Shown here piece by piece: positions 1 through 64,000 of a stretch of 64,000 bases of DNA (positions within the stretch are counted from its first letter, which is position 1; each line of letters opens with the position of its first letter). Position numbers and translations under genes: made by a program. The DNA comes from Fibrobacter succinogenes (GTDB taxonomy: Bacteria; Fibrobacterota; Fibrobacteria; Fibrobacterales; Fibrobacteraceae): assembly GCA_902762795.1 (NCBI GenBank), contig CACWPM010000016.1, positions 1 to 64,000 on the forward strand. Direction: 5' to 3'. Under the pieces are notes generated by a model. That model was not told the DNA's origin, did not search any database, and worked only from the letters and a program-made list of their open reading frames with translations.

Positions 1-593
1 CAGATTTTCCACCGTGTAGTGTGACGTGAGAATCAGGGAAATTCCGCGGTCGATGTAATCCGTAAGCTGCGCGATGATGGCATCGGCGTGCTTGCTCCCC
101 GCCACGATGGAATGAACGTCGTGGCCCATCATGTGGGTGTAGACAATGTTGATTTCCGGAAATTCGATATCGAATGCCTCCTGGGTCGCGACAATGCGCA
201 TGTCGATGCCCGCGAGATTCAAAGTCTCGTCTTCGATAAAGTCTGTCGTCGCGTAGATGGAACCGTCGAACGCATCGCCAAAAGCCGCCGTGAAATTCTT
301 AACTAGGGCCGCACCTCCCCCGTTATGGTTGTAATCGTCGGCATGGCGGGTGCTGTACACGGGAGCACCCTTCATGAAAGTCGCGCCCGCGCCATGGTAG
401 GCAATCACCGTGCCCACGAATTCTACCGAAAGGCCCTTGATGTAGGCTTCCAGTTCCCTAATGTTGTCGAAGAAACAGGGGGCTTCGACCATGAACATCT
501 TGCCGCCCTTTCATGCAGCTTGACCGCGCCGAAATCGTAGATTTCCATGACACCCTTACCAAGTTTTACGGTCTTGAAGTTGTTCTTTTCCAT
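1..593 (-). pseudogene. Metallo-beta-lactamase-fold-like protein, frameshifted and cut by the window edge
   Basis: The start ATG at 593 follows an AAGGAG ribosome site. The first ~29 codons read MEKNNFKTVKLGKGVMEIYD and on to KLHE, then the frame is lost near 510-525. Reading resumes in another frame with GGKMFMVEAPCFFDN and stays open to base 1, including YTHMMGHDVHSIVAG. The two halves look like one protein of the degenerate MBL-fold family seen in anaerobes. Relatives I recall have about 15-20 more residues between KLH and the VEAP region, so a small deletion that also broke the frame is likely (inference). A sequencing error is the alternative. A canonical HxHxDH metal site is not seen in the visible part. 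The C-terminus lies outside the window. Confidence 0.6.
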
Positions 594-758
594 TTTGAGT
601 CTCCTTGGGCTATGCCCTTTTTTTAATTTTTTTTGTTGTTCTTTAATTGTTACAACGCGAAATATATCCAATTATCGTTGTAATGTCAATAGAACAACTA
701 GAAATTTAAAGTAAAAATTTGGTTACAAAAAACAAGGGTTAGTTAGAGCTTTCGCTGT

Positions 759-1268
759 TTATTCCACCGAGAATGTCGCCTTCACGTTCCCTTTGCCGAG
801 AATCTGCTGGAGGCGATTCTTGTTCACGTTGTCAATACGAGCAAGGCGCGTGAAATTCCAGGAATTCTTGTCGTAGTAGATGGTGATGGAATTGCCCTGA
901 TAGAGGATGATGTCGCCCGCGTCGGTGTCGATTTGCTTGTCGTTACGCGGGAAACTGCGCGGCAGGTCAGCCACCTTCTCGAAACTGCCGTAGTCGTGCA
1001 TGTCGAGCGTCATGTCGCCCTGTGCGAGAAATTCGGCGAAGGCCTTGGCCGAGGAATTTTCTTCAAGCGTTGCCGTGAAGGTGGTGTCGTTCACACGGAT
1101 CTTGAGTTTCACGGGAGCCTCCGTTTGGGCAGATGAACTTGTTGGTACTGCGCCGGGCGTTTTACTGGCGGACGATTTCGGCGTCTGAGCTTCGGGTTGC
1201 GACGAATGGCTCGCAGCATCGCTGCAGGCGACCAGAAAGAACAACGCTATAAGTACAATGTTTCGCAT
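759..1268 (-). CDS. Lipoprotein with cyclophilin-like domain
   Basis: This 169-residue protein has a signal peptide ending in a lipobox (FFLVAC, Cys at ~15), then a Ser/Thr/Pro-rich linker to about residue 50. The C-terminal ~115 residues match the pattern of the small cyclophilin-like fold family (IRVNDTTFTATLEENSSAKAF, YGSFEKV, GDIILYQGNSITIYYD). It should be anchored in a membrane facing the periplasm. Catalytic prolyl isomerase residues are not evident, so a binding role is equally possible. The start at 1268 is chosen over a GTG at 1274 because a TATATT -10 box ends exactly six bases upstream. It stands alone, convergent with nothing and upstream of the broken MBL gene. Confidence 0.7.
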   Translation of the reverse strand: MRNIVLIALFFLVACSDAASHSSQPEAQTPKSSASKTPGAVPTSSSAQTEAPVKLKIRVNDTTFTATLEENSSAKAFAEFLAQGDMTLDMHDYGSFEKVADLPRSFPRNDKQIDTDAGDIILYQGNSITIYYDKNSWNFTRLARIDNVNKNRLQQILGKGNVKATFSVE

Positions 1269-1274
1269 ACACAC

Positions 1275-1302
1275 AATATAAATATTTGTGCGAGTAATTC
1301 AA
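1275..1302 (-). promoter_or_regulatory. Promoter of the cyclophilin-like lipoprotein gene (leaderless)
   Basis: On the minus strand TTGAAT-N16-TATATT is followed by GTGTGT and the ATG at 1268. The predicted transcription start therefore falls on or next to the start codon, and there is no Shine-Dalgarno sequence. Confidence 0.6.
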
Positions 1303-1307
1303 AATAC

Positions 1308-2498
1308 TTATTTACTATGACTCACTATGCCTTTTGCGCATAGTGAACCGATGGCGAGAACAGAAATAAGCGTCAAAACGGCACCCACAACTAGGACGAT
1401 CGAAACACTTGTGGCAATGTCCCCCATGCCGACCAGCGGAGAAACGATTCCGCCCATCAAGAAGCCCGATGCCCCGATGGCTGCGGCTGCGGTGCCCGCA
1501 TTTGCGCGTTCGGCGTTCAAAGCCAATGCGTTTGCAGGGGGCTGACTCATGCCGAACATGAACGTAAGTCCCATGAAGGCGACCTGCAGAAGCGGGAGTA
1601 AAGCGTGCGTCATGAGGGTGGCAGCAACGGCAATTGCGAAAACGAACATTCCCGTACCCGCGATTTTCAGGGCCTTGAATTCGTTGCCGACTTTACCCGA
1701 CAACGCGCAACCGATGGCCGTGAAAACGGCATTCAGCGCAAAGCATAGGCTAAAGCCGACAGGCGAAAGGCCGTAGATTTTTTGGTAGATAAAGGGCGAA
1801 GACGCGATATACCCGAACAAGATAATCATTGGGAATGTGCATACCAAGAAATACGATACATAAGCGCGGTTCTTGAACACTTTTGCATACAAGCTAAAGC
1901 TTGCAAAAACGGATTTTTTGCTGCGGCGTTTTGCCGGGAGCGATTCCTGGAATTTCCCTGACATAAAGAGCAGCAATGCACCATACAGAAGCAACACCGC
2001 GAATGTCCCCTTCCAGCTCATGAAATTCAGCAAGAATCCGCCTAGCACCGGGGCTATAATCGGAGCGACTCCGTTCACAGCGCTCACCATGGCAAGGAAC
2101 TTGGTGAGGACGGAACCACGGTAAGAATCCGCTGAAATGGAACGTGCTATCACGATGCCGCCGGACGCCGCCATGCCCTGCAACAAACGAAACACGTTGA
2201 AAGTTACGATGTTCGGCGCGACAATGCAGGCAACAGTCCCGCAAACAAAAAGCAACAGACAAACTAGCAACAACTTTTTGCGGCCGTACTTGTCGCTCAG
2301 CGGGCCTACAAAGAGTTGCCCCACCGAAAGTCCGAGCATGCTCATGGTGAGGCTCAGCTGAGCCATCGAGGGGCTTGCCACAAAGTAATCGGCAAGGCTC
2401 GGGAGGGCCGGCAAGTAAAGGTCCGTCACGAAGGGGCCAAATGCCGAAAGCAGCCCAAGCAACAGCATAAGGAAAGTGAATTTCTGTTTTCCGCTCAT
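1308..2498 (-). CDS. Bcr/CflA-type multidrug efflux MFS transporter
   Basis: A 396-residue inner-membrane protein with about 12 hydrophobic helices. The drug:H+ antiporter-1 signature is clear: FVTDLYLPALPSLADYF near the N-terminus, then VGPLSDKYGRKKLL between helices 2 and 3. Both are typical of the Bcr/CflA subfamily, which exports bicyclomycin, sulfonamides, chloramphenicol or small metabolites; the substrate cannot be read from sequence. The start at 2498 is preferred over an in-frame ATG at 2522 because AGAGGA sits five bases upstream. A terminator-like hairpin lies in the leader (2534-2573), which suggests expression is controlled by attenuation. Confidence 0.9.
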   Translation of the reverse strand: MSGKQKFTFLMLLLGLLSAFGPFVTDLYLPALPSLADYFVASPSMAQLSLTMSMLGLSVGQLFVGPLSDKYGRKKLLLVCLLLFVCGTVACIVAPNIVTFNVFRLLQGMAASGGIVIARSISADSYRGSVLTKFLAMVSAVNGVAPIIAPVLGGFLLNFMSWKGTFAVLLLYGALLLFMSGKFQESLPAKRRSKKSVFASFSLYAKVFKNRAYVSYFLVCTFPMIILFGYIASSPFIYQKIYGLSPVGFSLCFALNAVFTAIGCALSGKVGNEFKALKIAGTGMFVFAIAVAATLMTHALLPLLQVAFMGLTFMFGMSQPPANALALNAERANAGTAAAAIGASGFLMGGIVSPLVGMGDIATSVSIVLVVGAVLTLISVLAIGSLCAKGIVSHSK

Positions 2499-2533
2499 AA
2501 ATTCCTCTTGGCGAAACCGCACGGAATCGCCAT

Positions 2534-2573
2534 AAAAAAAGCCCGCAAAGCCTTACAACTGGACTTATGCGGG
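2534..2573 (-). promoter_or_regulatory. Terminator-like hairpin in the MFS leader (possible attenuator)
   Basis: On the minus strand CCCGCA pairs with TGCGGG. The stem continues inward as AAGTC with GGCTT after one bulged base, and seven T residues follow. No minus-strand gene ends upstream, because the neighbour at 2764 runs the other way. The hairpin therefore lies between promoter and MFS start codon, about 36 bases before the ATG. Confidence 0.5.
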
Positions 2574-2632
2574 ACCGCTACACGTTGATTTCGCAAGCGA
2601 ATTTAGGAAAAAATTTTTCCGTTGGCAAGTTC

Positions 2633-2661
2633 TTGACAAAGGCAAAAATTATTTTTATTTA
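2633..2661 (+). promoter_or_regulatory. Probable promoter of the DUF2798 gene
   Basis: TTGACA (2633-2638), a 17-base spacer and TATTTA (2656-2661). A second perfect -10 hexamer TATAAT lies at 2683-2688 but has no good -35 at the right distance. Confidence 0.45.
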
Positions 2662-2763
2662 TGGGCACGAAATTTCATTGCGTATAATGGTTCAGCGTGA
2701 AACTCAGACATCAGGGTTTTGCGCCTTTTTTATTGCGCAGGGCCCGCAACAAAAGAGGTTAAA

Positions 2764-3267
2764 ATGGACTTTTACATGAAACTCCCGCGCGGCAAACGCG
2801 AATTCACCCTTTTTCTCGTGACGCTTTCGATTATCTCGATGAACATCATCGCGCCGCTCATCACCTGTTTCGAGATGGGCTTTAGCATGGAAAGCTGGGC
2901 GCACGTATTCCCGATTATGCCGATACTCTGGCCGTGCGTCATCGCGACGGTACTTGTCACGTACAAGCCTGCGGCGTTCCTGACTTCAAGGCTTACGCAG
3001 AAAGGCGACAGCTTCCACGCGGTGATTACACTCAACATCATGTGCACGGTTTTCCTGATGTCCATCATCTTGACGATTGTAGGTACCTGGGTCGGAAACC
3101 GCGAAATTACAATGGAGCCGCTGGTGAATTTCTTTTACAAGTGGCCTCGCAACTTTGCCATTTCGCTCGCAGTAGAAATCTTGATCGCGCAGCCGATTGC
3201 ACGCCGCGTGATGCTAGGCTTGCACAAGTACCGCGACGCCCGCCGGGAAGTCGCTGTTTCTAACTGA
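2764..3267 (+). CDS. DUF2798 family membrane protein
   Basis: A 167-residue protein with about four hydrophobic segments, grouped as two helical pairs: LFLVTLSIISMNIIAPLI, then the FPIMPILWPCVIATVLV region, then MCTVFLMSIILTIVG and the FAISLAVEILIAQPIAR region. This repeat of a two-helix unit ending in QPIAR matches DUF2798 small membrane proteins, whose function is unknown. The start at 2764 follows AGAGG at a normal distance; an in-frame upstream ATG at 2719 has no such site. It is monocistronic and ends just before a repeated palindrome that can terminate it. Confidence 0.75.
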   Translation: MDFYMKLPRGKREFTLFLVTLSIISMNIIAPLITCFEMGFSMESWAHVFPIMPILWPCVIATVLVTYKPAAFLTSRLTQKGDSFHAVITLNIMCTVFLMSIILTIVGTWVGNREITMEPLVNFFYKWPRNFAISLAVEILIAQPIARRVMLGLHKYRDARREVAVSN

Positions 3268-3282
3268 GTCGTAAATAATCTC

Positions 3283-3320
3283 AAAAAGCAACCAAGGTCA
3301 CATTTGTGACCTTGGACAGC
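3283..3320. repeat. Palindromic repeat, copy 1 (likely bidirectional terminator)
   Basis: A 10-bp perfect stem, CCAAGGTCAC / GTGACCTTGG, with a four-base loop (3292-3315), flanked by AAAAAGCAA and ACAGC. The same 38 bases occur unchanged at 17845-17882. Both copies lie between the 3' ends of convergent genes. Confidence 0.85.
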
Positions 3321-3324
3321 TGTG

Positions 3325-4281
3325 TTACGGAGCAAACAGGTCCAGCGCGACATCCTGGACTTGCCGCTTAAGGTAGCTCTCTTGATTACCTGCAACCACC
3401 TCGTCCCCCTCTTTCAAGTCACCAAGCAACAAGGGGGAATCTGGATCATGCAACTTGAAATTTTCCCTAGCCTTTTGAGGATTTTTATTCGCATAGCAAT
3501 ATTTGCAACCATTGATGCATGTATCGTAATCGCCTATGGAACGGGCCTCCATGCAGCCGCAACCATTGCGGATACCCCTGTGTTTCAGGTCGCGGAACTC
3601 TACACCGTTTGCATCGCCTAGGATTTTCAGAGTCATGCAGCCAGATTTATGGATGCCGAAGCGAGAATAATCCTCCCTCGTACCACAGGTTTGCACCCAA
3701 AGCCCGTGTCGCTGCGAAATACTGCCGATGAACTCGGCAATTTCATGCATTTCATCCTGAGTAAAAGGGATGAGTTCTGGCATATTATAGCGGAGTTTAT
3801 TATAAATTTCGACAAAGCTGAAGGTGCAACGGTCAACGTGCCCGCTGACTTTACCGGCCATGTATTCGAAGGTTTTCCGGTGGGTTTCGACAGTGTAGTT
3901 CGGTGTCAGCAGCACGGGATCGTAGCGCCAGCAAATCCGCTCCTTGCCGACAATGCGTTCCAGTTCGTACAAGGTTTCAATGCTTTCGTCAATGGACGGG
4001 ACTCCCGGTTCGATATTCTTGCCGTAAGCGGTAATCGTATAATGGAAGTATGTCCTGAAGCGTGACGTAATCTTGTGCAGGTACGGCAAGATGGGGCGAT
4101 AGTTTTTTGAACAGAAGACGACAACATCTACCTTGTCGGGAGTAAGCTCGTAGCGGGTGACTTTATTCGGAAACAGCGGGTTACGCGAAAGCACATAGCC
4201 CTCTTCAAAACGCTTCAAGAGCCAAGGTGTAAAATACTGCACCGTATCCGTTCGAGCACCCGTATTCAAAATCACGACCAT
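3325..4281 (-). CDS. DUF1848 family Fe-S protein
   Basis: About 318 residues. The N-terminus (VVILNTGARTDTVQYFTPWL, then GYVLSRNPLFPNKVTRYEL) and the central YDPVLLTPNYTVETH region are typical of DUF1848. The C-terminal third carries a cysteine cluster (NGCGCMEARSIGDYDTCINGCKYCYA), including a GCxYCYA motif reminiscent of a radical-SAM iron-sulfur site. The family is uncharacterised; an Fe-S enzyme role is inference. The first start lies at 4290 (TTG); 4281 fits the family N-terminus better. It is divergent from marR, with only 73 bases between starts, so their promoters overlap. Confidence 0.8.
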   Translation of the reverse strand: MVVILNTGARTDTVQYFTPWLLKRFEEGYVLSRNPLFPNKVTRYELTPDKVDVVVFCSKNYRPILPYLHKITSRFRTYFHYTITAYGKNIEPGVPSIDESIETLYELERIVGKERICWRYDPVLLTPNYTVETHRKTFEYMAGKVSGHVDRCTFSFVEIYNKLRYNMPELIPFTQDEMHEIAEFIGSISQRHGLWVQTCGTREDYSRFGIHKSGCMTLKILGDANGVEFRDLKHRGIRNGCGCMEARSIGDYDTCINGCKYCYANKNPQKARENFKLHDPDSPLLLGDLKEGDEVVAGNQESYLKRQVQDVALDLFAP

Positions 4282-4318
4282 AAAATACAAAAGAATTCGA
4301 TTATTTTCAATTATTTTC

Positions 4319-4348
4319 TTGACAAATATTATGTTAACGAAGTATGTT
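4319..4348 (+). promoter_or_regulatory. marR operon promoter (leaderless start)
   Basis: TTGACA-N18-TATGTT. The -10 box ends six bases before the marR ATG, leaving no room for a leader. It precedes the marR-peptide-panB-radical SAM operon. Confidence 0.6.
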
Positions 4349-4354
4349 TAGGAC

Positions 4355-4798
4355 ATGAAGTACTACAATTGCGGTTTTTTGTTCCAGCAAATCAAGCAGC
4401 TCCAGAGCCGCATTCTGGACCGCAAGCTGTCCGAAATGAACGTGGACGCCTTTAACGGTGCCCAGGGGCGCATCCTCTATGTCCTGTGGAAAAAGGACGG
4501 CATCCCCATCAGCGAAATCGCACGCAAAACGGGGCTGTCCATGGCGACCCTCACAGGAATGCTCGACCGCATGGAATCCGCAGATTTGCTGCACCGCTAT
4601 TCGGACCCCAAGGACCGTCGCAAGCAGGTCATCAAGCTTACCGAAAAAACTTACGGCCTCCAGAAGGACTACGACAAGGTCTGCGCGGGGATGGACGAAA
4701 TTTTGTACAAGGGACTTGACAAATCCGAAATCGAGACCTTGCAAGGATTACTAGAAAGAATTCTTAACAACCTGGAATCCGCAAGCGACGGAAACTAG
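4355..4798 (+). CDS. MarR family transcriptional regulator
   Basis: A 147-residue winged-helix regulator. The recognition region (ISEIARKTGLSMATLTGMLDRMESADLLHR, written here over residues ~50-80) and the wing SDPKDRRKQVIKLTEK are textbook MarR. Dimerisation helices flank it. It is the first gene of a tight plus-strand operon with a Cys-rich peptide, panB and a radical SAM enzyme, 42 bases before the peptide start. MarR proteins usually repress their own operon and respond to small ligands, so it is the likely regulator of the peptide system. The ligand is unknown. Confidence 0.9.
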   Translation: MKYYNCGFLFQQIKQLQSRILDRKLSEMNVDAFNGAQGRILYVLWKKDGIPISEIARKTGLSMATLTGMLDRMESADLLHRYSDPKDRRKQVIKLTEKTYGLQKDYDKVCAGMDEILYKGLDKSEIETLQGLLERILNNLESASDGN

Positions 4799-4840
4799 GA
4801 CCAACTAAACCGAGTGTACGCCCAAAACCAAGGAGTCAAC

Positions 4841-4987
4841 ATGCTCTCTAACATTGCCGAATGGTCCACTAACACCCTTTCTGCCGCCGGTTCTTCTTGC
4901 GGCAGCGCCTGCGGAGCAGCAAAGCCCGCCGAGCCCGAAAAGAAGCCTGCCGCCTGCGGTAGCGCTTGCGGAGCCTCAAAGAAGTAG
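4841..4987 (+). CDS. Small Cys-rich ACG-repeat peptide, probable RiPP precursor
   Basis: A 48-residue open frame with a strong ribosome site (AAGGAG, six bases before ATG). The first ~17 residues ([17 protein letters not shown]) look like a leader. Two near-identical core blocks follow, SSCGSACGA and AACGSACGA, separated by [10 protein letters not shown], and the peptide ends ASKK. All four cysteines lie in CGSACGA units. Peptides with ACG-type repeats next to a radical SAM/SPASM enzyme form a bioinformatically named ACGX system (recalled, not searched). The maturase candidate is the third gene of the operon. The product and its role are unknown. Base composition matches the neighbours, and the stop lies seven bases before the panB start, so the frame is embedded in a translated operon. 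Confidence 0.8.
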
Positions 4988-4994
4988 TCGCGGA

Positions 4995-5816
4995 ATGGCA
5001 GGTTACATAACCACCGACGAGCGCAAGGTGACGACCCGTCGGTTTTTCGAAATGAAGCAAAGCGGTGAGAAAATTTCGATGCTCACCTCGTACGATTACA
5101 CGACGGCAGACATTGTCGATGCCGCCGGAATAGACTCCATCTTGATTGGGGATTCCGCATCGAACGTGATGGTCGGCAACAAGACGACGCTCCCCATGAC
5201 AGTGGACCAGATGATTTACCACGCCCGTTCCGTGGTGAATGCGGTAAAGCGGGCCCTTGTGGTGTGCGACATGCCTTTTGGCAGTTACCAGACCGGTGCC
5301 CGCGATGCCGTGGCGAACGCCGTGCGCATTATGAAGGAAAGCGGTTGCGACGCGCTGAAGATTGAAGGCGGCGTGGAAATCCTGGAGTCGGTAAAACGCA
5401 TTATTGACGCGGGGATTCCCGTGATGGCGCACCTGGGGCTTACGCCGCAGAGCATCCACAAGTTCGGTTCGTACGCGGTACGCGCGAAGGATGATGCCGA
5501 AGCGGAAAAGCTCATGAGCGACGCTCTCGAGATGGACAAGGCGGGCTGTTTCGGAATCACGCTGGAGAAAATTCCCGCAAAACTCGCAAGCGAAGTGACG
5601 CGGAACGTGAAGTGCGCGACTATCGGGATTGGTGCGGGCAACGGTTGCGACGGTCAGGTTCTCGTCTACGCCGACATGATGGGACTTTCCAGGCAGAAAC
5701 TCCCGAAGTTCGTCCGCCATTACGCCGACCTGGGCACCATCATGGCCGATGCCGTGAGCCGTTACGTTGCCGACGTAAAGTCCGGAAACTTCCCGAACGA
5801 GCAGGAATCGTACTAG
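4995..5816 (+). CDS. panB: 3-methyl-2-oxobutanoate hydroxymethyltransferase
   Basis: A 273-residue protein. PanB transfers a hydroxymethyl group from 5,10-methylene-THF to 2-oxoisovalerate, giving ketopantoate, the first committed step to pantothenate and CoA. Key residues of the E. coli enzyme are present: metal ligands in [15 protein letters not shown] and LKIEGG, and the catalytic Glu in [17 protein letters not shown] and SIHKFGSY are further family blocks. The start at 4995 lies seven bases after the peptide gene. Its place between a RiPP precursor and its probable maturase is unusual, and panC and panD are not nearby. Co-transcription may be accidental or may tie peptide production to CoA metabolism (inference). 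Confidence 0.95.
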
Positions 5817-5820
5817 CTCG

Positions 5821-6870
5821 ATGGCCCAGTATTTCGCATTCCAGTGGCACATCACCGATGATTGCAACCAGCGTTGCAAGCACTGCTACATCTTTGCCGA
5901 AGGGCTCCCTGACCTTGTAACCATGGACTGGGAAAAAATGATGTTCGTGCTGGAACAGTGCGAAAATTTTTGCAGGCGTTTCGGTCGCCTCCCGTACTTT
6001 TACATTACCGGCGGCGACCCGATTCTGCACCCGCGGTTCTGGGATTTGCTTTCGTTGATGAAGTCTCGCGACATTCCGTTTACGCTGATGGGAAACCCAT
6101 TCCACCTAAACGACGATGTGTGCAAAAAAATGCGCGACCTGGGATGCGACAAGTACCAGATGAGCATCGATGGCCTCGAGAATACGCACGACTGGTTCCG
6201 TAAACCGGGCAGTTTCAAAACGACGCTTGAAAAGGTGAATTGCATCAAGGGTGCTGGAATCACGAGCGTCATCATGACGACGGTGAGCGGCACGAACATC
6301 GATGAAATCCCGGGAATCGTCGATGCCGTGGTCGCCGCAGGAGTCGATGTTTACGCATTTGCGCGGTATGTCTCTACAAGTTCAGGAAAAGGCAACGAAA
6401 AAAGCGACTGGTATATCGCACCGGATCGCTACCGAGATTTTTTGGCTGAAATGGATTCGATTTACAGGCGTTACGAAGCGGAAAGTTCCTGCGTCACTTA
6501 CTTTAACCGCAAGGACCACCTGTGGACTTTATTCGAATATGAACAGGGTCGTTTCCAGATTCCGTCCGACGCAAGGCCCGGCATGATTTACGGCGGTTGC
6601 AACTGCGGAAACTGCCACATCACCATCTTGCCGACGGGCGACGTTTACGCCTGCCGCAGGGTACAGAACAGCCGCGTGTCGAATATTTTCGAAGAGGACC
6701 TTTCGGATGTGTGGCTCACGAAAATGGAACGGTACAGGGAATACGATAAATTCAAGAAATGTTCCCGCTGCAAGCTTTTGGCCTATTGCAGGGGCTGTCC
6801 CGCCGTGGCCGCAGGTTCAAGCGGCGGAAACTTTTACGCTGCGGATCCGCAGTGCTGGATTGAACCCTAG
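5821..6870 (+). CDS. Radical SAM/SPASM peptide-modifying enzyme (ACGX-type system)
   Basis: A 349-residue enzyme. The radical SAM [4Fe-4S] motif CNQRCKHC lies at residues 15-22, followed by the SAM-binding GGDP motif near 62. A C-terminal SPASM-like region (~258-345) holds extra cysteines: GGCNCGNCHITILPTGDVYAC, then KCSRCKLLAYCRGCP. That layout is typical of RiPP maturases that act on Cys or other side chains and bind auxiliary clusters. It starts four bases after panB, so it is in the same operon as the 48-residue ACG-repeat peptide, its likely substrate. The type of bond formed (thioether or other) cannot be told from sequence. It converges with the GH43 gene, 21 bases away. Confidence 0.85.
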   Translation: MAQYFAFQWHITDDCNQRCKHCYIFAEGLPDLVTMDWEKMMFVLEQCENFCRRFGRLPYFYITGGDPILHPRFWDLLSLMKSRDIPFTLMGNPFHLNDDVCKKMRDLGCDKYQMSIDGLENTHDWFRKPGSFKTTLEKVNCIKGAGITSVIMTTVSGTNIDEIPGIVDAVVAAGVDVYAFARYVSTSSGKGNEKSDWYIAPDRYRDFLAEMDSIYRRYEAESSCVTYFNRKDHLWTLFEYEQGRFQIPSDARPGMIYGGCNCGNCHITILPTGDVYACRRVQNSRVSNIFEEDLSDVWLTKMERYREYDKFKKCSRCKLLAYCRGCPAVAAGSSGGNFYAADPQCWIEP

Positions 6871-6891
6871 TACAGCCTGGATATTTTGCCG

Positions 6892-8631
6892 CTACCTTAC
6901 CTGGATTCGGACAACTTTTCCGGAAGCAGACTTGACTAGATACACGCCAGGGCGACGCACCAAGGTTTTCGTGCGGTCTTGGAGTTCCTGCATTTCCGCT
7001 GTATGGACACTTCCCATGTAATTTCCGTTGATATCGAAAATGCGGTACTTTTCGGCCTCGAGACCTGCGTGGAAAGCACTTCCCGTAAACGAGACTGTTG
7101 AATCGGCGTCGGGATTTTGCGGTTTGGACTGAGTCGTATCGCGCCTTTGAAATCCCCAGGCCCTGATGGCCATGGTGGAATCCTGATTGCCCTTGAACAC
7201 AAGGAACACGGACTCCACAACGCCCTTGAGGTCCGTCACCTCGCAGGATGTCTTTGCAAAAGTAGACTTGTCGCCGGTATTTTTGAGTACGCATGTTCCG
7301 GCGAGGTCACCCGTAGCTGAACCCGTACGGATTTCAACTTTGTCTGCATCGGCAGTACTTGCTGCCTCGACCGTGAATCCCGTTGCGCCAGCACCGAAGT
7401 CCACTCCCGAGACGCGAATCCATGATTCACGGGTAGAAAGCGGGAGCAACAGGTGCTCGGCCACCTTTCCCAAGCTCCAGTTGGAGCGGCTGCGAATGCC
7501 TTTCTGCTTGGAACTCGTGAGAGCCGGATACCAGTCGTAGGGGTCGAAGTTTTCAATCTGTTTTGGCCCGTCCTTGGTAAAAGTCACCTCTTGCATGGTT
7601 CCGTCTTCGTTATAGAAGAATTCGTCGATGCTCACGCTTCTGTGGTAAGCGGGGGCGGGGTTCGCCACCCCGTCTTCGGCCGGGATGACTTCCAGGCCGT
7701 CGTAGCCATTGGCGATGCGCCGGTCGTGATAAGCAACATACCAGCGCCCCTTGAACTCGGCAATGCCGTGATGATTGTTGTTGTAGGAATTGATGTTCGA
7801 GCCCGCTATATTAGGATTTCTCATGAAAATTCCCTTGTATGTGTAAGGGCCCATCGGGTCGGTCGCCATGCCGTACGCGATTCTCAAATCGGAGGTGCTG
7901 TAAGACAGATAGTAGTTGTTCTTGTATTTATGGATGTACGAGGCTTCCATGGCCTTCGGACCGCCAATCTTCAGGGCGGTCTTGGAATCTACATCAAAAC
8001 CTTTCATGTCCTTGTTGAATTTGTAGATGTTAAAGATGTTGTTGTCGCCCTCTGCCGCCGGGCGGTTTTCGTTATTGCCTCCGCCAAAGGTAAAGTATCC
8101 TTGACCGTCATCGTCAAAGAAAATGGCCGGATCGAAGCACCACGCAATGCCGTCGCAATCCGCAAGGCCGCCACCCCAATTGTTGATGAGTTTTTTGCCT
8201 CCCGTAACGGGGTTTGTCCAAGGGCCCGCCATGCTGTCGGCGCCGATGAGGCCGATTCCGCTTCCACCGCCATCGGGAAAAACGATGTAAAGCCGTCCGT
8301 CGTTAGGATTTACGGCAATGCCCGACGCCCAGATATCGCCGATACCGTCCACCTTGCGGGCATCGTAAATGATGCCGAAATCGGTCCAGTTCTTCATATC
8401 CTTGGAACGGAAACCATAGAGGGCCTTGATGCTATAGGTCTTTGCGTCGTAAGGTGCAGGGTCATCGGAATCGGTAACGATGTAGAAATAGGTGCCATCG
8501 GAAGCAGCGCCCGGGTCCGCCAAATAGTGGTAGCTGGAAATGGGATTGTCGGCAAAACCAAGTACGGCAAGGGTGGCAACCGCACATACGGATTTCACAA
8601 GATCGAAACCCTTATAAAAGTTCAAATTCAT
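6892..8631 (-). CDS. Secreted GH43 glycosidase with C-terminal CBM6-like and tail modules
   Basis: A 579-residue protein. A signal peptide (cleavage near VLGFA/DN) is followed by a five-bladed GH43 domain to about residue 330. The general base Asp lies in YLADPGAASDG, the second conserved Asp in CFDPAIFFDDD and the acid Glu in AMEASYIHKY. A CBM6-like region follows (VSGVDFGAGATGFTVEAAS), then a ~70-residue tail ending in PGVYLVKSASGKVVRIQVR. GH43 enzymes hydrolyse arabinofuranosyl or xylosyl links of hemicellulose. The start at 8631 follows GAGAAG; the upstream in-frame ATG at 8667 overlaps the preceding gene region. It is 40 bases downstream of the GH95 gene and probably co-transcribed. Confidence 0.88.
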   Translation of the reverse strand: MNLNFYKGFDLVKSVCAVATLAVLGFADNPISSYHYLADPGAASDGTYFYIVTDSDDPAPYDAKTYSIKALYGFRSKDMKNWTDFGIIYDARKVDGIGDIWASGIAVNPNDGRLYIVFPDGGGSGIGLIGADSMAGPWTNPVTGGKKLINNWGGGLADCDGIAWCFDPAIFFDDDGQGYFTFGGGNNENRPAAEGDNNIFNIYKFNKDMKGFDVDSKTALKIGGPKAMEASYIHKYKNNYYLSYSTSDLRIAYGMATDPMGPYTYKGIFMRNPNIAGSNINSYNNNHHGIAEFKGRWYVAYHDRRIANGYDGLEVIPAEDGVANPAPAYHRSVSIDEFFYNEDGTMQEVTFTKDGPKQIENFDPYDWYPALTSSKQKGIRSRSNWSLGKVAEHLLLPLSTRESWIRVSGVDFGAGATGFTVEAASTADADKVEIRTGSATGDLAGTCVLKNTGDKSTFAKTSCEVTDLKGVVESVFLVFKGNQDSTMAIRAWGFQRRDTTQSKPQNPDADSTVSFTGSAFHAGLEAEKYRIFDINGNYMGSVHTAEMQELQDRTKTLVRRPGVYLVKSASGKVVRIQVR

Positions 8632-8671
8632 AAAACACTTCTCGATTAATGTGATTTCTTCGAACAAGTTC

Positions 8672-11230
8672 TTAACGAATGTTTATCCGCAATGATTTCT
8701 GCGTGCTCGCATTCATTACAACCGCTATGTAACTTCCTTGCCCTAGGGGGCTTTCCTTGCCGAATTCCACCAGGGATTCCCCGAAGCCACGGCGTACTCC
8801 CGCAAGTTTTCCGTCCGAGGTGTAGAGCCGCACCTCGAATTTTCCGAGATTTTTAACCATGAGGGCGACGGACGCTCGCGACATCGGTACGCGCTGTACC
8901 GAAAGTGATGCCCCCGCCGGGAGCGGACCTAGTTTTGTCGTGATTTCAGGAGTCTCTTCCAAAAGTTTGAGATTGGAATCGAACTTGTAAGTCGTACCGC
9001 CTGCGGTGACAATGCTTGCCGTATTGCCCCTGTACTCGATATTCAGCAATTCCTCGTTGCCAGCCCTTATGGCAAGGTATGTTAGCGAGCCGTTTTTCCA
9101 AGCCATGGAATCCACCGTAAAGCCGCCACGTGCCCGCAGTCCGGTAACATGGCCATCCGTCCACTTCGACGGCAGCGCAGGCAACACCTGGATTTTTCCG
9201 TTGTGGCTCTGCAGGAGCATTTCGTTAACGCCGGAGACGGCGCCGAAGTTTCCGTCAATCTGGAACGGAGGATGCGCGTCGAACAGGTTGTTGTAGGTGC
9301 GGTCGGGAGTAAGCAGCATACGTATGAGTTCGTAAGAATGGTCGCCATCGTGGAGTCGCGCCCACAAGTTGATTTTCCAGGCGAGGGACCATCCCGTCGC
9401 AAGGTCTCCGCGCTGGGTCAAAGTCGTTTTAGCCCCTTCGGCAAATTCCGGTGTCCCGTCTACCGTTATTTGTGAACCGGGGAACAGTCCGTACAAGTGC
9501 GATACATGACGGTGCTGGCTGTAGGGGCTGTCCCAGTCTTCCATCCATTCCTGCAATTGTCCGTGCTTGCCCACCTTGTTGGGCGGGAGACGCTTTACCG
9601 CGGCCTGCATTCGCGTTTGCAAATCGGAATCGAGCCCAAGTATTTTGGCGGCCTCGGTCGTGTAGTTGAACACGTCGCGGATAATCTGGTTATCCATGGT
9701 GGGGCCGTAGCAGACGTTATTGCCACCGTGGGTGTTTTCGGGCGAGGCGCTAGGGGCAGTGACCAAGTACTTGTTGCCGCTTGCCGTCTCTTCTACAAGG
9801 CTGTTTAGATAAAATAGCGCAGCCCCCTTCATGGTCGGGTAAACATCCTTGAGGTACTCTTTGTCGGGGTTAAAGAGATAGTGTTCCCACAGGTGCGTCG
9901 TTAGCCAGCCGCTACCCGTAGGCCAGAGTCCCCACGCTCCGTCGATGGGCGCGGTGCGGTTCCATAAGTCGGTGTTGTGGTGCTCCACCCATCCTTCGTT
10001 TACTCCCCAGTGAATCTTTGCCGTCTTTTCGCCCTGCGGGACCAAAGCCTTCACCTTGTCGATGAGCGGTATTGCGCATTCGGCCAGGTTTGCAGATTCG
10101 GCGAGCCAGTAATTCATTTCCGTATTTATGTTGGTTGTATATTTGCTACCCCAGGCAGGACTGGTGTCCTTGTTCCAAATGCCCTGCAGATTGGCGGGTT
10201 GCCCACCCTTGCGCGAAGAAGCGATCAGCAGGTAGCGCCCGAACTGGTAGTAAAGTTCCACGAGGTCGGCATCATCTGTAGAATCGAAGTTCTTGACGCG
10301 GGCGCTCGTAATGTCTCCTGCACTGGAATGGGCCTCTCCCAAATCAATTTTCACACGGTCAAAAATCGCCCGATAATCTTCCAGATGGCTTGCCAAGAGC
10401 TGTGCGTAAGTTTTCCCGGAGGCCTTTTCCATGATTGCAGCCGCAATCGCCCCCGGATTTCCAGATACGTCGTTGTAAGCCTTGAAGTTTGTCGCCGTCG
10501 TAAGGACAAGGGTCGCCTCGTTTGCTCCATCCACGGATATTTTCCCGCCAGAAACGGTTACTTTGCCGCCGTCCGCAACTATGACAAGGCGGTTCTGCAG
10601 CTTGATGGCGTTCAGGGTGATGTCGTGCACCAGCGTATCGCCGCTGTTGAACAGCGTGTTACTTGCATGGGGCGTTGTCATCGTTGCCTCGAAACAGATT
10701 TTCCCCTTTTCGCTGGCGGTCAGGTGCACGACAATCACGTGGTCCGGGTAGCTGGCGAAGTATTCGCGGACATAGTCCACGCCACCGCTCGTATAGGATG
10801 TCTTTGCCACGGCGCGGTTCAGGTCCAGTTCGCGGCGGTAACTGGACGCGTCGCCATGCGACGTCGTTATGACCAGGTTTCCCACCGGCTGAAAACTTGC
10901 GGTCCCGGACCCCACCATGTTTGTGCCTACGATTGATTCTGCTGTGGCGTAATCGCCCGAAAAAAGGGCCTTTCTCGCCTTGTCGAGATAGTCCGCTGCG
11001 CCAGATTTGTTGTTGTCACCGGGGGCTCCGTTCCATACGGTCCCCTCGTTCAGCAAGATTACATCCTTAGCGATACCCCCATATATAAGCCCGCCCATGT
11101 AGCCATTGCCAATGGGAAGCGCATCCGTAAACGAATCACCGGCATCTGTGTCGTACCACAGTACTAGCGGATTTTCATTAGCGACGGCCATGACCGCCGC
11201 AAAAGCACAAGCTATCGGTGAAAAATTCAT
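8672..11230 (-). CDS. Secreted GH95 alpha-L-fucosidase-type enzyme
   Basis: An 852-residue protein with a short signal peptide ([13 protein letters not shown]). The N-terminal beta domain has [15 protein letters not shown]. The catalytic (alpha/alpha)6 barrel carries the family block [20 protein letters not shown] followed by [27 protein letters not shown] and [19 protein letters not shown] are also GH95 hallmarks. GH95 enzymes remove alpha-1,2-linked L-fucose (some remove L-galactose), for example from xyloglucan side chains. A C-terminal tail module ([14 protein letters not shown] to RINIR) resembles those of the other secreted enzymes here. It is first in a two-gene operon with GH43. Its promoter probably lies in the AT-rich 218-base gap 11231-11448, which it shares divergently with the esterase gene. 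Confidence 0.92.
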
Positions 11231-11448
11231 GTTTCCAAACCTTTTGTAAAAACAACCTACAATAATATAACTTGAATTAAGTCCAAATAACGTTTCCAGA
11301 TTTATTGTTTTTTTTCTTATTTATTCAAACATAAATACTTTCTCAAAAAATTTTGTTAAATTTGAAAGACATTAGTAAATTATTGAGATAAATAAGATAT
11401 ATTTTCTACTACAAAATTTAAAAATCCGTTTCCAAAAAGAGTGTAATT

Positions 11449-12705
11449 ATGAAAAGAATTAATAGCATCCAGTTCGTTTTAGTGGCAATTCTGTCCGCAT
11501 TGACCTGTGCGTCCGCTCAGTGGGGCGGGTTCGACTGGGGTGGGTTTGGCGGCGACCAGAGCTCGTCAACCAAGATGGAGTATTCCGAAAAATACGCCGA
11601 CATCGATTATGTCGGTGACGGAAAAATTTTCCACAAAATGGACATATACCTGCCCAAGGAGCAAAAGGATTCATACCCCGTCGTCATCCATACGTACGGG
11701 AGCGCCTGGAGTTCCAACAATTCAAAGGGATCTGCGGATTTGAATACAATCTGCGCCGCACTGCTTGATGCAGGGTATGCGGTCGTGACCCCGAACCACA
11801 GGTCTTCCAGCGACACTATTTTCCCGGCCCAAATACAGGACCTGAAGGCTGTCGTGCGTTTCGTTCGCGGAAATGCCGATAAATACAAGTTCGACACGAC
11901 ATTCATCGTAGCGTCCGGATTTTCGTCCGGCGCGCACTTGTCGGGACTGCTCGCAACGACCTGCGGCGTAAGGGAAGGCAAATCCGGTAGCGCCTCCGCC
12001 GACCTGGAAGGAACCCTGGGGAATTACACCTCGTTCAGCAGCTGCGTCAACGCGGCGAGCGTCTGGTCCACTCCCACGAACCTCTACACGATGACGAATC
12101 CTTTCGAAGAGACTTTGATTGGCGCCAAGCGCTCCGGAAACGAGGACAAATTTGCGGTGGCGAGCTCCACGAACTACGTCGATAAGGGCGATTCCCCCAT
12201 TATTCTGTTTCATGGTACATCGGACAATGTGGTTCCCCCGTCGCAAAGCGAGGAGTTGGTGAAACTGTTGGAAAACGCCGGAGTCGAATACGATTATGTC
12301 AAGGTCTCAGGCGGCGGCCACGGCGTAAACATGTATTCCGACAAAAACCTGCGTGCTATGGTCTCGTTTTTGAACGGGACGAAGGAACGCGCGGCTTCGT
12401 CCGTTGAAGACGTCGCTGACACGGCGAATATCGAGCAGCCGTCCCAAGATTCAACAATTCTTGTCAAATCAGGTGATTTTGCGAAGGCGGGCGAAATCGG
12501 TATTCTGTGCTTCGTTTCGAATGAAGCCGTTCACATTTACGGCGTTGCCAGTTTCAGTTACAGGATTTTTTCGATGGATGGCTCTGTGAAATCCGGTAAG
12601 GCGTCGAGCTTCGTAGATTTGAGTGGTCTTGCGCCGGGAACGTACCTTGTGGAAATCTCTGCGAAAAATAGGGGTAAGCAAATCCTAAAGTACATATCGA
12701 AATGA
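11449..12705 (+). CDS. Secreted alpha/beta-hydrolase (carbohydrate esterase-like)
   Basis: A 418-residue protein with a signal peptide ending LTCASAQ and a Gly/Trp-rich spacer. The hydrolase domain (~40-310) has the nucleophile elbow GFSSG, acid Asp in FHGTSDNVVPP and the His in GGGHGV. The oxyanion-hole region reads HTYGSAWSS where most relatives have HGGG. The domain resembles BD-FAE/feruloyl or acetyl esterase-like enzymes that strip esters from hemicellulose. A 70-residue C-terminal tail (YRIFSMDGSVKSG, PGTYLVEIS) matches the tails of the GH43, GH95 and GH5 enzymes. It is divergent from GH95, and its location supports a role in the same polysaccharide. The exact substrate is unknown. Confidence 0.8.
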   Translation: MKRINSIQFVLVAILSALTCASAQWGGFDWGGFGGDQSSSTKMEYSEKYADIDYVGDGKIFHKMDIYLPKEQKDSYPVVIHTYGSAWSSNNSKGSADLNTICAALLDAGYAVVTPNHRSSSDTIFPAQIQDLKAVVRFVRGNADKYKFDTTFIVASGFSSGAHLSGLLATTCGVREGKSGSASADLEGTLGNYTSFSSCVNAASVWSTPTNLYTMTNPFEETLIGAKRSGNEDKFAVASSTNYVDKGDSPIILFHGTSDNVVPPSQSEELVKLLENAGVEYDYVKVSGGGHGVNMYSDKNLRAMVSFLNGTKERAASSVEDVADTANIEQPSQDSTILVKSGDFAKAGEIGILCFVSNEAVHIYGVASFSYRIFSMDGSVKSGKASSFVDLSGLAPGTYLVEISAKNRGKQILKYISK

Positions 12706-12745
12706 ACGGTGTTTCCATTAAATATGAAATTTTTCTGTTAAATTA

Positions 12746-12773
12746 TTGAATTTCTTTCTTAAATAACTATATT
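12746..12773 (+). promoter_or_regulatory. Promoter of the TIGR02147 gene (leaderless)
   Basis: TTGAAT (12746-12751), 16-base spacer, TATATT (12768-12773), then seven bases to the ATG at 12781. No Shine-Dalgarno sequence fits. Confidence 0.6.
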
Positions 12774-12780
12774 TCTTGCC

Positions 12781-13632
12781 ATGAATACCGTTTCCGAAAA
12801 TAGAGAAATTGATAAAATAAATATTTTTATGTATTTTGACTACAGGGAGTATCTGAAAGATATCTTGGAATCCCTGCAGAGGAGCGGGCTTTCGCTACGG
12901 GCTATCCAAGATGGTATCGGGGTTTCTGGATCAGCTTTTTTTAGCCGTATCCTGGACGGCTCCCGCCCCCTGTCTCCCGCCAATGCGAAACTTGTCGCCA
13001 AGGCTTGGGGCATGGATGAATGCGAAACGGAATACTTTTTGAATTTGGTGTCCTTCGGCAATGAACGAGATGTCATACGACGTGAAATTCTGTTGAAAAA
13101 AATTATCGCCGCTCGCGGGAAGCTCAAGGAGTTCGCCTTACAAGACTGCTCCCTCAAATTTTTCTCCAAATGGTATTACCCCGTGCTGCGGGACCTGTTG
13201 CCGCTTCTGCCGGCAAATGTTTCCGCAGAAAAAATCGGGAGAATGTTTACCCCGGCGCTGCGGGCCCCGCAGGTGGAAAGCGGAATACGCTATCTGCTGG
13301 AATCGGGATTTGTCATTTGCGACAAAGACGGCAAATACAGCGTCACAAAAGCTATTGTTTCAACCCCGCCTCGCGTAAGCTCCACAATCCTTCGGAAGTA
13401 CCACCTGAAAAACCTGGAAATCAACGCCGAGGTTTACGATTTGTTCACAAGCGACGACCGCAGCATTACCAGCGTCACTTGCAGTTTGTCCAAGGAGAGT
13501 TTCGAGATGGTACGGGCCGAAATAGCCTCTCTCCGTGAAAAAATCCTCGCTATCGCCCGTGAAGACAAAGCTCCTGATCGGGTGTGTCACGTGGGGTTCC
13601 AACTTGTTACTCGCGCCAAGGAGGGAAAATAA
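12781..13632 (+). CDS. TIGR02147 family protein (Fibrobacter paralogous regulator-like)
   Basis: A 283-residue protein. The N-terminal FDYREYLKDIL is the diagnostic opening of TIGR02147, a family expanded in Fibrobacter. An HTH-like segment follows (SLRAIQDGIGVSGSAFFSRI, then RPLSPANAKLVAKAWGM, ~38-78), after which comes the alpha-helical C-terminal domain (KFFSKWYYPVLRDLL). The function is unproven; the HTH-like part suggests a DNA-binding regulator. The stop codon overlaps the start of the following lipoprotein (TAATG), so the two are translationally coupled. It lies inside a polysaccharide-degradation cluster. Control of the neighbouring hydrolases is possible but not shown. Confidence 0.9.
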   Translation: MNTVSENREIDKINIFMYFDYREYLKDILESLQRSGLSLRAIQDGIGVSGSAFFSRILDGSRPLSPANAKLVAKAWGMDECETEYFLNLVSFGNERDVIRREILLKKIIAARGKLKEFALQDCSLKFFSKWYYPVLRDLLPLLPANVSAEKIGRMFTPALRAPQVESGIRYLLESGFVICDKDGKYSVTKAIVSTPPRVSSTILRKYHLKNLEINAEVYDLFTSDDRSITSVTCSLSKESFEMVRAEIASLREKILAIAREDKAPDRVCHVGFQLVTRAKEGK

Positions 13633-14822
13633 TGTCTCGTTTGCCTAAAATCCTTTTGGCTGCGCTTTTTCCCACGTTAACGCTTGTAGCCTGCTCCAGT
13701 AGCTCTGGCGAAAATGTCGCAAATGGAACCGGGAGCAATGCCGGCGAAACGGAACTTGCTTTCATCACCATCGCAAAGCCAAGCGGCAAGCCGCTGGCCT
13801 TCGGTACCGCAAGATTATGGAATATGGACGAAGGCGGCATGAGCGTTGTACAAACCGACACTTTGGACGAAAACGGAATCTTTGAAATTGAGGCGAATGC
13901 TGAACAAACGCTCCTTTTAGAGGCGAATCTCGGCGACACCCTTTCGGTTATGCGCTGGCTCCCTCCCCGCAGCGCAAAAAAACAGGTCATTAAAACCGGC
14001 GCGACAGCAACGCTGAAGGGCTCCATCGCCAACGAGGGACGTTTTATCCAGGGCGTCAAGGTCAGCGTTCTGGACAAAGTCGCCTATACCGACAGCAAGG
14101 GAATCTTCAAGATAGACAACCTTCCCGAAGGGGTCCATTACGCTTTTGTCGAAGGGGATTTCGGCAAGTTCGCCTACCAGATGCAGACCGGCAGCGATGA
14201 AGTCCCCGCCACGAACAATATCGACATCGACGACAGCGTGTTCACTGTTATCGAGGATTTCGAGAACTGGAAGAGTCGCAGGACGCTTATCGGAAAGAGC
14301 TTCGGTCAAGGATGGTGGTTTATCTGCACCGATTCTCTGCAAGGGGGCGGGAGTCATACCAGCGGCGGAATTCTCGACAAGAATATCCTTGTCGAAGGCG
14401 ACAGTGCAAAGGACGGCCACAGCCTCCACCTGATTTTCGACATAGACGAAGAAACTGAAGGGCATTACGGTGTAGCAGGCTTTGCCATCGGCGACGATTT
14501 CAACGAAAAGGAAATTCCCGCATTCTACGATTTACGGGCGACAAAGGCAATCTCTTTCGATGCCAAGGGCGTTGGCGAACTTTATCTGCAAATTACCAAG
14601 CGAGGCGAAAACGGTCAGCGGGAATACCACGAAACGGCTCCGCTTGGCCTCAACGACGAATGGCAACATTTCACTATTACCGCAGAAGATTTCGGAACGG
14701 AACTTATCGCGGTGAACACCTTGAACTTCATGGTCAACGAGGACGCAGAAATTTTCCTAGACAATATCAGGCTGGACGGCATTTCGCCTAGTACCTGGCC
14801 AAGCCTTGGCATGGAATTTTAA
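13632..14822 (+). CDS. Lipoprotein with regulatory-like and CBM11-like beta domains
   Basis: A 396-residue protein with a lipobox at LTLVACSS (Cys ~18). After a short Ser/Gly linker comes a beta domain, then a carboxypeptidase-regulatory-like fold (IANEGRFIQGVKVSVLDKVA, DSKGIFKIDNLPEG, ~130-175). The C-terminal ~190 residues (VIEDFENWKSRRTLIG, GGGSHTSGG, IFLDNIRLDGI) resemble CBM11/CIA30-like galactose-binding folds. It should be surface- or periplasm-facing and bind glycan. The start overlaps the TIGR02147 stop by one base. The neighbouring GH5 enzyme has a similar C-terminal binding domain, so a shared substrate is plausible. No catalytic residues are recognised. Confidence 0.75.
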   Translation: MSRLPKILLAALFPTLTLVACSSSSGENVANGTGSNAGETELAFITIAKPSGKPLAFGTARLWNMDEGGMSVVQTDTLDENGIFEIEANAEQTLLLEANLGDTLSVMRWLPPRSAKKQVIKTGATATLKGSIANEGRFIQGVKVSVLDKVAYTDSKGIFKIDNLPEGVHYAFVEGDFGKFAYQMQTGSDEVPATNNIDIDDSVFTVIEDFENWKSRRTLIGKSFGQGWWFICTDSLQGGGSHTSGGILDKNILVEGDSAKDGHSLHLIFDIDEETEGHYGVAGFAIGDDFNEKEIPAFYDLRATKAISFDAKGVGELYLQITKRGENGQREYHETAPLGLNDEWQHFTITAEDFGTELIAVNTLNFMVNEDAEIFLDNIRLDGISPSTWPSLGMEF

Positions 14823-14844
14823 ACAAGTTACATAGGAGTTACTC

Positions 14845-16740
14845 ATGAAAAAGACGACTAAGGTCGCTGCAGTTGCTGCAGCGCTATTCATGGCTGTATT
14901 TTCTACAAATGCATTCGCCACAATCCAGCCCAAGCGGGTCGGGCCTGTCAGCCAGTACGGTGCACTGCAGGCCGGCAAGAACTCTACAGGTGAAGGCCGC
15001 ATTTACGGAAGCGTCGACGGTGTCGCCGACGGGAAGGAAGTGCAAGTGAAAGGGATGAGCCTCACCTGGAGCCAGTACTGGCCCTACGGTAGCAGTTTTT
15101 ACGGCAACACCTTTATCGACACCCTGGTCGGTTCCTGGAACGTGGAACTTATCCGCTCTGCCATGGGCGTTGTTCCGCCTTGGGGACACGGCGGCTACAT
15201 GACCCGTCCGGAATATTTCGAATCCCAGATGGACACCGTGGTGCAGGCGGCAATCGAAAACGATGTCTATGTGCTCATCGACTGGCATAGCGAAGGCGGC
15301 TACTACAACTGTATCCACAACGGAGTCAAGCCCAAGTACCAGTTCAACGACAACAAGACATGCTTTGCCGCAAAGGATGCCGCGGCATTCTTCGGCCGCA
15401 TGGCAGAACGTTACGGCAAGTATCCTCACGTAATCTTCGAAATCTACAACGAACCGGTCAGTGAATCCTGGGCCGACCTGAGGGCCTACGCCGACACGGT
15501 CCTTGCCGAAATCCGCAAGTATTCGAACAACCTCGTAGTTGTAGGAACCCCCGTATGGTCTTCGATGGCTGGCGATGCCGTCAGCGCCCCGCTCGACGAC
15601 AAGAACATAGCCTACACTTACCATTTCTACGCCGACTTGCACAAGACCGCCAGTCACCTGAAGAGTTCCAACGAAGCGATGGCCGCAGGCCTCAGCGTGT
15701 TCGTGACCGAATGGGGCGGCATCGACGAGATTTTCAACAAGCCCGCCTACAAGACGGAGCTGGAAAACTTCCTTGCCTGGACGACCGAAAAGAAGCTTTC
15801 CTATGCCAAGTGGGATGTGGAAAAGCCCTTCCTCGAAAACAACGACGTGGACAATTACATCAAGGCTAACATCCTGCCAGCTAAGACCACTTACACGAAG
15901 CGCCTGAACTGGGAAACCGAAATCGCAGACAAACTCCCGAACTTGGTAACCTACAGGGCCGGCACCGAAATTGCGGGCGATTGGAGCAGTACCAGCGACA
16001 TCGACGACTACGGCGATGAACAGGGCGACAAGGGCAATTCCACCTACGACAACAACTCCACTGCCACCTCAATCAAGATGGACAACATGAAGCTCGATAC
16101 CGTAGGGACCGGCTTTGACTACGCCCCCTATATTCGCGCAGATTACACTTTCAAGACAGGCGTGGATCTTTCCAAGTGCAAGATGGTGAGCTACAAGTAC
16201 AAAGGTGCAAACCACCAGTTCACCCTCTACTACGAATGGAACGCAAGCATGGAATACTTTGGCGAAGGCGTCTGGGACTACCCGTTTGTCGAAATGCCCT
16301 ATGCCCCGGAATGGGAAACGGTTCATGTGGACCTGGGCTGGATGGTGAGCAACGCATGGCAAACCGGCATCCCCACCACCCCGGTGCTGGAAGCGGCCAC
16401 AGCATTCCGTTTCAATGTCACCAACGATATGTTTGACACTTCATTGTGGATTGAAGACCTGAAGTGCATCGAAGAAGTTTCCGGATACACACCGGCGGTT
16501 ATTCCCAACCCCACAGCCATTGCACCTGCGATTGCAAAAACAAAATTGGACGTTTCTGTGCAGGGCAAGAGTATCTCTGTTACCGGAATTTCGAAGAATA
16601 GCCGCTATGCCCTCAACAATATGCTGGGACAGGTCATCGCAAAGGGGTCGGCTAGCAACCAGCTGAACATGGTTGTTCCGAGAGCGGGCCGCTACGTGCT
16701 CCGCATCGGTAACGCCACCCATACAATAACTATCAAGTAA
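14845..16740 (+). CDS. Secreted GH5 endoglucanase with CBM11-like domain
   Basis: A 631-residue protein. A signal peptide ends at TNAFA. The GH5 barrel (~30-350) has the acid/base Glu in IFEIYNEPVSESW and the nucleophile Glu in VFVTEWGG, with LIDWHSEGG and YTYHFYAD as further GH5 blocks. The middle region (~365-545, including SIKMDNMKLDTVG and LWIEDLKCIEEVSG) resembles CBM11, which binds beta-glucan. The C-terminus (RYALNNMLGQVIAKG, RAGRYVLRIG) is the tail module shared with other secreted enzymes here. GH5 endoglucanases cut internal beta-1,4-glucan links. The gene is 22 bases after the lipoprotein with its own AGGAG site, and ends before a strong terminator. Confidence 0.93.
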   Translation: MKKTTKVAAVAAALFMAVFSTNAFATIQPKRVGPVSQYGALQAGKNSTGEGRIYGSVDGVADGKEVQVKGMSLTWSQYWPYGSSFYGNTFIDTLVGSWNVELIRSAMGVVPPWGHGGYMTRPEYFESQMDTVVQAAIENDVYVLIDWHSEGGYYNCIHNGVKPKYQFNDNKTCFAAKDAAAFFGRMAERYGKYPHVIFEIYNEPVSESWADLRAYADTVLAEIRKYSNNLVVVGTPVWSSMAGDAVSAPLDDKNIAYTYHFYADLHKTASHLKSSNEAMAAGLSVFVTEWGGIDEIFNKPAYKTELENFLAWTTEKKLSYAKWDVEKPFLENNDVDNYIKANILPAKTTYTKRLNWETEIADKLPNLVTYRAGTEIAGDWSSTSDIDDYGDEQGDKGNSTYDNNSTATSIKMDNMKLDTVGTGFDYAPYIRADYTFKTGVDLSKCKMVSYKYKGANHQFTLYYEWNASMEYFGEGVWDYPFVEMPYAPEWETVHVDLGWMVSNAWQTGIPTTPVLEAATAFRFNVTNDMFDTSLWIEDLKCIEEVSGYTPAVIPNPTAIAPAIAKTKLDVSVQGKSISVTGISKNSRYALNNMLGQVIAKGSASNQLNMVVPRAGRYVLRIGNATHTITIK

Positions 16741-16757
16741 TTTTTCTCTTTTCGTAA

Positions 16758-16797
16758 GCCCGCATCGCCTTTATTAGCGCAATGCGGGCATTTTTTA
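16758..16797 (+). terminator. Rho-independent terminator after GH5
   Basis: GCCCGCAT ... ATGCGGGC stem (with inner GCG/CGC pairing) followed by ATTTTTTAT. It ends the TIGR02147-lipoprotein-GH5 transcript. Confidence 0.85.
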
Positions 16798-16845
16798 TAC
16801 CATCTTTTTTATACTTATCAAGACTACAATAAAATGCGAGGAGCT

Positions 16846-17811
16846 ATGAAGGCTGTCGTTCTGAGGGGCGTAACGACCGCCGAAGAAATTGCTTTATCTG
16901 AAGTAACCATGCCGAAGCCCGTTCCGGGATGGGTGCTGGTGCGTGTTCGCGCCTTTGGCATGAACCATAGCGAACAGGTATTACGCCTTTTCGAAATCGA
17001 GAACGACTATATTCAAAAGCCCATTATCCCGGGAATCGAATGCGTTGGCGAAGTCGCAGACCTATTGCCCGAAGATGCCGAGCGTTACCCGCAACTGAAG
17101 GTGGGCCAGAAGGTCGCAGCCCTTATGGGCGGTATGGGTCGAAGCTTTAACGGCAGCTATGCCGAATACGCCCTGCTCCCTGCAAATCACGTCTTCGCCG
17201 TAGAATCCTCGCTGGACTGGGCGAAGCTTGCCGCCGTCCCCGAAACCTACTTTACGGCCTGGGGGTCGCTATTCGAATGCCTGCAACTGAAGGCCTCTGA
17301 CACCCTGCTTGTCCGCGGGGCCACCTGTGCCTTGGGATATGCCGCCATACAACTCGCCCGTGCCCTCGGAGCCAAAGTTGTCACCACCACCCACCGCGAA
17401 TCGAAGCTTCCGCTCCTGGACGAAGCCGACGAGGCTATCCTTGATGACGGGATCCTTTCGGGAAAGGTTCACGGAATCACCAAGGCCCTGGACCTGGTGG
17501 GTTGCCGCAACCTGCTGGACACCCTGAGCGCCGTAGAAAAGGGAGCCGTCGTGTGCAACACGGGAATACTGGGCGGAGTTTTTGCAATGAACGGATTCGA
17601 CCCCATCAAGGATATCCCCAACGGAGTTTACCTGACCGGGTTCTTCTCCAATTTTCCCGAAGCGTCGACCATCCGCGAAATCTTTGATTTTATGGAGAAG
17701 AAGAAACTCTCCCCGAAAATCGGGGCGCGCTTTGAATTTAAGGACATACGCGAAGCCTGCATGGCGCTGGACTCCGGAAAGGTAAACGGGAAAATCGTTG
17801 TGACGATTTAG
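16846..17811 (+). CDS. Zinc-independent MDR family alcohol dehydrogenase / quinone reductase-like protein
   Basis: A 321-residue protein of the medium-chain dehydrogenase/reductase family. The GroES-like N-terminal domain has GMNHSEQVLR, PGIECVGEV and VGQKVAALMGGMG. The Rossmann domain has LVRGATCALGYAAIQLA, an NADPH-site variant of the usual GxxGxxG. Catalytic zinc ligands (Cys/His) are absent, placing it with quinone oxidoreductase-like members. The substrate is unknown. The start at 16846 follows GAGGAG; an upstream in-frame ATG at 16834 would overlap that site. It is monocistronic and converges on the hydrolase gene across the repeated palindrome at 17845. Confidence 0.88.
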   Translation: MKAVVLRGVTTAEEIALSEVTMPKPVPGWVLVRVRAFGMNHSEQVLRLFEIENDYIQKPIIPGIECVGEVADLLPEDAERYPQLKVGQKVAALMGGMGRSFNGSYAEYALLPANHVFAVESSLDWAKLAAVPETYFTAWGSLFECLQLKASDTLLVRGATCALGYAAIQLARALGAKVVTTTHRESKLPLLDEADEAILDDGILSGKVHGITKALDLVGCRNLLDTLSAVEKGAVVCNTGILGGVFAMNGFDPIKDIPNGVYLTGFFSNFPEASTIREIFDFMEKKKLSPKIGARFEFKDIREACMALDSGKVNGKIVVTI

Positions 17812-17844
17812 GGCATTTTCACCTTGTCTAATTTGCAGAATGAC

Positions 17845-17882
17845 AAAAAGCAACCAAGGTCACATTTGTGACCTTGGACAGC
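17845..17882. repeat. Palindromic repeat, copy 2 (likely bidirectional terminator)
   Basis: The 38 bases are identical to 3283-3320: a 10-bp perfect stem with a four-base loop at 17853-17876. It lies between two convergent genes, as the first copy does. Confidence 0.85.
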
Positions 17883-17914
17883 AGCGATAATCGTCGCAGT
17901 TTGATGGCTTTCGC

Positions 17915-19111
17915 TTACTTCAAATTTGTCTTGAAGAATTCTTCCATTTTGTCGTAAGGAATCCTGCCGTTCACATCGTCGTAGAGGTCGGTATGGACTG
18001 CACCCGGGATAATCAGGAGTTCCTTGTTGCCGACGGTCAGGCTCCAGTTCTTGCTGGGGTCAAGCTTTGCGGGGACCTTGACCTTCTTGCCGGTCATCTT
18101 TTCGAATGCGCCTTCGCTGAAGTAGCGGCTGTGGGCCTTTTCGCCGTGAATCACGAGCACTGCACTTTCGATTTCGTTGGCATAAGCGAGCAGTTTTGTG
18201 TTCAAGAGCGACGTGCCAGCCGATTTAATCCAGCCGCTGTTGCTGTTGAGCGAACGCTTGTGGTAGCCACGCGGGGTCTTGTAATAGTCGTAGTAATCCT
18301 TCACGAAAAACGGAGCGTCAGTCGGGAGCGGGTCTACCACGCCGCCAGCGAGTTCGTATTTGCCATCCTTGAATTCCTTGGTGCGTTGTGCCATCAAAGC
18401 TTTGCGCATTTCGTTACGAGCCTTTGCGTTGTTCGCCTGGTCGAAGTAACCGTTGGCGGTGACGCGGCTCATGTCGTACATGGTCGAAGCGACAGTCGCC
18501 TTGACGCGAGTGTCAATTCCGGCAGCGTTGATTGCCATGCCGCCCCACCCACAAATGCCGATGATGCCGATACGTTCCGGGTCAACGTCGTCGCGTGTCG
18601 AGAGGAAATCCACGGACGCCATGAAATCTTCGGTATTGATGTCCGGGCTATTCATGTAGCGCGGCTCGCCGCCCGATTCGCCAGTGAACGACGGGTCGAA
18701 TGCGATAGTCAAGAAACCGCGTTCGGCCATGTGCTGGGCGTAAAGCCCAGAGGACTGTTCCTTGATGGCACCGAACGGGCCCGAGACGGCGATTGCAGGG
18801 AACTTTCCGTTCGCCTTGAGGCTCGTATCCTTGGGCACGAACATGTCGGCGGCGAGTTCAATGCCGAAATGATTCTTGAAAGTGACCTTGGAATGTTCCA
18901 CTTTTTCGCTCAGCGGGAAAACCTTGTCCCATTCGGCGGTGAGGTTAAGCTTGTTCATATCTTTCTCCGGTGCGGGTTGAGCCGCTTCTGTTGCCGGTGC
19001 GGCGGTTTTGGCCGCATCATGCGCGGCGTTGTTTTCTTTTTCGGGGCAGCACGCCATCAGGGTACAGGCGGAAACCACGGCGAACGCCGCTTTTAAGAAT
19101 CTGGATTTCAT
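17915..19111 (-). CDS. Lipoprotein alpha/beta-hydrolase of the YcjY/dienelactone-hydrolase-like group
   Basis: A 398-residue protein. The signal peptide ends in a lipobox (CTLMACC), followed by an Ala/Pro-rich linker to ~50. The hydrolase core has a nucleophile elbow IGICGWGGMA, so the nucleophile is Cys rather than Ser, as in dienelactone hydrolases and YcjY relatives. AFDPSFTGESGGEP, VLVIHGEKAHSR and the His in PGAVHTDLYD complete the fold. The substrate is unknown. It is 17 bases after the flavoprotein gene and has its own AAGGAG site, so the two form a redox/hydrolase operon. That operon is probably under the LysR-type operator at 19749. Confidence 0.85.
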   Translation of the reverse strand: MKSRFLKAAFAVVSACTLMACCPEKENNAAHDAAKTAAPATEAAQPAPEKDMNKLNLTAEWDKVFPLSEKVEHSKVTFKNHFGIELAADMFVPKDTSLKANGKFPAIAVSGPFGAIKEQSSGLYAQHMAERGFLTIAFDPSFTGESGGEPRYMNSPDINTEDFMASVDFLSTRDDVDPERIGIIGICGWGGMAINAAGIDTRVKATVASTMYDMSRVTANGYFDQANNAKARNEMRKALMAQRTKEFKDGKYELAGGVVDPLPTDAPFFVKDYYDYYKTPRGYHKRSLNSNSGWIKSAGTSLLNTKLLAYANEIESAVLVIHGEKAHSRYFSEGAFEKMTGKKVKVPAKLDPSKNWSLTVGNKELLIIPGAVHTDLYDDVNGRIPYDKMEEFFKTNLK

Positions 19112-19128
19112 GAGTTATCTCCTTGGTG

Positions 19129-19668
19129 TTAAACTTTACTTCCCATCGCGAACACTTTCTTCAAAAGTGTAGTGCGTTCCTTGACATCGCCGGGATTCTC
19201 GGCACCGGTGGCACATATGCCGCCCTTGAATTTCACGCCATCAAAGCAGGCAATCCACCCGCTGATGCCGCGCTTCGCGATATTCATCGCCTTCTTGTCG
19301 GTATCAGCCGCGGAGGTGAGCAGGTAAATTTCGCGGAACTTGTAATCACTTGAGTAAAGGGAATTCGCGCGATCAAGCATCGTCTTGAGCTGACCGCTCA
19401 TCTCGTAATAGTAAATCGGCGTCGCGAACACGATGACTTCGGCCATCTTCATTTTCTCAGTGATTGCGTTTGCGTCGTCGTTGATGACGCACTTGCCCTT
19501 CTTTTGGCAGGCAAGGCACCCCGTGCAGAAAGCGATCTTCTTGCCACGCAGTGAAACAACTTCCACCTTGTTTCCTGCTTCGGCAGCGCCCTTCGCAAAC
19601 TCCTGGGCCAAGATTTCGGAATTGCTCCCCTTGCGCAAACTACTCGATAGAACCAGAATATTTTTCAT
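19129..19668 (-). CDS. Flavodoxin-family NAD(P)H-dependent FMN reductase
   Basis: A 179-residue flavodoxin-like protein. The FMN-binding loop reads LSSSLRKGSNSEILA at the N-terminus, and PIYYYEMSGQLKTMLDR is the second signature. CTGCLACQKKGKC is the cysteine stretch found in the iron-sulfur flavoprotein subfamily, although the spacing may not bind a full cluster. Such enzymes reduce quinones, azo dyes or other electrophiles. It has an AGAGG ribosome site. It is the first gene of an operon with the YcjY-like lipoprotein, and its promoter carries two inverted-repeat boxes matching the LysR gene's own operator. Confidence 0.9.
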   Translation of the reverse strand: MKNILVLSSSLRKGSNSEILAQEFAKGAAEAGNKVEVVSLRGKKIAFCTGCLACQKKGKCVINDDANAITEKMKMAEVIVFATPIYYYEMSGQLKTMLDRANSLYSSDYKFREIYLLTSAADTDKKAMNIAKRGISGWIACFDGVKFKGGICATGAENPGDVKERTTLLKKVFAMGSKV

Positions 19669-19696
19669 TGTCAGCCTCTTTTTTGATTACACATAC

Positions 19697-19763
19697 AATA
19701 TACCTAAAAAGGCTTCAAATAACAATTACTTATTTATTATGGTTTGCCATGCCTTTTAGGCAT
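19697..19763 (-). promoter_or_regulatory. Flavoprotein operon promoter with LysR-type operator boxes
   Basis: The palindrome ATGCCT-TTT-AGGCAT (19749-19763) is followed, on the minus strand, by a weaker AAGCC-N5-AGGTA box (19701-19715) next to a TATATT -10 (19702-19697). The same ATGCCT-N3-AGGCAT palindrome precedes the LysR gene at 22947. Confidence 0.6.
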
Positions 19764-19972
19764 AAAAAGAAGTAATACGAAAATCATCAAACCAAGCAAG
19801 ACGGATCATCTCTTTTATGTCCACATATCAAGCAGCAGCCATATCGTGAGCGACGGAGAAATTGAGGCAAGCGGCAAGGTAAAAGGCGCCGATTTTGCCA
19901 CCGCAACGCTCACTTTCAGCAAACATATGCACCCGACTGCGGCTCAAGGCGTCCCGTCCGGGCCTCAACCTC
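19764..19972 (+). other. Intergenic stretch at the left border of an inserted segment
   Basis: This holds a GC-richer stretch with an open frame (19744-19983) encoding DGEIEASGKVKGADFATATL. It has no ribosome site and no family I recognise. It could be the decayed end of a gene removed when the HNH/PD-(D/E)XK segment arrived. Nothing else is seen. Confidence 0.25.
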
Positions 19973-20001
19973 TTGCGCCATAAAAGCAAATGATATATAT
20001 T
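19973..20001 (+). promoter_or_regulatory. Promoter of the HNH gene (leaderless)
   Basis: TTGCGC-N17-TATATT, then CTTTAT and the ATG at 20008. The six-base spacing from -10 to ATG matches other leaderless starts in this window. Confidence 0.5.
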
Positions 20002-20007
20002 CTTTAT

Positions 20008-20820
20008 ATGAAAAAAGAAAACAAATTCAGTAAAGAATACATTTGCCGTCATGTATGGAATATTTTAATCAATCTGGCCAAAAACCACAAAACAGCATTT
20101 TACGAAAATGTTCGTGACAACATTTTTGAAAATTTTGGCATCAGATACTCTAATCAATACATAGGCTCATTATTATCTCCAATTCAGGACCATTGTCTTG
20201 AAAACGACAAACCCCCATTGACTGCTTTAATTATAAATAAGCAAAAAAAATTGCCTGGAATAGGTTTTATTGCAGCAGATGTTTCAATAAGGCAACAATT
20301 TGAACAACTAAAACAAAGAATTTTCAACTACAACTGGGATTTAGAGGACAGTCCATTTCAAGGTTATGACACAACCAATGCATCTGTCGATTCTTACGCA
20401 AAACAAATAGTCAATCATCCAGATACATCAAAAGAAGTATGGAGAAAGGTTAAAGACCGAGGACAATGTCAGAGAATCTTTAGAGAGGGGCTTCTACTCG
20501 CCTATGAATATAAATGTGCGATATGCGGATTTTCTTTTGACGATTCGCTCCAGGCAGCGCACATCAAGGCTTATGCAAATGCAGAACCTTCTGAGAAAAT
20601 CAGTATTAAGAACGGTTTACTTCTCTGTCCCAATCATCATGCGTTGTATGACAAACATAGGTTTTGGATAACAAGAGAATATACTGTTGATTACGACCCT
20701 GATGTAGAACTTATCGGAATTGGCGATAACGACTGTTTAAAGAAATTTAAAGGAAAGAAAATCACTCTCCCCAAAAACAAAGAACTTTGGCCGGATAAAG
20801 AATTGCTTAAACAGCATTAA
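20008..20820 (+). CDS. HNH endonuclease
   Basis: About 270 residues. The N-terminal half (ICRHVWNILINLAKN, FGIRYSNQYIGSLLSPIQDH) is a small helical domain of unknown role that could contact DNA. The C-terminal half is an HNH nuclease: CAICGF supplies one zinc knuckle half, AAHIKAYA the catalytic His, and NGLLLCPNHHALYDKHRF the rest of the motif (~165-225). Such enzymes are common in restriction and other anti-phage systems. The gene is AT-rich with codon use unlike the flanks, and is 15 bases from the next gene, a probable PD-(D/E)XK protein. The start at 20008 is set by the promoter; there is no Shine-Dalgarno site. Confidence 0.85.
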   Translation: MKKENKFSKEYICRHVWNILINLAKNHKTAFYENVRDNIFENFGIRYSNQYIGSLLSPIQDHCLENDKPPLTALIINKQKKLPGIGFIAADVSIRQQFEQLKQRIFNYNWDLEDSPFQGYDTTNASVDSYAKQIVNHPDTSKEVWRKVKDRGQCQRIFREGLLLAYEYKCAICGFSFDDSLQAAHIKAYANAEPSEKISIKNGLLLCPNHHALYDKHRFWITREYTVDYDPDVELIGIGDNDCLKKFKGKKITLPKNKELWPDKELLKQH

Positions 20821-20835
20821 ATTTAAGGTTCATCC

Positions 20836-21852
20836 ATGAAAATACACTATTTCCAAAGATACCACGCAAAAGAAAATGTTGCTACCGCGAACACAATGCT
20901 TTTGCTTTCTAGATTTTATTCGTACTCCGCCGACAAATTCTTTTTATTCCTAAAATCAGAATTTTTTGACAACGAATTTGAACCCGAGATATATTTTAAT
21001 CTTCAAGAAAGAAGTGCAAAAAGTATTCCTGATGCAACGATTACTCAAGAGAGCTTCAAAATTGTTGTAGAAACAAAAACATATGATTGGTTCTCCGAAG
21101 GGCAACTCACAAACCATTTAGAGGCTTTTTCGGACGAAAGATTTAAGTTGCTTCTTACACTAGCCCCGACACTAATGGAGAATGAAAAGAAAGAACATTT
21201 TGATGCTACATTAGCGGATTACAACAAATCGAAGAACACGCACATCATTCACAAGAATACAACTTTTGAACAGCTTGCAGAGGCTATAGGCGACTATATT
21301 GATGATAAAGACTATGAGATGCAAAGTGTTTTAGACGATTACATTGATTACTGCCTGCACGATGGCTTGATTGCGATAAGCGATTCATGGAAATACCTAA
21401 GGATGCAACTTGCAGGAACCACATTTAACTTCAATACAGCAAACAACGTTTATTACGACAACGCAGACCGTGGTTTTAGAGCACATGATTACCTTGGGTT
21501 GTATAAAAACAAAAGTATTAGAGCCATTGGAAAAATTTGTGCACGAATCCTTGCAATCGAAGATGGCTCTGGGAACATACAATATGAAGCTGAATTTGGA
21601 GATGTTACCGCAGAACGTCAAGCACTAATTCAAGCGTCCATACTAGATGGAGATTCTCACGGCTACAATTTACACACAATTAAACATCGTTATTTCTTTG
21701 TAGAGCAATTCATTGAAACAGACTTCAAGAAAATAACAAAACGTCCACCAATGGGGTCTCGAATCTTCGACCTGTCTCAAATTCTCTCACTAGAAAAAAT
21801 GCCACCAACAGAGAAAATCGCCGAATTTCTCAAAGACAAAAGTTGGACTTAA
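20836..21852 (+). CDS. Uncharacterised protein with PD-(D/E)XK-like nuclease N-terminus
   Basis: A 338-residue protein not assigned to a named family. The first ~130 residues look like a restriction-endonuclease fold: LLLLSRFYSYSADKFFLFL helix, then IPDATITQESFKIVVETKTYDW with Asp and the ExK (ETK) catalytic pair, then a helix and LLLTLAPTL strand. The C-terminal ~200 residues carry no motif I know (YYDNADRGFRAHDYLGLYKN). It is the second gene of a pair with the HNH nuclease and shares its AT-rich composition. The two may form a two-nuclease defence system. That is inference from gene content and from the position inside another operon's control region. Confidence 0.55.
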   Translation: MKIHYFQRYHAKENVATANTMLLLSRFYSYSADKFFLFLKSEFFDNEFEPEIYFNLQERSAKSIPDATITQESFKIVVETKTYDWFSEGQLTNHLEAFSDERFKLLLTLAPTLMENEKKEHFDATLADYNKSKNTHIIHKNTTFEQLAEAIGDYIDDKDYEMQSVLDDYIDYCLHDGLIAISDSWKYLRMQLAGTTFNFNTANNVYYDNADRGFRAHDYLGLYKNKSIRAIGKICARILAIEDGSGNIQYEAEFGDVTAERQALIQASILDGDSHGYNLHTIKHRYFFVEQFIETDFKKITKRPPMGSRIFDLSQILSLEKMPPTEKIAEFLKDKSWT

Positions 21853-21899
21853 TATAAATTGGCGTCGCTTAACAGTGGCGCCTTTTTCGTATCTACTTT

Positions 21900-22140
21900 A
21901 CGGGCTGATGAATGAAATGGCCCTTAACAATTCCCACGACATCTTCCTATATGGCGACCATATTTGCCGAATCAGCAATTTGGCAAGGAAGACCAGGCTG
22001 GTGGGAAGAGGAGGGGGATGTTAGGGGGTGTCCCCCTAGGCGAGAGGGTGCGCGGAAGACCCGGCCCTTCGGCAGGCTCAGGGACCTTGGTCGGGGCTAG
22101 AGCCAGGGGGATCCTTCCCCCTCCCCCAAAAATTTGCGGA
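21900..22140. repeat. GC-rich intergenic segment with two hairpins
   Basis: The 428-base gap before the KilA-N gene holds a very GC-rich block between AT-rich genes. TAGGGGG-TGT-CCCCCTA (22022-22038) and AGGGGGA-TCCT-TCCCCCT (22105-22122) form hairpins. Between them lies CCCTTCGGCAGGCTCAGGGA, close to a short motif I recall as dispersed in many bacterial genomes. Short open frames across it look accidental. Confidence 0.5.
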
Positions 22141-22173
22141 CGATAATTTCGTCCACAAAAAAGAACAGACCTC

Positions 22174-22227
22174 TTGACAATCGTATTCAAGTAATTTATA
22201 TTATAGTGAACAAACGTTCAAATGAAC
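22174..22227 (+). promoter_or_regulatory. KilA-N gene promoter and possible operator
   Basis: TTGACA-N17-TATATT (22174-22202) is a near-consensus promoter. The palindrome GTTCA-AA-TGAAC (22216-22227) sits just after the start site and could be an operator. Confidence 0.6.
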
Positions 22228-22280
22228 AAAAAGTAACTAACAATCCGTCTTTTCTAGCTTGTAGACGGAAGGAGCGAACA

Positions 22281-22883
22281 ATGAAGAAAATGATAGTCGA
22301 CGATATGGCAGTGGCTTTCACAAAAAGAAATCAAGACGACTATATCAGCCTTACTGATATGGCTAAATGCAAAAACGCCGAAGCGACAGGTTTGGTCATT
22401 TCCCATTGGCTGAGTACCCGATATGCCATAGAATTTCTAGGAATTTGGGAAACTATCAACAATCCCGATTTTAATGTTACGGAATTCAGTAACATTAGAA
22501 TTGACTCGGGAAGCAACGGCTATGTTCTTTCCTCAAAGCAATGGATTGAAAGGACGGACGCTATCAAACAGAACCTAATTTCCGCAGTACTCACCAAACA
22601 ACAGATGAGTATCGTCTATGCGAATGAGGCCGATGTCTTGAATATGGCCCTGTTCGGGTTTACGGCCAAGGACTGGCGGGATACGCACCCAGATTTGCAA
22701 GGCAATGTTCGAGATTACGCTTCGGTAAACCAGTTGATTTGTCTATCCAACATGGAATCTCTGAATTCCGTTCTGATTAACGACGGCGTTCCTCAGTCGG
22801 AACGCCTGCAAAAGCTGAACCAGATCGCCATTTCACAGATGACAGTTCTGGAATCCGTTGGGGAACATAAACTGCTCAAATAG
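22281..22883 (+). CDS. KilA-N domain protein
   Basis: A 200-residue protein. The KilA-N fold spans most of its length: DDYISLTDMAKCKNAE, VISHWLSTRYAIEFLGIWE, FNVTEFSNIR, YVLSSKQWIERTDA. A C-terminal KilA-N-associated helical part follows (FGFTAKDWRDTHPDL, YASVNQLICLSNMESLNS). KilA-N domains bind nucleic acid and are frequent in phages and in accessory islands of bacteria. The start at 22281 is set by AAGGAGCG. It has its own strong promoter with a 70-base leader and is transcribed toward the LysR gene. Together with the two nuclease genes upstream it forms the segment that separates LysR from its probable target operon. Confidence 0.85.
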   Translation: MKKMIVDDMAVAFTKRNQDDYISLTDMAKCKNAEATGLVISHWLSTRYAIEFLGIWETINNPDFNVTEFSNIRIDSGSNGYVLSSKQWIERTDAIKQNLISAVLTKQQMSIVYANEADVLNMALFGFTAKDWRDTHPDLQGNVRDYASVNQLICLSNMESLNSVLINDGVPQSERLQKLNQIAISQMTVLESVGEHKLLK

Positions 22884-22946
22884 TTGAACAGACCGGGGCA
22901 CACCCCCTTCATTCAGAAAGAGCTTTGGCATACCCACCGGCCTTCC

Positions 22947-22973
22947 ATGCCTTACAGGCATAATAACTATATT
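22947..22973 (+). promoter_or_regulatory. LysR gene promoter with palindromic operator
   Basis: The palindrome ATGCCT-TAC-AGGCAT (22947-22961) covers the -35 position. TATATT (22968-22973) is the -10, and seven bases later comes the ATG. Such an overlap suggests autoregulation and a leaderless message. Confidence 0.6.
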
Positions 22974-22980
22974 CTCCCAT

Positions 22981-23868
22981 ATGGAACTACGGACTCTTAA
23001 ATACTTTTTGGCGGTGGCGGAGCAGGAAAGTTTTTCGCAGGCGGCGAACAACGTGCTCTTTGTGACGCAGCCGACGCTTTCGCGCCAAATGCAGGAACTC
23101 GAAGAAGAAATCGGGGCGCAGCTCTTTGTGCGCAGCAACAAGAAGACGATGCTGACCGAAGAGGGTTTGCGTTTCAAGAAGCGTGCGCAAGAAATCATGG
23201 AGCTCGTGAAGCACACCCAGAAGGAATTTGCCGAATCAAGCAAGGAAGAAATCTCGGGCGACGTGTATATCGGCGGCGGTGAGACGAAGGCGTTCAGTAT
23301 TATCGCGGCGGCCTGCAAGCGCATGCAAAAGGAGCATCCTAAAATTTGTATGCACATCACCAGCGGCAACGCCCAGGACGTGACCGAGAAACTGGACCAG
23401 GGGCTCTTGGACTTCGGACTTTTGGTGGAGCCGGTTGACAAGTCGAAATACGAATTCGTGGAACTCCCTGCAAGGGATACGTGGGGTCTGCTTGTACGCA
23501 AGGATCATCCACTCGCGAAAAAGTGCTTTGCGACCGTTCGCGACTTGGAAAATATCCCGTTACTCACATCGAGACAGGTTATGATGTCGCGAGAATTTTC
23601 AGGACAACTCGGGCGCGATCTGAATTCGTTCAACATCATCGCGACCTACAACCTGATTTATAATGCGTCCGTCTTTGTGGAGCAGGGGCTGGGTGCAGCC
23701 ATCTCGTTAGAAGGCCTCCTAAATACGGGTGGCAAGAGCAAACTCGCCTTCGTGCCGTTCACGCCCTTGCGCACTAGCGGTCTTGTGGTCGTCTGGAAAA
23801 AGAATCCCGTATTCAGCAAGCCCGCCGCGCAGTTCCTCAAGGCTTTGAAAGCGGAACTCGAGAAATAA
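22981..23868 (+). CDS. LysR family transcriptional regulator
   Basis: A 295-residue protein. The N-terminal winged HTH (MELRTLKYFLAVAEQESFSQ, NNVLFVTQPTLSRQMQELEE) is canonical LysR, and the effector domain follows from about residue 90 (GDVYIGGGETKAFSIIAAAC). LysR regulators usually activate a divergent operon and repress themselves. Here the gene carries ATGCCT-N3-AGGCAT in its promoter, and the same box precedes the flavoprotein/hydrolase operon 3.2 kb to the left. That pair is the likely target, now split by inserted genes. The effector is unknown. Confidence 0.92.
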   Translation: MELRTLKYFLAVAEQESFSQAANNVLFVTQPTLSRQMQELEEEIGAQLFVRSNKKTMLTEEGLRFKKRAQEIMELVKHTQKEFAESSKEEISGDVYIGGGETKAFSIIAAACKRMQKEHPKICMHITSGNAQDVTEKLDQGLLDFGLLVEPVDKSKYEFVELPARDTWGLLVRKDHPLAKKCFATVRDLENIPLLTSRQVMMSREFSGQLGRDLNSFNIIATYNLIYNASVFVEQGLGAAISLEGLLNTGGKSKLAFVPFTPLRTSGLVVVWKKNPVFSKPAAQFLKALKAELEK

Positions 23869-23888
23869 TAATTTATAGATTATTCTTC

Positions 23889-24620
23889 ATGCAATCAATT
23901 TACAATCTCGGCAACCGCATCGTCAATAACTTCCTTGTTCAAACCGACAAAGGCTATATTCTCATTGACACAGGCTACGAGAATGGCTTTGCCCGTTTCC
24001 AGCGTAAACTTCAAAAACCCAAAATTCAGCCAAGCGAAATCAAGTTCATCTTTTTAACGCATGCCCACGACGACCACGCCGGATTTTTGAATAAAGTTCT
24101 TGAAATAACGAATGCAAAAGTGATTTTGCACCCCAAGGCAATTGAAAGGCTGAAGCGCGGTCAGAATTCGTTCGAAGGCGGATGTTCCAACAGACTCGCC
24201 TATCTTTTTTGCCTGTTGCTTACACTATTCGGAAAGGGCGAACACAAGTTTCCACCCATCAAAGATGAATATTTAAACCGCTTGATTTCCATTGATTCGC
24301 ATGAGTTCCGCGATTTAAATTTGCCTATTCAAATCATCGAGACTCCCGGCCACACGGCAGATCACATTTCTCTCTTTAAGGACAACATTCTTTTTTGCGG
24401 AGATGCCGCCATGAACGGATTTCCGAGCATAAAGCGCAACATCATCTGGATTGAAAATTTGCGAGATTACAAGACTTCGTGGAAAAAAATAATAGCGCTC
24501 AATCCAGGCAAAATCTACCCATCGCACGGCAAGCCTTTCGACGTTTCCGATATGAAGAAATACCTGAAGTTCATCGACGAGATAAGACTTATAAAATTGT
24601 CTAAAGATTCAACACCGTGA
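23889..24620 (+). CDS. MBL-fold metallo-hydrolase
   Basis: A 243-residue protein of the metallo-beta-lactamase fold. The metal site is complete: HAHDDH after FIFLTH, the His in TPGHTADH, the bridging Asp in LFCGDAAMNG and the last His in YPSHGKPF. An insert with hydrophobic residues (RLAYLFCLLLTLFG) near 105-120 is unusual and may form a lid or membrane contact. The family includes glyoxalase II-like and lactonase enzymes; the substrate is not known. It follows LysR by 20 bases and could be co-transcribed with it. Confidence 0.88.
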   Translation: MQSIYNLGNRIVNNFLVQTDKGYILIDTGYENGFARFQRKLQKPKIQPSEIKFIFLTHAHDDHAGFLNKVLEITNAKVILHPKAIERLKRGQNSFEGGCSNRLAYLFCLLLTLFGKGEHKFPPIKDEYLNRLISIDSHEFRDLNLPIQIIETPGHTADHISLFKDNILFCGDAAMNGFPSIKRNIIWIENLRDYKTSWKKIIALNPGKIYPSHGKPFDVSDMKKYLKFIDEIRLIKLSKDSTP

Positions 24621-24660
24621 TATTTTTATATATTCATCCAATAAAAATTGGTGAAAAATC

Positions 24661-25149
24661 ATGCTCAAAATCGAACCCTACAGCGAAAAGTATATCAACG
24701 GCGCCATTGCAATCTGGAACGACATCGTTGAAGACGGACTTGCATTCCCGCAGATGGAAACGCTTAACGCGCAGACGGGCGACGCCTTTTTCAAGTCGCA
24801 GTCGTTTACGGGTATCGCCATCGACGCAGACTCTGGCGAAGTGGTTGGGCTGTACATCCTTCACCCGAATAACGTTGGGCGCTGCGGGCACATTTCAAAC
24901 GCGAGCTACGCCGTCAAAAAGAACAAGCGCGGTCAGCACATTGGCGAATTTCTCGTGAAGGATTGCCTTGCTAAAGCAAAGGAAATAGGTTTCAGGATTT
25001 TGCAGTTCAATGCTGTTGTCGCAACAAATACATCGGCATTAAAGCTCTACAAGAAACTTGGCTTTACGCAGCTCGGCGTGATTCCCAAAGGCTTCTTGCT
25101 TAAAGACGGGAACTACGAGGACATCGTCCCGCACTATATCGAATTGTAG
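24661..25149 (+). CDS. GNAT family N-acetyltransferase
   Basis: A 162-residue GNAT protein. The acetyl-CoA loop lies in KKNKRGQHIGEFLVKDCL (the R/QxxGxG/A motif) and the C-terminal motif in NTSALKLYKKLGFTQLGVIP. This layout matches acetyltransferases such as the phosphinothricin/methionine-sulfoximine group or small-molecule acetylases, but the acceptor is uncertain. It starts 40 bases after the MBL gene, without a clear independent promoter, and converges with the zip gene three bases away. Confidence 0.88.
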   Translation: MLKIEPYSEKYINGAIAIWNDIVEDGLAFPQMETLNAQTGDAFFKSQSFTGIAIDADSGEVVGLYILHPNNVGRCGHISNASYAVKKNKRGQHIGEFLVKDCLAKAKEIGFRILQFNAVVATNTSALKLYKKLGFTQLGVIPKGFLLKDGNYEDIVPHYIEL

Positions 25150-25152
25150 TGA

Positions 25153-25941
25153 TTACAATGCGCAGTCCAACGCCATCATGAGCGTGAAACCGACGGCGAA
25201 GAGAATTGTGCCAGCGTCAAAGTGGTCGCCTTCGCTCACTTCGGGGAGCATTTCTTCAACGACAACGTAAATCATCGCGCCTGCGGCAAACGAGAGCAGG
25301 TAAGGCATGAACGGCGAAAGAATTTCGGCAGCGATTAAGGTAATCAATGCACCGACGGGTTCAACGGCTCCGGATAACGCACCAAGGGCGAATGCTTTTT
25401 TGCGAGACGCACCTTCGGCTTTTAGCGGGAGCGAAACGACTGCACCTTCGGGGAAGTTCTGGATGGCGATACCGATGGAAAGCGCGAATGCTGCCGAGAG
25501 CGTAATGGCAACATTTCCGGAAAGCCAGCCTGCGAAAACGATGCCGACGGCCATGCCTTCGGGCAAGTTGTGGAGCGTCACGGCAAGCGTGAGCATCGTG
25601 GTGCGTTTGAGTTTTGCTCTCGGGCCTTCGGGCGTTTTGCTGCCCAAGTGCAAATGCGGTGTGATTTTATCCAAAATGAACAGGAATAAAATGCCTGCCC
25701 AAAATCCAACAGCGGCGGGTGCAAATGCTAATTTGCCCAAATGCTCGCTAGCGTTTATCGCCGGGAGGAGCAAGCTCCAGACGGATGCTGCTACCATGAC
25801 TCCTGCCGCAAACGCCAAAAGACCGCGTTTTAGATTCTGCTTCATCTGCCCGCGTATAAAAAATACGCAAGCAGCGCCGAGAACAGTCCCTAAAAACGGG
25901 ATGGCGAGACCTTGGACGATTTGGAGTGTTTGCAAGTTCAT
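25153..25941 (-). CDS. ZIP family metal transporter
   Basis: A 262-residue membrane protein with eight predicted helices. The ZIP signature in helix 4 is present, LAVTLHNLPEGMAVGIVFA, with the partner helix SIGIAIQNFPEGAVVSLPL. Both supply metal ligands (H/N/E) in ZupT-type importers of zinc, iron or manganese. The start at 25941 is preferred to 25971 from alignment with the family N-terminus. It is monocistronic. Whether it serves the metal locus at 42-64 kb cannot be told. Confidence 0.9.
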   Translation of the reverse strand: MNLQTLQIVQGLAIPFLGTVLGAACVFFIRGQMKQNLKRGLLAFAAGVMVAASVWSLLLPAINASEHLGKLAFAPAAVGFWAGILFLFILDKITPHLHLGSKTPEGPRAKLKRTTMLTLAVTLHNLPEGMAVGIVFAGWLSGNVAITLSAAFALSIGIAIQNFPEGAVVSLPLKAEGASRKKAFALGALSGAVEPVGALITLIAAEILSPFMPYLLSFAAGAMIYVVVEEMLPEVSEGDHFDAGTILFAVGFTLMMALDCAL

Positions 25942-26091
25942 GTGTTGAAAGATAGTATTAAAACGATACAATTGTTTGATATTGTTCGTTTGGCGTCGGA
26001 ATGGATTGGTTACAAAATTTTTAAAACTTGCTGGAGTTTTGAAGGTCTAATTGGAGTAGCGTAAACGGCTGCATTTTTGTATCGTAGATGC

Positions 26092-27279
26092 ATGAATAAA
26101 ATAAAGTCTTTCGTTGTCGCGGCTTCTGCCGTATTGCTTTTTACAACTTCTGCAAATGCATGCCTTGCCGCTTGCAAGGAAAAGAAACGCGACGAGGCGT
26201 ATAGCAAGCCGCTCTCGGCCGCCACATTGCAGAGCGTCATTGAAAAATCCATGCCGAAAAAGGCTGTAGATCAGGAATTGGGCGAGCCATTCCAAGTTTA
26301 TCCAATCGAAGTAAAACCATATGACAAAGTTTTCCATTCGACATTGATTGAATATCCGTTTGGAAATTCTCCGCGAGCGGTGACGCACGAACCGAATCCG
26401 CGTGGAATTATTTTATACGTGCATGGCTACAATGATTACTATTTCCAAAAAGAACTTGCTGAAAAATCCGATTCGGCGGGTTTTGCTTTCTTCGCTATTG
26501 ACTTGCATAACAGTGGCCGCTCGTACAGAGAAGGAGACGCGCGCGCCGATATGCGGAGCGTCAAGGAACATTACGCCGAGTTGGATGCAGCTGTCGCGCT
26601 CAGCAAGAAAATTAGCGCTGATAATTCGGGATCGTCGAAACCGTTGCCGTTTGTCATTCTCGGTCATTCGCAGGGCGGGCTGATTACGTCGAATTACCTG
26701 AACGAACGCAACAGCGAAGATTTTGCAGCGCTTGTGTTGAATAGCCCGTTCCTAGATTTTAAGGAAGACTGGTTTGTACGCAATGTGGTGTATCCTATTG
26801 TTTCGGATATTTCGCTTGTTTTGCCTGACGCTATCGCACCTACGCAGGAAGCTCCTAAATACAATATTTCTTTGTTGAAAAGCGAAAAGGGTGAATGGGA
26901 ATTCAATCGCGAATGGAAAAGCGATGGATGGCCAGTCCAATACTTCGGCTATTTCCGTGCGATTTCAAGAGGCATAAAGTGGATCCATTCTGGGTTGCAG
27001 ATAAAAGCGCCTGCCCTTGTGATGCATAGCGGATGCACTGTAAAAGATGTCAAGTGGACTGATGATTACATGCGCTGCGATTGCATGCTCGATGTGAATC
27101 TCATTGAAAAATGGGCTCCCAAGTTGGGCAATGACGTCACGACCGTAACGGTTACGGACGGGATGCATGACTTGTTCCTTTCGCGCAAGGATGTTCGCGA
27201 TAACGCTTACCACACAATGTTTGAATTTATCGGAAATGCCGTTGCGCGGAAAGCCGTTGTCGTTGCTCGGAAGTTTTAA
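26092..27279 (+). CDS. Exported alpha/beta-hydrolase (lysophospholipase/S33-like)
   Basis: A 395-residue protein with an N-terminal signal peptide (VVAASAVLLFTTSANA). The hydrolase domain has ILYVHGYNDYYFQ, AIDLHNSGRS, the nucleophile elbow LGHSQGG, ALVMHSG and the His in VTDGMHDLFLS. This is the serine-aminopeptidase S33 / monoacylglycerol-lipase-like group. After the signal peptide several Cys residues (ACLAAC) occur, but no clear lipobox is followed by a linker. The substrate is unknown. It has no strong ribosome site, and a terminator follows it. Confidence 0.82.
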   Translation: MNKIKSFVVAASAVLLFTTSANACLAACKEKKRDEAYSKPLSAATLQSVIEKSMPKKAVDQELGEPFQVYPIEVKPYDKVFHSTLIEYPFGNSPRAVTHEPNPRGIILYVHGYNDYYFQKELAEKSDSAGFAFFAIDLHNSGRSYREGDARADMRSVKEHYAELDAAVALSKKISADNSGSSKPLPFVILGHSQGGLITSNYLNERNSEDFAALVLNSPFLDFKEDWFVRNVVYPIVSDISLVLPDAIAPTQEAPKYNISLLKSEKGEWEFNREWKSDGWPVQYFGYFRAISRGIKWIHSGLQIKAPALVMHSGCTVKDVKWTDDYMRCDCMLDVNLIEKWAPKLGNDVTTVTVTDGMHDLFLSRKDVRDNAYHTMFEFIGNAVARKAVVVARKF

Positions 27280-27306
27280 TAATTAAATTTTGTTTTAATC
27301 GGTTAG

Positions 27307-27341
27307 CGCACTTTCCTTGTCATGAGGGGAGTGCGTTTTTT
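27307..27341 (+). terminator. Rho-independent terminator
   Basis: CGCACT ... AGTGCG, with additional inner pairs TTCCT/AGGGG, followed by six T residues. It lies only a few bases before the ribosome site of the methyltransferase gene. Confidence 0.8.
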
Positions 27342-27352
27342 AGGAGATAATT

Positions 27353-27949
27353 ATGAGTATAAATATTTGGAATATTTTTGCACCGGTTTATGAATTCGCG
27401 ATGCGTTCGCAGAAGAACATTTATGATTATATGTATGGGCGGATTGGCGAGGTGGCGCGGGGCAAGGACGTGCTTGAGCTGGCGACTGGCCCGGGGATGA
27501 TTGCGCGGCATATTGCGCCGCACGCGAATCATGTAGTTGCGACTGATTTTGCGCCGAAAATGATCGAGACGGCTCGCAAGGCGAAGAATCCGGAGAACGT
27601 GCGTTTTGAAGTGGCCGATGCAACGTCATTGAGGTTTATGGACAAATCCTTTGATGTGGTCGTAATCGCGAATGCGCTCCACATCATCCCGAATCCAGAA
27701 AAGGCGCTTGCTGAAATCCGTCGCGTTTTGAAAGATGACGGCGTGCTGATTGCACCGAACTTTATATTCCCTGTTGACGGCAAAAGAAACTTGTGGCAAA
27801 AGTTTTTGAGTCTTGTCGGTGTCCGTTTTGCGCACGAATGGACAGAAGAGGAATTTAAGTCGTTTTTGAAAACGAACGGTTGGACGATTGAGATGAGCAT
27901 CGTTCTCAAGGGCCGAATTGATTTGGCGTACGTGGAATGTAAGAAATGA
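27353..27949 (+). CDS. Class I SAM-dependent methyltransferase
   Basis: A 198-residue protein. Motif I reads VLELATGPGMIARHIA, followed by VVATDFAPKMIETARK (acidic SAM-ribose contact), VRFEVADATSLRF and FDVVVIANALHII. This is the Methyltransf_11/UbiE-like type acting on small molecules. The substrate is unknown. AGGAG precedes the start. The terminator of the upstream gene ends 12 bases before this start, so a separate promoter within that gap is unlikely; partial read-through from the hydrolase gene is probable. It converges with the Rpn-family gene, three bases away. Confidence 0.88.
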   Translation: MSINIWNIFAPVYEFAMRSQKNIYDYMYGRIGEVARGKDVLELATGPGMIARHIAPHANHVVATDFAPKMIETARKAKNPENVRFEVADATSLRFMDKSFDVVVIANALHIIPNPEKALAEIRRVLKDDGVLIAPNFIFPVDGKRNLWQKFLSLVGVRFAHEWTEEEFKSFLKTNGWTIEMSIVLKGRIDLAYVECKK

Positions 27950-27952
27950 AGA

Positions 27953-28903
27953 TTATTTCGCTTCTTCAGTTTCCTCAAGTTCTTTCTTCAGCTTGAGTAC
28001 TTCCCTTTCGGAAAGCTTGGTAATTCTAGAAATTTTTTCTACAGAATCACCTTCGGCGAGCATGTTGCGAGCCATTTCTCGTTCGCGGTCTTGAACGCTC
28101 GAAGCCACCTTCGCGTTGATTTCGTCCGCGAATTCTTCGAAAATGCCATCTACCATGGCGTTATGATCATATTCCTTGTGGTACACTTTCTGGTACGCCT
28201 CGAATTCTTCTTTTGTCAAATTAGACATTTTGGAACTCTCCGTCAACTGCTCAAATTTGTGTTCGGAAAGCTCGGCTGGGAGTTCCTTGAGCCTGTTTAA
28301 GTAACGGAAGATGAAAAGCCATTTATTCATACTGGAGGAGCCTGGTTCAATGAACATTGGTACTTTTGAAAGTTCTACTGTGGTAAAATTGTATGCGTCC
28401 ACAAACTGCTCCCCTGAATCCAAGTCAATGACTGCGGCGCGATGAACGATACGCTCATCGTTGAATACAGAATGACGGGTAAAGGCTACGACGAAAGTTG
28501 GTTTCACATCAAAATTCCAGCCGATTCCTGGTTCAGCTTGGTTTGCCACCATTTCGCTAGCATAAAAGGCTAGTCGCTTGCGGAAATTCTTCAGCAGACG
28601 GATTTGAACTTCAATCTCAATTAGTTCGCCCGCGTCATCTTCGCAGTGGAGGTCGAAAATTGCGGTACGGGATTCCTTGCTCCCGCTCAAGTTGTGTGCC
28701 ACGTTGCGCGTTTTGACATTTGTGATAGGTCGCTTGAGTTGCGGCCTTAGCAAATCATTTAATAGATTGATTAGGTTCTGACAGCTGATAGGTTTGTCAG
28801 GGTCGAATGCTTTCTTGAATGCCAAATCCACCAGCAAATTTGCATATGGACTTTTTTCGCCCGGTTTTACAAAGCAATCCTTCAATGGTTTGCGTTTAGT
28901 CAT
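27953..28903 (-). CDS. Rpn/PD-(D/E)XK nuclease family (transposase_31-like) protein
   Basis: A 316-residue protein of the Rpn/PDDEXK_2 family. YANLLVDLAFKKAFDPDK is the usual N-terminus. The nuclease core is AIFDLHCEDDAGELIEIEVQI, with Asp and ExQ in place of ExK, as in many members. VVAFTRHSVF follows. The C-terminus is helical and ends in a small HTH-like part (MLAEGDSVEKISRITKLSER, then EVLKLKKELEE). Rpn proteins are DNA endonucleases that can promote RecA-independent recombination. GGAGG precedes the start. A diverged remnant of the same family lies 160 bases upstream. Confidence 0.85.
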   Translation of the reverse strand: MTKRKPLKDCFVKPGEKSPYANLLVDLAFKKAFDPDKPISCQNLINLLNDLLRPQLKRPITNVKTRNVAHNLSGSKESRTAIFDLHCEDDAGELIEIEVQIRLLKNFRKRLAFYASEMVANQAEPGIGWNFDVKPTFVVAFTRHSVFNDERIVHRAAVIDLDSGEQFVDAYNFTTVELSKVPMFIEPGSSSMNKWLFIFRYLNRLKELPAELSEHKFEQLTESSKMSNLTKEEFEAYQKVYHKEYDHNAMVDGIFEEFADEINAKVASSVQDREREMARNMLAEGDSVEKISRITKLSEREVLKLKKELEETEEAK

Positions 28904-29060
28904 ATAACCTCCATTCGCCTACATGCATAAAAAGGCGAAAAAAAATCAAACTACTCACTTGAGCACTAAAAATGTAAATCATCGAAAGACGAATGTCAAG
29001 AGGTTTTGATAAATTTGGGGATGAAATTTATTTAAACCAATGGTACTACTTGGATAAAGT

Positions 29061-29352
29061 CTATGTGAATGTCGTTGTTTTCTCAAGTTGAGTCTTTAAC
29101 TTGAGAATGGTGCTTTCAGGGAACTTTGTAACACGCGAAATCATTTCGACGGGGAGTCCTTTGGCAAGCATTGCTTTGGCGACTTCGTTTCGTTCGTCGT
29201 CCTTTCCTTGCAGATAAGCCCCTTGTTTTTCGTAAAGAAGATCTGTCATTACTTATACTCCGTAAAAAATATCAATAGGGTCAACGAAGTCTTGGCTCAT
29301 GGAAAAATGATCCCCTTTCCAAGTTATCGTTTTCTAAGATTGCGTTGGACAT
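29061..29352 (-). pseudogene. Remnant of a second Rpn-family gene
   Basis: A 62-codon frame (29249-29061) encodes MLAKGLPVEMISRVTKFPES then TILKLKTQLEK, clearly related to the C-terminus of the intact Rpn-family protein next door. Upstream on the same strand there is a short frame from 29352 with an AGGAGG site that stops after 23 codons. A second short frame from 29300 ends in a TAA just before the 62-codon frame. The nuclease core is missing. I read this as a decayed paralog. Confidence 0.6.
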
Positions 29353-29530
29353 AAAATCCTCCTCGTTGCAATCTTGATATACATTATTTCCTGCTAAAGC
29401 ACAAGTCAGGGTAGTTTTGGATATTAAAGCAATTTTAATTAGAGTGATTATTTTCGCAATATTGTATATTTCCCATTGACATAGCTCTGCACTTCGCGGT
29501 GCAGGGCGCGAGTTTAACGTAGAGTTAGCT
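29253..29530. other. Gap before the first structured element
   Basis: Besides the short frames noted in the remnant, this holds an AT-rich stretch and the hairpin CTGCAC-N6-GTGCAG (29487-29504). The sequence TTGACATAG at about 29476 also precedes the second element copy (34363) and may be promoter-related. No gene is seen. Confidence 0.35.
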
Positions 29531-29690
29531 CTTATTCTCGAAATCGAAAATCTGGTAAATTTTCAAAATTCAGCGAGAATAAGGCGAACACTCACGTCCA
29601 GCAATGGGCGTGGGTCGTTTGTGCTTATTGCTGAATAGGTTTACCAGAGCCTCGATTTCGGTAAGTGCATTCGACGCCACGCTTTTTTTA
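29531..29690 (+). ncRNA. Structured RNA-like element, copy 1 (upstream of mod-res)
   Basis: It shares blocks GGGCGTGGGTCGTTTG, ATAGGTTTACCAGAGCCTC, TGCATTCGAC and CCACGC plus a T tract with 34370-34549. Stems: CTTATTCTCG (29531-29540) with CGAGAATAAG (29574-29583). CGAAATCG (29539) with CGATTTCG (29653). CTGGTAAA (29552) with TTTACCAG (29640). ATTCAGC (29568) with GCTGAAT (29630). GCGTGGGTCG (29608) with CGAC-G-CCACGC (29672). TGTGCTTA (29620) with TAAGTGCA (29662). The 3' hairpin plus seven T residues looks like a terminator whose loop pairs with the upstream strand, a large H-type pseudoknot. It ends ~60 bases before the mod start. Confidence 0.65.
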
Positions 29691-29751
29691 TTTGAAGTTG
29701 TGACGCGAACAGCACTAAATAAGGGCATGTACCCTTAGCCGTGAGGTTCAC

Positions 29752-31506
29752 GTGGCAGAAACATTGGATGGTCTCAAGGTTCGCATCCGCGAATTGGAAA
29801 AAGAAGTCGAACGCTGGAAGTCCCAAGTCAAGAGCGTTCGTTATGGGCTCAACTGGATGGACGTTCCTGAAGCCTTTGACAAGGATTCCGAAGACAAAAT
29901 TCCAATTCTCGAAGAAGTCGCCGAAAAGGCCGTAGATGCGGAAGGTCCGTTGACAGGAAAACCTCCTCATGTAATTATCGAAGGCGACAACTACCACGCA
30001 CTCACTTGCTTGAATTACACTCACCGTGGCAAAATTGATGTCATCTACATTGATCCGCCGTATAACACGGGTTCGGATGGATTTACTTACAAGGACAAAC
30101 GTTTCTTGACAGAATTTCCCGATGGTCAAAAAGTTCCTAAGGAACATCCGCTCCGCCATAGCTATTGGCTTTCGTTTATGGAAAAGCGTTTGAAGCTGGC
30201 AAAGAATTTGCTGAGTGATAAGGGGGTGATTTTCATCAGCATTGATGATAACGAACAAGCGAATTTGAAATTATTGTGCGATAAAGTATTTGGAGAAGGA
30301 AATTTTGTTGCAAATTTAATTTGGCAAAAAAAATTTAGTCCACAGAATGATGCAAAATGGTTCTCGGATAATCATGACTTCATTATATGTGTTGCAAAGG
30401 ATAAAACGAATTGGCACCCGAATTTACTTGCTAGAGGAAAAGAGTCTCTTTCAAGATATTCAAATCCAGACAATGATCCAAGAGGTGTGTGGTCATCAAC
30501 GGATTTGGCTGTAAAAACATATACGAAGGAGTATGATTATCCTATAACAACGCCTTCGGGCAAAGTTGTTTCGCCAACAAATGGCCGTTGTTGGATGACT
30601 TCACAAGAACGAATGCAAAAGCTGATTGAAGATAATAGAATTTGGTTTGGGAAAAAAGGAAACAATATGCCTCGTTATAAAACCTTTTTATCCGAGGTTC
30701 AACAGGGTATAGTTCCTTTAACAATATGGTTGCATGAAGAAGTTGGACACAATCAAAGTGCTAAACAAGAATTGAAGAAAATTTTTTCAGACACTCATTT
30801 ACCTTTTGAAACACCCAAACCAACAACATTGTTAGAACGAATAATTCAAATTTCTACTAATCAAAACCAAAAACCTATCATTCTCGATTTCTTCGCTGGT
30901 TCTGGAACAACTCTACACGCAACACTCAATCTTAACAAAGAAGATGATGGTAATCGCCAATGTATTCTTGTTCAGCAGGCCGAAGGCGATAACAATATCT
31001 GTGAAAATGTTACCTACGAACGCAACCTTCGTGTAATGTACGGCTACACTAATGCGAAGGGCGAAAATGTCGATGGTTTAGGTGGTTCGCTTAAATATTA
31101 CAAGACTGGTTTCGTTGGCAAGCATCAGAGTAAAAACGCCAATGATGCGGACAAGGTGGAACTTGCCGAAAAAGCAGGTTGCCTTATTGCACTAGCTGAA
31201 AACACCTTGGAAACGGTCATTGTTCCTTCAACAGCAAAGGGGTTCTGGCAAATCTATTCCGATAATGCAGAGAAGAAAAAACGCTACACATGCATTTATC
31301 ATAATGGCGATTACGGCAAAGTTTCTGATTTTGTTGCAAAAATCGATGAATTGCGAGCAACGGATAAAAAATCGAAATTCACGGTTTATGTATTCAGCTG
31401 GAATTCTCCCGACTTCTTTGAAAACGAATTCGATGATTTAAAAAACATCGAAATCAAGGCGATTCCCAAACCGATTCTCGAAATCTACAAGGCTTTGAAC
31501 GGGTAA
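29752..31506 (+). CDS. mod: Type III restriction-modification DNA methyltransferase (Mod)
   Basis: A 584-residue N6-adenine methyltransferase of the beta class. The catalytic motif IDPPYNTGSDGF lies near residue 100 and the SAM motif LDFFAGSGTTLHATL near 380. The target-recognition part lies between them (~170-370), and TSQERMQKLIEDNRIWFGKKG is a typical type III block. It is followed, five bases on, by the restriction subunit. The start is a GTG at 29752, with GAGG seven bases upstream. The stretch encoding the recognition region (~30250-30880) is visibly more AT-rich than both ends, as if exchanged. Mod can act alone as a methylase; with Res it cleaves DNA. Confidence 0.95.
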   Translation: MAETLDGLKVRIRELEKEVERWKSQVKSVRYGLNWMDVPEAFDKDSEDKIPILEEVAEKAVDAEGPLTGKPPHVIIEGDNYHALTCLNYTHRGKIDVIYIDPPYNTGSDGFTYKDKRFLTEFPDGQKVPKEHPLRHSYWLSFMEKRLKLAKNLLSDKGVIFISIDDNEQANLKLLCDKVFGEGNFVANLIWQKKFSPQNDAKWFSDNHDFIICVAKDKTNWHPNLLARGKESLSRYSNPDNDPRGVWSSTDLAVKTYTKEYDYPITTPSGKVVSPTNGRCWMTSQERMQKLIEDNRIWFGKKGNNMPRYKTFLSEVQQGIVPLTIWLHEEVGHNQSAKQELKKIFSDTHLPFETPKPTTLLERIIQISTNQNQKPIILDFFAGSGTTLHATLNLNKEDDGNRQCILVQQAEGDNNICENVTYERNLRVMYGYTNAKGENVDGLGGSLKYYKTGFVGKHQSKNANDADKVELAEKAGCLIALAENTLETVIVPSTAKGFWQIYSDNAEKKKRYTCIYHNGDYGKVSDFVAKIDELRATDKKSKFTVYVFSWNSPDFFENEFDDLKNIEIKAIPKPILEIYKALNG

Positions 31507-31510
31507 AAAT

Positions 31511-34303
31511 ATGCAGATGCTTCCTTTCCAAGAAAATGCGGTCCTCGGCACGAACGGTCTCGTAGAAACGTTCAAGAAACTTTGGCAAACGGGCGGCCAT
31601 AATCTCGATATCACTTTCAAGTCTCCGACAGGTTCCGGCAAGACTTTCATGGTGTCAAATTTTGTTCGCGAATTGCAAAATGATCCTGCTATTAACGACG
31701 ATGTCGCGTTCGTTTGGATTACTTTCTCGGATGACCTTGCGATGCAAAGTCGCGACAAGTTTTATGATTACTTTTTCCCAAATATCGGGCGAAGCCTCTT
31801 GACCATCGCAGATTTTTCCGAAGGCGTTTTGCACAAAGACGATATTCTGTTCTTGAATTGGCAAAAGTTAGTGGCAAAAGATGCCAAAAAGCGTTTGCTG
31901 CGTCGTCCCGACGAAGTTGAGCTGCAAAAGGAGCAGGGATTCTACTTTGAAGATGTCGCGGAAAACACAAAGAAAGAAGGTCGCGAAATTGTAATGATTA
32001 TCGATGAAAGCCACAAGAATGTGACTGCATCGGCTTATCGTGATGTTATTACGCCACTTAATCCGCGAATCATTTTGAATGTCTCTGCCACGCCGGAAAA
32101 AATTCCCACCATCAGCGATGTGCAAAATCTGCGTGCAGGCTATGTTGAAGTCAAACGCTCCGATGTTGTTGCTGCAGGTCTTATCAAGGAACAGATTATT
32201 TCGCAAACAGAAGAAGATTTGAAAACCATTGAAGGTGAAGATCTTGACTTCGCCTTGCTGCGGCTCGCCAAGGAAAAACGGGAATCTTTGGCGGAACAAT
32301 GGACTCGCCTCGGTCAAAATATCAACCCGCTTGTTTTAATTCAGTTGCCTAATGATGATTCTAAACTCAAGGATCAAGGTGTTGAAACAAAGGAAGAACT
32401 CGTCACGAGATTTTTGACTGAAAATTGCGATGTTCCTACAAATAAAATTGCCAAATGGTTTGACAAAAAAACAGAACATCTTGAACATATTACGGATTCT
32501 GATAATCCTGTAGATTTTATGCTTTTCAAATATGCTGCAGGAACAGGGTGGGATTGCCCACGCGCACATGTTATTGTAATGTTCCGTGAAATTGAATCGC
32601 CAACATTCAAAACACAGACTCTCGGAAGAATTTTGCGCAACCCTGTTCCGAAAGTTGACTTGACAGCATTCCCTGAACTTCGTGAAGGTTTCCTTTACAC
32701 AAATTACCGTAAAAACGAAATTTCCGACATTCCCGATACTGTTGAAAACAAACCTAAAACAGAAGTGACAAATCTTGCTTCGCATCTTTTGGGCGGGTTT
32801 GCAACAAAAGAAACTACGCATAATGTTATCCAAGAACTGAAAACTTCTATGCTTGATGACTTGGTGGCAAACGGCTCGGACAAACCGATTTCAGATGTTG
32901 CTCCCAAAATTGAAGCTGCGTTAAAAGAAGCTGTTAAACAAGTTGCTCCAGAATTATCGACAAATCCGGGAATATTGTCCGATGATCATCCCGAAATGAA
33001 TCTTTTTGGCGAAACTGATTCTCCAGCATCAAAAATTCAAAAGACAGAACAAATTGTTGAAATGGCTACTCGAAATGTCAAGGCTATATTGACGGAACAT
33101 TTCGGAGAGAGCGTTGCAAATAAGACTACAGGAATTGTTGCCGAAGCAACCCGCGATTTTGCGGAAACGCTCGTTCAAAAACAGCAGTCTTCATTCATCG
33201 TTGATCCACTTTTGAAGAGCGATTTCATTAGCCGTGCAGACTATGGTGATATTGGTAAGGCAAGTAGTTTCCAGAGTTCATTTGTCAAGTCGATGAACAA
33301 CTATTTTGGAATTAACGAAAATGCTTATAACAATCCGTTTGCTCAAGAGGGCGTTCTTGAAAAATTTGGCATAGATATGACTCAAATGCTTTCAACCGAG
33401 GTCTTGGCGAACGCCACCTTTGCAGGAACCAACGATTTGGGCAAAAATGTTGAGCACGAAATGAGTGACAACGAAGTCGAAAAGAATTTCATGAATTCCT
33501 GCTATAACATTTTGGAAGAACAGACCGAACCCGATGCTAAATATGGCAACATAGCTCGTTCTTGGGGCCCGTTCAAGGAAGCTCTTCGTCAATGGTTTGA
33601 ACGTTATTCGATGACGAATATTGATAATGTCGGTCGCTACAAAATTTTCTTGAAAGACTTGTTCAAAAATTCTGCTAGCGTTTTCCGCAAAGCCATTACG
33701 CAAGCGCTCAAGGAATACAGACCCATTCGCGACGCCTTTGTTGCCAATCGTCGTAAGCAGGAAATGCAGGAAGCCTTGCCGTTCAAGGTCAAGACATCTT
33801 ATGCGTATTCGAGCGACTTTGTCGATTATAAGCCAAGTATGAAGAGCATGCTTCAGCCGTTCAAACTCAAGGCTGAATATCCAGGACGCGATAATGAAAT
33901 TGCTTTTATCGAGTTCCTTGAAAATCTACCGACAGTTGAATGGTGGTTTAAGCAGAATGATGACGGCAAGGACTTTTATGCACTCAAATATTTCAATACT
34001 ACTGAAAATCGCGAAAGACTTTTCTATCCTGACTGGATTGTGAAATTCGTGGACGGTCGCATCGGTATTTTTGATACTAAGAGCGGATTTACAGCCGCCA
34101 ATCCCGAAGGCCGTGCAGAGGCCCTTTCGAAAAAATTGCGTGATTTGAATGAAGAGGCGGTCAAACGCGATGGTCGCGAAAAATTTGTCGGTGGTTTGTG
34201 CGTTCGTGAAAATAAACTGTGGTATTGCAACAGTGCCGAAAAATACCGCTACAAGGACGAAAAAGGCAACCTTGCTGAAGGTTGGATATTAATGCAGGGG
34301 TAA
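31511..34303 (+). CDS. res: Type III restriction enzyme, Res subunit
   Basis: A 930-residue protein. A superfamily 2 helicase comes first: Walker A SPTGSGKTFMVS near residue 38, DESH box IIDESHKNVTAS near 165, motif III NVSATPEK and motif VI QTLGRILRNP. A PD-(D/E)XK nuclease follows at the C-terminus, with DWIVKFVDGRIGIFDTKSGF near 845-860 supplying Asp and the DxK-type pair. Length is normal for the family. It uses ATP to communicate along DNA and cuts 25-27 bp from the site when two Mod-bound sites are in the right orientation (family knowledge). It is co-transcribed with mod. Confidence 0.93.
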   Translation: MQMLPFQENAVLGTNGLVETFKKLWQTGGHNLDITFKSPTGSGKTFMVSNFVRELQNDPAINDDVAFVWITFSDDLAMQSRDKFYDYFFPNIGRSLLTIADFSEGVLHKDDILFLNWQKLVAKDAKKRLLRRPDEVELQKEQGFYFEDVAENTKKEGREIVMIIDESHKNVTASAYRDVITPLNPRIILNVSATPEKIPTISDVQNLRAGYVEVKRSDVVAAGLIKEQIISQTEEDLKTIEGEDLDFALLRLAKEKRESLAEQWTRLGQNINPLVLIQLPNDDSKLKDQGVETKEELVTRFLTENCDVPTNKIAKWFDKKTEHLEHITDSDNPVDFMLFKYAAGTGWDCPRAHVIVMFREIESPTFKTQTLGRILRNPVPKVDLTAFPELREGFLYTNYRKNEISDIPDTVENKPKTEVTNLASHLLGGFATKETTHNVIQELKTSMLDDLVANGSDKPISDVAPKIEAALKEAVKQVAPELSTNPGILSDDHPEMNLFGETDSPASKIQKTEQIVEMATRNVKAILTEHFGESVANKTTGIVAEATRDFAETLVQKQQSSFIVDPLLKSDFISRADYGDIGKASSFQSSFVKSMNNYFGINENAYNNPFAQEGVLEKFGIDMTQMLSTEVLANATFAGTNDLGKNVEHEMSDNEVEKNFMNSCYNILEEQTEPDAKYGNIARSWGPFKEALRQWFERYSMTNIDNVGRYKIFLKDLFKNSASVFRKAITQALKEYRPIRDAFVANRRKQEMQEALPFKVKTSYAYSSDFVDYKPSMKSMLQPFKLKAEYPGRDNEIAFIEFLENLPTVEWWFKQNDDGKDFYALKYFNTTENRERLFYPDWIVKFVDGRIGIFDTKSGFTAANPEGRAEALSKKLRDLNEEAVKRDGREKFVGGLCVRENKLWYCNSAEKYRYKDEKGNLAEGWILMQG

Positions 34304-34369
34304 TGGCTATACAAATGCTGAAATAACTTAAGGAGACTTTTCAACACTTTAGATAATTGTATTTGACAT

Positions 34370-34549
34370 AGACTGAAAAGATTTCTGATTCCACTACTGA
34401 AAATCTGGTCGTTTGCTTTAGGCGAATCAAGAATATCCACAATGAAAAAGAATCTTCGCTCAAATTGGGCGTGGGTCGTTTGCACATATTGTGGATAGGT
34501 TTACCAGAGCCTCAGTAGTGTATGTGCATTCGACACCACGCTTTTTTTT
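34370..34549 (+). ncRNA. Structured RNA-like element, copy 2 (after res, before the kptA cassette)
   Basis: Same architecture as 29531-29690 with different stem sequences. CACTACTG (34392) pairs with CAGTAGTG (34513). CTGGT (34405) pairs with ACCAG (34503). ATCCACAAT (34435) pairs with ATTGTGGAT (34488). GCGTGGGTCG (34469) pairs with CGAC-A-CCACGC (34531). TGCACATA (34481) pairs with TATGTGCA (34521), and eight T residues follow. An outer stem near 34376-34384 with 34449-34457 is weaker. Where copy 1 differs, both strands of the stem differ, which supports a conserved fold. Confidence 0.65.
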
Positions 34550-34741
34550 GTTTTTTAAAACTTAGAGGGGAGCCCGTACTATTAAGGATATAAGAGTTGT
34601 GTCAAAAATCAACTTTTGGAAAATGAACAGATGTAAAATATAAGGAAAATTAATTTTCGCCCGTGTAGTTTAGAACTGTAAATGAAAAATAATAAGACCA
34701 AAATCGAGGTTTTCTGCGTAATTGCGACTAAATAGTAAGAA
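34550..34741. other. Gap before the HTH gene
   Basis: AT-rich, with TAAATA (34730-34735) seven bases before the ATG as a possible -10 of another leaderless start. Nothing else is seen. Confidence 0.3.
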
Positions 34742-35212
34742 ATGACAATAATAAATTCGACACATAAACCCGACCAGGAGCAGGCCTTGCAAGACCTGTG
34801 GTTGAAGGAATGTGCCGAATTTGAACAACTAAAAAATATTCAAGCGGGTTCTCTAAGCGATTCTTTTGCCCTTTGTTTTAAACTGAGAAAGTGGAATTCG
34901 GAACGTTTTATGAAAGCGACGGGGCTCGGAGATGCTTTTTTCTCTAGAATCGGCACGGGGAAATATGATGATAAAATGCGTCCATCCTTAGCTAGTGTAG
35001 TTGCAATATGTATTGGATTGCATATACCTTTTAAATTTTCCAATATTCTTATCATGCGTTGCGGTCATTCTCTGACTGATTCAAAACAGGATTGCTGCTA
35101 TGCATTTATTCTTTCTCATTACGAAATGTTTAAAACGGTGGAAGACGCCAATCAATTTCTTGTAGATAAAGGCTTTTCTTCTATAATCAATAAGGATAAC
35201 CAAGAAAAATAA
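34742..35212 (+). CDS. HTH (XRE-like) domain protein
   Basis: A 156-residue protein. The segment KLRKWNSERFMKATGLGDAF then FSRIGTG and MRPSLASVVAICIGLHIPFK (~45-105) has the spacing of an XRE-type helix-turn-helix. The N- and C-terminal parts match nothing I know. It heads a four-gene plus-strand set (DUF4417, unknown, kptA), with a 165-base gap before the DUF4417 start. It may be the cassette regulator. The DNA is AT-rich with weak codon resemblance to the core genes, as expected of an accessory gene. Confidence 0.6.
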   Translation: MTIINSTHKPDQEQALQDLWLKECAEFEQLKNIQAGSLSDSFALCFKLRKWNSERFMKATGLGDAFFSRIGTGKYDDKMRPSLASVVAICIGLHIPFKFSNILIMRCGHSLTDSKQDCCYAFILSHYEMFKTVEDANQFLVDKGFSSIINKDNQEK

Positions 35213-35377
35213 AAATTTCACAACGTGAAAGAAGAATGTTTCGAATTTGCCCTAAAAACGACATTTTCTTTATTCGTAATCAATAAAAAAGGCAAAATTG
35301 GCAAAATTTCCTTTCACGCTCTGATTGGCAAACTCATCGCCTCATCGGGTATATTCCTTCTCAAAAAGGAGACAGAT

Positions 35378-36017
35378 ATGACCAAAAACAATAAGTTCAA
35401 AGCAACTATCGATGACGGGTTTCAGCCGGAACTGGTGAAAAAAGCTCGTTTTGAAGGCATTTTCGAGATCCCTGTTATTGACAAACTCAAAAGAATCTTT
35501 ATCCCTAACGGAATTACACCATTTAGCCGCAGAAACGAGGCTCCAACGGATAGCGAGGCTATCGGATTCTTCGAAATGGACCCGATGTTTGCCGATGTCC
35601 TGAGAAACCCGCAAGCCTATGTTGAAGAACTCAAAAAGTTTCCTGCGGTTATTTCGCCGGATTGTTCGCTTTACAGGGATGCTCCCTTGACCGTGCAAAT
35701 TGCGAATGTTTACAAGAAGAACGCCGTAACTCACTATTGGCAAAGCATGGGCGTGGGTATGATTCCTCTTGTTCGCTGGGGCAGCCGCGACACTTAACAG
35801 TATTATCGTCATCAGCACCTACGGATGCATAAAGACAAAAGAAGACAAATATCATTTTGAAGCCGGACTTGATGCATGCCTACGAGCGCTCACGCCCAAG
35901 ATTGTTCTTGTCCATGGAGCCATGCCAGAAAAAGTCTTTGGACCGTATTTGAAATATGCAGAGTTCCACAACTATCTCGACTGGATTACGCGCAAGAAAG
36001 GAGGCAGACATGGGTAG
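35378..36017 (+). pseudogene. DUF4417 family gene, frameshifted
   Basis: The start at 35378 follows AAAGGAGA. The first frame encodes IPNGITPFSRRNEAP, FFEMDPMFADVLRNPQAY and YWQSMGVGMIPLVRWG, then stops at 35797. The expected continuation (SIIVISTYGCIKTKEDKYHF, LTPKIVLVHGAMPEKVFG, FHNYLDWI) lies in the next frame and ends at 36017. Adding one base near 35785-35795 would restore a typical ~210-residue DUF4417 protein, a family of unknown function common in mobile DNA of Firmicutes and others. The lesion may be real or a sequencing error. The second part overlaps the next gene's start by eight bases. Confidence 0.7.
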
Positions 36018-36891
36018 CGGAAATAAAAAAGGCTATCATGGAACAAGAGGAAGTTCTCAACCTTTTGCGTCTTCATACGGAGTAATGCCTGATATGCGCG
36101 CAAAAGATATCAAAGAGGGAATATACAACGAACAACGGGGTTATTCACGCAACCCCTCCGCTGTAGAACTTTTGTCTTCGATGAAAAACAACACTGTATA
36201 TCTTGACGGCAAAAAGGCAAACGGCCTTTACACCTATGTAGTCAACGAAAAAGGTGAACTTATTTTGGGCAAAAGGAATAATCCCAACGATCCATCCAAA
36301 CGGTCTCCGCACCCAATGTTGATTGGCGGAAAGAATCCCAAAGTCCAATGCGCAGGCATGATTGACATTAGAAATGGCAAAATTTTCAATGTAAACCATA
36401 GCAGTGGGCACTATAAACCAAACGAAAAATCTATGGAAGTTGTAAAATACTATCTTCTTTACCGAAACAGGCCTTCAGCCGTAAATCTAAATGGAGAAAA
36501 TAAGATGTCGTTCATACATTCTTATGGCAAACTATCGAATACGGAATGCATCTTGGGACCCATTCCAAATGAAGTAGATTCAGCCTCCGATGGTTGGTGG
36601 TACGGCAATTTCATTGTCGTTGAAGAAGATGGCGATGTATTAAAGTTGCAGTCAACGAACTTCGAAAAGAACTATCCTGAAATCAAAGTGAAGGCAGAAG
36701 GATTCTTGCCCACTGGAAAACCTTCATTCATTATCGGGGACAAGGTTCTTGTAGTAAAGAAATCTAAGGCTGGAACCATTTACAGTGTCACTTACCATGA
36801 TAAAAGAGAATGCTTCCGTTATATGGTCGATTATGGCGATAGAAAGTCCACTTGTTGGTATTTTGACGAAGACCTTCAAAGGCAGGAATAG
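36010..36891 (+). CDS. Uncharacterised protein with SGHY motif, cassette member
   Basis: A 293-residue protein. It starts at 36010 after AAAGGAGG, inside the last codons of the DUF4417 frame. The N-terminus is MGSGNKKGYHGTRGSSQPFA followed by GVMPDMRAKD. The middle has GELILGKRNNPNDPSKRSPH, LIGGKNPKVQCAG and VNHSSGHYKPNEKS. The SGH(Y/F)xPxE pattern recalls domains at the ends of polymorphic-toxin-like proteins, which I recall beside DUF4417 genes elsewhere. The last ~100 residues look like a small SH3-like barrel (GDKVLVVKKSKAGTIYSVTY). No signal peptide is present. The function is unknown. Confidence 0.6.
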   Translation: MGSGNKKGYHGTRGSSQPFASSYGVMPDMRAKDIKEGIYNEQRGYSRNPSAVELLSSMKNNTVYLDGKKANGLYTYVVNEKGELILGKRNNPNDPSKRSPHPMLIGGKNPKVQCAGMIDIRNGKIFNVNHSSGHYKPNEKSMEVVKYYLLYRNRPSAVNLNGENKMSFIHSYGKLSNTECILGPIPNEVDSASDGWWYGNFIVVEEDGDVLKLQSTNFEKNYPEIKVKAEGFLPTGKPSFIIGDKVLVVKKSKAGTIYSVTYHDKRECFRYMVDYGDRKSTCWYFDEDLQRQE

Positions 36892-36896
36892 ACCTT

Positions 36897-37472
36897 ATGA
36901 ACTTAGTTGACCTTTCCAAAGAAATTTCCTATGCACTTCGGCACGCTCCGTGGGAATACGAGTTGGAACTTGACGAGAAGGGATTTGTCCCGATTGCACA
37001 ACTACTGCATGCATTGAACGAGTCAAACGGCTACGATCGGGAAATCGTTCAAGCGGATTTGGAGCAGATTATCGCAACTTCCGAAAAGAAACGCCACGAA
37101 ATTGTTGGGGACAAAATTCGGGCACTTTATGGTCACTCTGTCCCTCAAATTATAAAGAAGGAACCAGGGATTCCCCCTGCCGTTCTATACCACGGAACAA
37201 CGCACAAGGCTTTATCGCAGATTCTTCATGATGGCTTAAAGCCGATGCAACGACAATATGTTCATCTTTCTGCTGATGTTGACACTGCTACTCGTGTTGG
37301 TAAACGCCGCGATGGTAATCCGGTCATCTTGAAAATAGATACCGAAGCCGCACAAAAAGCGGGCATCCAGTTTTTCATCGGCAATGACAAGGTTTGGCTT
37401 TGCAGAGAAATGCCGAAAGATTGTCTTTCGATTTTTACTCCAAGAACATCGCCATGTAATACGGCAGGGTAA
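36897..37472 (+). CDS. kptA: RNA 2'-phosphotransferase (Tpt1/KptA family)
   Basis: A 191-residue protein. The N-terminal winged domain has LSKEISYALRHAPWEYELEL and KGFVPIAQLL. The NAD+-binding ART-like half has VLYHGTTHKALSQILHDGLK, YVHLSADVDTATRVGKRR and VWLCREMPKDCL. Tpt1 removes an internal RNA 2'-phosphate by transfer to NAD+, releasing ADP-ribose 1'',2''-cyclic phosphate. In bacteria the natural RNA is unknown, and a role in RNA repair or defence has been proposed. It starts five bases after the unknown protein. Its 3' end overlaps the convergent ATPase gene by 38 bases. Confidence 0.9.
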   Translation: MNLVDLSKEISYALRHAPWEYELELDEKGFVPIAQLLHALNESNGYDREIVQADLEQIIATSEKKRHEIVGDKIRALYGHSVPQIIKKEPGIPPAVLYHGTTHKALSQILHDGLKPMQRQYVHLSADVDTATRVGKRRDGNPVILKIDTEAAQKAGIQFFIGNDKVWLCREMPKDCLSIFTPRTSPCNTAG

Positions 37473-38772
37473 CCATTTTGCCTGCAACACCGATGTTGTT
37501 TTCGGAGAGCTTGTAGCAAACTTTTGCATCGTAGTTGTCGTTACTCAGAACGGTCTTTGCCGACTTGGAGCGCCCCGTTGTCGCCTTGACTTCGATAATG
37601 GCGATTTCGCCGCCGATGTTTTCTACAAAGTCAATTTCTAGCCCAGAATCTTTGCGGAAGTAGAAAAGCTTACGGCCCTGCTTGGAGAAACAATCTGCGA
37701 TGATGTTCTCGTAGATGGCGCCTTTATAGAATCCCAGATCGCCGCTTAGAATCTTGGCTGCGGTGCCGCGTTCCAGCATGGCAACGAACAGGCCGGAATC
37801 CTGTACATAAATCTTAAACGTATTCTCGATTTTGTAGCCTTCAAGGGGTTCTGCGATGTTGGTCAGGTTGTGGCAAATGTTGATGATGCCGCAGTCGTAG
37901 AGCCATTGGATTGCCGTTTGGTATTTTTCGGAACGGCCCTTCTTTTCTAGTTGCGAATAGACAAACTTGTTGTTTTCCTTTGCAAGTTGGGCTGGTATGG
38001 AATCGAATACGCGATTGATGCGTCCGAGAAGCGTACGGTCGATTTCCTCATTTTCGTTCTCGTCAAGGTGCTTGCCAAAATCATCCTTGTATTCTTCGAG
38101 AATGTCCTGCTGTTCCTGCCAAACAACGTTCATGTCGTTCGTCTCGACAAATCGAGAAACGACATAAGGGAGGCCACCCACGCAAAGGTATTCCTTGAAA
38201 TAGCGGAGCATGGCGTTGTGCGTTGCCTCGCTTACGGGTTCTTTTTTCTCGTAGCAGTCCTTCAGGTATGCGATGACGTTTTCGCCAATGCCCTTTGCCC
38301 ACAGAAATTCCTCGAAATCCATGGGTTTCATATAAATTATTCTTTCAAAGCCAGTCGGGACGCCTTTTCCCTTTTTACGGTTGTACCCCTTAATACCAAG
38401 CAGGGATCCCGTACAGATGACGTCGTAGCGGCCGTCTTCCATAAAAGGCTTGATGCTGGCGCGGGCGTTTGCACATTCCTGAATTTCATCGAAGATGATG
38501 ACTGTCTTATTCTCGACAAAATGCACGTTGGGAAAGAGCGCCGAAAGATCTATGGTAATCCTGCCCACGTTCAGGTCGCTGTCAAAGACTCGCTTTGCGT
38601 TTTCGTTTTCCTTAAAGTTGATATAGACGACGTTCTCGTAGTTGGCGCGGGCAAATTCCAGGACGCTGGACGTTTTGCCGATTTGGCGCATACCCTTAAC
38701 AACTAGGGCCTTCTTTTTGCCCCCCGAGGTCTTCCAGTTTTCAAATTCTTTAAGGATTTTTCGCTTGAACAT
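37435..38772 (-). CDS. AAA ATPase with DUF4143 C-terminus
   Basis: A 445-residue protein. Walker A lies in VVKGMRQIGKTSSVLEFA near residue 30 and Walker B in KTVIIFDEIQECANA. VICTGSLLGIKGYNRKKG is sensor-1-like. The C-terminal DUF4143 part has YFRKDSGLEIDFVENIGG and IAIIEVKATTGRS, a PD-(D/E)XK-like core (D...E-V-K). This family is abundant and expanded in anaerobes; its function is unclear. Its promoter region holds three imperfect 17-base direct repeats, and the predicted -10 box ends six bases before the ATG, so the message would be leaderless. Confidence 0.88.
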   Translation of the reverse strand: MFKRKILKEFENWKTSGGKKKALVVKGMRQIGKTSSVLEFARANYENVVYINFKENENAKRVFDSDLNVGRITIDLSALFPNVHFVENKTVIIFDEIQECANARASIKPFMEDGRYDVICTGSLLGIKGYNRKKGKGVPTGFERIIYMKPMDFEEFLWAKGIGENVIAYLKDCYEKKEPVSEATHNAMLRYFKEYLCVGGLPYVVSRFVETNDMNVVWQEQQDILEEYKDDFGKHLDENENEEIDRTLLGRINRVFDSIPAQLAKENNKFVYSQLEKKGRSEKYQTAIQWLYDCGIINICHNLTNIAEPLEGYKIENTFKIYVQDSGLFVAMLERGTAAKILSGDLGFYKGAIYENIIADCFSKQGRKLFYFRKDSGLEIDFVENIGGEIAIIEVKATTGRSKSAKTVLSNDNYDAKVCYKLSENNIGVAGKMVTLPYYMAMFLE

Positions 38773-38778
38773 GTCCTA

Positions 38779-38870
38779 AAACTACACTTTTCCGACCGAA
38801 TTGTCAATGATTTAACGCACTTTTTCGACTGAATTAGTGCTATTGTGGTGCACTTTTTCCACCGAAAAAG
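38779..38870 (-). promoter_or_regulatory. Promoter and triple direct repeat upstream of the AAA/DUF4143 gene
   Basis: On the minus strand TTGACA (38807-38802), 17-base spacer, TAGTTT (38784-38779), six bases, ATG. Three copies of TTCGGTSGAAAAAGTGY-like sequence occur at about 38865-38849, 38834-38818 and 38800-38784, roughly 33 bases apart. The last one fills the spacer, so a bound protein would block transcription. Confidence 0.55.
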
Positions 38871-38951
38871 TGTAAAAATGCTGAATTTAGCGAAATTTCG
38901 CCATTTTTACTTCGCAAAAAATTACCGAAAGGTTTTTTAAGCGTTTAAAAG

Positions 38952-38983
38952 AAAATTGCCTCGGATTTCTCCGAGGCAATTTT
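38952..38983 (-). terminator. Terminator of the ABC transporter operon
   Basis: A 14-bp perfect stem, AAAATTGCCTCGGA / TCCGAGGCAATTTT, with a four-base loop. On the minus strand it is followed by CTTTTAAA. Confidence 0.85.
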
Positions 38984-39004
38984 AGGTGGTTTTTGAATGA
39001 AAAT

Positions 39005-40732
39005 TTAATTAACTTCCTGGAGCTTGAGCATTTTGCCGAAGAGGCCGCCTTTCGCCTTGAGTTCTGCGGGGGAGCCGGTTTCGACGACTTGACCGTTTTG
39101 CAGGACCACGACCTTGTCTGCATTGGCAATGGTGCGCATGCGGTGGGCGATGATGATGACGGTCTTGTTCTGCACGAGTTTCGAAATGCTCTGCTGAATC
39201 TTGGATTCGTTTTCGACGTCGAGGCTTGCGGTGGCTTCGTCAAGGAGCACGATGGGGGCGTCCTTGAGGATGGCGCGGGCGATGGAAATGCGCTGGCGTT
39301 CGCCGCCGGAGAGTGTATCGCCGTTTTCGCCGATGACTGTGTCATAACCTTGCGGGAGCTTTTGGACAAAGTCATCGCAGTTTGCAAGTTTTGCGGCTCG
39401 CAGGATTTCTTCGTCGGTGGCGTCGCGTTTGCCGATGCGGATGTTGTCGCGGATGGATGTGTTGAACAGCACGACATCCTGGAAGACGATGGAGAAGTTC
39501 TTGAGGAGCGTTTCGGGATCGATTCTCGAGATGTCTTGGCCGGCAAGCGTGATGGTGCCGCCTTGAATGTCCCAGAAGCGGGCGGCGAGCTTTGCTGCGG
39601 TTGTTTTTCCGCTGCCGGATGGGCCCACGAGTGCGGTGATTTCGCCTTGCTTTGCAGTGAACGAAGCTTTCTTCAAGACTTGCTTTTCTGTGTTGTAGTA
39701 GAAATCGACGTTCTTGAATTCAATGTCGTAATCAGCGGGCTCAAACTTTGTAGAGCCGCGTTGGATTTCCATATTGTCCATTTCCTTGAAGCGGTTGAGG
39801 CGCACATCCAAGAAGAACAGTTCTGACATGTTGTTGAGAACAAGATAGATGGGACTGTAAATTGTCGAAGCGCAAACGATGTACACAAGGTAATCGAAAA
39901 TGCTGAGCTTGTTTTGTGCCAGGAGAATGGAACCGAAAATCAAGACGGATGCAAGACCGAACTTTAAGAAAACTTGTGCGCCATTCAGAATGACTCCGGT
40001 TGAAAATTCGCCCTTGATTTGGCTATTTTCGTGATTCCTGGAATGCTCATCCATGGCTTTGCAAATGCTTTCTTCTTCGCAGTAAGCCTTGATTTCCTGG
40101 ATGTTTTCAAGGCATTCCTGAATGTCTTCGGAAATGACTCGCCCGGAATCGTATGTGTGTTTGTAGTTTTTGAACTGCATCTTGCGCGAGATGAAAATGA
40201 GTAAACCGGCAAACGGCACGACCCACAAGAGCGCTGTTGCCATCAGGGGGTTGTAAATGAAGAGTACAATAGCGCAGAGAACGAGCATTGCACCGACGGC
40301 AAAGATTTCTGGAACGGCGTGTGAAAAAATCATTTCGAGTGAATTGACGTCGGCCATGATAGTGGATGTCAAGTCGGAAAGATCTTTTTTGCCGAAGAAT
40401 GCGAGCGGAAGCTTGCGGAGTTTTTCAGCAAGCGTGATGCGTCGTTTTTTGCATTCTAGATAAACGGAATCGTAAGTACTGCTGTACGAAAGCGCGTAAA
40501 GACCGTACATCACAAAAAAAATGACAACTGCTATAATCAAATAGATGAAAATGTTGTGCGGTTCTGCGGATGGGTTTTCCATCTTTGCCATGTATTCTTT
40601 CAAAAATAGAAATACAAAGGAAAGTGGGAACATGAGCGAAATGTAGTGCCATGTTGTCCAGAAAACGCCCTTGATAAATGTCTTTGTGCCTTCGTCAGAG
40701 AGGGCAAAACGTTTTTTAATCCAATTATACAT
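39005..40732 (-). CDS. ABC transporter permease/ATPase (half-transporter 2)
   Basis: A 575-residue protein: six membrane helices to ~310, then an ATPase domain with Walker A GPSGSGKTTAA, signature LSGGERQRISIARA, Walker B IVLLDEATASLD and the H-loop in VIIIAHRMRT. The start at 40732 has GGAGG six bases upstream and lies inside the last codons of the upstream half-transporter (8-base overlap). In-frame ATGs further upstream (40771, 40744) are less likely. The two genes should make a heterodimeric exporter-type ABC protein. Beside a Cys-loading NRPS and TonB receptors it resembles YbtPQ/IrtAB-like siderophore transporters (inference). Confidence 0.88.
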   Translation of the reverse strand: MYNWIKKRFALSDEGTKTFIKGVFWTTWHYISLMFPLSFVFLFLKEYMAKMENPSAEPHNIFIYLIIAVVIFFVMYGLYALSYSSTYDSVYLECKKRRITLAEKLRKLPLAFFGKKDLSDLTSTIMADVNSLEMIFSHAVPEIFAVGAMLVLCAIVLFIYNPLMATALLWVVPFAGLLIFISRKMQFKNYKHTYDSGRVISEDIQECLENIQEIKAYCEEESICKAMDEHSRNHENSQIKGEFSTGVILNGAQVFLKFGLASVLIFGSILLAQNKLSIFDYLVYIVCASTIYSPIYLVLNNMSELFFLDVRLNRFKEMDNMEIQRGSTKFEPADYDIEFKNVDFYYNTEKQVLKKASFTAKQGEITALVGPSGSGKTTAAKLAARFWDIQGGTITLAGQDISRIDPETLLKNFSIVFQDVVLFNTSIRDNIRIGKRDATDEEILRAAKLANCDDFVQKLPQGYDTVIGENGDTLSGGERQRISIARAILKDAPIVLLDEATASLDVENESKIQQSISKLVQNKTVIIIAHRMRTIANADKVVVLQNGQVVETGSPAELKAKGGLFGKMLKLQEVN

Positions 40733-42523
40733 TGTTGCCTCCATTGTTTTCGACGGCGTTGTTGCTTGCATTTCCTCCGATGGTCCATGTGACGGATTGC
40801 TGGTAATCGCTCCACATCTTGGCGAATATGCCGCCCTTTTCGACGAGTTCCTTGTGCGTGCCGCGTTCTACGATTTCGCCGCCTTGTACAACGAGAATTT
40901 GGTCTGCATTGACGATGCTTGTGAGTCTATGTGCAATCATCAAGACTGTCTTGCCTTTGGAAAGTGTCTGTAAAGCCTTTTGAATGAGGTGTTCGTTTTC
41001 GGGGTCGGCAAATGCGGTTGCTTCGTCGAGAACGACGATGGGGGCGTTCTTGAGGATGGCTCGTGCAAGGACGATTCGCTGTTGCTCGCCGCCAGAGAGA
41101 TATGTGCCCTTGGTACCGATGACAGTGTTGATGCCATCTGGCAAGCGGTCGATGATTTCGTGGCATTGCGCGAGGTCTAACGCTTTGTTCACGCTTTCGA
41201 TGGAAGCCTCAGGAGTTCCGTAACGGACGTTCTCCAAAATACTCTTCTTGAAAAGTCGAGTATTCTGGAAAACGAATGATGTTTTTTTCATGAGGACTTC
41301 TTTGGGTATTTCCTTGATTGGGGCCCCTCCGATGAGGATCTCGCCGCTTGTCACGTCGAAGAATCGCGGGACGAGTTTTGCGATAGTGCTCTTGCCACCG
41401 CCCGATGCACCTACGAGTGCAACAGTTTGGCCTTCTTTGATGCTGAACGAAATTCCCTTAAGCACCTGATTTTCTGTGCCGGGGTATGTAAAATCGACAT
41501 TCTTGAATTCGATATCGAAATTCTTGATTTGCTGCGGATTAGTGGGTTCCGCGAGATTTGGATAGTTTGTCAAGGATTCGATGCTGTTGATGGCGATGCT
41601 TGCGTTGTTGAGGGCTTGGCTCAAGTACATGCTGCGCATGATATTTTGCGAGAAAACGGGAGTCACGAGAATGTAAAGCATCAAGTCGATGATTGTTGCT
41701 GCGATGTTCCCAGAATTCGTGATGATGAGGATTGCCGTAGGAACGAGCAAAAGCGCAACACCGTTGATAAGCGTTGTGTAGGAACACATGATGAACTTCC
41801 AGCTACTGGAATAGGCAACGACCATCTTGTGGTAATCTTCGATGGTGTTGTAAAAGTTTTTGAAGGAGAAAATAGTTTGTTGGAAAACTTTAACGACGGG
41901 AATGCCGCGCACATATTCGACGGCTTCGGTGTTCATATCTTCGAGCGACTTCATGTATTTTTGCATAAAGTCCTTGCTTTTGTTCATCTTGGTTCCAAGA
42001 GTCACGATAGCGTATGCGATGGGGACGATAGAGGCAATGCCCAAACGCCAATCGAAAACGAATAAAAGAACGAGTGCCGCGATAGGGATGATAAGGGTTC
42101 CCGATAAGTCCGGAAGCTCATGCGCAATAAAAGTATGAGTGACTGTAGCGTTGTCGTCAAGAATTTTGCGGATGCGACCGGATGGATTTCTGTCAAAAAA
42201 TCCGAGCGGAAGCATGAGAAGTTTCTTGATTGTGAATCGGCGGATGTTGCCTTCGACGCGGAACGCGACCAAGTGCGAACAGACGAGGGCCGCAAAGTAA
42301 AGGAGAACGCTTGCCGCCGAGAAAATAACGGCGATTATCGCATAATGCTTGACCATATCGTATGAAATATTCCCGGTCGCGGTGAATAGTTCGCGGACAA
42401 TGAACCTACATATATAAATGGTATCATCCCAGCGATGGCGCTTAGTGCAGAAAATAAAAGCGCAAACGGAAATAAAACTTTTCTCGATTGCATATAAGGT
42501 TTTAGCTTTTTAAAAACACTCAT
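40725..42523 (-). pseudogene. ABC transporter permease/ATPase (half-transporter 1), frameshifted in a TA repeat
   Basis: Start MSVFKKLKPYMQ at 42523 reads for about 38 codons to AIAGMIPFIY, then the frame changes. The rest (CRFIVRELFTATGNISYDMV to 40725) is intact: membrane helices, Walker A GASGGGKSTIAK, signature YLSGGEQQRIVLARA, Walker B IVVLDEATAF. The break falls in a short TATATA run at about 42410-42416. One additional TA would give ...PFIYICRFIVREL in one frame. It may be a true mutation, slippage-type switching or a read error. If real, the main part could still be translated from an internal start (42356) but would lack the first helix. Confidence 0.7.
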
Positions 42524-42582
42524 GGTTACCTTCTGTTTGTTTTTTCGCACCAATTTTAATTTATTGAGTTCTTCTTTTAAAG

Positions 42583-42603
42583 GTTATATTAGTCATATCT
42601 AAC
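42583..42603. promoter_or_regulatory. Imperfect palindrome at the divergent ABC / lipoprotein control region
   Basis: GTTA(T)AT ... AT(C)TAAC arms of a 21-base imperfect palindrome overlap a TATATT (42585-42590) that has a weak -35 (ATTGAG) 16 bases upstream. A related GTTAACCTAGTC sequence lies before the second receptor gene (48618). It might bind an iron-responsive repressor of the DtxR or Fur type; this is inference. Confidence 0.3.
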
Positions 42604-42702
42604 TTTTTGGATTGTTTCAAGTCTATTTGGAGTTGAGATGGTCTTTTGGGATTTCTAAAATGCGGTCGAACTTAAAAAGGTGTATAAAACTAGGAGTCCT
42701 GT

Positions 42703-43902
42703 ATGAATAAAAAACTTTTAGCACTCTCTTTTGTTGCGGCAAGTGTTTTGGCTGCTTGCGGTAACGATTCTTCGACTTCTTCAAACGGCGATGACGACTA
42801 CAAGCGCGAATTTGCAACATCCATTTCGACGGGCGAAACGATGTTTATCGGCACGATGTCTTTAGACCACACGGATGATTTGGGCAAGGACTTTGTTGAA
42901 GTTGGCACGCGTGCAGGCGTTGTGTATTATGATAATGCCTTGTTTATCGCTGATTTGGATGTCGGCTCTATTTCCCGTTACAGCTTGGCCGAAAATAATA
43001 AGCTTGGCAAAAAAGAGGCTGAACTTTCACTTCCAGGAAAATGGTCGGACCATATCTACTTTGTAAACAAAGAAAAAGCATATGTCGGTGGCTTGATGGA
43101 TTCCCTACTCATCATCAACCCGAAAACAATGAAGATAACAGGTGCTATTGATCTTTCCAAGTACAAGAGTAAGAATGCTTATATGGTAACCCCTGGTACG
43201 GGCGTGATTGTCGATGATCGCCTTTATGTAGGTCTCATCCAGAACCAAGATGAGTACCGCACAGGTAATCAAGCTGAAGTTGCCATTATCGATGTTAAGA
43301 AGGACGATGTCATTGCCGTTGCTACGGATGACCGCGTCGCTGCAGTGGGTTCTCTAGACGACTCGGAAAATCAGTCGTTTACGGTACTTGATGGTTATAT
43401 TTATTGCTACAGTAATGCTTCTTGGGGCTACGCTCCCGGCCAGGTTGATGGTTTCCTCCGTATCAAGGTGGGCGAAACCAAGTTTGACAAGGATTACGCT
43501 TGGTTTGTGAGCAAGGATGTTGCCATTGACGGTATCACCAAGAAAGGTGTTTTCAAATATCTCGCGCCGTCAACACATCCGAGCGATGGTTACGTTTACT
43601 CTTTCTTGAACGTGATGAAGGATCTGGAAAAGGGTTGGCTTGATGCGGAAAGTTACCACAATCCCACTTGCAAGCCGGTGCAGATTGACCTTGCAAAGAA
43701 AAAGATGAAGGCTTTGCCGATTGATTATACTTCGAGCTGGGCTAGTTACGGTAAGTATGTCGAGGAAGATGGCAAGGTGATCTTTGCGGTTTCTACGGAA
43801 AAAGATGGCAACGCCTACTTCCGCTATGATCCGAAAACGGATAAAGCCAAGAAGATTGCCAAGGCCGAACAAATCCCGATGTGGATGGTTCCGCTGAAGT
43901 AA
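42703..43902 (+). CDS. Lipoprotein, beta-propeller-like, TonB-receptor partner (paralog 1)
   Basis: A 399-residue protein with lipobox SVLAACGND (Cys ~19) and an acidic linker. The rest is built of repeating strands in the style of a DUF4374-like beta-propeller: GTRAGVVYYDNALFIADL, IYFVNKEKAYVGGL, MKITGAIDLSKY and SYGKYVEEDGKVIFAVSTE. It is paralogous to the lipoprotein at 51005 (shared TG-FDKD-, K-IDL-K, VPL end). Each is next to a TonB-dependent receptor, so I infer a surface lipoprotein that helps its receptor bind a metal chelate. AGGAG precedes the start. It heads the plus-strand metal-uptake gene set. Confidence 0.75.
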   Translation: MNKKLLALSFVAASVLAACGNDSSTSSNGDDDYKREFATSISTGETMFIGTMSLDHTDDLGKDFVEVGTRAGVVYYDNALFIADLDVGSISRYSLAENNKLGKKEAELSLPGKWSDHIYFVNKEKAYVGGLMDSLLIINPKTMKITGAIDLSKYKSKNAYMVTPGTGVIVDDRLYVGLIQNQDEYRTGNQAEVAIIDVKKDDVIAVATDDRVAAVGSLDDSENQSFTVLDGYIYCYSNASWGYAPGQVDGFLRIKVGETKFDKDYAWFVSKDVAIDGITKKGVFKYLAPSTHPSDGYVYSFLNVMKDLEKGWLDAESYHNPTCKPVQIDLAKKKMKALPIDYTSSWASYGKYVEEDGKVIFAVSTEKDGNAYFRYDPKTDKAKKIAKAEQIPMWMVPLK

Positions 43903-43939
43903 GATTATGAGGCCTAACGGCTAAGCGAAAAAATCATGC

Positions 43940-43986
43940 GGGCGGGGCCCCAGCTCGGAGTTGCGAAGGCCGCACGGGCCCCTCCC
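43940..43986. repeat. GC-rich inverted repeat between lipoprotein and receptor genes
   Basis: GGGCGGGGCCC (43940-43950) faces GGGCCCCTCCC (43976-43986), ten of eleven positions pairing, with a 25-base loop. The surrounding 100 bases are far more GC-rich than the genes. It has no T tract, so it is not a standard terminator. Confidence 0.5.
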
Positions 43987-44041
43987 TGCACCCTCCCCAT
44001 CCTTGGCCGACGCTTTTTTCACTTTAGAAAATTTTTTGATA

Positions 44042-46294
44042 ATGAATATCTATAAAAGAATGAGATTTGTGCTTGCTTGTGCCGCAGTTTTGACTGTGGC
44101 TGTTTTTGCGCAAGATGATGAAGTGACGCAATTCGATGATTTTGCGGATGAAAATGAAAGTCCGGCGATTAGCACGGATGCTGCGAATGTCTCGGCGAAT
44201 GGTGCCGCAGCTACGAACTCCTCTGCAAATTCGGAAGATGTCACGCGATTGGATTTACTTTCTGTCGAAACAGAATCGGAAGCGGAGCAGGCTGCGATTG
44301 CGAAAAAAGTGGAGTCGGTTTCAATGATTGACGCTGCGGAATTGCAAAATACAAGCAAGAGTATTTCCAAGGCGATTAACTCGACGTCCGGCGTGAAAGT
44401 GCGTAAGTCCGGCGGAATGGGAAGCGAAGGCAAAATAAACATTCGCGGCATGGAAGGCAAGAACATCAAGGTGCTTGTCAACGGCGTTCCTGTCGAAACG
44501 CAGGGAAATTTGGGACTTGACGATATTCCTATCGACCAAATTGCGGATATCGAAGTTTATAAGGGCTATATTCCGGCTCGTTTTGCAACGGATGGCGCTG
44601 GCGGTGCCATTAACATCGTGACCAAGAAGCGCCCTGCGAATTCGATTGACGCTTCTTACAGTTTTTCAAGTTTCAATACGCACAAGGCTGCGGTCAGTGC
44701 AAGCCATTTGATCGACAGCATTGCGGGTGCAGCGAGCCTTGAAATTGGCGTGTCCGGCTATTTTAACCATTCCGATAACGATTACGAATTCACTTCGCCT
44801 TACATGAAAAGTTCTACGGGCGAGGATACGAGCGTCGTTCGTGACCACGACCATTACACCTCTTACAATGTGCAGGCTTTCGCAAATTTGATGAATGCCT
44901 GGTTTGACAAAATTTCGCTCGGTGCCAGTTTCGGTGCGTTTGACAAGGAAATTCAGGGCATTGAATATCGCATTAAGGAAACAACATCCGAAGGTTACAA
45001 TTTCGGTGTTTCACTTGGCCTTGACAAGAAAAACTTTATTGCCAAGAATTTGAATTTCGGCGATTATTTTTCGTTTGGATTTGCAGAAAATAAAATAATC
45101 GATACAAGCCGTGTCCATTGCCGCAACTGGTTTAGCTGCGATGTTGCAAAGAAAAATGTAGGCGAGCTCACGTCTATGGGACTTCCGAGACTCCGCACGG
45201 TTGAAATTTATGATTTTAATAATTTATTGAATCTTGATTATCAATACGCAAAAGATCAGTTTGTTTATTTGAACACGCTTCTCAGATATCACAAGGAAAA
45301 TCCTGAAGATAATCTTGGCTCGGAAAAAGCGGGATTCAATACGGCCGGCCTTCCTGGTGAAATGTTGTCTGTGACCACTGGAGTCTCGTTTGAAAATCGT
45401 TTTTGGAATTCTCGTATCCAGAATCTTGCTGGCTTCAAATTCCACTTTTTGAACGCAAAAATTTCAAATATGCCGACTAGTAATCTTGTGGATCCTGCGG
45501 TGGAATCTAATGATTTCAAGGATTTTAGTTATGACGAAAGTTTAATGCTCAAAATTGCAAAACCGCTTTCTGTGAAGGCTTCGTATCAACATGCCGTACG
45601 TTTGCCGTCTCCCGAAGAACTTTTTGGCGATGGGCTTCGCGTGAGTGCTGCGATAAATCTCAAACCCGAAGAAGCTGACAATTTTAATGTTGGAATTTCT
45701 GTGGATTTGCAGGAACTGCCGCTTGTGACAAGGCTTCGTTTTGACGGTGATGTATTTTATTCGTCCTTCAAGAATCGTATCCACTATATGAGTTTATCGC
45801 AAATATCGATTCCTTACTTTAATATGAACCCGATTCGCAGTTGGGGCTACGAAGGCGATGTAAAGTTGGATGTAAATGAGTGGATTTTGCTAGGGACGAA
45901 CTGGACATTTCAGGATTTACGTAATGTAAAATATAATGCAAAACAGGGCATCCCCAAGGATGCGATTGTGCCGAATATTCCGCGTTTCTTCATGAACTAC
46001 CTTGTGGAATTTCATATTGGCGATTTGTGCAGCAAGGATGATTTTTTGAAGGTGTGGTGGTCTGCAAATTATACGGATGAATATTTTTACGGTTGGAAAA
46101 TTAGCTCCCGTCAGAGCCGAAAAATTAAGTCTTCGTTTACGCAGGACGTTGGTGTTGAATATTCATTGTGGGACAATAAATTGGGTTGGAGTTTTGAAGT
46201 GGATAACCTTGCGGATAGCGAATCGTACGATAAATTTGGTGAAAGTAAGCCGGGTAGGAGTTTTGCAACGAAGATTCGTTATAGCTTTAAATAG
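44042..46294 (+). CDS. TonB-dependent outer-membrane receptor (paralog 1)
   Basis: A 750-residue protein. The signal peptide ends VAVFAQ. An acidic, low-complexity region of ~80 residues (DFADENESPAISTD) comes next, then the plug: DAAELQNTSKSISKAINST, VRKSGGMGSEGKINIRGMEG, VLVNGVPVETQGNL and IEVYKGYIPARFATDG. The 22-strand barrel ends in GRSFATKIRYSFK with the terminal Phe-x needed for outer-membrane insertion. Such receptors import metal chelates using TonB/ExbBD energy; these partners are not in the window. The start at 44042 is the first Met before the signal peptide. It ends 11 bases before feoA. Confidence 0.92.
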   Translation: MNIYKRMRFVLACAAVLTVAVFAQDDEVTQFDDFADENESPAISTDAANVSANGAAATNSSANSEDVTRLDLLSVETESEAEQAAIAKKVESVSMIDAAELQNTSKSISKAINSTSGVKVRKSGGMGSEGKINIRGMEGKNIKVLVNGVPVETQGNLGLDDIPIDQIADIEVYKGYIPARFATDGAGGAINIVTKKRPANSIDASYSFSSFNTHKAAVSASHLIDSIAGAASLEIGVSGYFNHSDNDYEFTSPYMKSSTGEDTSVVRDHDHYTSYNVQAFANLMNAWFDKISLGASFGAFDKEIQGIEYRIKETTSEGYNFGVSLGLDKKNFIAKNLNFGDYFSFGFAENKIIDTSRVHCRNWFSCDVAKKNVGELTSMGLPRLRTVEIYDFNNLLNLDYQYAKDQFVYLNTLLRYHKENPEDNLGSEKAGFNTAGLPGEMLSVTTGVSFENRFWNSRIQNLAGFKFHFLNAKISNMPTSNLVDPAVESNDFKDFSYDESLMLKIAKPLSVKASYQHAVRLPSPEELFGDGLRVSAAINLKPEEADNFNVGISVDLQELPLVTRLRFDGDVFYSSFKNRIHYMSLSQISIPYFNMNPIRSWGYEGDVKLDVNEWILLGTNWTFQDLRNVKYNAKQGIPKDAIVPNIPRFFMNYLVEFHIGDLCSKDDFLKVWWSANYTDEYFYGWKISSRQSRKIKSSFTQDVGVEYSLWDNKLGWSFEVDNLADSESYDKFGESKPGRSFATKIRYSFK

Positions 46295-46305
46295 AAGGAA
46301 TGAAA

Positions 46306-46527
46306 ATGTGTTTGTCTGAAATGAAAGAAAACCAAAAAGGTTTGATACAAAAGATTAATGGGGATTCTCGTTTTGTATCTCGGATTGTATCGATGGGGCT
46401 CCCGCCGAACAGTGCGTTTCTTGTGCTGCAAAATGACGGACGTTCACCTATTCTTGTGTACTCGCATGACACGATGATAGCTATTAATCGCAAGGAATGT
46501 AATCAGATTGATGTGGAGTTCGCATGA
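46306..46527 (+). CDS. feoA: FeoA family protein
   Basis: A 73-residue SH3-like protein: RFVSRIVSMGLPPNSAFLVL, then PILVYSHDTMIAINRKECNQ. FeoA binds the cytoplasmic part of FeoB and supports ferrous iron uptake. The start at 46306 is preferred because AAGGA lies seven bases upstream; an in-frame ATG at 46300 sits directly on that site. The stop overlaps the feoB start by four bases. Confidence 0.88.
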   Translation: MCLSEMKENQKGLIQKINGDSRFVSRIVSMGLPPNSAFLVLQNDGRSPILVYSHDTMIAINRKECNQIDVEFA

Positions 46528-48542
46528 GAACTATTGCTTTGCTTGGCCAACCGAATTCAGGGAAGTCAACGCTTTTTAATGCCTTGACGGGTTCTCATCA
46601 GCATGTGGGTAATTGGCCTGGAAAAACGGTTGAAAGGGCGGAAGGCTTTTTTACGTATGGCGAAGAACTGTATCGCGTTGTAGATTTGCCGGGGAGCTAT
46701 GGGCTTACGGCGAATTCTGCCGAAGAAATGGTGACGCGTACTTATATTGAGCATGGCTATGCTGACCTTGTATGCATTATTGTCGATGCAGCTCAACTTG
46801 AACGCAGCCTTTATATGCTTGCTGATTTTGTGGGTGTCAAAAGTCCGGTAATGCTTATTTTGAACATGATGGATGTCGCTGAGCATCATGGTAAAAAGAT
46901 CGATGTGGTAAAGCTTGAAAAACTGTTGAATATTCCAGTGCTCGGTTTTGTCGCTTCGGATACGGATGGTTATCTGCGTTTTTTTGAAACGATGGAACGG
47001 GCATTGAATACACATGCGATAATTTCTGTAGATAAGGCTCGCTCATTTGCAGAAACAAGTGAAAACTCCGTGGTATCCAGACTCGAAAATTATTTGTCCG
47101 GTCTGAAATTGGGTGTCCGTGAAAAATTCTGGATTGCATCGAAACTTTTAGAAAATGATTCCTTAGTTTGTTTTGAAATTCGAAATGCAGTTGATAGCGA
47201 GCGATGGCAAGAAATAAAGAAAGTCCTAGATGAAAAAGGTGTTGAAGGCGGTCTTTTGATGGGGGAGGCAAAGTATCGCTTTATTTCAGAGACTCTTCGT
47301 GAGGTGACAACGGAAACCCAACAGCAGGTGAAACTTTCCCGTTTCGATAAAATTGCAACGCACCGCATTTGGGGAAAATTTGTCGCGTTCTTTATTTTGG
47401 TGATTACGCTTGCTGTTAGCATGATGATAGCGGTTCCGATTATCGCAAGTTGCTTTGGGCTTCAAGGCGTTGCAGAACCGCTTGTTGTTAAAATGTGCGA
47501 ATCGTTTGGCTGGTGGCCTTCTGTCGCATCGTTTGTCAATAGCGTTTTTGTTGGCGGTCTTGCCGTGACTGTCGCCATGATGGGATTTGTCTTTGCTATT
47601 CTTGTGACGTTTGGCCTGATGGAAGATACGGGCTACTTGGCAAGATCTTCTTACGTGTTTGATTCGTGGCTTTCGCGGCTTGGATTGCATGGCAAGGCGT
47701 TTATGCCGTTGTTTTCAGGGCTTGCTTGTACGGGGGGCGCCGTGTGCGGGACGCGTGTACTTGATACGCGTGGACAGCGCTTGTTCGCGATGGTTCTTTT
47801 GTGGTCAATCCCGTGTGGCGCTAAAGTTTCTGTGGTGCTATTCCTTGCTTCTGTATTTTTTGGATCGATGGCGCCGCTTTTTGGTATTGTTTATGTGGCA
47901 ATGATTTTTGCGTCGTTCTGGTTATCGTCTAGACTTTTCGGAAACAAGCTGATGCCTGTGAGTGAACGCGTGGGCATGATTATGGAACTCCCGCCGTACC
48001 ACAAGCCGCATTGGAAGATTTTAATCAAGACTGTTGTTCGTAATGTTTGGGCTATTTTCAAGAAGGCGATTGTCGTGATTTGGGCTGTGTCCCTCTTGTT
48101 CTGGCTTGTTTCGTATTCGAAAGATGGCGTGGTGGAACATAGCGTTCTTTACACCATTGGAAATGCGATCGAACCGTTTACGCAAATTTTTGGCATGCGC
48201 TGGCAACTCTTCATCTCGTATTTGGGTGGAATTTTTAGCAAGGAAGCTTCGCTTGGCGTGATGAGTGTTGTCTTTGCCAGTACAAACGATGCTTTTTCAC
48301 TGATTTCCCGCAATGAAGCGGGCGCAAATCTTGGCGAAATGATGCGTGCTGCGGTTTCAATCCCGGAGGCGCTTGCGTTTATTTTTGCCTCGATGTTCAA
48401 TGTCCCTTGTGTGCTTACGATGGGTACGACGTATCGCGAAACGCATTCGTTCAAGTGGACTGCTGCAATCGCGGGGTATTACTTTGCGATTTCCTTGGGC
48501 CTTGCATTTGTCGTGTATCATATTGCACTTTGGGTGTTCTAA
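46524..48542 (+). CDS. feoB: Ferrous iron transport protein B
   Basis: A 672-residue protein. The N-terminal G domain has G1 GQPNSGKSTLFNAL, G3 DLPGSYGLTANS and G4 NMMD. A helical inhibitor region follows, then the membrane part with gate motifs FGLMEDTGYLARSSYVFD and FSGLACTGGAVCGTR and IPEALAFIFASMFNVPCVLT near the end. FeoB imports Fe(II) across the inner membrane in a GTP-dependent way. Its start overlaps feoA (ATGA). It lies in one run of genes with two TonB-dependent receptors, so ferrous and chelated iron uptake are probably co-regulated. No feoC is seen. Confidence 0.95.
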   Translation: MRTIALLGQPNSGKSTLFNALTGSHQHVGNWPGKTVERAEGFFTYGEELYRVVDLPGSYGLTANSAEEMVTRTYIEHGYADLVCIIVDAAQLERSLYMLADFVGVKSPVMLILNMMDVAEHHGKKIDVVKLEKLLNIPVLGFVASDTDGYLRFFETMERALNTHAIISVDKARSFAETSENSVVSRLENYLSGLKLGVREKFWIASKLLENDSLVCFEIRNAVDSERWQEIKKVLDEKGVEGGLLMGEAKYRFISETLREVTTETQQQVKLSRFDKIATHRIWGKFVAFFILVITLAVSMMIAVPIIASCFGLQGVAEPLVVKMCESFGWWPSVASFVNSVFVGGLAVTVAMMGFVFAILVTFGLMEDTGYLARSSYVFDSWLSRLGLHGKAFMPLFSGLACTGGAVCGTRVLDTRGQRLFAMVLLWSIPCGAKVSVVLFLASVFFGSMAPLFGIVYVAMIFASFWLSSRLFGNKLMPVSERVGMIMELPPYHKPHWKILIKTVVRNVWAIFKKAIVVIWAVSLLFWLVSYSKDGVVEHSVLYTIGNAIEPFTQIFGMRWQLFISYLGGIFSKEASLGVMSVVFASTNDAFSLISRNEAGANLGEMMRAAVSIPEALAFIFASMFNVPCVLTMGTTYRETHSFKWTAAIAGYYFAISLGLAFVVYHIALWVF

Positions 48543-48573
48543 TCTTCGAAAAACCAGACCACAGTTGAAGCGG

Positions 48574-48609
48574 GTATGGCGTGCTGAACGGTGCGCCATA
48601 CTTGATTTT
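48574..48609 (+). terminator. Terminator after feoB (repeat family TATGGCG)
   Basis: GTATGGCG ... CGCCATAC followed by TTGATTTTT. The 26-base core is 22/26 identical to the hairpin at 52304, also at the end of a receptor/lipoprotein transcript. Confidence 0.75.
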
Positions 48610-48743
48610 TAATAAAAGTTAACCTAGTCTAATTGGATTTTTTTTAATCCGTTTAGAGTAGAATGGTGATGGGTATTTAATTTATTTTTGTTCGTCAAAT
48701 TGTGGTTGTAAACGATTTATCATTGGGGTGATGAGTTTTAAAT

Positions 48744-50975
48744 ATGAAAAAGACTTTTGTTTTGATGGCACTTTTTTCGCTATGTGCGTTCGCACAAACG
48801 GAAGAGGTGACGAGTTATGATGAAGCGTTTTTTGACGAACCCGCAGTAGAGTCTAATGGCGCAGCGGCGACTGATATGTCGGTAAATTCTACAGAAATGT
48901 TGAACGGTTCCCGCGTTACTGAAAAATCCTCGGATATCACAGTTCTTGACGGTTTATCCGTCGAAGATGAAAGCGATGAGGAGACTGCCCCTATTGACAC
49001 GAAAACGAAAGCCGAATCGGTTAAGGTATTGGATACAAAGGAATTGCAAGGTTCCAGTGCCACAATTGCCGAAGCGACCAATCGATCTAGTGGTGTTAAA
49101 ATTAGACAATCGGGAGGTCTTGGCGGTGAAAGTAAAATCAACATCCGAGGCATGGAAGGTAAAAATGTAAAGGTTCTTGTTGATGGCATTCCTGTTGACA
49201 ACGGAAATGGAAATCTCTCGATAAATGATATTCCCATTGATAAAGTTGATCGTATCGAAGTTTACAAAAGCTATGTGCCGGAGCGCTTTGCTACAGACGG
49301 CATGGGTGGTGTTATTAATGTTGTGACTCGAAATCTGCCCAAAAGTTCAATTGCCGGCTCGTATTCTTTTGGCAGCTTCAATACGCATAAGGTCTCGTTG
49401 GACGCTAAGTATGTATGGGCTATCGATTCTCTGAAGAATCGTTCTGTTGAAACTGGAATTTCTGCTTACTACAATTACTCCGATAACGATTATGAGTTTA
49501 CGACTCCGTATATGGATACGACTGTGACACGTGAACATGACCGTTACTACAGCTACAATATTTCTCCGTTTGTGAATTTCAATAATTTTTGGTTTGACCG
49601 GATTTCGCTTGGAGCGGGATTCGGAAGTGTGGATAAAGAAATCCAATCGAACTTCCATAGAATTGAAGATGCTGTAATGGAAGGCTGGTCATACGGATTT
49701 ACGTTTGGCCTTGAAAAAAAAGATTTATTTGTTAAAGGCTTGAGCGGTTCTGTCTTGTTTGAGTTCTCGCACAATTTTGAAAATATAACGGATACGACGC
49801 ACATCTATTATACAGGTTGGTCTAGGGAAAGCTATCGCAGAAGTAAGGCTTTGGCAGGTGAAATTAAACAGGGTGGAGCCACTTTGTATGAACGCTATAA
49901 TAATTCATTCTTGATTCCGTGGAATTTCGATTATGCCTTTAATAAAAAACACATTTTGAGCTGGAGTGGCATTTATAGATACGATTCCCAAGAGCCTAAG
50001 GACAAACTTGCTGTAACGAAGCTCAGCACTTCTGGGTTCCCTGGACATAGTCATGGATTTATAACGGGATTATCTCTTGAAAATAATTTCCTTGATTCCA
50101 GATTACAAAATGTTGTTGGAATAAAGGGCTTTATCTATAAACTTGCGGCCGATGACGATGGCGCTAAGCTGCAACGCCTAGGCGGTGAAAATATAGACTT
50201 TGAAAATTTTGGCTATAGCGAAAATATCCGTTTTAAGGTAATTGAGCCTTTTGCCATTAAGGGAAGTTATCAGCATAGCCTAAGATTTCCGACGCATGAA
50301 GAGGTCTTTGGGGATGGACTGTATAGAGCTTCTTCGCCGAACTTAAATCCTGAAATATCGGATAACTTTACGGCTGGTGCGGAATTGGAATTGAATAACA
50401 TGCCCTTGCTTTTACGTCTGCATTTGGAATTCAACTGGTTCTATCTTTTGATGGATGATAGAATTTATTGGAGTAGCCTTGCTGCTGTGCCGCAACCTTA
50501 CAACAACAGTGTCGGAACGAAAACGCATGGTTTTGAAATTGAAGCTTCTGTTGATGTTAATGAGTATTTAGCGATTTCGTATAATGCTACGAATCAGGAT
50601 GTACGTAGTCGTGAAAAAGACTTGGTTTATGGCATTGATAAGGATTTAATCGTTCCGAACATACCGCTTTTTTACATGAATTTTGGCGCAGAATTCCATA
50701 TTGGAGATCTTCTGTTTAAAGATGACTTCTTTAAGTTGTATTGGACTGGTTGCTATACGGATGAGTATTATTACAACTGGAATGTTTCCAGAAAACAAAA
50801 AAGGATAATTCCTAGCTCATTCTTCCAAGATATTGGTGTGGAATACTCCGTCCTTGCAAATAAGTTTTCATGGAGCTTTGAAGTGAGAAACTTTACAGAT
50901 GCTCTCGTGTATGATAAGTATGGGGAATCAAAGGCTGGTCGTAGCTTTGCGTCTAAGATAAAGTTTAATCTTTAA
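48744..50975 (+). CDS. TonB-dependent outer-membrane receptor (paralog 2)
   Basis: A 743-residue paralog of the receptor at 44042. The signal peptide ends LCAFAQ. An acidic segment of ~85 residues follows, then the plug (ATIAEATNRSSGVKIRQSGG, KINIRGMEGKNVKVLVDGIP, IEVYKSYVPERFATDGMGG). The barrel ends GRSFASKIKFNL. The first part of the plug is nearly identical to paralog 1, while outer loops differ, which suggests ligands of different shape. It has its own leader of 130 bases after the feoB terminator, and AT-rich promoter-like sequence with GTTAACCTAGTC at 48618. The next gene follows after 29 bases. Confidence 0.9.
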   Translation: MKKTFVLMALFSLCAFAQTEEVTSYDEAFFDEPAVESNGAAATDMSVNSTEMLNGSRVTEKSSDITVLDGLSVEDESDEETAPIDTKTKAESVKVLDTKELQGSSATIAEATNRSSGVKIRQSGGLGGESKINIRGMEGKNVKVLVDGIPVDNGNGNLSINDIPIDKVDRIEVYKSYVPERFATDGMGGVINVVTRNLPKSSIAGSYSFGSFNTHKVSLDAKYVWAIDSLKNRSVETGISAYYNYSDNDYEFTTPYMDTTVTREHDRYYSYNISPFVNFNNFWFDRISLGAGFGSVDKEIQSNFHRIEDAVMEGWSYGFTFGLEKKDLFVKGLSGSVLFEFSHNFENITDTTHIYYTGWSRESYRRSKALAGEIKQGGATLYERYNNSFLIPWNFDYAFNKKHILSWSGIYRYDSQEPKDKLAVTKLSTSGFPGHSHGFITGLSLENNFLDSRLQNVVGIKGFIYKLAADDDGAKLQRLGGENIDFENFGYSENIRFKVIEPFAIKGSYQHSLRFPTHEEVFGDGLYRASSPNLNPEISDNFTAGAELELNNMPLLLRLHLEFNWFYLLMDDRIYWSSLAAVPQPYNNSVGTKTHGFEIEASVDVNEYLAISYNATNQDVRSREKDLVYGIDKDLIVPNIPLFYMNFGAEFHIGDLLFKDDFFKLYWTGCYTDEYYYNWNVSRKQKRIIPSSFFQDIGVEYSVLANKFSWSFEVRNFTDALVYDKYGESKAGRSFASKIKFNL

Positions 50976-51004
50976 CGGAATTACAAACAATAAAAAGGAA
51001 AACA

Positions 51005-52249
51005 ATGAACATGTTCAACAACAAATCTAAATCTTGCAATTTCGCAAGTATCGTAAAACAGTCTGCGCTTGCACTTGCTATGGCTAGTGCCCTTGTCGCT
51101 TGCGGCGATGATTCCTCTAGCGCTTCGGATGAACCCAATAACGAAGGCAAAAAATACGCCCTTGGCTTCATGATGGATAACTCCATGCTTGTAGGAACCG
51201 GAAGTTTTTCTGCAGACCAGAGTTCATTGGTGAAAGACTTTATTGAAACCAATAATTCTGCTTCTGTTGGTTATTTTAACGGATCCTTGTACATCTTAAA
51301 TGCCGATGAATCTGGAAACGGAAATCTTGCGCGCTATGAACTTGACAAGGATAATAATGTCCCTGAAAAGCCTGCTGCTACAGCGAAGTTTAAAGGCACA
51401 AGCGCAATGATGTTTAAATTCGTTGACAAAAAGAAAATGTATGTGAATCAGACCATGGGTAACGCTATTGTGTCTGTAGACCCGGTTACTTTGAAAAAAA
51501 TCAATACAATTGATTTTTCCAAGTACCTGGAAGAAGGCGCTTTAATGATAGCCCCGGGTTCTTCTGTTGTACGTGATGGTAAACTTTACCAGTCCTTGGG
51601 CCAGATTGTCTATATGAATGAGAATAGTATTATGACGGGTGGTTCTGCAATGGTCGCTATTATCGATATCGCAACGGATAAAATTGAAAAAGTTATTCGC
51701 GAAGATGCAACCTCATCGCTTGGTATCTATGATGACATGAATAACACCATGGCTTTTGTCGATGAAAATGGCGATATTTACTTCTATGCTCTTGGTTCGC
51801 TGGGCTTTGTTGAAGGACAAACAGAAGGTTGGGTGCGTATCAAGAAGGGTAAAACCGAATTTGACAAGGATTGGGTGTTCCACTTGCACGATGCCGCTTA
51901 CGATGGCAAGAAAAAGAATGAAAACTATCTTATGGCTGGTGGTACATACATTGGCGACGGAAAATTTATGGGTTTCTTCGGAAACTTCTCTGACCCAAAT
52001 AATTTCTATGCGCTTGAATGGAACTTTGTTGTCATTGATTTGAAGAAGAAGACCATTGAAAAGGTTGATTTGTCTCCGACGATTCCGTGGTTTGCAGCCT
52101 CTATCCATACAGATACAGATGGCTCTGTGTTCATTGGTCATTCCGATGGAAAGAAGGGCGCTATCTATCGTTACAGGGATGGTAAGGTCGAAAAGGAGAT
52201 GGACGTCTCCACCGGAACTGCTTACTATGTTGTTCCTCTTGAAGATTAA
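51005..52249 (+). CDS. Lipoprotein, beta-propeller-like, TonB-receptor partner (paralog 2)
   Basis: A 414-residue protein. A long N-terminal region leads to lipobox SALVACGDD (Cys ~35), then a Ser/Asp linker. Propeller-like repeats follow: SVGYFNGSLYILNADESG, FVDKKKMYVNQTMGNAIVSV, LKKINTIDFSKYLEEG, GWVRIKKGKTEFDKDW. It is clearly related to the 42703 protein but diverged. Gene order is mirrored: lipoprotein-receptor on the left, receptor-lipoprotein on the right of feoAB. AAGGA precedes the start. It converges with the NRPS gene across two hairpins. Confidence 0.75.
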   Translation: MNMFNNKSKSCNFASIVKQSALALAMASALVACGDDSSSASDEPNNEGKKYALGFMMDNSMLVGTGSFSADQSSLVKDFIETNNSASVGYFNGSLYILNADESGNGNLARYELDKDNNVPEKPAATAKFKGTSAMMFKFVDKKKMYVNQTMGNAIVSVDPVTLKKINTIDFSKYLEEGALMIAPGSSVVRDGKLYQSLGQIVYMNENSIMTGGSAMVAIIDIATDKIEKVIREDATSSLGIYDDMNNTMAFVDENGDIYFYALGSLGFVEGQTEGWVRIKKGKTEFDKDWVFHLHDAAYDGKKKNENYLMAGGTYIGDGKFMGFFGNFSDPNNFYALEWNFVVIDLKKKTIEKVDLSPTIPWFAASIHTDTDGSVFIGHSDGKKGAIYRYRDGKVEKEMDVSTGTAYYVVPLED

Positions 52250-52303
52250 TAAAAATTTAGACTCCTAATCTTCTATAACCCAGACTCCCATAGAAGAAAA
52301 AAG

Positions 52304-52336
52304 TATGGCGTACCGAAGGGTGCGCCATATTCTTTT
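52304..52336 (+). terminator. Terminator after lipoprotein paralog 2 (TATGGCG repeat)
   Basis: TATGGCGTACC-GAA-GGGTGCGCCATA-type hairpin followed by TTCTTTTT. It is a second member of the hairpin family seen at 48574. Confidence 0.75.
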
Positions 52337-52358
52337 TACAAGGAAAAATATAAAAAGA

Positions 52359-52389
52359 AGCGTCGGGCAAAGCGCCCGACGCTGTTTTT
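52359..52389. terminator. Bidirectional terminator between lipoprotein and NRPS genes
   Basis: A 10-bp perfect stem, AGCGTCGGGC / GCCCGACGCT, with loop AAAGC. GTTTTT follows on the plus strand and TTCTTTTTAT on the minus strand, so it can stop both converging transcripts. Confidence 0.85.
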
Positions 52390-52406
52390 ACTAAGGAGAA
52401 CTTTCG

Positions 52407-55400
52407 CTAGATGAGGGTTACAAATTCCTTAATGCTTTTAGCTTGAAGAATTTGGTCGATGTTCACTGTTTTCTTGAGGTCAAGCGCAATTTTATCAACA
52501 AGTTTCATTAGGATGATAGAATCACCGCCTATGGAATAGAAATCATCGTCAAGCGTGATGCCCGGATTTTCGAAAACGCTTTGCCAGAGTTCAAGCATTG
52601 CTTTTTCATCATCGGAGATATTTTCGTTTGCTGTCGTGTTGGTTGTATTTTGTGCTGTTGTTGCGGTAGGCGTTTCTGGAATCGGGAGTTGCTTCTTGTC
52701 TACTTTTCCGTTTGCAGAAAGCGGGAAAGCTTCCATCGTGACGATTCTTGACGGAATCATGTAGCCTGTGAGGACTTTTGCAATTTCTGTTCTGAGTACG
52801 TTTTCTGCATTTTCGACGGTTGCTCCGATGACGTAAGCGATAATTTGCTTGCCGCTCCCTGGAACATCCTTGAGCGCTGCGACTGCTCGTGTGATGAGAC
52901 CCGTGTGCATCAGGGCCGCTTCGATTTCACCGAGTTCTATACGGAAACCATTGAGCTTGATTTGCGTATCGGAACGTCCGAGGAATTCGATGAAACCTTC
53001 GGTCTTGAGTTTGCCCAGATCTCCAGTGCGGTAGATGCGGCCCAGTTTCGGATGGTTGATGAACGCCTTGCTTGTCTTTTCGGGATCGTTATTGTAGCCT
53101 TTCGCAAGTCCCACGCCGCCAATGTAGAGGTCTCCCTGGACTTCTGGCGGGCAGAGCTTCAGATCTGCATTGAGCACATAGAATGTTTGGTTTTTCATTG
53201 GATAGCCGTAAGGCACGCAATCCCATTCCGGGTGCACATCGCTAAATGGGTAGATGATGGACCAAATGGCCGCCTCGGTGGCGCCGCCGAGACTGATAAG
53301 GTCTGCTTTGCAGTCTGCATTCTTTGATGTTGTGCAAATGTCAAGCGGAATGCGGTCGCCCGAAAGAAGGACCTTGCGGAGTGAGAGGCTGCTTGAATCA
53401 TTTGTCGAAATGCGGTGCTTCATCGCCATGTCGAAAAGCACGGGGACGGAATTCCAGACGGTCACATTCTGCGTACTGAGAACTTCGCAGACTTCGCTCA
53501 TGTCGCGTGCGTCGCTCACTAACGCGAGTTTTGCTCCACTGCTGAGTGCTCCGAAAATATCGTAGACGGATAGGTCGAAGCAGATAGAAGAGATTCCTAT
53601 GAGTGTGTCTGTTTCTTTAAGTGCGAGACGTTCGTTGACATCGATGATTGTATTTGCGGTCGCTCCGTGTTGCATGATGACGCCCTTGGGCTTGCCTGTA
53701 CTACCGGAGGTGTAGATGATGTAGGCTTCGTCTTTGGGCGTGTTGGTTGTCGGGAGTGGCTTGTCGCTGTAGCTTTGGATCTCCTTGGATTTGAGATAGG
53801 ATTTTTTCAGAAGGAATTTGCAATTACCATCTTGCATGATGAAGTCTACGCGTTCTTTGGGATACGAAATATCGATTGGAACGTAAACGCCGCCGGCCTT
53901 GAGAATGCCGAGAATGCTTGCGATTGTTTCTGGAATTCGTTCGCCGAGAACGGCAACGCGATCGCCACGGATGACTCCGTTTTCGTGGAGATAATTTGCA
54001 ATGCGGTTAGAGTATGCGTCTAGCTCTGCGTAAGTAAGGGATGAATCTTTGCCAACTATTGCAGTGCGATTCTTGAATAATTGCATTGCGTTATTGACGA
54101 GTCCATGCAGTGTCTTTACGGGGGCGGCTCCTACCTTAGGATTATAGGAGTTCCATATGACATTAATTTCTGGGAAACGGAGCGTGTTTTCGCCGTTTGC
54201 TATATACCTTATATTCTCAACGAAATCATTAAATATTTTATCAATAATTTCAGGTTCAAAAAGTTCTTTGACAACATCCCAAGTGACATAGAGCTTTTTG
54301 CCCATTTCTGCAATTTGGTTGTCGATGAAAATTTGCGGTGTCTGTGAAATGGAGTGGCGCAACTTGCCGAGAACCTCATAATAGTTTTCGGGGGCATCAA
54401 ATAATACGCAGGTAAATACTACGGGTAAAATTGCCTTGCCGAACTGGTTCCTGGATTTTGCGAGTTCGCGCATGATTTCTGTGCCGTCATATGACAAATG
54501 TTCCAGTCCGTCCATGATCCGTGTCTGGACATCGTTAGCTTGTTTCCACAAATCCTTTTCGTTCATCGAAAGTGCAAGTGGTAAAAGTTTGGTAAAGTCA
54601 CCGATAATTTTTTCGACATCTTTGTGGAAGGGCTTGCGTTCAAATGCCGTCAAGTTTAACACCATATCATGTTGATTGCTCCAACGTTCTAGCACTTTAG
54701 CGTAGATTGTACAAAGTAAAGACGATGGAGAAAGACGATGGGCTTTTGCAACCTCCTTGAATTTAGCCCATGTCTTTCTACAAATAACATCTTGCTTTCG
54801 CGTTATGGTGTATTCCGTGCAATCGGAAATTTTTTGTGCGAGAGGTACATGCGGATATTCTGGGAACGTCGGTAAACGTTCGAACCAATAGGCTTTATCT
54901 TCTTCGTAACGTTTTTCATCGCGAGAGTGCGATAAATCACGGATGTAGCGCTCGTAAGAGTATCCAATGCGTTCTTCGAATGGCTGCTTGCGCAGAATGC
55001 GTCCCAAGTCCGAGAAGAAAATTTGCATACTGTCACCATCGCAAACCATCAAGTCGAAACTCACGAAAATAATACGATGCGTGCTGCCGTAATCAACGGC
55101 CTTGAATGTGAATAGCGGCCACTTGTCATGCTTATAAATATGATGTGACAGTTCATTTCTGATTTTTAAAGCTTCTGTTTCCCGTTCTGCAGGTGTGCAG
55201 TTTACAACTTCCATTTTGTATTCAGGAACTTCGGCGAGAATCTTTTGCATACCGTTGGGGAGGAATATCGCTCTGAATGCATCGTGTTTTTTGACAACTT
55301 TGCGGATGGCATTTTCGATTTCTTCGATGGTGTATTGCGATTCTATTTCGAAGTAGTAATGCGCGTTGTATTTGCCAAGTTCAAAGTACTCGTTACGACC

Positions 55401-58400
55401 GTTCAAGTAGGCTAATTGTACGCCTGTCATCGGGAATTCAGCGCCTTTGCCCGATTCGCCCAAATCTGTGGTTGATGGCGATGCAATATCGTTTTTTGGA
55501 ACAATCATGTCTTCTACAGATTCGGCAAAATCCCTAGCGCTCTGTGCGTTCAAAACAGAGACGAATGGTACACGGATGCTGAATTTTTGATCAATACGTT
55601 GTGCGATACGCTGTGCCTTGATAGAATCGCCTCCGAGTTCAAAAAAGTCGAGGCTGCAATCGATTTCTTTGAGATCGAGAACCGATTTCCAGATGTCGAT
55701 AATCACGGATTGCGTTTCGGTGAGGACGACAGGGACTTTGACTTCAGCCGCATTTGCTGTGGTCACGGTGTTGGCGGAGAGATTCTGCATAAGCGTTTTG
55801 CGGTCGAGCTTTCCGTTGGATGATAGCGGCATTGCATCCAGATGAATGAACCTGTGCGGAATCATGTATGCGGGCAGGAATTGTGAAAGTTCGCTTTTGA
55901 ACCATTCTTTATCCTGCTGCATACCGGTATAGAAAGCGACAATTTGCTTGTTCGTATCTAGAATGACAATGGCGCTATCGACAGATGCGATAGCGTTCAT
56001 GCGTTGCTCGATTTCGCCGAGTTCAATGCGGTAGCCACCGACTTTGACTTGACTGTCCTTGCGACCGAGGAATACAACGTAACCGTTCGTCGAAAAACGC
56101 CCAAAATCGCCTGTCTTGTAAATGCGCCCGAATTTCGGATGTTCGATGAATGAATCCTTTGTCTTTTCTTCGCTGTTGGCATACCCTTGAGCCACACCCA
56201 CGCCGCCGATGTAGATTTCTCCCTGGACTTCGGGCGGGCAAATTTCAAGCGATTCGTTCATGACGTAAATTGTCTGGTTTGCAAGCGGGTATCCGTAAGG
56301 AATGCTTTGCCATGCCGGATTCACTTGCACAATCGGGAAGTAGATGGACCAAATGGATGCTTCTGTCGCTCCGCCCAAGCTGTAGATTTTTGCGTTTGGG
56401 AAATGCTTGCGGATGCGTCCCGGGAGCGAAACGGAAATCCAGTCGCCACTCAAAAGTACTGATTTGAGATTGCTGTTGATGTATGTTTCTTCGAGGCTGT
56501 CGATGAATAGTTCCATGCCTGCGGGGACAGAATTCCACAAGATGTTTTTGGAATTGTCCATGAAAGTACGGATTTCATCGGTTTCACGAATGTCCTTTGC
56601 AATGTCCAGTGTTGCTCCTGCCATAAGTGAACCGAATAGATCGTAGACGGAAAGATCGAAACAGTAAGATGAAAGTCCGAGGATTGTCGAATTTTCGTTG
56701 ATTCCCATGCGCTCGTTGATATCGATGATGGTGTTCATCATGGCTGCATACGAAATCAAGACTCCCTTTGGAGTGCCTGTGCTACCGGAAGTGTATATAA
56801 CATAAGCCGTTGCTTCGAGATTAGGGTTGGGCGTGAAATCTGCGCGTTCACGTGTCGGCGATTCTACAAGCTTTTGCGGTTCAACCAACAATTTGCAATT
56901 TGAATTTTTGACAATGTAATCCTTTCTGTCTTCGGGCCATTTTGCATCAACGGGAATGTAGGTGGCTCCAAGTCCCATTGTGGCTAGGATTGCGATGACT
57001 GTAGAGAAATTCTTTTGTGAGAGAATGGCTACGGAATCCCCGCAAGTGACATTTTGCATTTTGAGCATGAACATGGCCTTGCGTACGGAATCTTCAAGTT
57101 CGCCATATGTCATGCTGGTCATGACGCCATCTTGCAATGCCATGCGGTCGCGAAACTTGTTGAATGAACTCTGCAAATATGCAATGGGATGATCGATGTT
57201 GAATGCTTTTGCCGTGCTATTGTAAGCTTCAATTCTTTTTTCAAAATTAACGGTAGGATTTGTAAATGTTGCATTTGCAGCAAATTCTTCAATGGATTCA
57301 CTGTAAAATTTGAACATCTCGGAAATGAATCCTGTCGGGAAAATCTTTTCAAGATAATCCCACGAAATCATGAGTCCGCCATCGTACGTTTTGCAAATTT
57401 GATTGTCAATGCTGACTTGTGAAGTTTGTGTTTGTACGTAATGAACTTGTAAATCCTGCGGTTTTGGAAGTTTTCCAAAAAGCATACTCGTAAAGACAAT
57501 CGGCATCGGGTTTTCTTTGTCGATTTGCTTTTGACGGATAAGGTCACGGATGACTTCGACGCCTTCGTAGGAGCTGTGGTCTATGCGCTCATACATACGG
57601 TCTCGAATTTTTTGGAGCGTCTCGCGGATGTTTAAACCTTTAAGCATTTTTGATGAAAAATCAAAAATGACATTGCTTGTGTAATCGCCAATAATATGGT
57701 CCATGCCTTCAATACCGTAGGGGCGATTGAGCATGGTGATGTTGACGGAAAAGTCGCCATTTTCGCTAAATCTTGCAAGCGTTTTTAGATATAGGTAGAA
57801 AAGAACAACGCTAGATGTGACTCCGTTTTTGCGAGCTGCAATTTCCATTTTGTGGAGTGTCTCTTTGCTGAATATCCTTTGTACGCGATTACAAATGTTC
57901 GCTTCGTTATCGCGGGATGATATGACTGGAAACTTGGGTGCCGCTGGAATATCGGATTCTAGTTTATGCCAAAATTCTGCATCGCCATCGTGTTTTGTAG
58001 AGTCTTTGCGGTTCTTTATCCAGTCAACATATTGCGGATTATTTTCGAAATCAAAGGAGGGTAAAATGCCATCGTGGTAGAGAGATAAGAATTCTGCGGC
58101 AAGCCCTTGTGCGCTCAAACCATCGACAAACATGAGTTCTAAATCGATGGTTGCGATATTGCGTTTTTCTGTAGCGATGTTTGTAATGTCGAATAAAGGC
58201 CACTTTCCGAGATCGCGTATTTCGGTCTGTGCGTACAAACGTTTTTGTTCAAGATGTTGTTGAATATTCGCTTCGGAAATGGTCTCTCGTGAAATCCTGA
58301 AATTCTTGCTAATATCTTTTGTGAAAATACACTGTTCTTCATCATTTACGAATGCACGAAGGGCTTCGTGCTTTTCAATTAATTTGCAGATGCATTTTTC

Positions 58401-58769
58401 TGCCTTGTCAACGTCTAGAGCGTGCTCTACTTCAAAATAAATATGGGTAGAGTTTACAGAACCATGGAAATTCTGTTCACGCCCTAGACGATAAGACTGC
58501 TGCATTGGCGTCAAGGGTATTTTTTTTTCGACTTCGGCTCCTTTGCCGAGTTTTTCCTGAATCTTGTTAACCAGGTCGCCTATTGTCTCTGCCTTGACCA
58601 AATCGAGCATCCCGAATTCTATGCTGAGTTTATTCTTGACTTCTCCAAGGAATCGGAACATCTGGATAGAGTCTTCAAAAACTTCGTAGAGGGATGTTTC
58701 TGCTTGAACGTTTTGCTTGAGAATTTGATTGACTGTTTCGAGAATTTCTTTTTGCGAAAATTGCGACAT
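52407..58769 (-). CDS. Non-ribosomal peptide synthetase, ACP-Cy-A(Cys)-PCP-Cy-A(Cys)-PCP
   Basis: A 2120-residue protein. An N-terminal carrier domain (~1-75, FEDSIQM) comes first. Cy1 (~80-510) has LELMFVDGLS and Cy2 (~1115-1500) has DLMVCDGDS, the DxxxxDxxS pattern of heterocyclization domains (first Asp is Glu in Cy1). A1 (~520-1010) has VIYTSGSTGTPKG and A2 (~1560-2030) IIYTSGSTGKPKG. Both read FDLSVYD, WNSVP, VLLSGD, SLGGATEA-IW, giving code DLYNLSLIW, the known cysteine code. Carriers are ELGGDSI (~1046) and SIGGDSI (~2080). It should join and cyclise two Cys to thiazolines. No methyltransferase, epimerase or reductase is embedded, and there is no terminal release domain. AAGGAG lies before the start. 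Confidence 0.9.
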   Translation of the reverse strand: MSQFSQKEILETVNQILKQNVQAETSLYEVFEDSIQMFRFLGEVKNKLSIEFGMLDLVKAETIGDLVNKIQEKLGKGAEVEKKIPLTPMQQSYRLGREQNFHGSVNSTHIYFEVEHALDVDKAEKCICKLIEKHEALRAFVNDEEQCIFTKDISKNFRISRETISEANIQQHLEQKRLYAQTEIRDLGKWPLFDITNIATEKRNIATIDLELMFVDGLSAQGLAAEFLSLYHDGILPSFDFENNPQYVDWIKNRKDSTKHDGDAEFWHKLESDIPAAPKFPVISSRDNEANICNRVQRIFSKETLHKMEIAARKNGVTSSVVLFYLYLKTLARFSENGDFSVNITMLNRPYGIEGMDHIIGDYTSNVIFDFSSKMLKGLNIRETLQKIRDRMYERIDHSSYEGVEVIRDLIRQKQIDKENPMPIVFTSMLFGKLPKPQDLQVHYVQTQTSQVSIDNQICKTYDGGLMISWDYLEKIFPTGFISEMFKFYSESIEEFAANATFTNPTVNFEKRIEAYNSTAKAFNIDHPIAYLQSSFNKFRDRMALQDGVMTSMTYGELEDSVRKAMFMLKMQNVTCGDSVAILSQKNFSTVIAILATMGLGATYIPVDAKWPEDRKDYIVKNSNCKLLVEPQKLVESPTRERADFTPNPNLEATAYVIYTSGSTGTPKGVLISYAAMMNTIIDINERMGINENSTILGLSSYCFDLSVYDLFGSLMAGATLDIAKDIRETDEIRTFMDNSKNILWNSVPAGMELFIDSLEETYINSNLKSVLLSGDWISVSLPGRIRKHFPNAKIYSLGGATEASIWSIYFPIVQVNPAWQSIPYGYPLANQTIYVMNESLEICPPEVQGEIYIGGVGVAQGYANSEEKTKDSFIEHPKFGRIYKTGDFGRFSTNGYVVFLGRKDSQVKVGGYRIELGEIEQRMNAIASVDSAIVILDTNKQIVAFYTGMQQDKEWFKSELSQFLPAYMIPHRFIHLDAMPLSSNGKLDRKTLMQNLSANTVTTANAAEVKVPVVLTETQSVIIDIWKSVLDLKEIDCSLDFFELGGDSIKAQRIAQRIDQKFSIRVPFVSVLNAQSARDFAESVEDMIVPKNDIASPSTTDLGESGKGAEFPMTGVQLAYLNGRNEYFELGKYNAHYYFEIESQYTIEEIENAIRKVVKKHDAFRAIFLPNGMQKILAEVPEYKMEVVNCTPAERETEALKIRNELSHHIYKHDKWPLFTFKAVDYGSTHRIIFVSFDLMVCDGDSMQIFFSDLGRILRKQPFEERIGYSYERYIRDLSHSRDEKRYEEDKAYWFERLPTFPEYPHVPLAQKISDCTEYTITRKQDVICRKTWAKFKEVAKAHRLSPSSLLCTIYAKVLERWSNQHDMVLNLTAFERKPFHKDVEKIIGDFTKLLPLALSMNEKDLWKQANDVQTRIMDGLEHLSYDGTEIMRELAKSRNQFGKAILPVVFTCVLFDAPENYYEVLGKLRHSISQTPQIFIDNQIAEMGKKLYVTWDVVKELFEPEIIDKIFNDFVENIRYIANGENTLRFPEINVIWNSYNPKVGAAPVKTLHGLVNNAMQLFKNRTAIVGKDSSLTYAELDAYSNRIANYLHENGVIRGDRVAVLGERIPETIASILGILKAGGVYVPIDISYPKERVDFIMQDGNCKFLLKKSYLKSKEIQSYSDKPLPTTNTPKDEAYIIYTSGSTGKPKGVIMQHGATANTIIDVNERLALKETDTLIGISSICFDLSVYDIFGALSSGAKLALVSDARDMSEVCEVLSTQNVTVWNSVPVLFDMAMKHRISTNDSSSLSLRKVLLSGDRIPLDICTTSKNADCKADLISLGGATEAAIWSIIYPFSDVHPEWDCVPYGYPMKNQTFYVLNADLKLCPPEVQGDLYIGGVGLAKGYNNDPEKTSKAFINHPKLGRIYRTGDLGKLKTEGFIEFLGRSDTQIKLNGFRIELGEIEAALMHTGLITRAVAALKDVPGSGKQIIAYVIGATVENAENVLRTEIAKVLTGYMIPSRIVTMEAFPLSANGKVDKKQLPIPETPTATTAQNTTNTTANENISDDEKAMLELWQSVFENPGITLDDDFYSIGGDSIILMKLVDKIALDLKKTVNIDQILQAKSIKEFVTLI

Positions 58770-58778
58770 GGAATCTCC

Positions 58779-60395
58779 TTAGATTTTGCCTTCTTTGTAG
58801 GCTGCGTACAGTTTTTCTTTGGCGATTTTTCCGGTACCCGTAAGAACCAACGATTTGAGAGGAATGACTTCTTTGAGGCCGAAACCCATTTCGGAGAATA
58901 CAAAATCTTTGAGTGAATTTACATTCACTTTTTCGGGTTCACCGTATTCAACGAATAGATAAATGTGATTAGTGGAAGCTGCGGAATCGTTGACTCCACA
59001 AGCTGCGCAGCGGTAACCGAATTTTGAAGTGACGACTTGTTCGATGTCGCGCAAGTAAATGTTTTTGCCGTGGATAAAGAACATGTCTTTTTTGCGACCC
59101 ACAACGTACAAAAGTCCATTGCTCAAAAAGCCGAGATCGCCCGTGTCGAGCCATCCGTCAACAAACATATCCGAAGAATCTTTGTTCAAGTATCCTGTGC
59201 AAATGTAATCGCTAAACACTTGGATGCTACCGACCGTGTTGTCGGGGAGAATTCGGTTTTCCTCGTCGCAGATGCGAATTTGCATTTCGGGAATCGGACG
59301 ACCTTGACACACAATGTCCTCTGCATTTTCACGAAGTCCCTTCATGTCAAAATCAATACCGGATGTTACTTTATTGATATCCAGCTCTGGATATTCGTGG
59401 TCCATATTGAATGTTACGGCCCCCAATGCTTCGGTAAGGCCGTAAAGCGGAACAATGGCGTGTTCATGCATTCCGAATTCGGCCATCTTAGTTACGAATT
59501 CATTAAAGATTTTTTTGGAGAGGGGTTCACCACCATTCAGAATAAAATCGATGCAGGATAGATCCCAATTCTCGCTGCCGTCCAAGGCTTTTAAAAGGAG
59601 CGGGTAGGCAAAATTCGGGGCGGATGTTTTTGTGGCACGCGTCTTGCTGACGGCATCGAACCAAGATTTTGGATTTTGAATGAATTCTGCGGCATCCATG
59701 TGAACGGCGCCCGTTTTGTAGTACATCGGGATTGTGATGAGTGTGACAACGCCGAAGGCGTGCTCCAGCGGGAGCCACTGCAACCAAGTATCCTTTGAAC
59801 TTGTCTTTAATGCTATATTCAAATTCTTGAGCATCAGGAGGAATCTTTCGTTTGTCATCATGACTCCCTTCGGATCGGAAGTACTGCCAGATGAGTAGAG
59901 AACGAGTGCAAGCGCTTTTGGGTCTACATCGACGTATTCGATTTCGGAAGGCAAATCTTGCGGGTATTCCGTGATCTCTTCGGGAACAACTATCAAACGG
60001 TTAGGATCGCATTCTTGCCAGAAAAACTTGATGAATTCTGCCGTTTCGGTGTCTGCGATGATGGCTGCTTTGGGATTGGCTTTTGCTACGCGAATTAAAC
60101 GGGTTACATGATCCTTGCTGCGTGCGGCTGTCAATAAAACGGGGGCAATTCCCATGCTCAGCAATGCATAGAAATTTCCCATGAAGGCTTTTTTTGACGC
60201 TCCGTTAATCTGGAAAATAACCATATCTCCTTGCTTTAACCCTGCATTCTCAAAAGCATGACGTGCGCAAAGAATGCGCATTTTGAGTTCCGCTTTTGAA
60301 AAGTTTGTTGCAACTCCATTTTTCATTAGAACAATCCGGGAATCACATTCAAGATATTCTTTCAATTTTTGGTTAAGCGAGGGCAAGTTTTGCAT
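58779..60395 (-). CDS. Acyl/aryl-AMP ligase, probable starter-loading enzyme
   Basis: A 538-residue ANL-superfamily enzyme. The core motifs are LVLYSSGSTSDPKGVMMTN (P-loop), LPLEHAFGVVTL, YGLTEALGAVTF and the hinge GWLDTGDLGFL, and the catalytic Lys is in GTGKIAKEKL. It adenylates a carboxylic acid and can pass it to a carrier protein; the natural partner is the N-terminal ACP of the NRPS 9 bases downstream. The closest style is fatty-acyl/AMP ligase rather than salicylate ligase, so the starter acid is uncertain. Its start overlaps the PPTase end by 23 bases, with AGGAG upstream. Loss should abolish the first loading step (inference). Confidence 0.82.
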   Translation of the reverse strand: MQNLPSLNQKLKEYLECDSRIVLMKNGVATNFSKAELKMRILCARHAFENAGLKQGDMVIFQINGASKKAFMGNFYALLSMGIAPVLLTAARSKDHVTRLIRVAKANPKAAIIADTETAEFIKFFWQECDPNRLIVVPEEITEYPQDLPSEIEYVDVDPKALALVLYSSGSTSDPKGVMMTNERFLLMLKNLNIALKTSSKDTWLQWLPLEHAFGVVTLITIPMYYKTGAVHMDAAEFIQNPKSWFDAVSKTRATKTSAPNFAYPLLLKALDGSENWDLSCIDFILNGGEPLSKKIFNEFVTKMAEFGMHEHAIVPLYGLTEALGAVTFNMDHEYPELDINKVTSGIDFDMKGLRENAEDIVCQGRPIPEMQIRICDEENRILPDNTVGSIQVFSDYICTGYLNKDSSDMFVDGWLDTGDLGFLSNGLLYVVGRKKDMFFIHGKNIYLRDIEQVVTSKFGYRCAACGVNDSAASTNHIYLFVEYGEPEKVNVNSLKDFVFSEMGFGLKEVIPLKSLVLTGTGKIAKEKLYAAYKEGKI

Positions 60396-61050
60396 TGTGG
60401 GGTTCTCCTATTAAAAAATCAAAGAGGTCAATTTTGGTGAGGTATTTGACGGGTAGGGTTTCGGAACAGTATGCCGTGATTACAGATTTTTCGCAGTCAA
60501 TGACTTGCATTTTTGCAAATCTGTAATCAAATGAGCTTTCATTGTAATCTGAAAAATTGATGGTGGAAAGATTTTCATCAATTCCCGTTCCAATGAATTT
60601 TAGATAACTTTCTTTCATGGACCAAAAGCGTGCGAATGTGCGCGCTTTGTCTTGTGAGTTGTTTATTGCTTTTTGCTCGCTAGGATGCATTGCGCTTTTG
60701 ATACAATCTAAATTACGTGAATCTACATCGGCGATATCGACGCCTATAGGTGAATTGGCAAGTCCGCATGCAATTCCCATGGTTGAGTGGGATAAACTAA
60801 ATTGTAATTCTGGCATGCCTTTGATAAACGGCTTTCCGTATGGCCCGAATTCAAATTCAACTTTTTCGTCTAAGCCTTTTTCTTCGATTAACGCGTATCG
60901 CAAAAGGATGTAGGCGAGTGCGGAAAGCTTGCGGTCTTTGAAATAACGGTACTTGTCAACGCGTTTTGCACGTTGATCGCTCAGTAATGGCCATAGGCCT
61001 GCCAAGTCGAGCTCTGTAAAAGTTTCTGTTTCTGTGAAAATATAAAGCAC
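60373..61050 (-). CDS. Sfp-type 4'-phosphopantetheinyl transferase
   Basis: A 225-residue PPTase. It has FGPYGKPFIKGMPELQFSLS, then SHSTMGIACGLA, GVDIADVDSR (Mg-binding Asp) and FARFWSMKESYLKFIGTGI (catalytic Glu/Lys). Such enzymes activate carrier domains by attaching the CoA phosphopantetheine arm. Its place in the operon points to the NRPS carriers as substrates. It starts with GTG at 61050, directly after the stop of the cyclization-domain gene (TAAGTG), so it is translationally coupled. Confidence 0.93.
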   Translation of the reverse strand: MLYIFTETETFTELDLAGLWPLLSDQRAKRVDKYRYFKDRKLSALAYILLRYALIEEKGLDEKVEFEFGPYGKPFIKGMPELQFSLSHSTMGIACGLANSPIGVDIADVDSRNLDCIKSAMHPSEQKAINNSQDKARTFARFWSMKESYLKFIGTGIDENLSTINFSDYNESSFDYRFAKMQVIDCEKSVITAYCSETLPVKYLTKIDLFDFLIGEPHNAKLALA

Positions 61051-62505
61051 TTACAAAACCTCGTCCCATTTTTCGGTGAGCAATCGTTTGAGCAAATTCA
61101 CGTTTGCGGCGAACATCTGCTTTAACGTTTCCAGCGTGAATGCGGGTTCTGCATAATCCCAATTGATGGAAAGCCTTCCGTCAAAATTTGTGACTTGATA
61201 ATCCAATACGACTTGGGGAGTTTTGCTCAATGCGTAAATTTGTTGCAATCCTTGGGGCAAGTCGCTATTGGACTTTTGTCCGTTTTCAAGCACGCAAGTG
61301 ATGACAATCGGCATTTGTGCGCGCATGGGCGAAAGACCTTCCTTGAATTTGAGAATCTTTGTGCCATCGTAAGTGTGGAAACGTACAAGTTGCCACATGT
61401 CTTTTTGTACGGACTGCACGCATTCCAAAAAGTTCTTGCATTTTTTTGAAAGTGTGATGAATGCGATGTTGGTGAAATCGCCGACGACCGAATTGATGTC
61501 TTTATGGAGCGGCAAGCGGTTGAACAATGTGGAATTGATGGTGAGCGAATCGCACTTGCTGAAACCAAGGAGCGCCTTGAGATAAGCGGTGCTGATGACG
61601 GCGGCTGGCGTCGTGCGGTATTCGCGGCATTTTTGCTGGAATAGAGCAAATTCATCGACCGTCAGTTCTCCAGAAATTCTTGAAAAACGATGGTTGTGAA
61701 TTTCTGAAAGCGGTTTTGCATATGGCAAATCCGGCTCACAAACGAGCTCGTTTACTTTCGATTTCCAAAATGCTTCGGCTTGCGAGTAATCTTGTTGCTT
61801 TTCGAACGCAATCAAGTCGTTGCAATAATCCTTGAAAGTGTAATTGACCCATTGCACGGTTTCGTTGCGGTAGAGTTTGAACATCTGCGAAAGCGCGATT
61901 TTTGCACTCCAGGCATCCATAATCATGCAGTCGAAATCGAAATGCAGAACGTCTTTTGTGTTTGGCACGCGTGAAATGCGCATCGTAAAGAACGGCCACT
62001 GATTCAAGGGATAAATGTGGTGGCTCCATTCCTTGCGCTTTTCGAGACGTTCTTCGATGGATTTTAATTCGACAACTTCAATGGAATACGTTGGAGCGGA
62101 TTCGAGAACGCGCTGTGTTCCTTTGGTTGAAATTACAAGGCGAAGCGCATCGTCGTGAGCGATAACTTCGTTCCATGCGTTTTGCAACCGTACTACATCA
62201 AGCGTTTCGTCAAGTTCAACTTCCAAATAGTAATGCGTGTTGATCCCACCAAGATCGTAAACAGGATTGCGACCGACAAGGTATGATTTTTGGATAGGCG
62301 AGAGCGGGAAAGAATTTTGTTCTTCTTCCGCTAGCTTTTCGAGATGCGTGATGATTCCGGCCTTGTTTGCCTTTAAACATTCCTTGTCTTCGCTAGAAAG
62401 TGCTCCGTTTGCAGCGCGGAATTTTAGCTTACCCTCTTCGAGCCAAAGCGTTACGCCGCGCTGTGCGAAACTTTCAATGAGTTCCTTTGCGGTTAGAGAA
62501 TCCAT
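61051..62505 (-). CDS. Stand-alone NRPS heterocyclization (Cy) domain with TubC-type docking domain
   Basis: A 484-residue protein. The first ~55 residues (MDSLTAKELIESFAQRGVTL, then WLEEGKLKFRA) are a TubC_N-like docking domain. The rest is one condensation-family domain: FPLSPIQKSYLVGR, HYYLEVEL, and FDCMIMDAWS (DxxxxDxxS, heterocyclization type), then VVGDFTNI and VLDYQVTN. No adenylation or carrier domain follows. It must act in trans with the A-PCP protein upstream or the large synthetase. Its start overlaps the preceding stop by one base (TAATG). A third Cy domain suggests a third Cys/Ser/Thr is cyclised or that Cy1 acts as a plain condensation domain. Confidence 0.85.
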   Translation of the reverse strand: MDSLTAKELIESFAQRGVTLWLEEGKLKFRAANGALSSEDKECLKANKAGIITHLEKLAEEEQNSFPLSPIQKSYLVGRNPVYDLGGINTHYYLEVELDETLDVVRLQNAWNEVIAHDDALRLVISTKGTQRVLESAPTYSIEVVELKSIEERLEKRKEWSHHIYPLNQWPFFTMRISRVPNTKDVLHFDFDCMIMDAWSAKIALSQMFKLYRNETVQWVNYTFKDYCNDLIAFEKQQDYSQAEAFWKSKVNELVCEPDLPYAKPLSEIHNHRFSRISGELTVDEFALFQQKCREYRTTPAAVISTAYLKALLGFSKCDSLTINSTLFNRLPLHKDINSVVGDFTNIAFITLSKKCKNFLECVQSVQKDMWQLVRFHTYDGTKILKFKEGLSPMRAQMPIVITCVLENGQKSNSDLPQGLQQIYALSKTPQVVLDYQVTNFDGRLSINWDYAEPAFTLETLKQMFAANVNLLKRLLTEKWDEVL

Positions 62506-64000
62506 TAGTTGTTCTCCTGCAAATTTTTCAAGGAAAGTTTTTCGGCAAGTTCCGGCGCAAATTCCTTTGATGTGAATGCGGTGAAATGGTCGCCTTTGAG
62601 TTGCTCGTATTTAATTTCGCCAATGCAAAGATCATCCCATTTTTGGAACAGCATCTTGTCTGCGTTCTTGAAAATGCTGTTGCTGTTATCTGCCTTGAAA
62701 TAGCGCAAATCGCCGAAGTACGGAGTCGGATTGTAATTGATCATGACGTTGAAATTTTGATCGAACGTTTTCTTGATTCGAGCAAAGGCTTCGTCGGTCA
62801 TGCTGTTGCCAAAATCGCCGGAGTATTCCTTGATTTTTTGGAATCGTTCGCTTGTGGATAGTGCGTTGAAATTCTGGATGGCGTCTGCATCAGGCGATTG
62901 ACCGATAATTTTTTCGAAATCATTTTCGTCAATGATTTTTTTCTTCGTTTCTTCGATATAGCTGTTCATCAAGAATGTAATGTCTTCGAACTTGAAGCCA
63001 ACCTTTTCGGGATTAACGCCAATCAATGTGGCAAAGAAGAAATCCTTAATGTTTGTCTGCTTGATTTCAAAAGGCAAGCGTGCGCCTTCGATGATGGCGA
63101 GGTCTGCAATTTCGATTTCGGCGTTTTCGAGACGTTCTGCAAGTTCCAAAGAAAGTTTTCCGTTGAAACTGTAGCCGATAATCTGTACTTTCTTGATGCC
63201 TGCTTCTATAATTTTGTCTGCAAATTCCTTGGCCAAGACGCTTGCGACTTCAGCCTCGCCAATTTCAAAGAAGTATTGCGTGTTCGAAAGCTTGAATGTG
63301 AAAATTTCGCCTTCGTCCTGACTTTCCATGAGCGGAATTATTTCATGGAACATTTCATCATTCCAAAGAACGGTCGGGAGGAGAACTCTCGCGCAATCGT
63401 CCTTAGGCTTGCCATGACGTTTGAGTTGAATGAATTCTCCCGAATTTTCTGTTACTTCTTCGGTTTCATTTTTCAGGAAACGCGCAACGTCCGTGACAGT
63501 CGGAAAATCGAGCATCTGCTTCAATATGGCATCGAATGTCTTGTCCGAAGCGAGTTCGTTGCGGATGGTCGTTGCCATTTGCGCCATGAGCAAGGAGTCT
63601 GCGCCAAAATCATAGAAGTTATCGTCTTTCCCGATGGAGTCGATATTCAAAGCCTTAATGGCGATTTCGATAAGGCGATTTTCGATGGATTGGTCTTTAC
63701 CCTGTGATGCTTCGAATGCGTCTGCGAAATGCTTGAGCGCATACTGGTCAACATTTCCGTTTGCGGCTAAAGGCAACTTGTCGAGGATATGGATGGACGT
63801 GTTCTTTTCGGGACAGATATCATTCAGAACCAGCTTTACAGAAGATTCGGAAACTTCATCCTTGTCGTACTTGAATTGTTTGACATAAAGATATCCGCCC
63901 AGCATTTTTGCCTTTGCTTCGTCTTGCGGGAATGTCGTTGCGTTTGCAAGGCCGTCTTTTTGACGCAACAATTCAATCCAATCTTCTTTAGGCAAGAACA
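62505..64000 (-). CDS. NRPS C-terminal part: A-domain end, PCP, thioesterase (5' end outside the window)
   Basis: Open to the right edge; only the last ~498 residues are seen. The adenylation C-terminal subdomain has LPLAANGNVDQYAL with the usual Gly-Asn but Asn-Val-Asp where most have Gly-Lys-(V/I)-(D/N). PCP follows (DNFYDFGADSLLMAQ, ~145). Then comes a thioesterase-like alpha/beta hydrolase (IIGYSFNGKLSLELAERLEN, nucleophile Ser in GYSFNG; His in GDHFTAF near the end). It is the likely release unit of the assembly line. No lysine is seen in the ANGxV motif where the A10 Lys is expected, so this A domain may be inactive (inference). Confidence 0.8.
   Translation of the reverse strand, partial: FLPKEDWIELLRQKDGLANATTFPQDEAKAKMLGGYLYVKQFKYDKDEVSESSVKLVLNDICPEKNTSIHILDKLPLAANGNVDQYALKHFADAFEASQGKDQSIENRLIEIAIKALNIDSIGKDDNFYDFGADSLLMAQMATTIRNELASDKTFDAILKQMLDFPTVTDVARFLKNETEEVTENSGEFIQLKRHGKPKDDCARVLLPTVLWNDEMFHEIIPLMESQDEGEIFTFKLSNTQYFFEIGEAEVASVLAKEFADKIIEAGIKKVQIIGYSFNGKLSLELAERLENAEIEIADLAIIEGARLPFEIKQTNIKDFFFATLIGVNPEKVGFKFEDITFLMNSYIEETKKKIIDENDFEKIIGQSPDADAIQNFNALSTSERFQKIKEYSGDFGNSMTDEAFARIKKTFDQNFNVMINYNPTPYFGDLRYFKADNSNSIFKNADKMLFQKWDDLCIGEIKYEQLKGDHFTAFTSKEFAPELAEKLSLKNLQENN

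Follow-up and report, generated by a model that had tools for sequence, protein, structure and literature searches.

The window analyzed here is a stretch of 64,000 nucleotides from Fibrobacter succinogenes that carries two copies of a structured RNA element on its forward strand, at positions 29531-29689 (copy 1) and 34370-34549 (copy 2). Copy 1 is followed on the same strand by a type III DNA methyltransferase gene (mod, 29752..31506; PF01555, E 2.8e-39; PADLOC MTase_III), which starts 62 nt beyond the T tract of the element, and by a gene for a Res-like helicase/endonuclease (31511..34303; PF04851, E 7.9e-16). A transposase-type gene is located upstream of copy 1. Behind copy 2, also on the forward strand, lie a gene for a 156-aa protein (34742..35212), a DUF4417 gene (35225..35797; PF14386, E 4.3e-29, covering positions 2-115 of 183) and a gene for a KptA/Tpt1 RNA 2'-phosphotransferase (36897..37472; PF01885, E 1.1e-40). 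The DUF4417 gene is apparently split, with the rest of it in an open reading frame at 35769-36017; DUF4417-type genes also occur behind elements at locus L080 and its cluster mate L069. An earlier, sequence-only reading of the window had assigned a mod-res cassette to copy 1 and an HTH-DUF4417-KptA cassette to copy 2. Pfam matches bear out mod-res, DUF4417 and KptA, and the 156-aa gene, called HTH-like in that reading, has no Pfam match.

From 5' to 3', the first half of the element is composed of an upstream motif and hairpin, P1a, P2a, the P3 hairpin with its loop L3, P4a and P1b. The second half contains a local hairpin of variable length (P5), P7a, P4b, the P8 hairpin with its loop L8, P2b, P7b, P6b and a T tract; the 3' arm of P5 doubles as the 5' arm of P6. 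Loop I, which is closed by P1 and holds P2a, the P3 hairpin and P4a, is complementary in three segments (P2, P4 and L3:L8) to loop II, which is closed by the P6/P7 terminator stem and holds P4b, the P8 hairpin and P2b. Across the family, the span from P1 to the T tract is approximately 150-280 nt.

In copy 1, P1 closes loop I by pairing 29531-29539 with 29575-29583 (assigned from coordinates, covariation and partner swaps), and P2 joins 29540-29547 to 29652-29659 (covariation and partner swaps). The P3 hairpin occupies 29548..29562 (P3 98.2% paired), and its loop L3, CTGGTAA (29552-29558), pairs with L8 (29640-29647), the loop of the P8 hairpin (29637..29652, AGG..CCT), which is only weakly supported with 3 bp. 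P4 (29568-29574 with 29630-29636), P6 (29608-29617 with 29672-29682) and P7 (29620-29627 with 29662-29669) are supported by partner swaps, and the antiterminator-type hairpin P5 (29593-29599 with 29606-29612), which excludes P6, by covariation. The T tract at 29683-29689, evident from the sequence, forms the terminator together with P6 and P7. The conserved motif TTGACATAGC and a 5' hairpin taken from the predicted fold lie at 29476..29507 and are the probable start of the copy 1 leader, the transcription start there being inferred. A TTGACAT-like motif was present within 110 nt upstream of 82 of 138 Fibrobacteraceae elements, versus one occurrence in a control window farther upstream; control windows were shorter or empty at loci with short flanks.

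The fold analysis of copy 2 placed P2 at 34392-34400/34512-34520, P4 at 34435-34443/34488-34496, P6 at 34469-34478/34531-34541 and P7 at 34481-34488/34521-34528, followed by a T tract at 34542-34549. With its TTGACATAG motif (34363..34549), this copy scored 77.7 bits against covariance model R1, in whose training alignment it was itself included. Copy 2 is not a typical member of the family: it carries an insertion behind the CTGGT loop, only 5 nt match between its loops (CTGGT/ACCAG), and in its predicted fold the 5' stem comes before P4a, not after it.

The sequence-only reading had named pairings whose two sides differ between the copies with complementarity kept, and every one of these was present in both: P7 (TGTGCTTA/TAAGTGCA in copy 1, TGCACATA/TATGTGCA in copy 2), P2 (GAAATCGA/TCGATTTC and CACTACTGA/TCAGTAGTG) and P4 (ATTCAGC/GCTGAAT and ATCCACAAT/ATTGTGGAT). 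Its description of the 3' end also fits both copies, which finish with a GC stem (GCGTGGGTCG .. CGAC-N-CCACGC) and 7-8 T, the 32-34 nt loop within this stem base-pairing back upstream. A 17-mer common to the two copies, AGGTTTACCAGAGCCTC, occurred twice in the window, each time exactly, in a search that tolerated up to three mismatches, and none of 100 shuffles contained two; GGGCGTGGGTCGTTTG by itself was less striking, with at least two matches in 11 of 100 shuffles.

The suggestion that no known RNA class has this layout was upheld by Rfam 15, which had no match to either copy. At the gathering cut-off nothing was found over any element in the window and 16 further loci; at E<=5, copy 1 matched only a microRNA model on the opposite strand, and five Bacteroidota loci had no match at E<=1. 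The name of abiF RNA (RF03085) links an RNA to an abortive-infection gene, and this RNA resembles the element in being short, structured and associated with a defence-type gene; it differs in that its 37-position model does not match the elements and has a separate match only in locus L004. S-adenosylmethionine is the methyl donor of the methyltransferases encoded behind the element, and SAM-II and other Rfam riboswitches are, like it, structured leaders, but no Rfam model matches any tested element. Nor is the element described in the literature searched, including the accessible parts of PMC8040213, PMC11697453 and PMC7366714; supplements and subscription journals were outside the search.

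Many relatives with covarying stems, on which the sequence-only reading had staked its claim, were found by covariance-model scans. A species-genome scan for TAGGTTTACCAGAGCCTC had yielded 38 stretches. In 37 of these, all 38 copies had a complementary block, A[ATG]TCTGG[AT], located 75-190 nt upstream; this block was outside the search pattern, yet it was present in every copy. The remaining stretch, L012, was excluded by eye as a chance seed match within a long open reading frame, and its genome has one convincing element elsewhere (L266). Going by record titles, the carriers were Fibrobacter and Bacteroidota, except for one metagenome-assembled genome labelled as an archaeon. In the window's own genome, model R1, built from 22 sequences, had 11 matches at E<=1, which represent 10 distinct sites; among Fibrobacteraceae, 86 of 111 genomes were matched at E<=0.01, with up to 18 matches per genome; these per-genome counts may include a weaker reverse-strand match at the same site. 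A second model, R2, matched 94/167 Fibrobacterota genomes at E<=1e-4, 79/80 genomes of the window's genus (its own genome included), 44/60 genomes in the genus of a Bacteroides acidifaciens genome, 33/296 Bacteroidota genomes and 1/77 genomes in the phylum of a Nitrospinia genome, where the helices were visible by eye in the match (L266). The other 76 genomes of this phylum had no R2 match at E<=1e-4, and false matches are therefore rare at this threshold. These R2 counts were obtained with stricter filters, by which weak matches were lost.

No phage origin was indicated: a BLASTN search of phage records with copy 1 had no match. Thirty viral contigs contained a 16-base seed, which was attributed to chance, as none of them had a model match at E<=0.1. 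Among plasmids, a Bacteroides member used as a query had a single 70.7% match, in a 192-kb "plasmid" record with housekeeping-type genes, and a second query had a single partial match.

Pairing in these relatives exceeded shuffles, slid controls and swapped partners, as the sequence-only reading would have it. In 22 aligned relatives, P2 and P3 were 97.1% paired, with 70 double-changed cells (69 in P2) compared with 23.6 after shuffling. In 97 distinct rows, they were 98.4% paired, with 350 such cells (336 in P2), whereas shuffled and slid controls gave 99.8 and 45-83, respectively. In the same rows, L3:L8 was 95.3% paired (76 double-changed cells versus 19.8 shuffled), P1 82.3% (69 versus 27.5) and P5 95.8% (43 versus 9.4). 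Further pair types in L3:L8 (9) were not above shuffles (9.0), and P8 was weak, with 5 double-changed cells. The 97-row tests retained three reverse-strand matches, and the shuffle test is inflated by relatedness.

As a second control, arms were swapped between elements and the pairing energy of each arm with its own partner was compared with that of the swaps. The two alignments used, A4 (Fibrobacteraceae set, which includes 6 Bacteroidales loci) and A5 (Bacteroidota set, which includes the Nitrospinia locus and one locus twice, L019/L198), contained 3/105 and 21/82 reverse-strand rows, and these were removed for the swap tests on the remaining 102 and 61 rows and for the two-state energy comparison described below. 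The own partner of P2 was within the best 5% of swaps in 99 of 102 Fibrobacteraceae-set and all 61 Bacteroidota-set rows, and that of P4 in 93/102 and 55/61 (88/97 in an earlier run). The corresponding values were 24/102 and 29/61 for P1 (z -10.1 and -11.9), 37/102 and 24/61 for P7 (z -12.9 in both sets) and 32/102 and 19/61 for L3:L8, helices for which swaps discriminate less because their sequence is more conserved; mean own-partner energies of all five were below the swaps, with z from -10 to -41. L3 is CTGGTAA in 38/102 and 37/61 rows of the two sets, and elsewhere CCGCTAA, CGGCAAA, CTACCAC, CCGCCAA and more, each matched by L8. At the level of predicted pairing, P2 and P4 were shown to be highly specific to their own copy, and L3:L8 less so, since one loop sequence is common. 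We infer that the helices are present together, in two four-way junctions that have P2 and P4 in common.

Not every conceivable pairing passed these tests. The alternative P1a:P7b was unsupported by the swaps (z -0.5 and -2.1), and a full four-strand exchange, which needs this pairing, was rejected; the test could not clearly distinguish P1b:P7a from P4. In a re-run of the swaps with other windows, P1b and P7a were misplaced, as the P4 duplex ran into both, and the P1 and P7 rows (z -0.3 to -2.5) were discarded, those of P5 and P6 being retained.

The strand GGGCGTGGGTCG (P6a) can pair in two ways that exclude each other, either with upstream P5a, in a local hairpin, or with downstream P6b, which is followed by the T tract. 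Both pairings are kept across relatives, with z values in the swaps of -8.9 and -7.6 for P5 and of -6.9 and -8.3 for P6 in the two sets. A T tract was recognized behind 173 of 177 elements, with at least five T in the first six bases in 172; the four Bacteroidota elements without a recognized T run were left out of the analysis of this region. The sequence-only reading had called the element pseudoknotted, and its helices do cross. One portion of the pairing, P5 versus P6, is however exclusive, which makes "switch" a fitter word than a single fixed fold. For copy 1, the nested energy minimum was the antiterminated rod (-64.9 kcal/mol), and the terminator fragment alone (29606-29689) had -37.9 kcal/mol. 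For 91 of 94 elements, nested folding favoured the antiterminated rod over two separate hairpins; the mean difference was 10.8 kcal/mol, a figure in which the pseudoknot helices of the terminated form are not counted. If that form is pseudoknotted, P2 (about -9.3) and P4 (about -7.6) would add to it, and the two modelled states may be close. A strand behind the T tract, P9, complements P6b and is a possible further competitor in read-through RNA; its own partner was in the best 5% of swaps in only 13/107 and 5/35 cases, with means shifted by about 2 kcal/mol, a modest signal.

The genes next to the elements were examined at 138 Fibrobacteraceae loci taken from among the matches listed, which did not comprise all matches; some loci near contig ends and duplicates were omitted. 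The next gene was on the same strand at 121 loci and on the opposite strand at 10, and none was called at 7, giving 121/131 same-strand genes where one was called, compared with 66:66 for upstream genes. It began at a median of 91 nt past the end of the model match, which itself ends about 4 nt after P2. At five of the ten "opposite" loci (L051, L057, L063, L075 and L079), a long forward frame begins where expected, so the opposite frame is probably antisense. The 121 next genes fell into 39 BLAST clusters. Judged by cluster representatives, DNA methyltransferases of restriction systems were most frequent (51/121, from clusters of 22, 14, 7 and 6 plus one C5 and one EcoRI type); with ten further restriction or defence genes (Mrr/ResIII 1, ResIII 2, HsdR-like 2, DrmD-like 2, UvrD/GajB-like 3), 61/121, or about half, were of restriction or defence type. 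A cluster of 12 (L001 type) had no clear family match, and other next genes encoded lipoproteins, Fib_succ_major proteins and DUF4417 proteins. A direct scan of 117 of the 121 genes (alignment A2; L169, L178, L179 and L180 omitted) detected, in overlapping sets, N6_Mtase in 26, N6_N4_Mtase in 13 and MmeI_Mtase in 21, as well as one C5 and one EcoRI type. The top PADLOC families downstream were mad2 (31/117) and MTase_I (27/117), and no family exceeded 4/132 upstream, where the protein set was smaller (33,061 versus 51,440 residues).

In the window's own genome, 8 of the 10 distinct sites lie in front of a DNA methyltransferase gene, including a weak match (E 0.72), where a rough estimate gives 0.014 expected. 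Conversely, this genome has 14 methyltransferase loci from three Pfam families (the split C70 counted once), of which seven are directly preceded by an element, with the weak match lying before an eighth (C55). On the Bacteroidota side (53 loci, one of which, L181, is Fibrobacter-like), 47 of 48 called downstream genes shared the strand of the element, and upstream genes were 37:13. About 25 of the 48 next genes looked secreted or lipoprotein-like by eye, no signal-peptide program being used. Among 10 that were scanned, four had BspA-like repeats, a C10 peptidase or a carboxypeptidase-regulatory-like domain, one was dynamin-like, and none had a restriction domain. The idea that hits always flank defence-type genes holds only in part: most sites in the window's genome and about half of the Fibrobacteraceae loci fit it, and the ten scanned Bacteroidota genes have no restriction domain. 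A role in defence alone was therefore not accepted for the family at large, given that some half of the next genes in Fibrobacteraceae, and the majority of those examined in Bacteroidota, are not restriction genes. No common pathway was apparent among the 39 clusters with their varied domains or among the equally varied Bacteroidota proteins.

These data establish that the two elements in the window are members of a large structured RNA family absent from Rfam 15, whose members precede restriction and surface-protein genes of rumen and gut bacteria. As for function, the P6a strand pairs with either a P5 or a P6 arm, and a cis-acting attenuator is therefore the most likely explanation: we put at roughly 0.6 the probability that each element is the 5' leader of the next gene and acts as a transcription attenuator, no transcript data being at hand. 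Exclusive, conserved terminator and antiterminator pairings and a same-strand gene directly behind are both in place. In the proposed mechanism, the local P5 hairpin would form first, and loop I would then capture loop II while the latter is being transcribed. The outcome of this capture would set whether P7/P6 displaces P5, in which case transcription would stop before the gene, or P5 is kept and the gene is read. Fast change of P2 and P4 would keep the many copies in one cell from cross-pairing. The proposal does not specify the signal that would bias the switch, be it a protein, a metabolite, an RNA or polymerase speed. Such an attenuator with private pairing codes explains the position, orientation, T tract, exclusive helices and divergence of the copies, although neither a sensed signal nor read-through has been shown. 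It shares with intrinsic-terminator attenuators and riboswitch expression platforms a 5' leader, exclusive antiterminator and terminator hairpins, a T tract and a gene directly behind. It differs from them in that its 32-34 nt terminator loop is paired in three segments to an upstream hairpin loop, with a second loop-loop helix inside, and in having no known ligand and many diversified copies per genome. Against the attenuator stand the lack of support for P1a:P7b and of an obvious shared pathway among downstream genes.

A further objection is that a free small RNA would likewise carry a promoter and a T tract, and in copy 1 a gap of 62 nt separates the element from the gene. The elements could then be multicopy RNAs of about 160-210 nt that have their own promoter and terminator and act in trans by base pairing or protein binding, the gene being a mere neighbour. 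The upstream motif and many copies per genome would suit this, and upstream genes in Bacteroidota also lean to the same strand (37/50), so the strand contrast is weaker there. Nevertheless, we regard free small RNAs as unlikely: the next gene in Fibrobacteraceae is constrained in strand and distance and the upstream gene is not, methyltransferase families are prominent downstream only (with the caveat of the smaller upstream set), and P2 and P4 vary between most copies, which makes a shared seed hard to see. Multicopy families of this kind are known in Bacteroides. FopS RNAs of Bacteroides thetaiotaomicron are reported to be multicopy, about 65-70 nt long, and to act in trans on susC-like mRNAs through a common R1' seed (PMC11697453). 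The elements resemble them as multicopy paralogous RNAs in Bacteroidota but are longer (about 150-280 versus 65-70 nt), lie before the next gene and have stems that vary between copies (PMC11697453). Membership in FopS fails on length, the only property compared, with the seed sequence left out.

Somewhat less credible still is a metabolite riboswitch class, in which a conserved pocket would bind a small molecule and tip the P5/P6 switch; there are no ligand-binding data. The terminator/antiterminator layout, the complex junction and the CTGGTAA loop common to both sets fit this explanation, but the genes behind the elements, namely those for methyltransferases of types I, II, III and IIG, helicases, DUF4417, lipoproteins, BspA-like and C10-peptidase proteins, suggest no common metabolite, and even the loop-loop sequence is swapped for other paired sequences in many copies. 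Finally, an imperfect palindromic DNA element (a MITE/REP-like repeat or recombination site) spreading beside accessory genes would accord with the transposase-type gene near copy 1 and with the weak reverse-strand matches of many elements, which arise because the whole element is a near-inverted repeat, but it is highly improbable given that forward scores exceed reverse ones (73.6 versus 23.7 bits at L186), that stem sequences change with pairing kept, which a copied DNA repeat does not need, and that the T tract and the same-strand next gene are on the same side in nearly all loci.

Returning to the attenuator, we tentatively consider a broader possibility, which we would not yet favour, that these are self-specific RNA switches crossing phyla: the complement of a terminator loop would reside in an upstream hairpin loop, the two hairpins of one transcript would lock, and each of the several to many copies in a cell would evolve its private code. 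It is then not excluded that P2, P4 and the kissing helix make up a natural fold resembling a double crossover, with two four-way junctions that have two helices in common, nor that each copy controls only its own accessory gene, with restriction-modification as the main client in Fibrobacter. A terminated leader could even act in turn on nascent copies of the locus that produced it.

An RNA class missing from Rfam 15 occurs in almost every searched member of the window's genus and in numerous Bacteroidales genomes from the gut, frequently with several copies in each. To our knowledge, the timing and dosage control of restriction-modification is an open question outside C-protein systems; if the attenuator is correct, types I, II, IIG and III of restriction-modification would come under one common layer of regulation. 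The family also provides a test case of an intricate RNA fold that keeps its shape while most of its stems, including a loop-loop helix, change.

A small hairpin often encloses the start codon a short distance 3' of the T tract that ends the element, as judged by eye only at L001, L008, L066 and other loci. In the window, the hairpin recognized in this way (29719-29756) has the sequence CATAAGGGC-TAAAGGA-GCCCTTATG. The loop of such hairpins carries an AAGGAG or GAGG-like stretch, and the enclosure of the start codon in a hairpin with this kind of loop suggests, again from visual inspection alone, a second, translational layer.

Upstream of copy 1 lies a PDDEXK_2 transposase-type gene (27953-28903), and the interval between this gene and the element may, by eye, contain remnants of a second such gene (29100-29400). 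Behind copy 2, the DUF4417 gene appears to be split between two frames (35225-36017): a 190-aa ORF, which spans profile positions 2-115 of 183, is followed by an 82-aa ORF. The matching place in a close relative (L010) is occupied by a 229-aa ORF.

In some cases, two elements occur on the same contig, either 357 bp apart (L019, at 3953 and 4310) or one in each of two adjacent stretches (L009 and L024). In a Prevotella genome (L004), an abiF RNA (RF03085, 5569-5605, 58.5 bits) is located approximately 2 kb away from an element. A convincing element was also found in a genome labelled Nitrospinia (L266, G537:C540:3766-3897), the only one among 77 genomes of its phylum; it could reflect either transfer or a contaminating contig.

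Finally, an 810-aa protein (encoded at L001 711-3140; cluster of 12 members) recurs directly behind the element in Fibrobacteraceae. It had no match in Pfam or NCBIfam and only a weak methyltransferase match in PADLOC, and is a candidate for a new restriction-type enzyme.

Follow-up and report, generated by a model that had tools for sequence, protein, structure and literature searches.

The pyochelin line (PchD/E/F/G/C) has Cys-type A domains, a PchE-like A-epimerase-PCP protein and a Cy-A-MT-PCP-TE end, together with a thiazolinyl imide reductase and a type II TE, and all of these are also found in the Fibrobacter cluster described here. However, the Fibrobacter cluster has a FAAL-type ligase instead of the salicyl-AMP ligase PchD and lacks a salicylate synthase, and it carries two extra Cy-A-PCP modules, a Cy domain (Cy3) on a separate TubC-Cy protein and a tandem MT. 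Equibactin (Streptococcus equi eqbA-N) and Clostridium kluyveri CKL_1504-1511 resemble it in their yersiniabactin-like Cy line, thiazoline reductase, saccharopine-dehydrogenase-like EqbM and lack of a salicylate synthase (PMC3672683). Equibactin differs in its salicylate-type ligase EqbD, in a single A domain that serves three PCPs and in the change of the terminal TE Ser to Ala.

Priming by a FAAL is known from the thiazoline siderophores micacocidin and massiliachelin (PMC6604713). In these, the FAAL supplies a type I PKS, which makes an alkyl-salicylate, whereas the Fibrobacter cluster has no PKS and its Cy directly follows the carrier. Cyanochelin B is also a siderophore with a FAAL, an acyl-thiazoline and a C-MT (PMC12628792), but its single thiazoline is followed by a beta-OH-Asp peptide. 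A FAAL-like ligase (26-29% identity) with an ACP-Cy-A bearing Cys codes also occurs in Lacrimispora (L035-L038; FAAL-ACP-Cy-A-PCP-Cy-A-PCP-reductase) and on plasmid pKB290-3 of Levilactobacillus brevis (FAAL, ACP-Cy-A-PCP and a SagB/ThcOx dehydrogenase). These lines differ in having two or one Cys units and reductive release or oxidation, and thiazolinyl reductase and TonB genes were not seen within the stretches read.

Our literature search gave no description of a siderophore from Fibrobacter. The window (the whole 64,000-nucleotide stretch analyzed, from a rumen Fibrobacter) appears to hold the downstream part of an acyl-primed, all-cysteine heterocyclic metallophore cluster, presumably for a siderophore, a reading that we consider reasonably probable from its sequence features.

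Table 1. Features of the window, by position
Feature	Position	Strand	Basis
ABC exporter-fold transporter pair, neighbour	39005..42356	-	profile matches
Second TonB-dependent receptor, neighbour, putative link	43961..46294	+	PF00593, PF07715
FeoB ferrous iron transporter, neighbour, putative link	46524..48542	+	TIGR00437 375.6 bits, cut-off 315.65
TonB-dependent receptor, conserved beside operon	48744..50975	+	PF07715 1.4e-17
Lipoprotein-like protein, convergent with NRPS operon, conserved beside it	51005..52249	+	no Pfam match
NRPS P0001, ACP-Cy1-A1(Cys)-PCP1-Cy2-A2(Cys)-PCP2	52407..58769	-	2120 aa
PCP2 of P0001	52419..52622	-	domain match
A2 of P0001 (Cys)	52680..54152	-	pocket code DLYNLSLIW
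Cy2 of P0001	54195..55454	-	DLMVCDGDS motif, HHxxxDG absent
PCP1 of P0001	55521..55706	-	PF00550, residues 1022-1083
A1 of P0001 (Cys)	55770..57242	-	pocket code DLYNLSLIW
Cy1 of P0001	57270..58529	-	motif ELMFVDGLS
N-terminal acyl carrier domain (ACP) of P0001	58542..58769	-	PF00550, residues ~1-76
FAAL/McyG-type acyl-AMP ligase P0002, 538 aa, proposed ACP loader	58779..60395	-	HMMs, structure matches
4'-phosphopantetheinyl transferase (PPTase)	60373..61050	-	PF01648 7e-14; AusB-like
Stand-alone TubC_N docking domain and Cy3	61051..62505	-	PF18563, PF00668; DCMIMDAWS
Terminal module, 3' part: second MT, PCP, TE; runs beyond edge	62505..64000	-	GYSFNG (TE)

Cysteine modules and expected rings

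P0001 contains three carriers, two condensation domains and two AMP-binding domains by Pfam, and the N-terminal carrier that the preliminary description had placed ahead of the A domains is among them. Pocket residues were read at positions 235/236/239/278/299/301/322/330/331, numbered on a GrsA fragment verified as identical to residues 234-523 of 1AMU. The code previously given for both A1 and A2 was recovered exactly, and all six related genomes in which we checked P0001 show it too, in both A domains. Beyond the right edge of the window are two further Cys-type A domains, with the codes DLYNMSLIW and DLYNFSLIW. The Cys-code test DLYN(L/M)S(L/M)(I/V) scored A1, A2 and both of these as Cys-type, the last having an F at 299 that is absent from the published code list. 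A Cys-like reading of all four A domains is thus supported by code, and with it the Cys specificity proposed for A1 and A2. The likeness drawn to the pyochelin and yersiniabactin synthetases is exact for PchF, which over positions 235-330 has the same code as A1 and A2, as do BacA and BlmIV; PchE (DLFNLSLI) and HMWP2 (DLYNMSMI) are near rather than exact (PMC3672683 Table 1).

To the right of the window follow a Cys-type A/epimerase-like/PCP protein, two reductases, a type II TE, a second ABC exporter-fold pair that heads the operon (contig 75048-78559) and the rest of the terminal module (TubC-Cy-A(Cys)-MT-MT-PCP-TE). The complete terminal-module gene (contig C16, 62505-69396) is interrupted by a frameshift in the assembly analyzed, which counts against the metallophore reading. 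We rejected a natural two-gene module: each of the eight other genomes carries the gene as a single ORF, and the break here amounts to one base within a run of A at about contig position 68,170.

In the 909-aa A-x-PCP protein, an MT-like insert aligns to the MT-like domain of PchE (8e-8), and motif I is degenerate in both (LNARSGLG and LDTRAGLW, respectively). Because of this motif and the PchE match, we dropped a methyltransferase reading and favor a PchE-type epimerase inside the A domain. One reductase is of the thiazolinyl imide type (TIGR01761, 241.8 bits, cut-off 188.8; YbtU, 4gmf, 6e-37). The name PchK/EqbM-like for the other reflects only its position and annotation; it reached the cut-off of no Pfam model, and its best PDB match was 0.083. 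The C-terminal tail EGEI, common to the A-x-PCP protein and this second reductase, might be a docking peptide for the two TubC domains, but its coding sequence also covers part of the ribosome-binding site of the gene that follows. In the A-x-PCP tail, synonymous changes point to some selection on the peptide, while GGAGAA in the reductase tail is invariant.

In addition to the stand-alone Cy3, one Cy (Cy4) lies past the right edge. HHxxxDG is absent from all four Cy domains. Cy2 and Cy3 have DxxxxDxxS, and Cy1 and Cy4 have ExxxxDxxS, with Glu in place of the first Asp, a change kept in relatives. All four retain the catalytic-type Thr (PVVFT motif) and Asp (QTPQxxxD motif). Both Asp residues of DxxxxDxxS were reported to be essential in HMWP2 Cy1 (PMC3672683), so the Glu in Cy1 and Cy4 also counts against the metallophore reading.

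Read directly from sequence, the cluster inventory is balanced, with one ligase, one ACP, four Cy, four Cys-type A domains, four PCPs and one TE. Consequently, four Cys-derived rings are expected. The bis-thiazoline first proposed is thus not supported; its count appears too low because the window cuts the cluster.

The ligase and its starter acid

The best HMM matches of P0002 are FAAL-type models (PRK07768, 245.9, cut-off 572; PRK09192, 226.6, cut-off 600), and it scores under every curated FAAL cut-off; by sequence it is FAAL-like, outside any curated subfamily. It has a FAAL-type insertion of ~25-30 residues after GLTEALGAVTFN, absent in aligned Fibrobacterota CoA ligases; in FAALs, the insertion comes after motif A5 and before the next subdomain (PMC4667280). 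An earlier structure model from three sequences was useless (pLDDT 44.9), and the model used here came from a 26-sequence alignment (pLDDT 87.9). The solved structures nearest to this model are those of McyG A-PCP and of an A domain that selects keto acids, followed by those of true FAALs (Z 41-44). Together with the HMM matches and the missing aryl-acid code, this bears out the earlier view of the ligase as more fatty-acyl- than salicylate-type, and a starter of the proposed "alkyl" kind is likely. Given that the nearest solved relatives are McyG A-PCP and the keto-acid-selecting domain, the starter may instead be an arylpropanoid or a branched acid.

An aromatic, non-salicylate starter (phenylacetate, 3-phenylpropanoate or cinnamate type), loaded as in McyG to give an arylalkyl tetra-thiazoline, is in our estimate rather unlikely. 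By structure, P0002 matches McyG A-PCP best, and by sequence McyG A-PCP is near the top of its matches; a DAHP synthase gene adjoins the FAAL-ACP-Cy-A line in the Lacrimispora relative. Rumen fluid is rich in phenylpropanoic acids. However, FAALs follow close behind (Z 41-42 versus 44), McyG itself falls in a FAAL-like clade, and the Fibrobacter cluster has no aromatic-acid biosynthesis gene. That P0002 falls under the curated cut-offs, with a phenylpropanoid loader as its best structural match, does count against the metallophore reading with an aliphatic starter.

A phenolate siderophore made with environmental salicylate or DHB is highly improbable. All listed salicylate/DHB ligases have N, F/Y and Q at 235/236/299 (PMC3672683). 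Under the aryl-acid code N235, F/Y236, Q299, G301, P0002 has A, F, L and G, and the ligase of the related genome G004 has V, F, L and G. Sequence searches with P0002 gave 4e-55 for the FAAL/McyG group, 1.7e-16 for salicylate-AMP ligases and 2e-12 for PchD. No siderophore aryl-acid AMP ligase was among the best 50 structural matches listed, which alone excludes nothing. An aryl-acid gene past the right edge would have spoken against the preliminary description, and no salicylate/isochorismate synthase was found there or elsewhere in the assembly (96.7% complete); the two PF00425 matches in the genome best fit TrpE and PabB(-PabC). This is a weaker test than first stated, because salicylate is required for equibactin even though the producing strain lacks a synthase for it (PMC3672683), a precedent that favors the phenolate alternative, as does the pyochelin-like remainder of the cluster.

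Distribution, neighborhood and probable product

The cluster is present in 8 of 80 Fibrobacter genomes and in one other genus of the same family. In G004, a cassette of ~1.8 kb that comprises just the ligase and its ACP has been replaced, with flanks 87-100% identical to G001. The two diverge jointly, which supports a functional pairing of ligase and ACP. The terminal module and the reductases are different in two genomes, G001 and G004.

The operon, the TonB receptor and the lipoprotein gene are syntenic in related genomes, and TonB/ExbB genes lie on the operon's other side. With FeoB nearby and a YbtU-type reductase, these argue against an acyl polythiazoline that serves as an antibiotic or signal and is exported by the ABC pair. 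We regard such a product as unlikely, even though its tetra-heterocycle logic resembles that of mirabazole and thiangazole and it would have no phenolate chelator. Swapping of the starter between strains fits diversifying bioactives but also siderophores under receptor piracy. For the metallophore that we prefer, the lack of a phenolate is itself a point against, since Fe(III) binding would be weaker than that of pyochelin.

In the proposed pathway, the PPTase would arm the carriers, and the ligase would activate a carboxylic acid without an amino group, most likely an aliphatic one, and load it onto the N-terminal ACP of P0001. Cy1/A1/PCP1 and Cy2/A2/PCP2 would each add and cyclize one Cys. 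A third ring, predicted to be D-configured, would come from the stand-alone TubC-Cy3 with the A-(PchE-like epimerase)-PCP protein; we infer this module order and the action of Cy3 in trans. The predicted product is an acyl-(Cys)4 thiazoline/thiazolidine acid, for which the epimerase-like insert, thiazolinyl imide reductase, MTs and TE suggest a pyochelin-like end. It is probably metal-scavenging, and the ABC, TonB/ExbB and TonB-receptor genes would provide transport.

Thiazoline metallophores whose chelators come solely from the core NRPS are described as outside chelator-based antiSMASH rules (PMC12971057), so clusters like this one are missed. We tentatively put forward a phenolate-free metallophore class, a plausible proposal but short of a probable one, in which strict rumen anaerobes carry an aliphatic acid through four Cys heterocycles and the ligase-plus-carrier starter cassette is swapped between species. 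Exchange of ligase and ACP amounts to a natural starter-swap experiment. If the proposal is true, strains would make one chelator with different caps, and the pyochelin family would expand to include a non-phenolic acyl-(Cys)4 chelator.

Four probable cysteine modules

The NRPS P0001 (2120 aa) contains three carrier, two condensation and two AMP-binding stretches, ordered ACP-Cy-A-PCP-Cy-A-PCP (Cy, heterocyclization domain). In GrsA numbering, verified against 1AMU, both A domains have the pocket code DLYNLSLIW, as the preliminary description had read, and the code is retained in relatives. Published codes of PchF, BacA and BlmIV have the same residues, with PchE off by one position and HMWP2 by two (PMC3672683). 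These codes bear out Cys as the substrate.

The window, C16:1-64000, ends inside the cluster, and in this 3.93-Mb genome the operon runs on to about C16:78559 (C16 is the window's contig). Two further A domains have the codes DLYNMSLIW and DLYNFSLIW, and the operon as a whole holds one ACP, four Cy, four Cys-type A and four PCP domains and one TE. Because these counts balance, a four-cysteine product would be the simplest reading, with the free TubC_N-Cy presumably paired with the 909-aa protein. Of the alkyl-bis-thiazoline first proposed, the cysteine units and the FAAL-type ligase stand, the "bis-" does not, and an alkyl starter would be one option among others.

Operon genes in transcription order, with family assignments, followed by related features
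Feature	Location	Strand	Remark
ABC pair	C16 76766-78559 + 75048-76766		first
Type II thioesterase	C16 74288-75040
A-insert-PCP protein	C16 71552-74281		909 aa
NAD(P)-binding oxidoreductase	C16 70476-71555
Thiazolinyl imide reductase	C16 69398-70471
TubC_N-Cy, start of terminal module	C16 67930-69396		frameshift leads into next row
A-MT-MT-PCP-TE, rest of terminal module	C16 62505-68243
Stand-alone TubC_N-Cy	C16 61051-62505		inside window
PPTase	C16 60373-61050		inside window
Ligase P0002	C16 58779-60395		inside window
NRPS P0001	C16 52407-58769	-	last
Terminal-module break	C16 67930-68243 (L002:5930-6243)		one base in run of A
IEEGEI / EIEGEI tails	L002:9552-9590, 8476-8515		8/8 genomes checked
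G004 exchanged ligase	L026:11916-13535 = G004:C4:99916-101535
G001 terminal-TE locus	G001:C2:117073-121341		TE with TYCYIS
G004 terminal-TE locus	G004:C4:103643-107911		TE with TYCYIS

Of nine genomes, eight encode the terminal module as a single ORF and only the window's has it split; the frameshift may reflect assembly error, slippage or phase variation. Two neighbouring proteins have a common acidic C-terminal tail, which could serve TubC domains as a docking peptide or could result from the ribosome-binding site of the following gene.

The end part is pyochelin-like, with a YbtU-type reductase and a PchE-like insert. With 241.8 bits, the thiazolinyl imide reductase lies above the TIGR01761 cut-off of 188.8, and YbtU is matched at 6e-37. 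In the 909-aa protein, the insert can be aligned with the methyltransferase-like domain of PchE (8e-8), degenerate SAM motif included. Since that domain is an epimerase in pyochelin (PMC6604713), a D-configured ring is predicted by analogy for this module. Both inserts of the terminal module retain GAGTG motifs. HHxxxDG is absent from all four Cy domains of the operon, and the later Thr and Asp are retained in all four. Glu replaces the first Asp of DxxxxDxxS in Cy1 (P0001) and Cy4 (terminal module), a real uncertainty for these two domains.

The starter acid

The top HMMs for P0002 are fatty acyl-AMP ligase models, every score being below the curated cut-off. Among PDB sequences, P0002 matches a keto-acid-selecting A domain and McyG best (4e-55), with FAALs next (1e-41); the matches to salicylate-AMP ligase (1.7e-16) and PchD (2e-12) are weaker. 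Alignment with 25 relatives revealed a FAAL-type insertion missing from CoA ligases, and the structure model built from it (pLDDT 87.9) is nearest McyG (Z 44.0, 3.2 A over 509 residues), followed by the keto-acid A domain and FAALs (Z 41-42). The suspected FAAL type is thus upheld. Given this ligase type, and since the aryl-acid code N..QG is absent from its pocket positions, the most likely starter is a non-amino acid that is neither salicylate nor DHB. It may be alkyl, branched or arylalkyl. McyG uses a phenylpropanoid, and branched volatile fatty acids, like phenylpropanoic acid, are abundant in the rumen.

A salicylate synthase or other aryl-acid gene past the right edge had been named as counter-evidence. 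None was seen there, nor any further chorismate-binding-type enzyme right of the window; of the genome's two, one fits TrpE best and the other a PabB-lyase fusion. Equibactin illustrates that salicylate may be used even where its synthase is missing (PMC3672683); ligase family and code are the stronger evidence against it.

Distribution and cassette exchange

The ligase is present in 8 of 80 Fibrobacter genomes and one genome of another genus in the family, whose type the stretch L034 shares; named records with it are Fibrobacter MAGs. Between two of these genomes, G001 and G004, operon DNA is 87-100% identical outside the stretch from ligase start to ACP end and about 50-77% within it (protein: ligase 59%, ACP region 77%, most of the rest about 91-99%). 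Ligase and ACP thus travel as a single cassette of ~1.8 kb (ligase plus the first ~80 NRPS codons), and their joint divergence is independent evidence of joint function. It also hints at a different starter in G004. In both genomes the terminal module lacks MTs and the reductases are divergent (identity to the window: PCP-TE 40%, reductases 67% and 52%); their TE has Cys where serine is expected (window, GYSFNG). Another Fibrobacter encodes a 3028-aa NRPS (G007:C34:16648-22071) with A codes unlike Cys and an unrelated product.

Judging from gene content, a FAAL-like ligase together with ACP-Cy-A(Cys) is not limited to Fibrobacter, because Lacrimispora (two Cys-type modules, terminal reductase) and Levilactobacillus brevis pKB290-3 (L090; one module ending in PCP, code DLFNLSLIW) have it as well. 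The Lacrimispora NRPS (L035-L038) reads FAAL-ACP-Cy-A-PCP-Cy-A-PCP-reductase and adjoins DAHP synthase, nitroreductase and methyltransferase genes. The compact plasmid cluster also carries a PPTase, a SagB/ThcOx dehydrogenase and a TE; its product would be a 2-substituted thiazole.

Neighbourhood and role

We found no Fibrobacter siderophore described in the literature, and thiazoline-only metallophores are said to escape current detection rules (PMC12971057). Beside FeoB, the window (39005-46294) carries a further TonB receptor with a lipoprotein and an ABC pair, in a layout paralleling that of the set next to the NRPS operon. A TonB receptor and lipoprotein, conserved in relatives, adjoin the operon; TonB and ExbB lie at its other side, and FeoB is close. 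From this gene context, metal uptake is the likeliest role of the operon.
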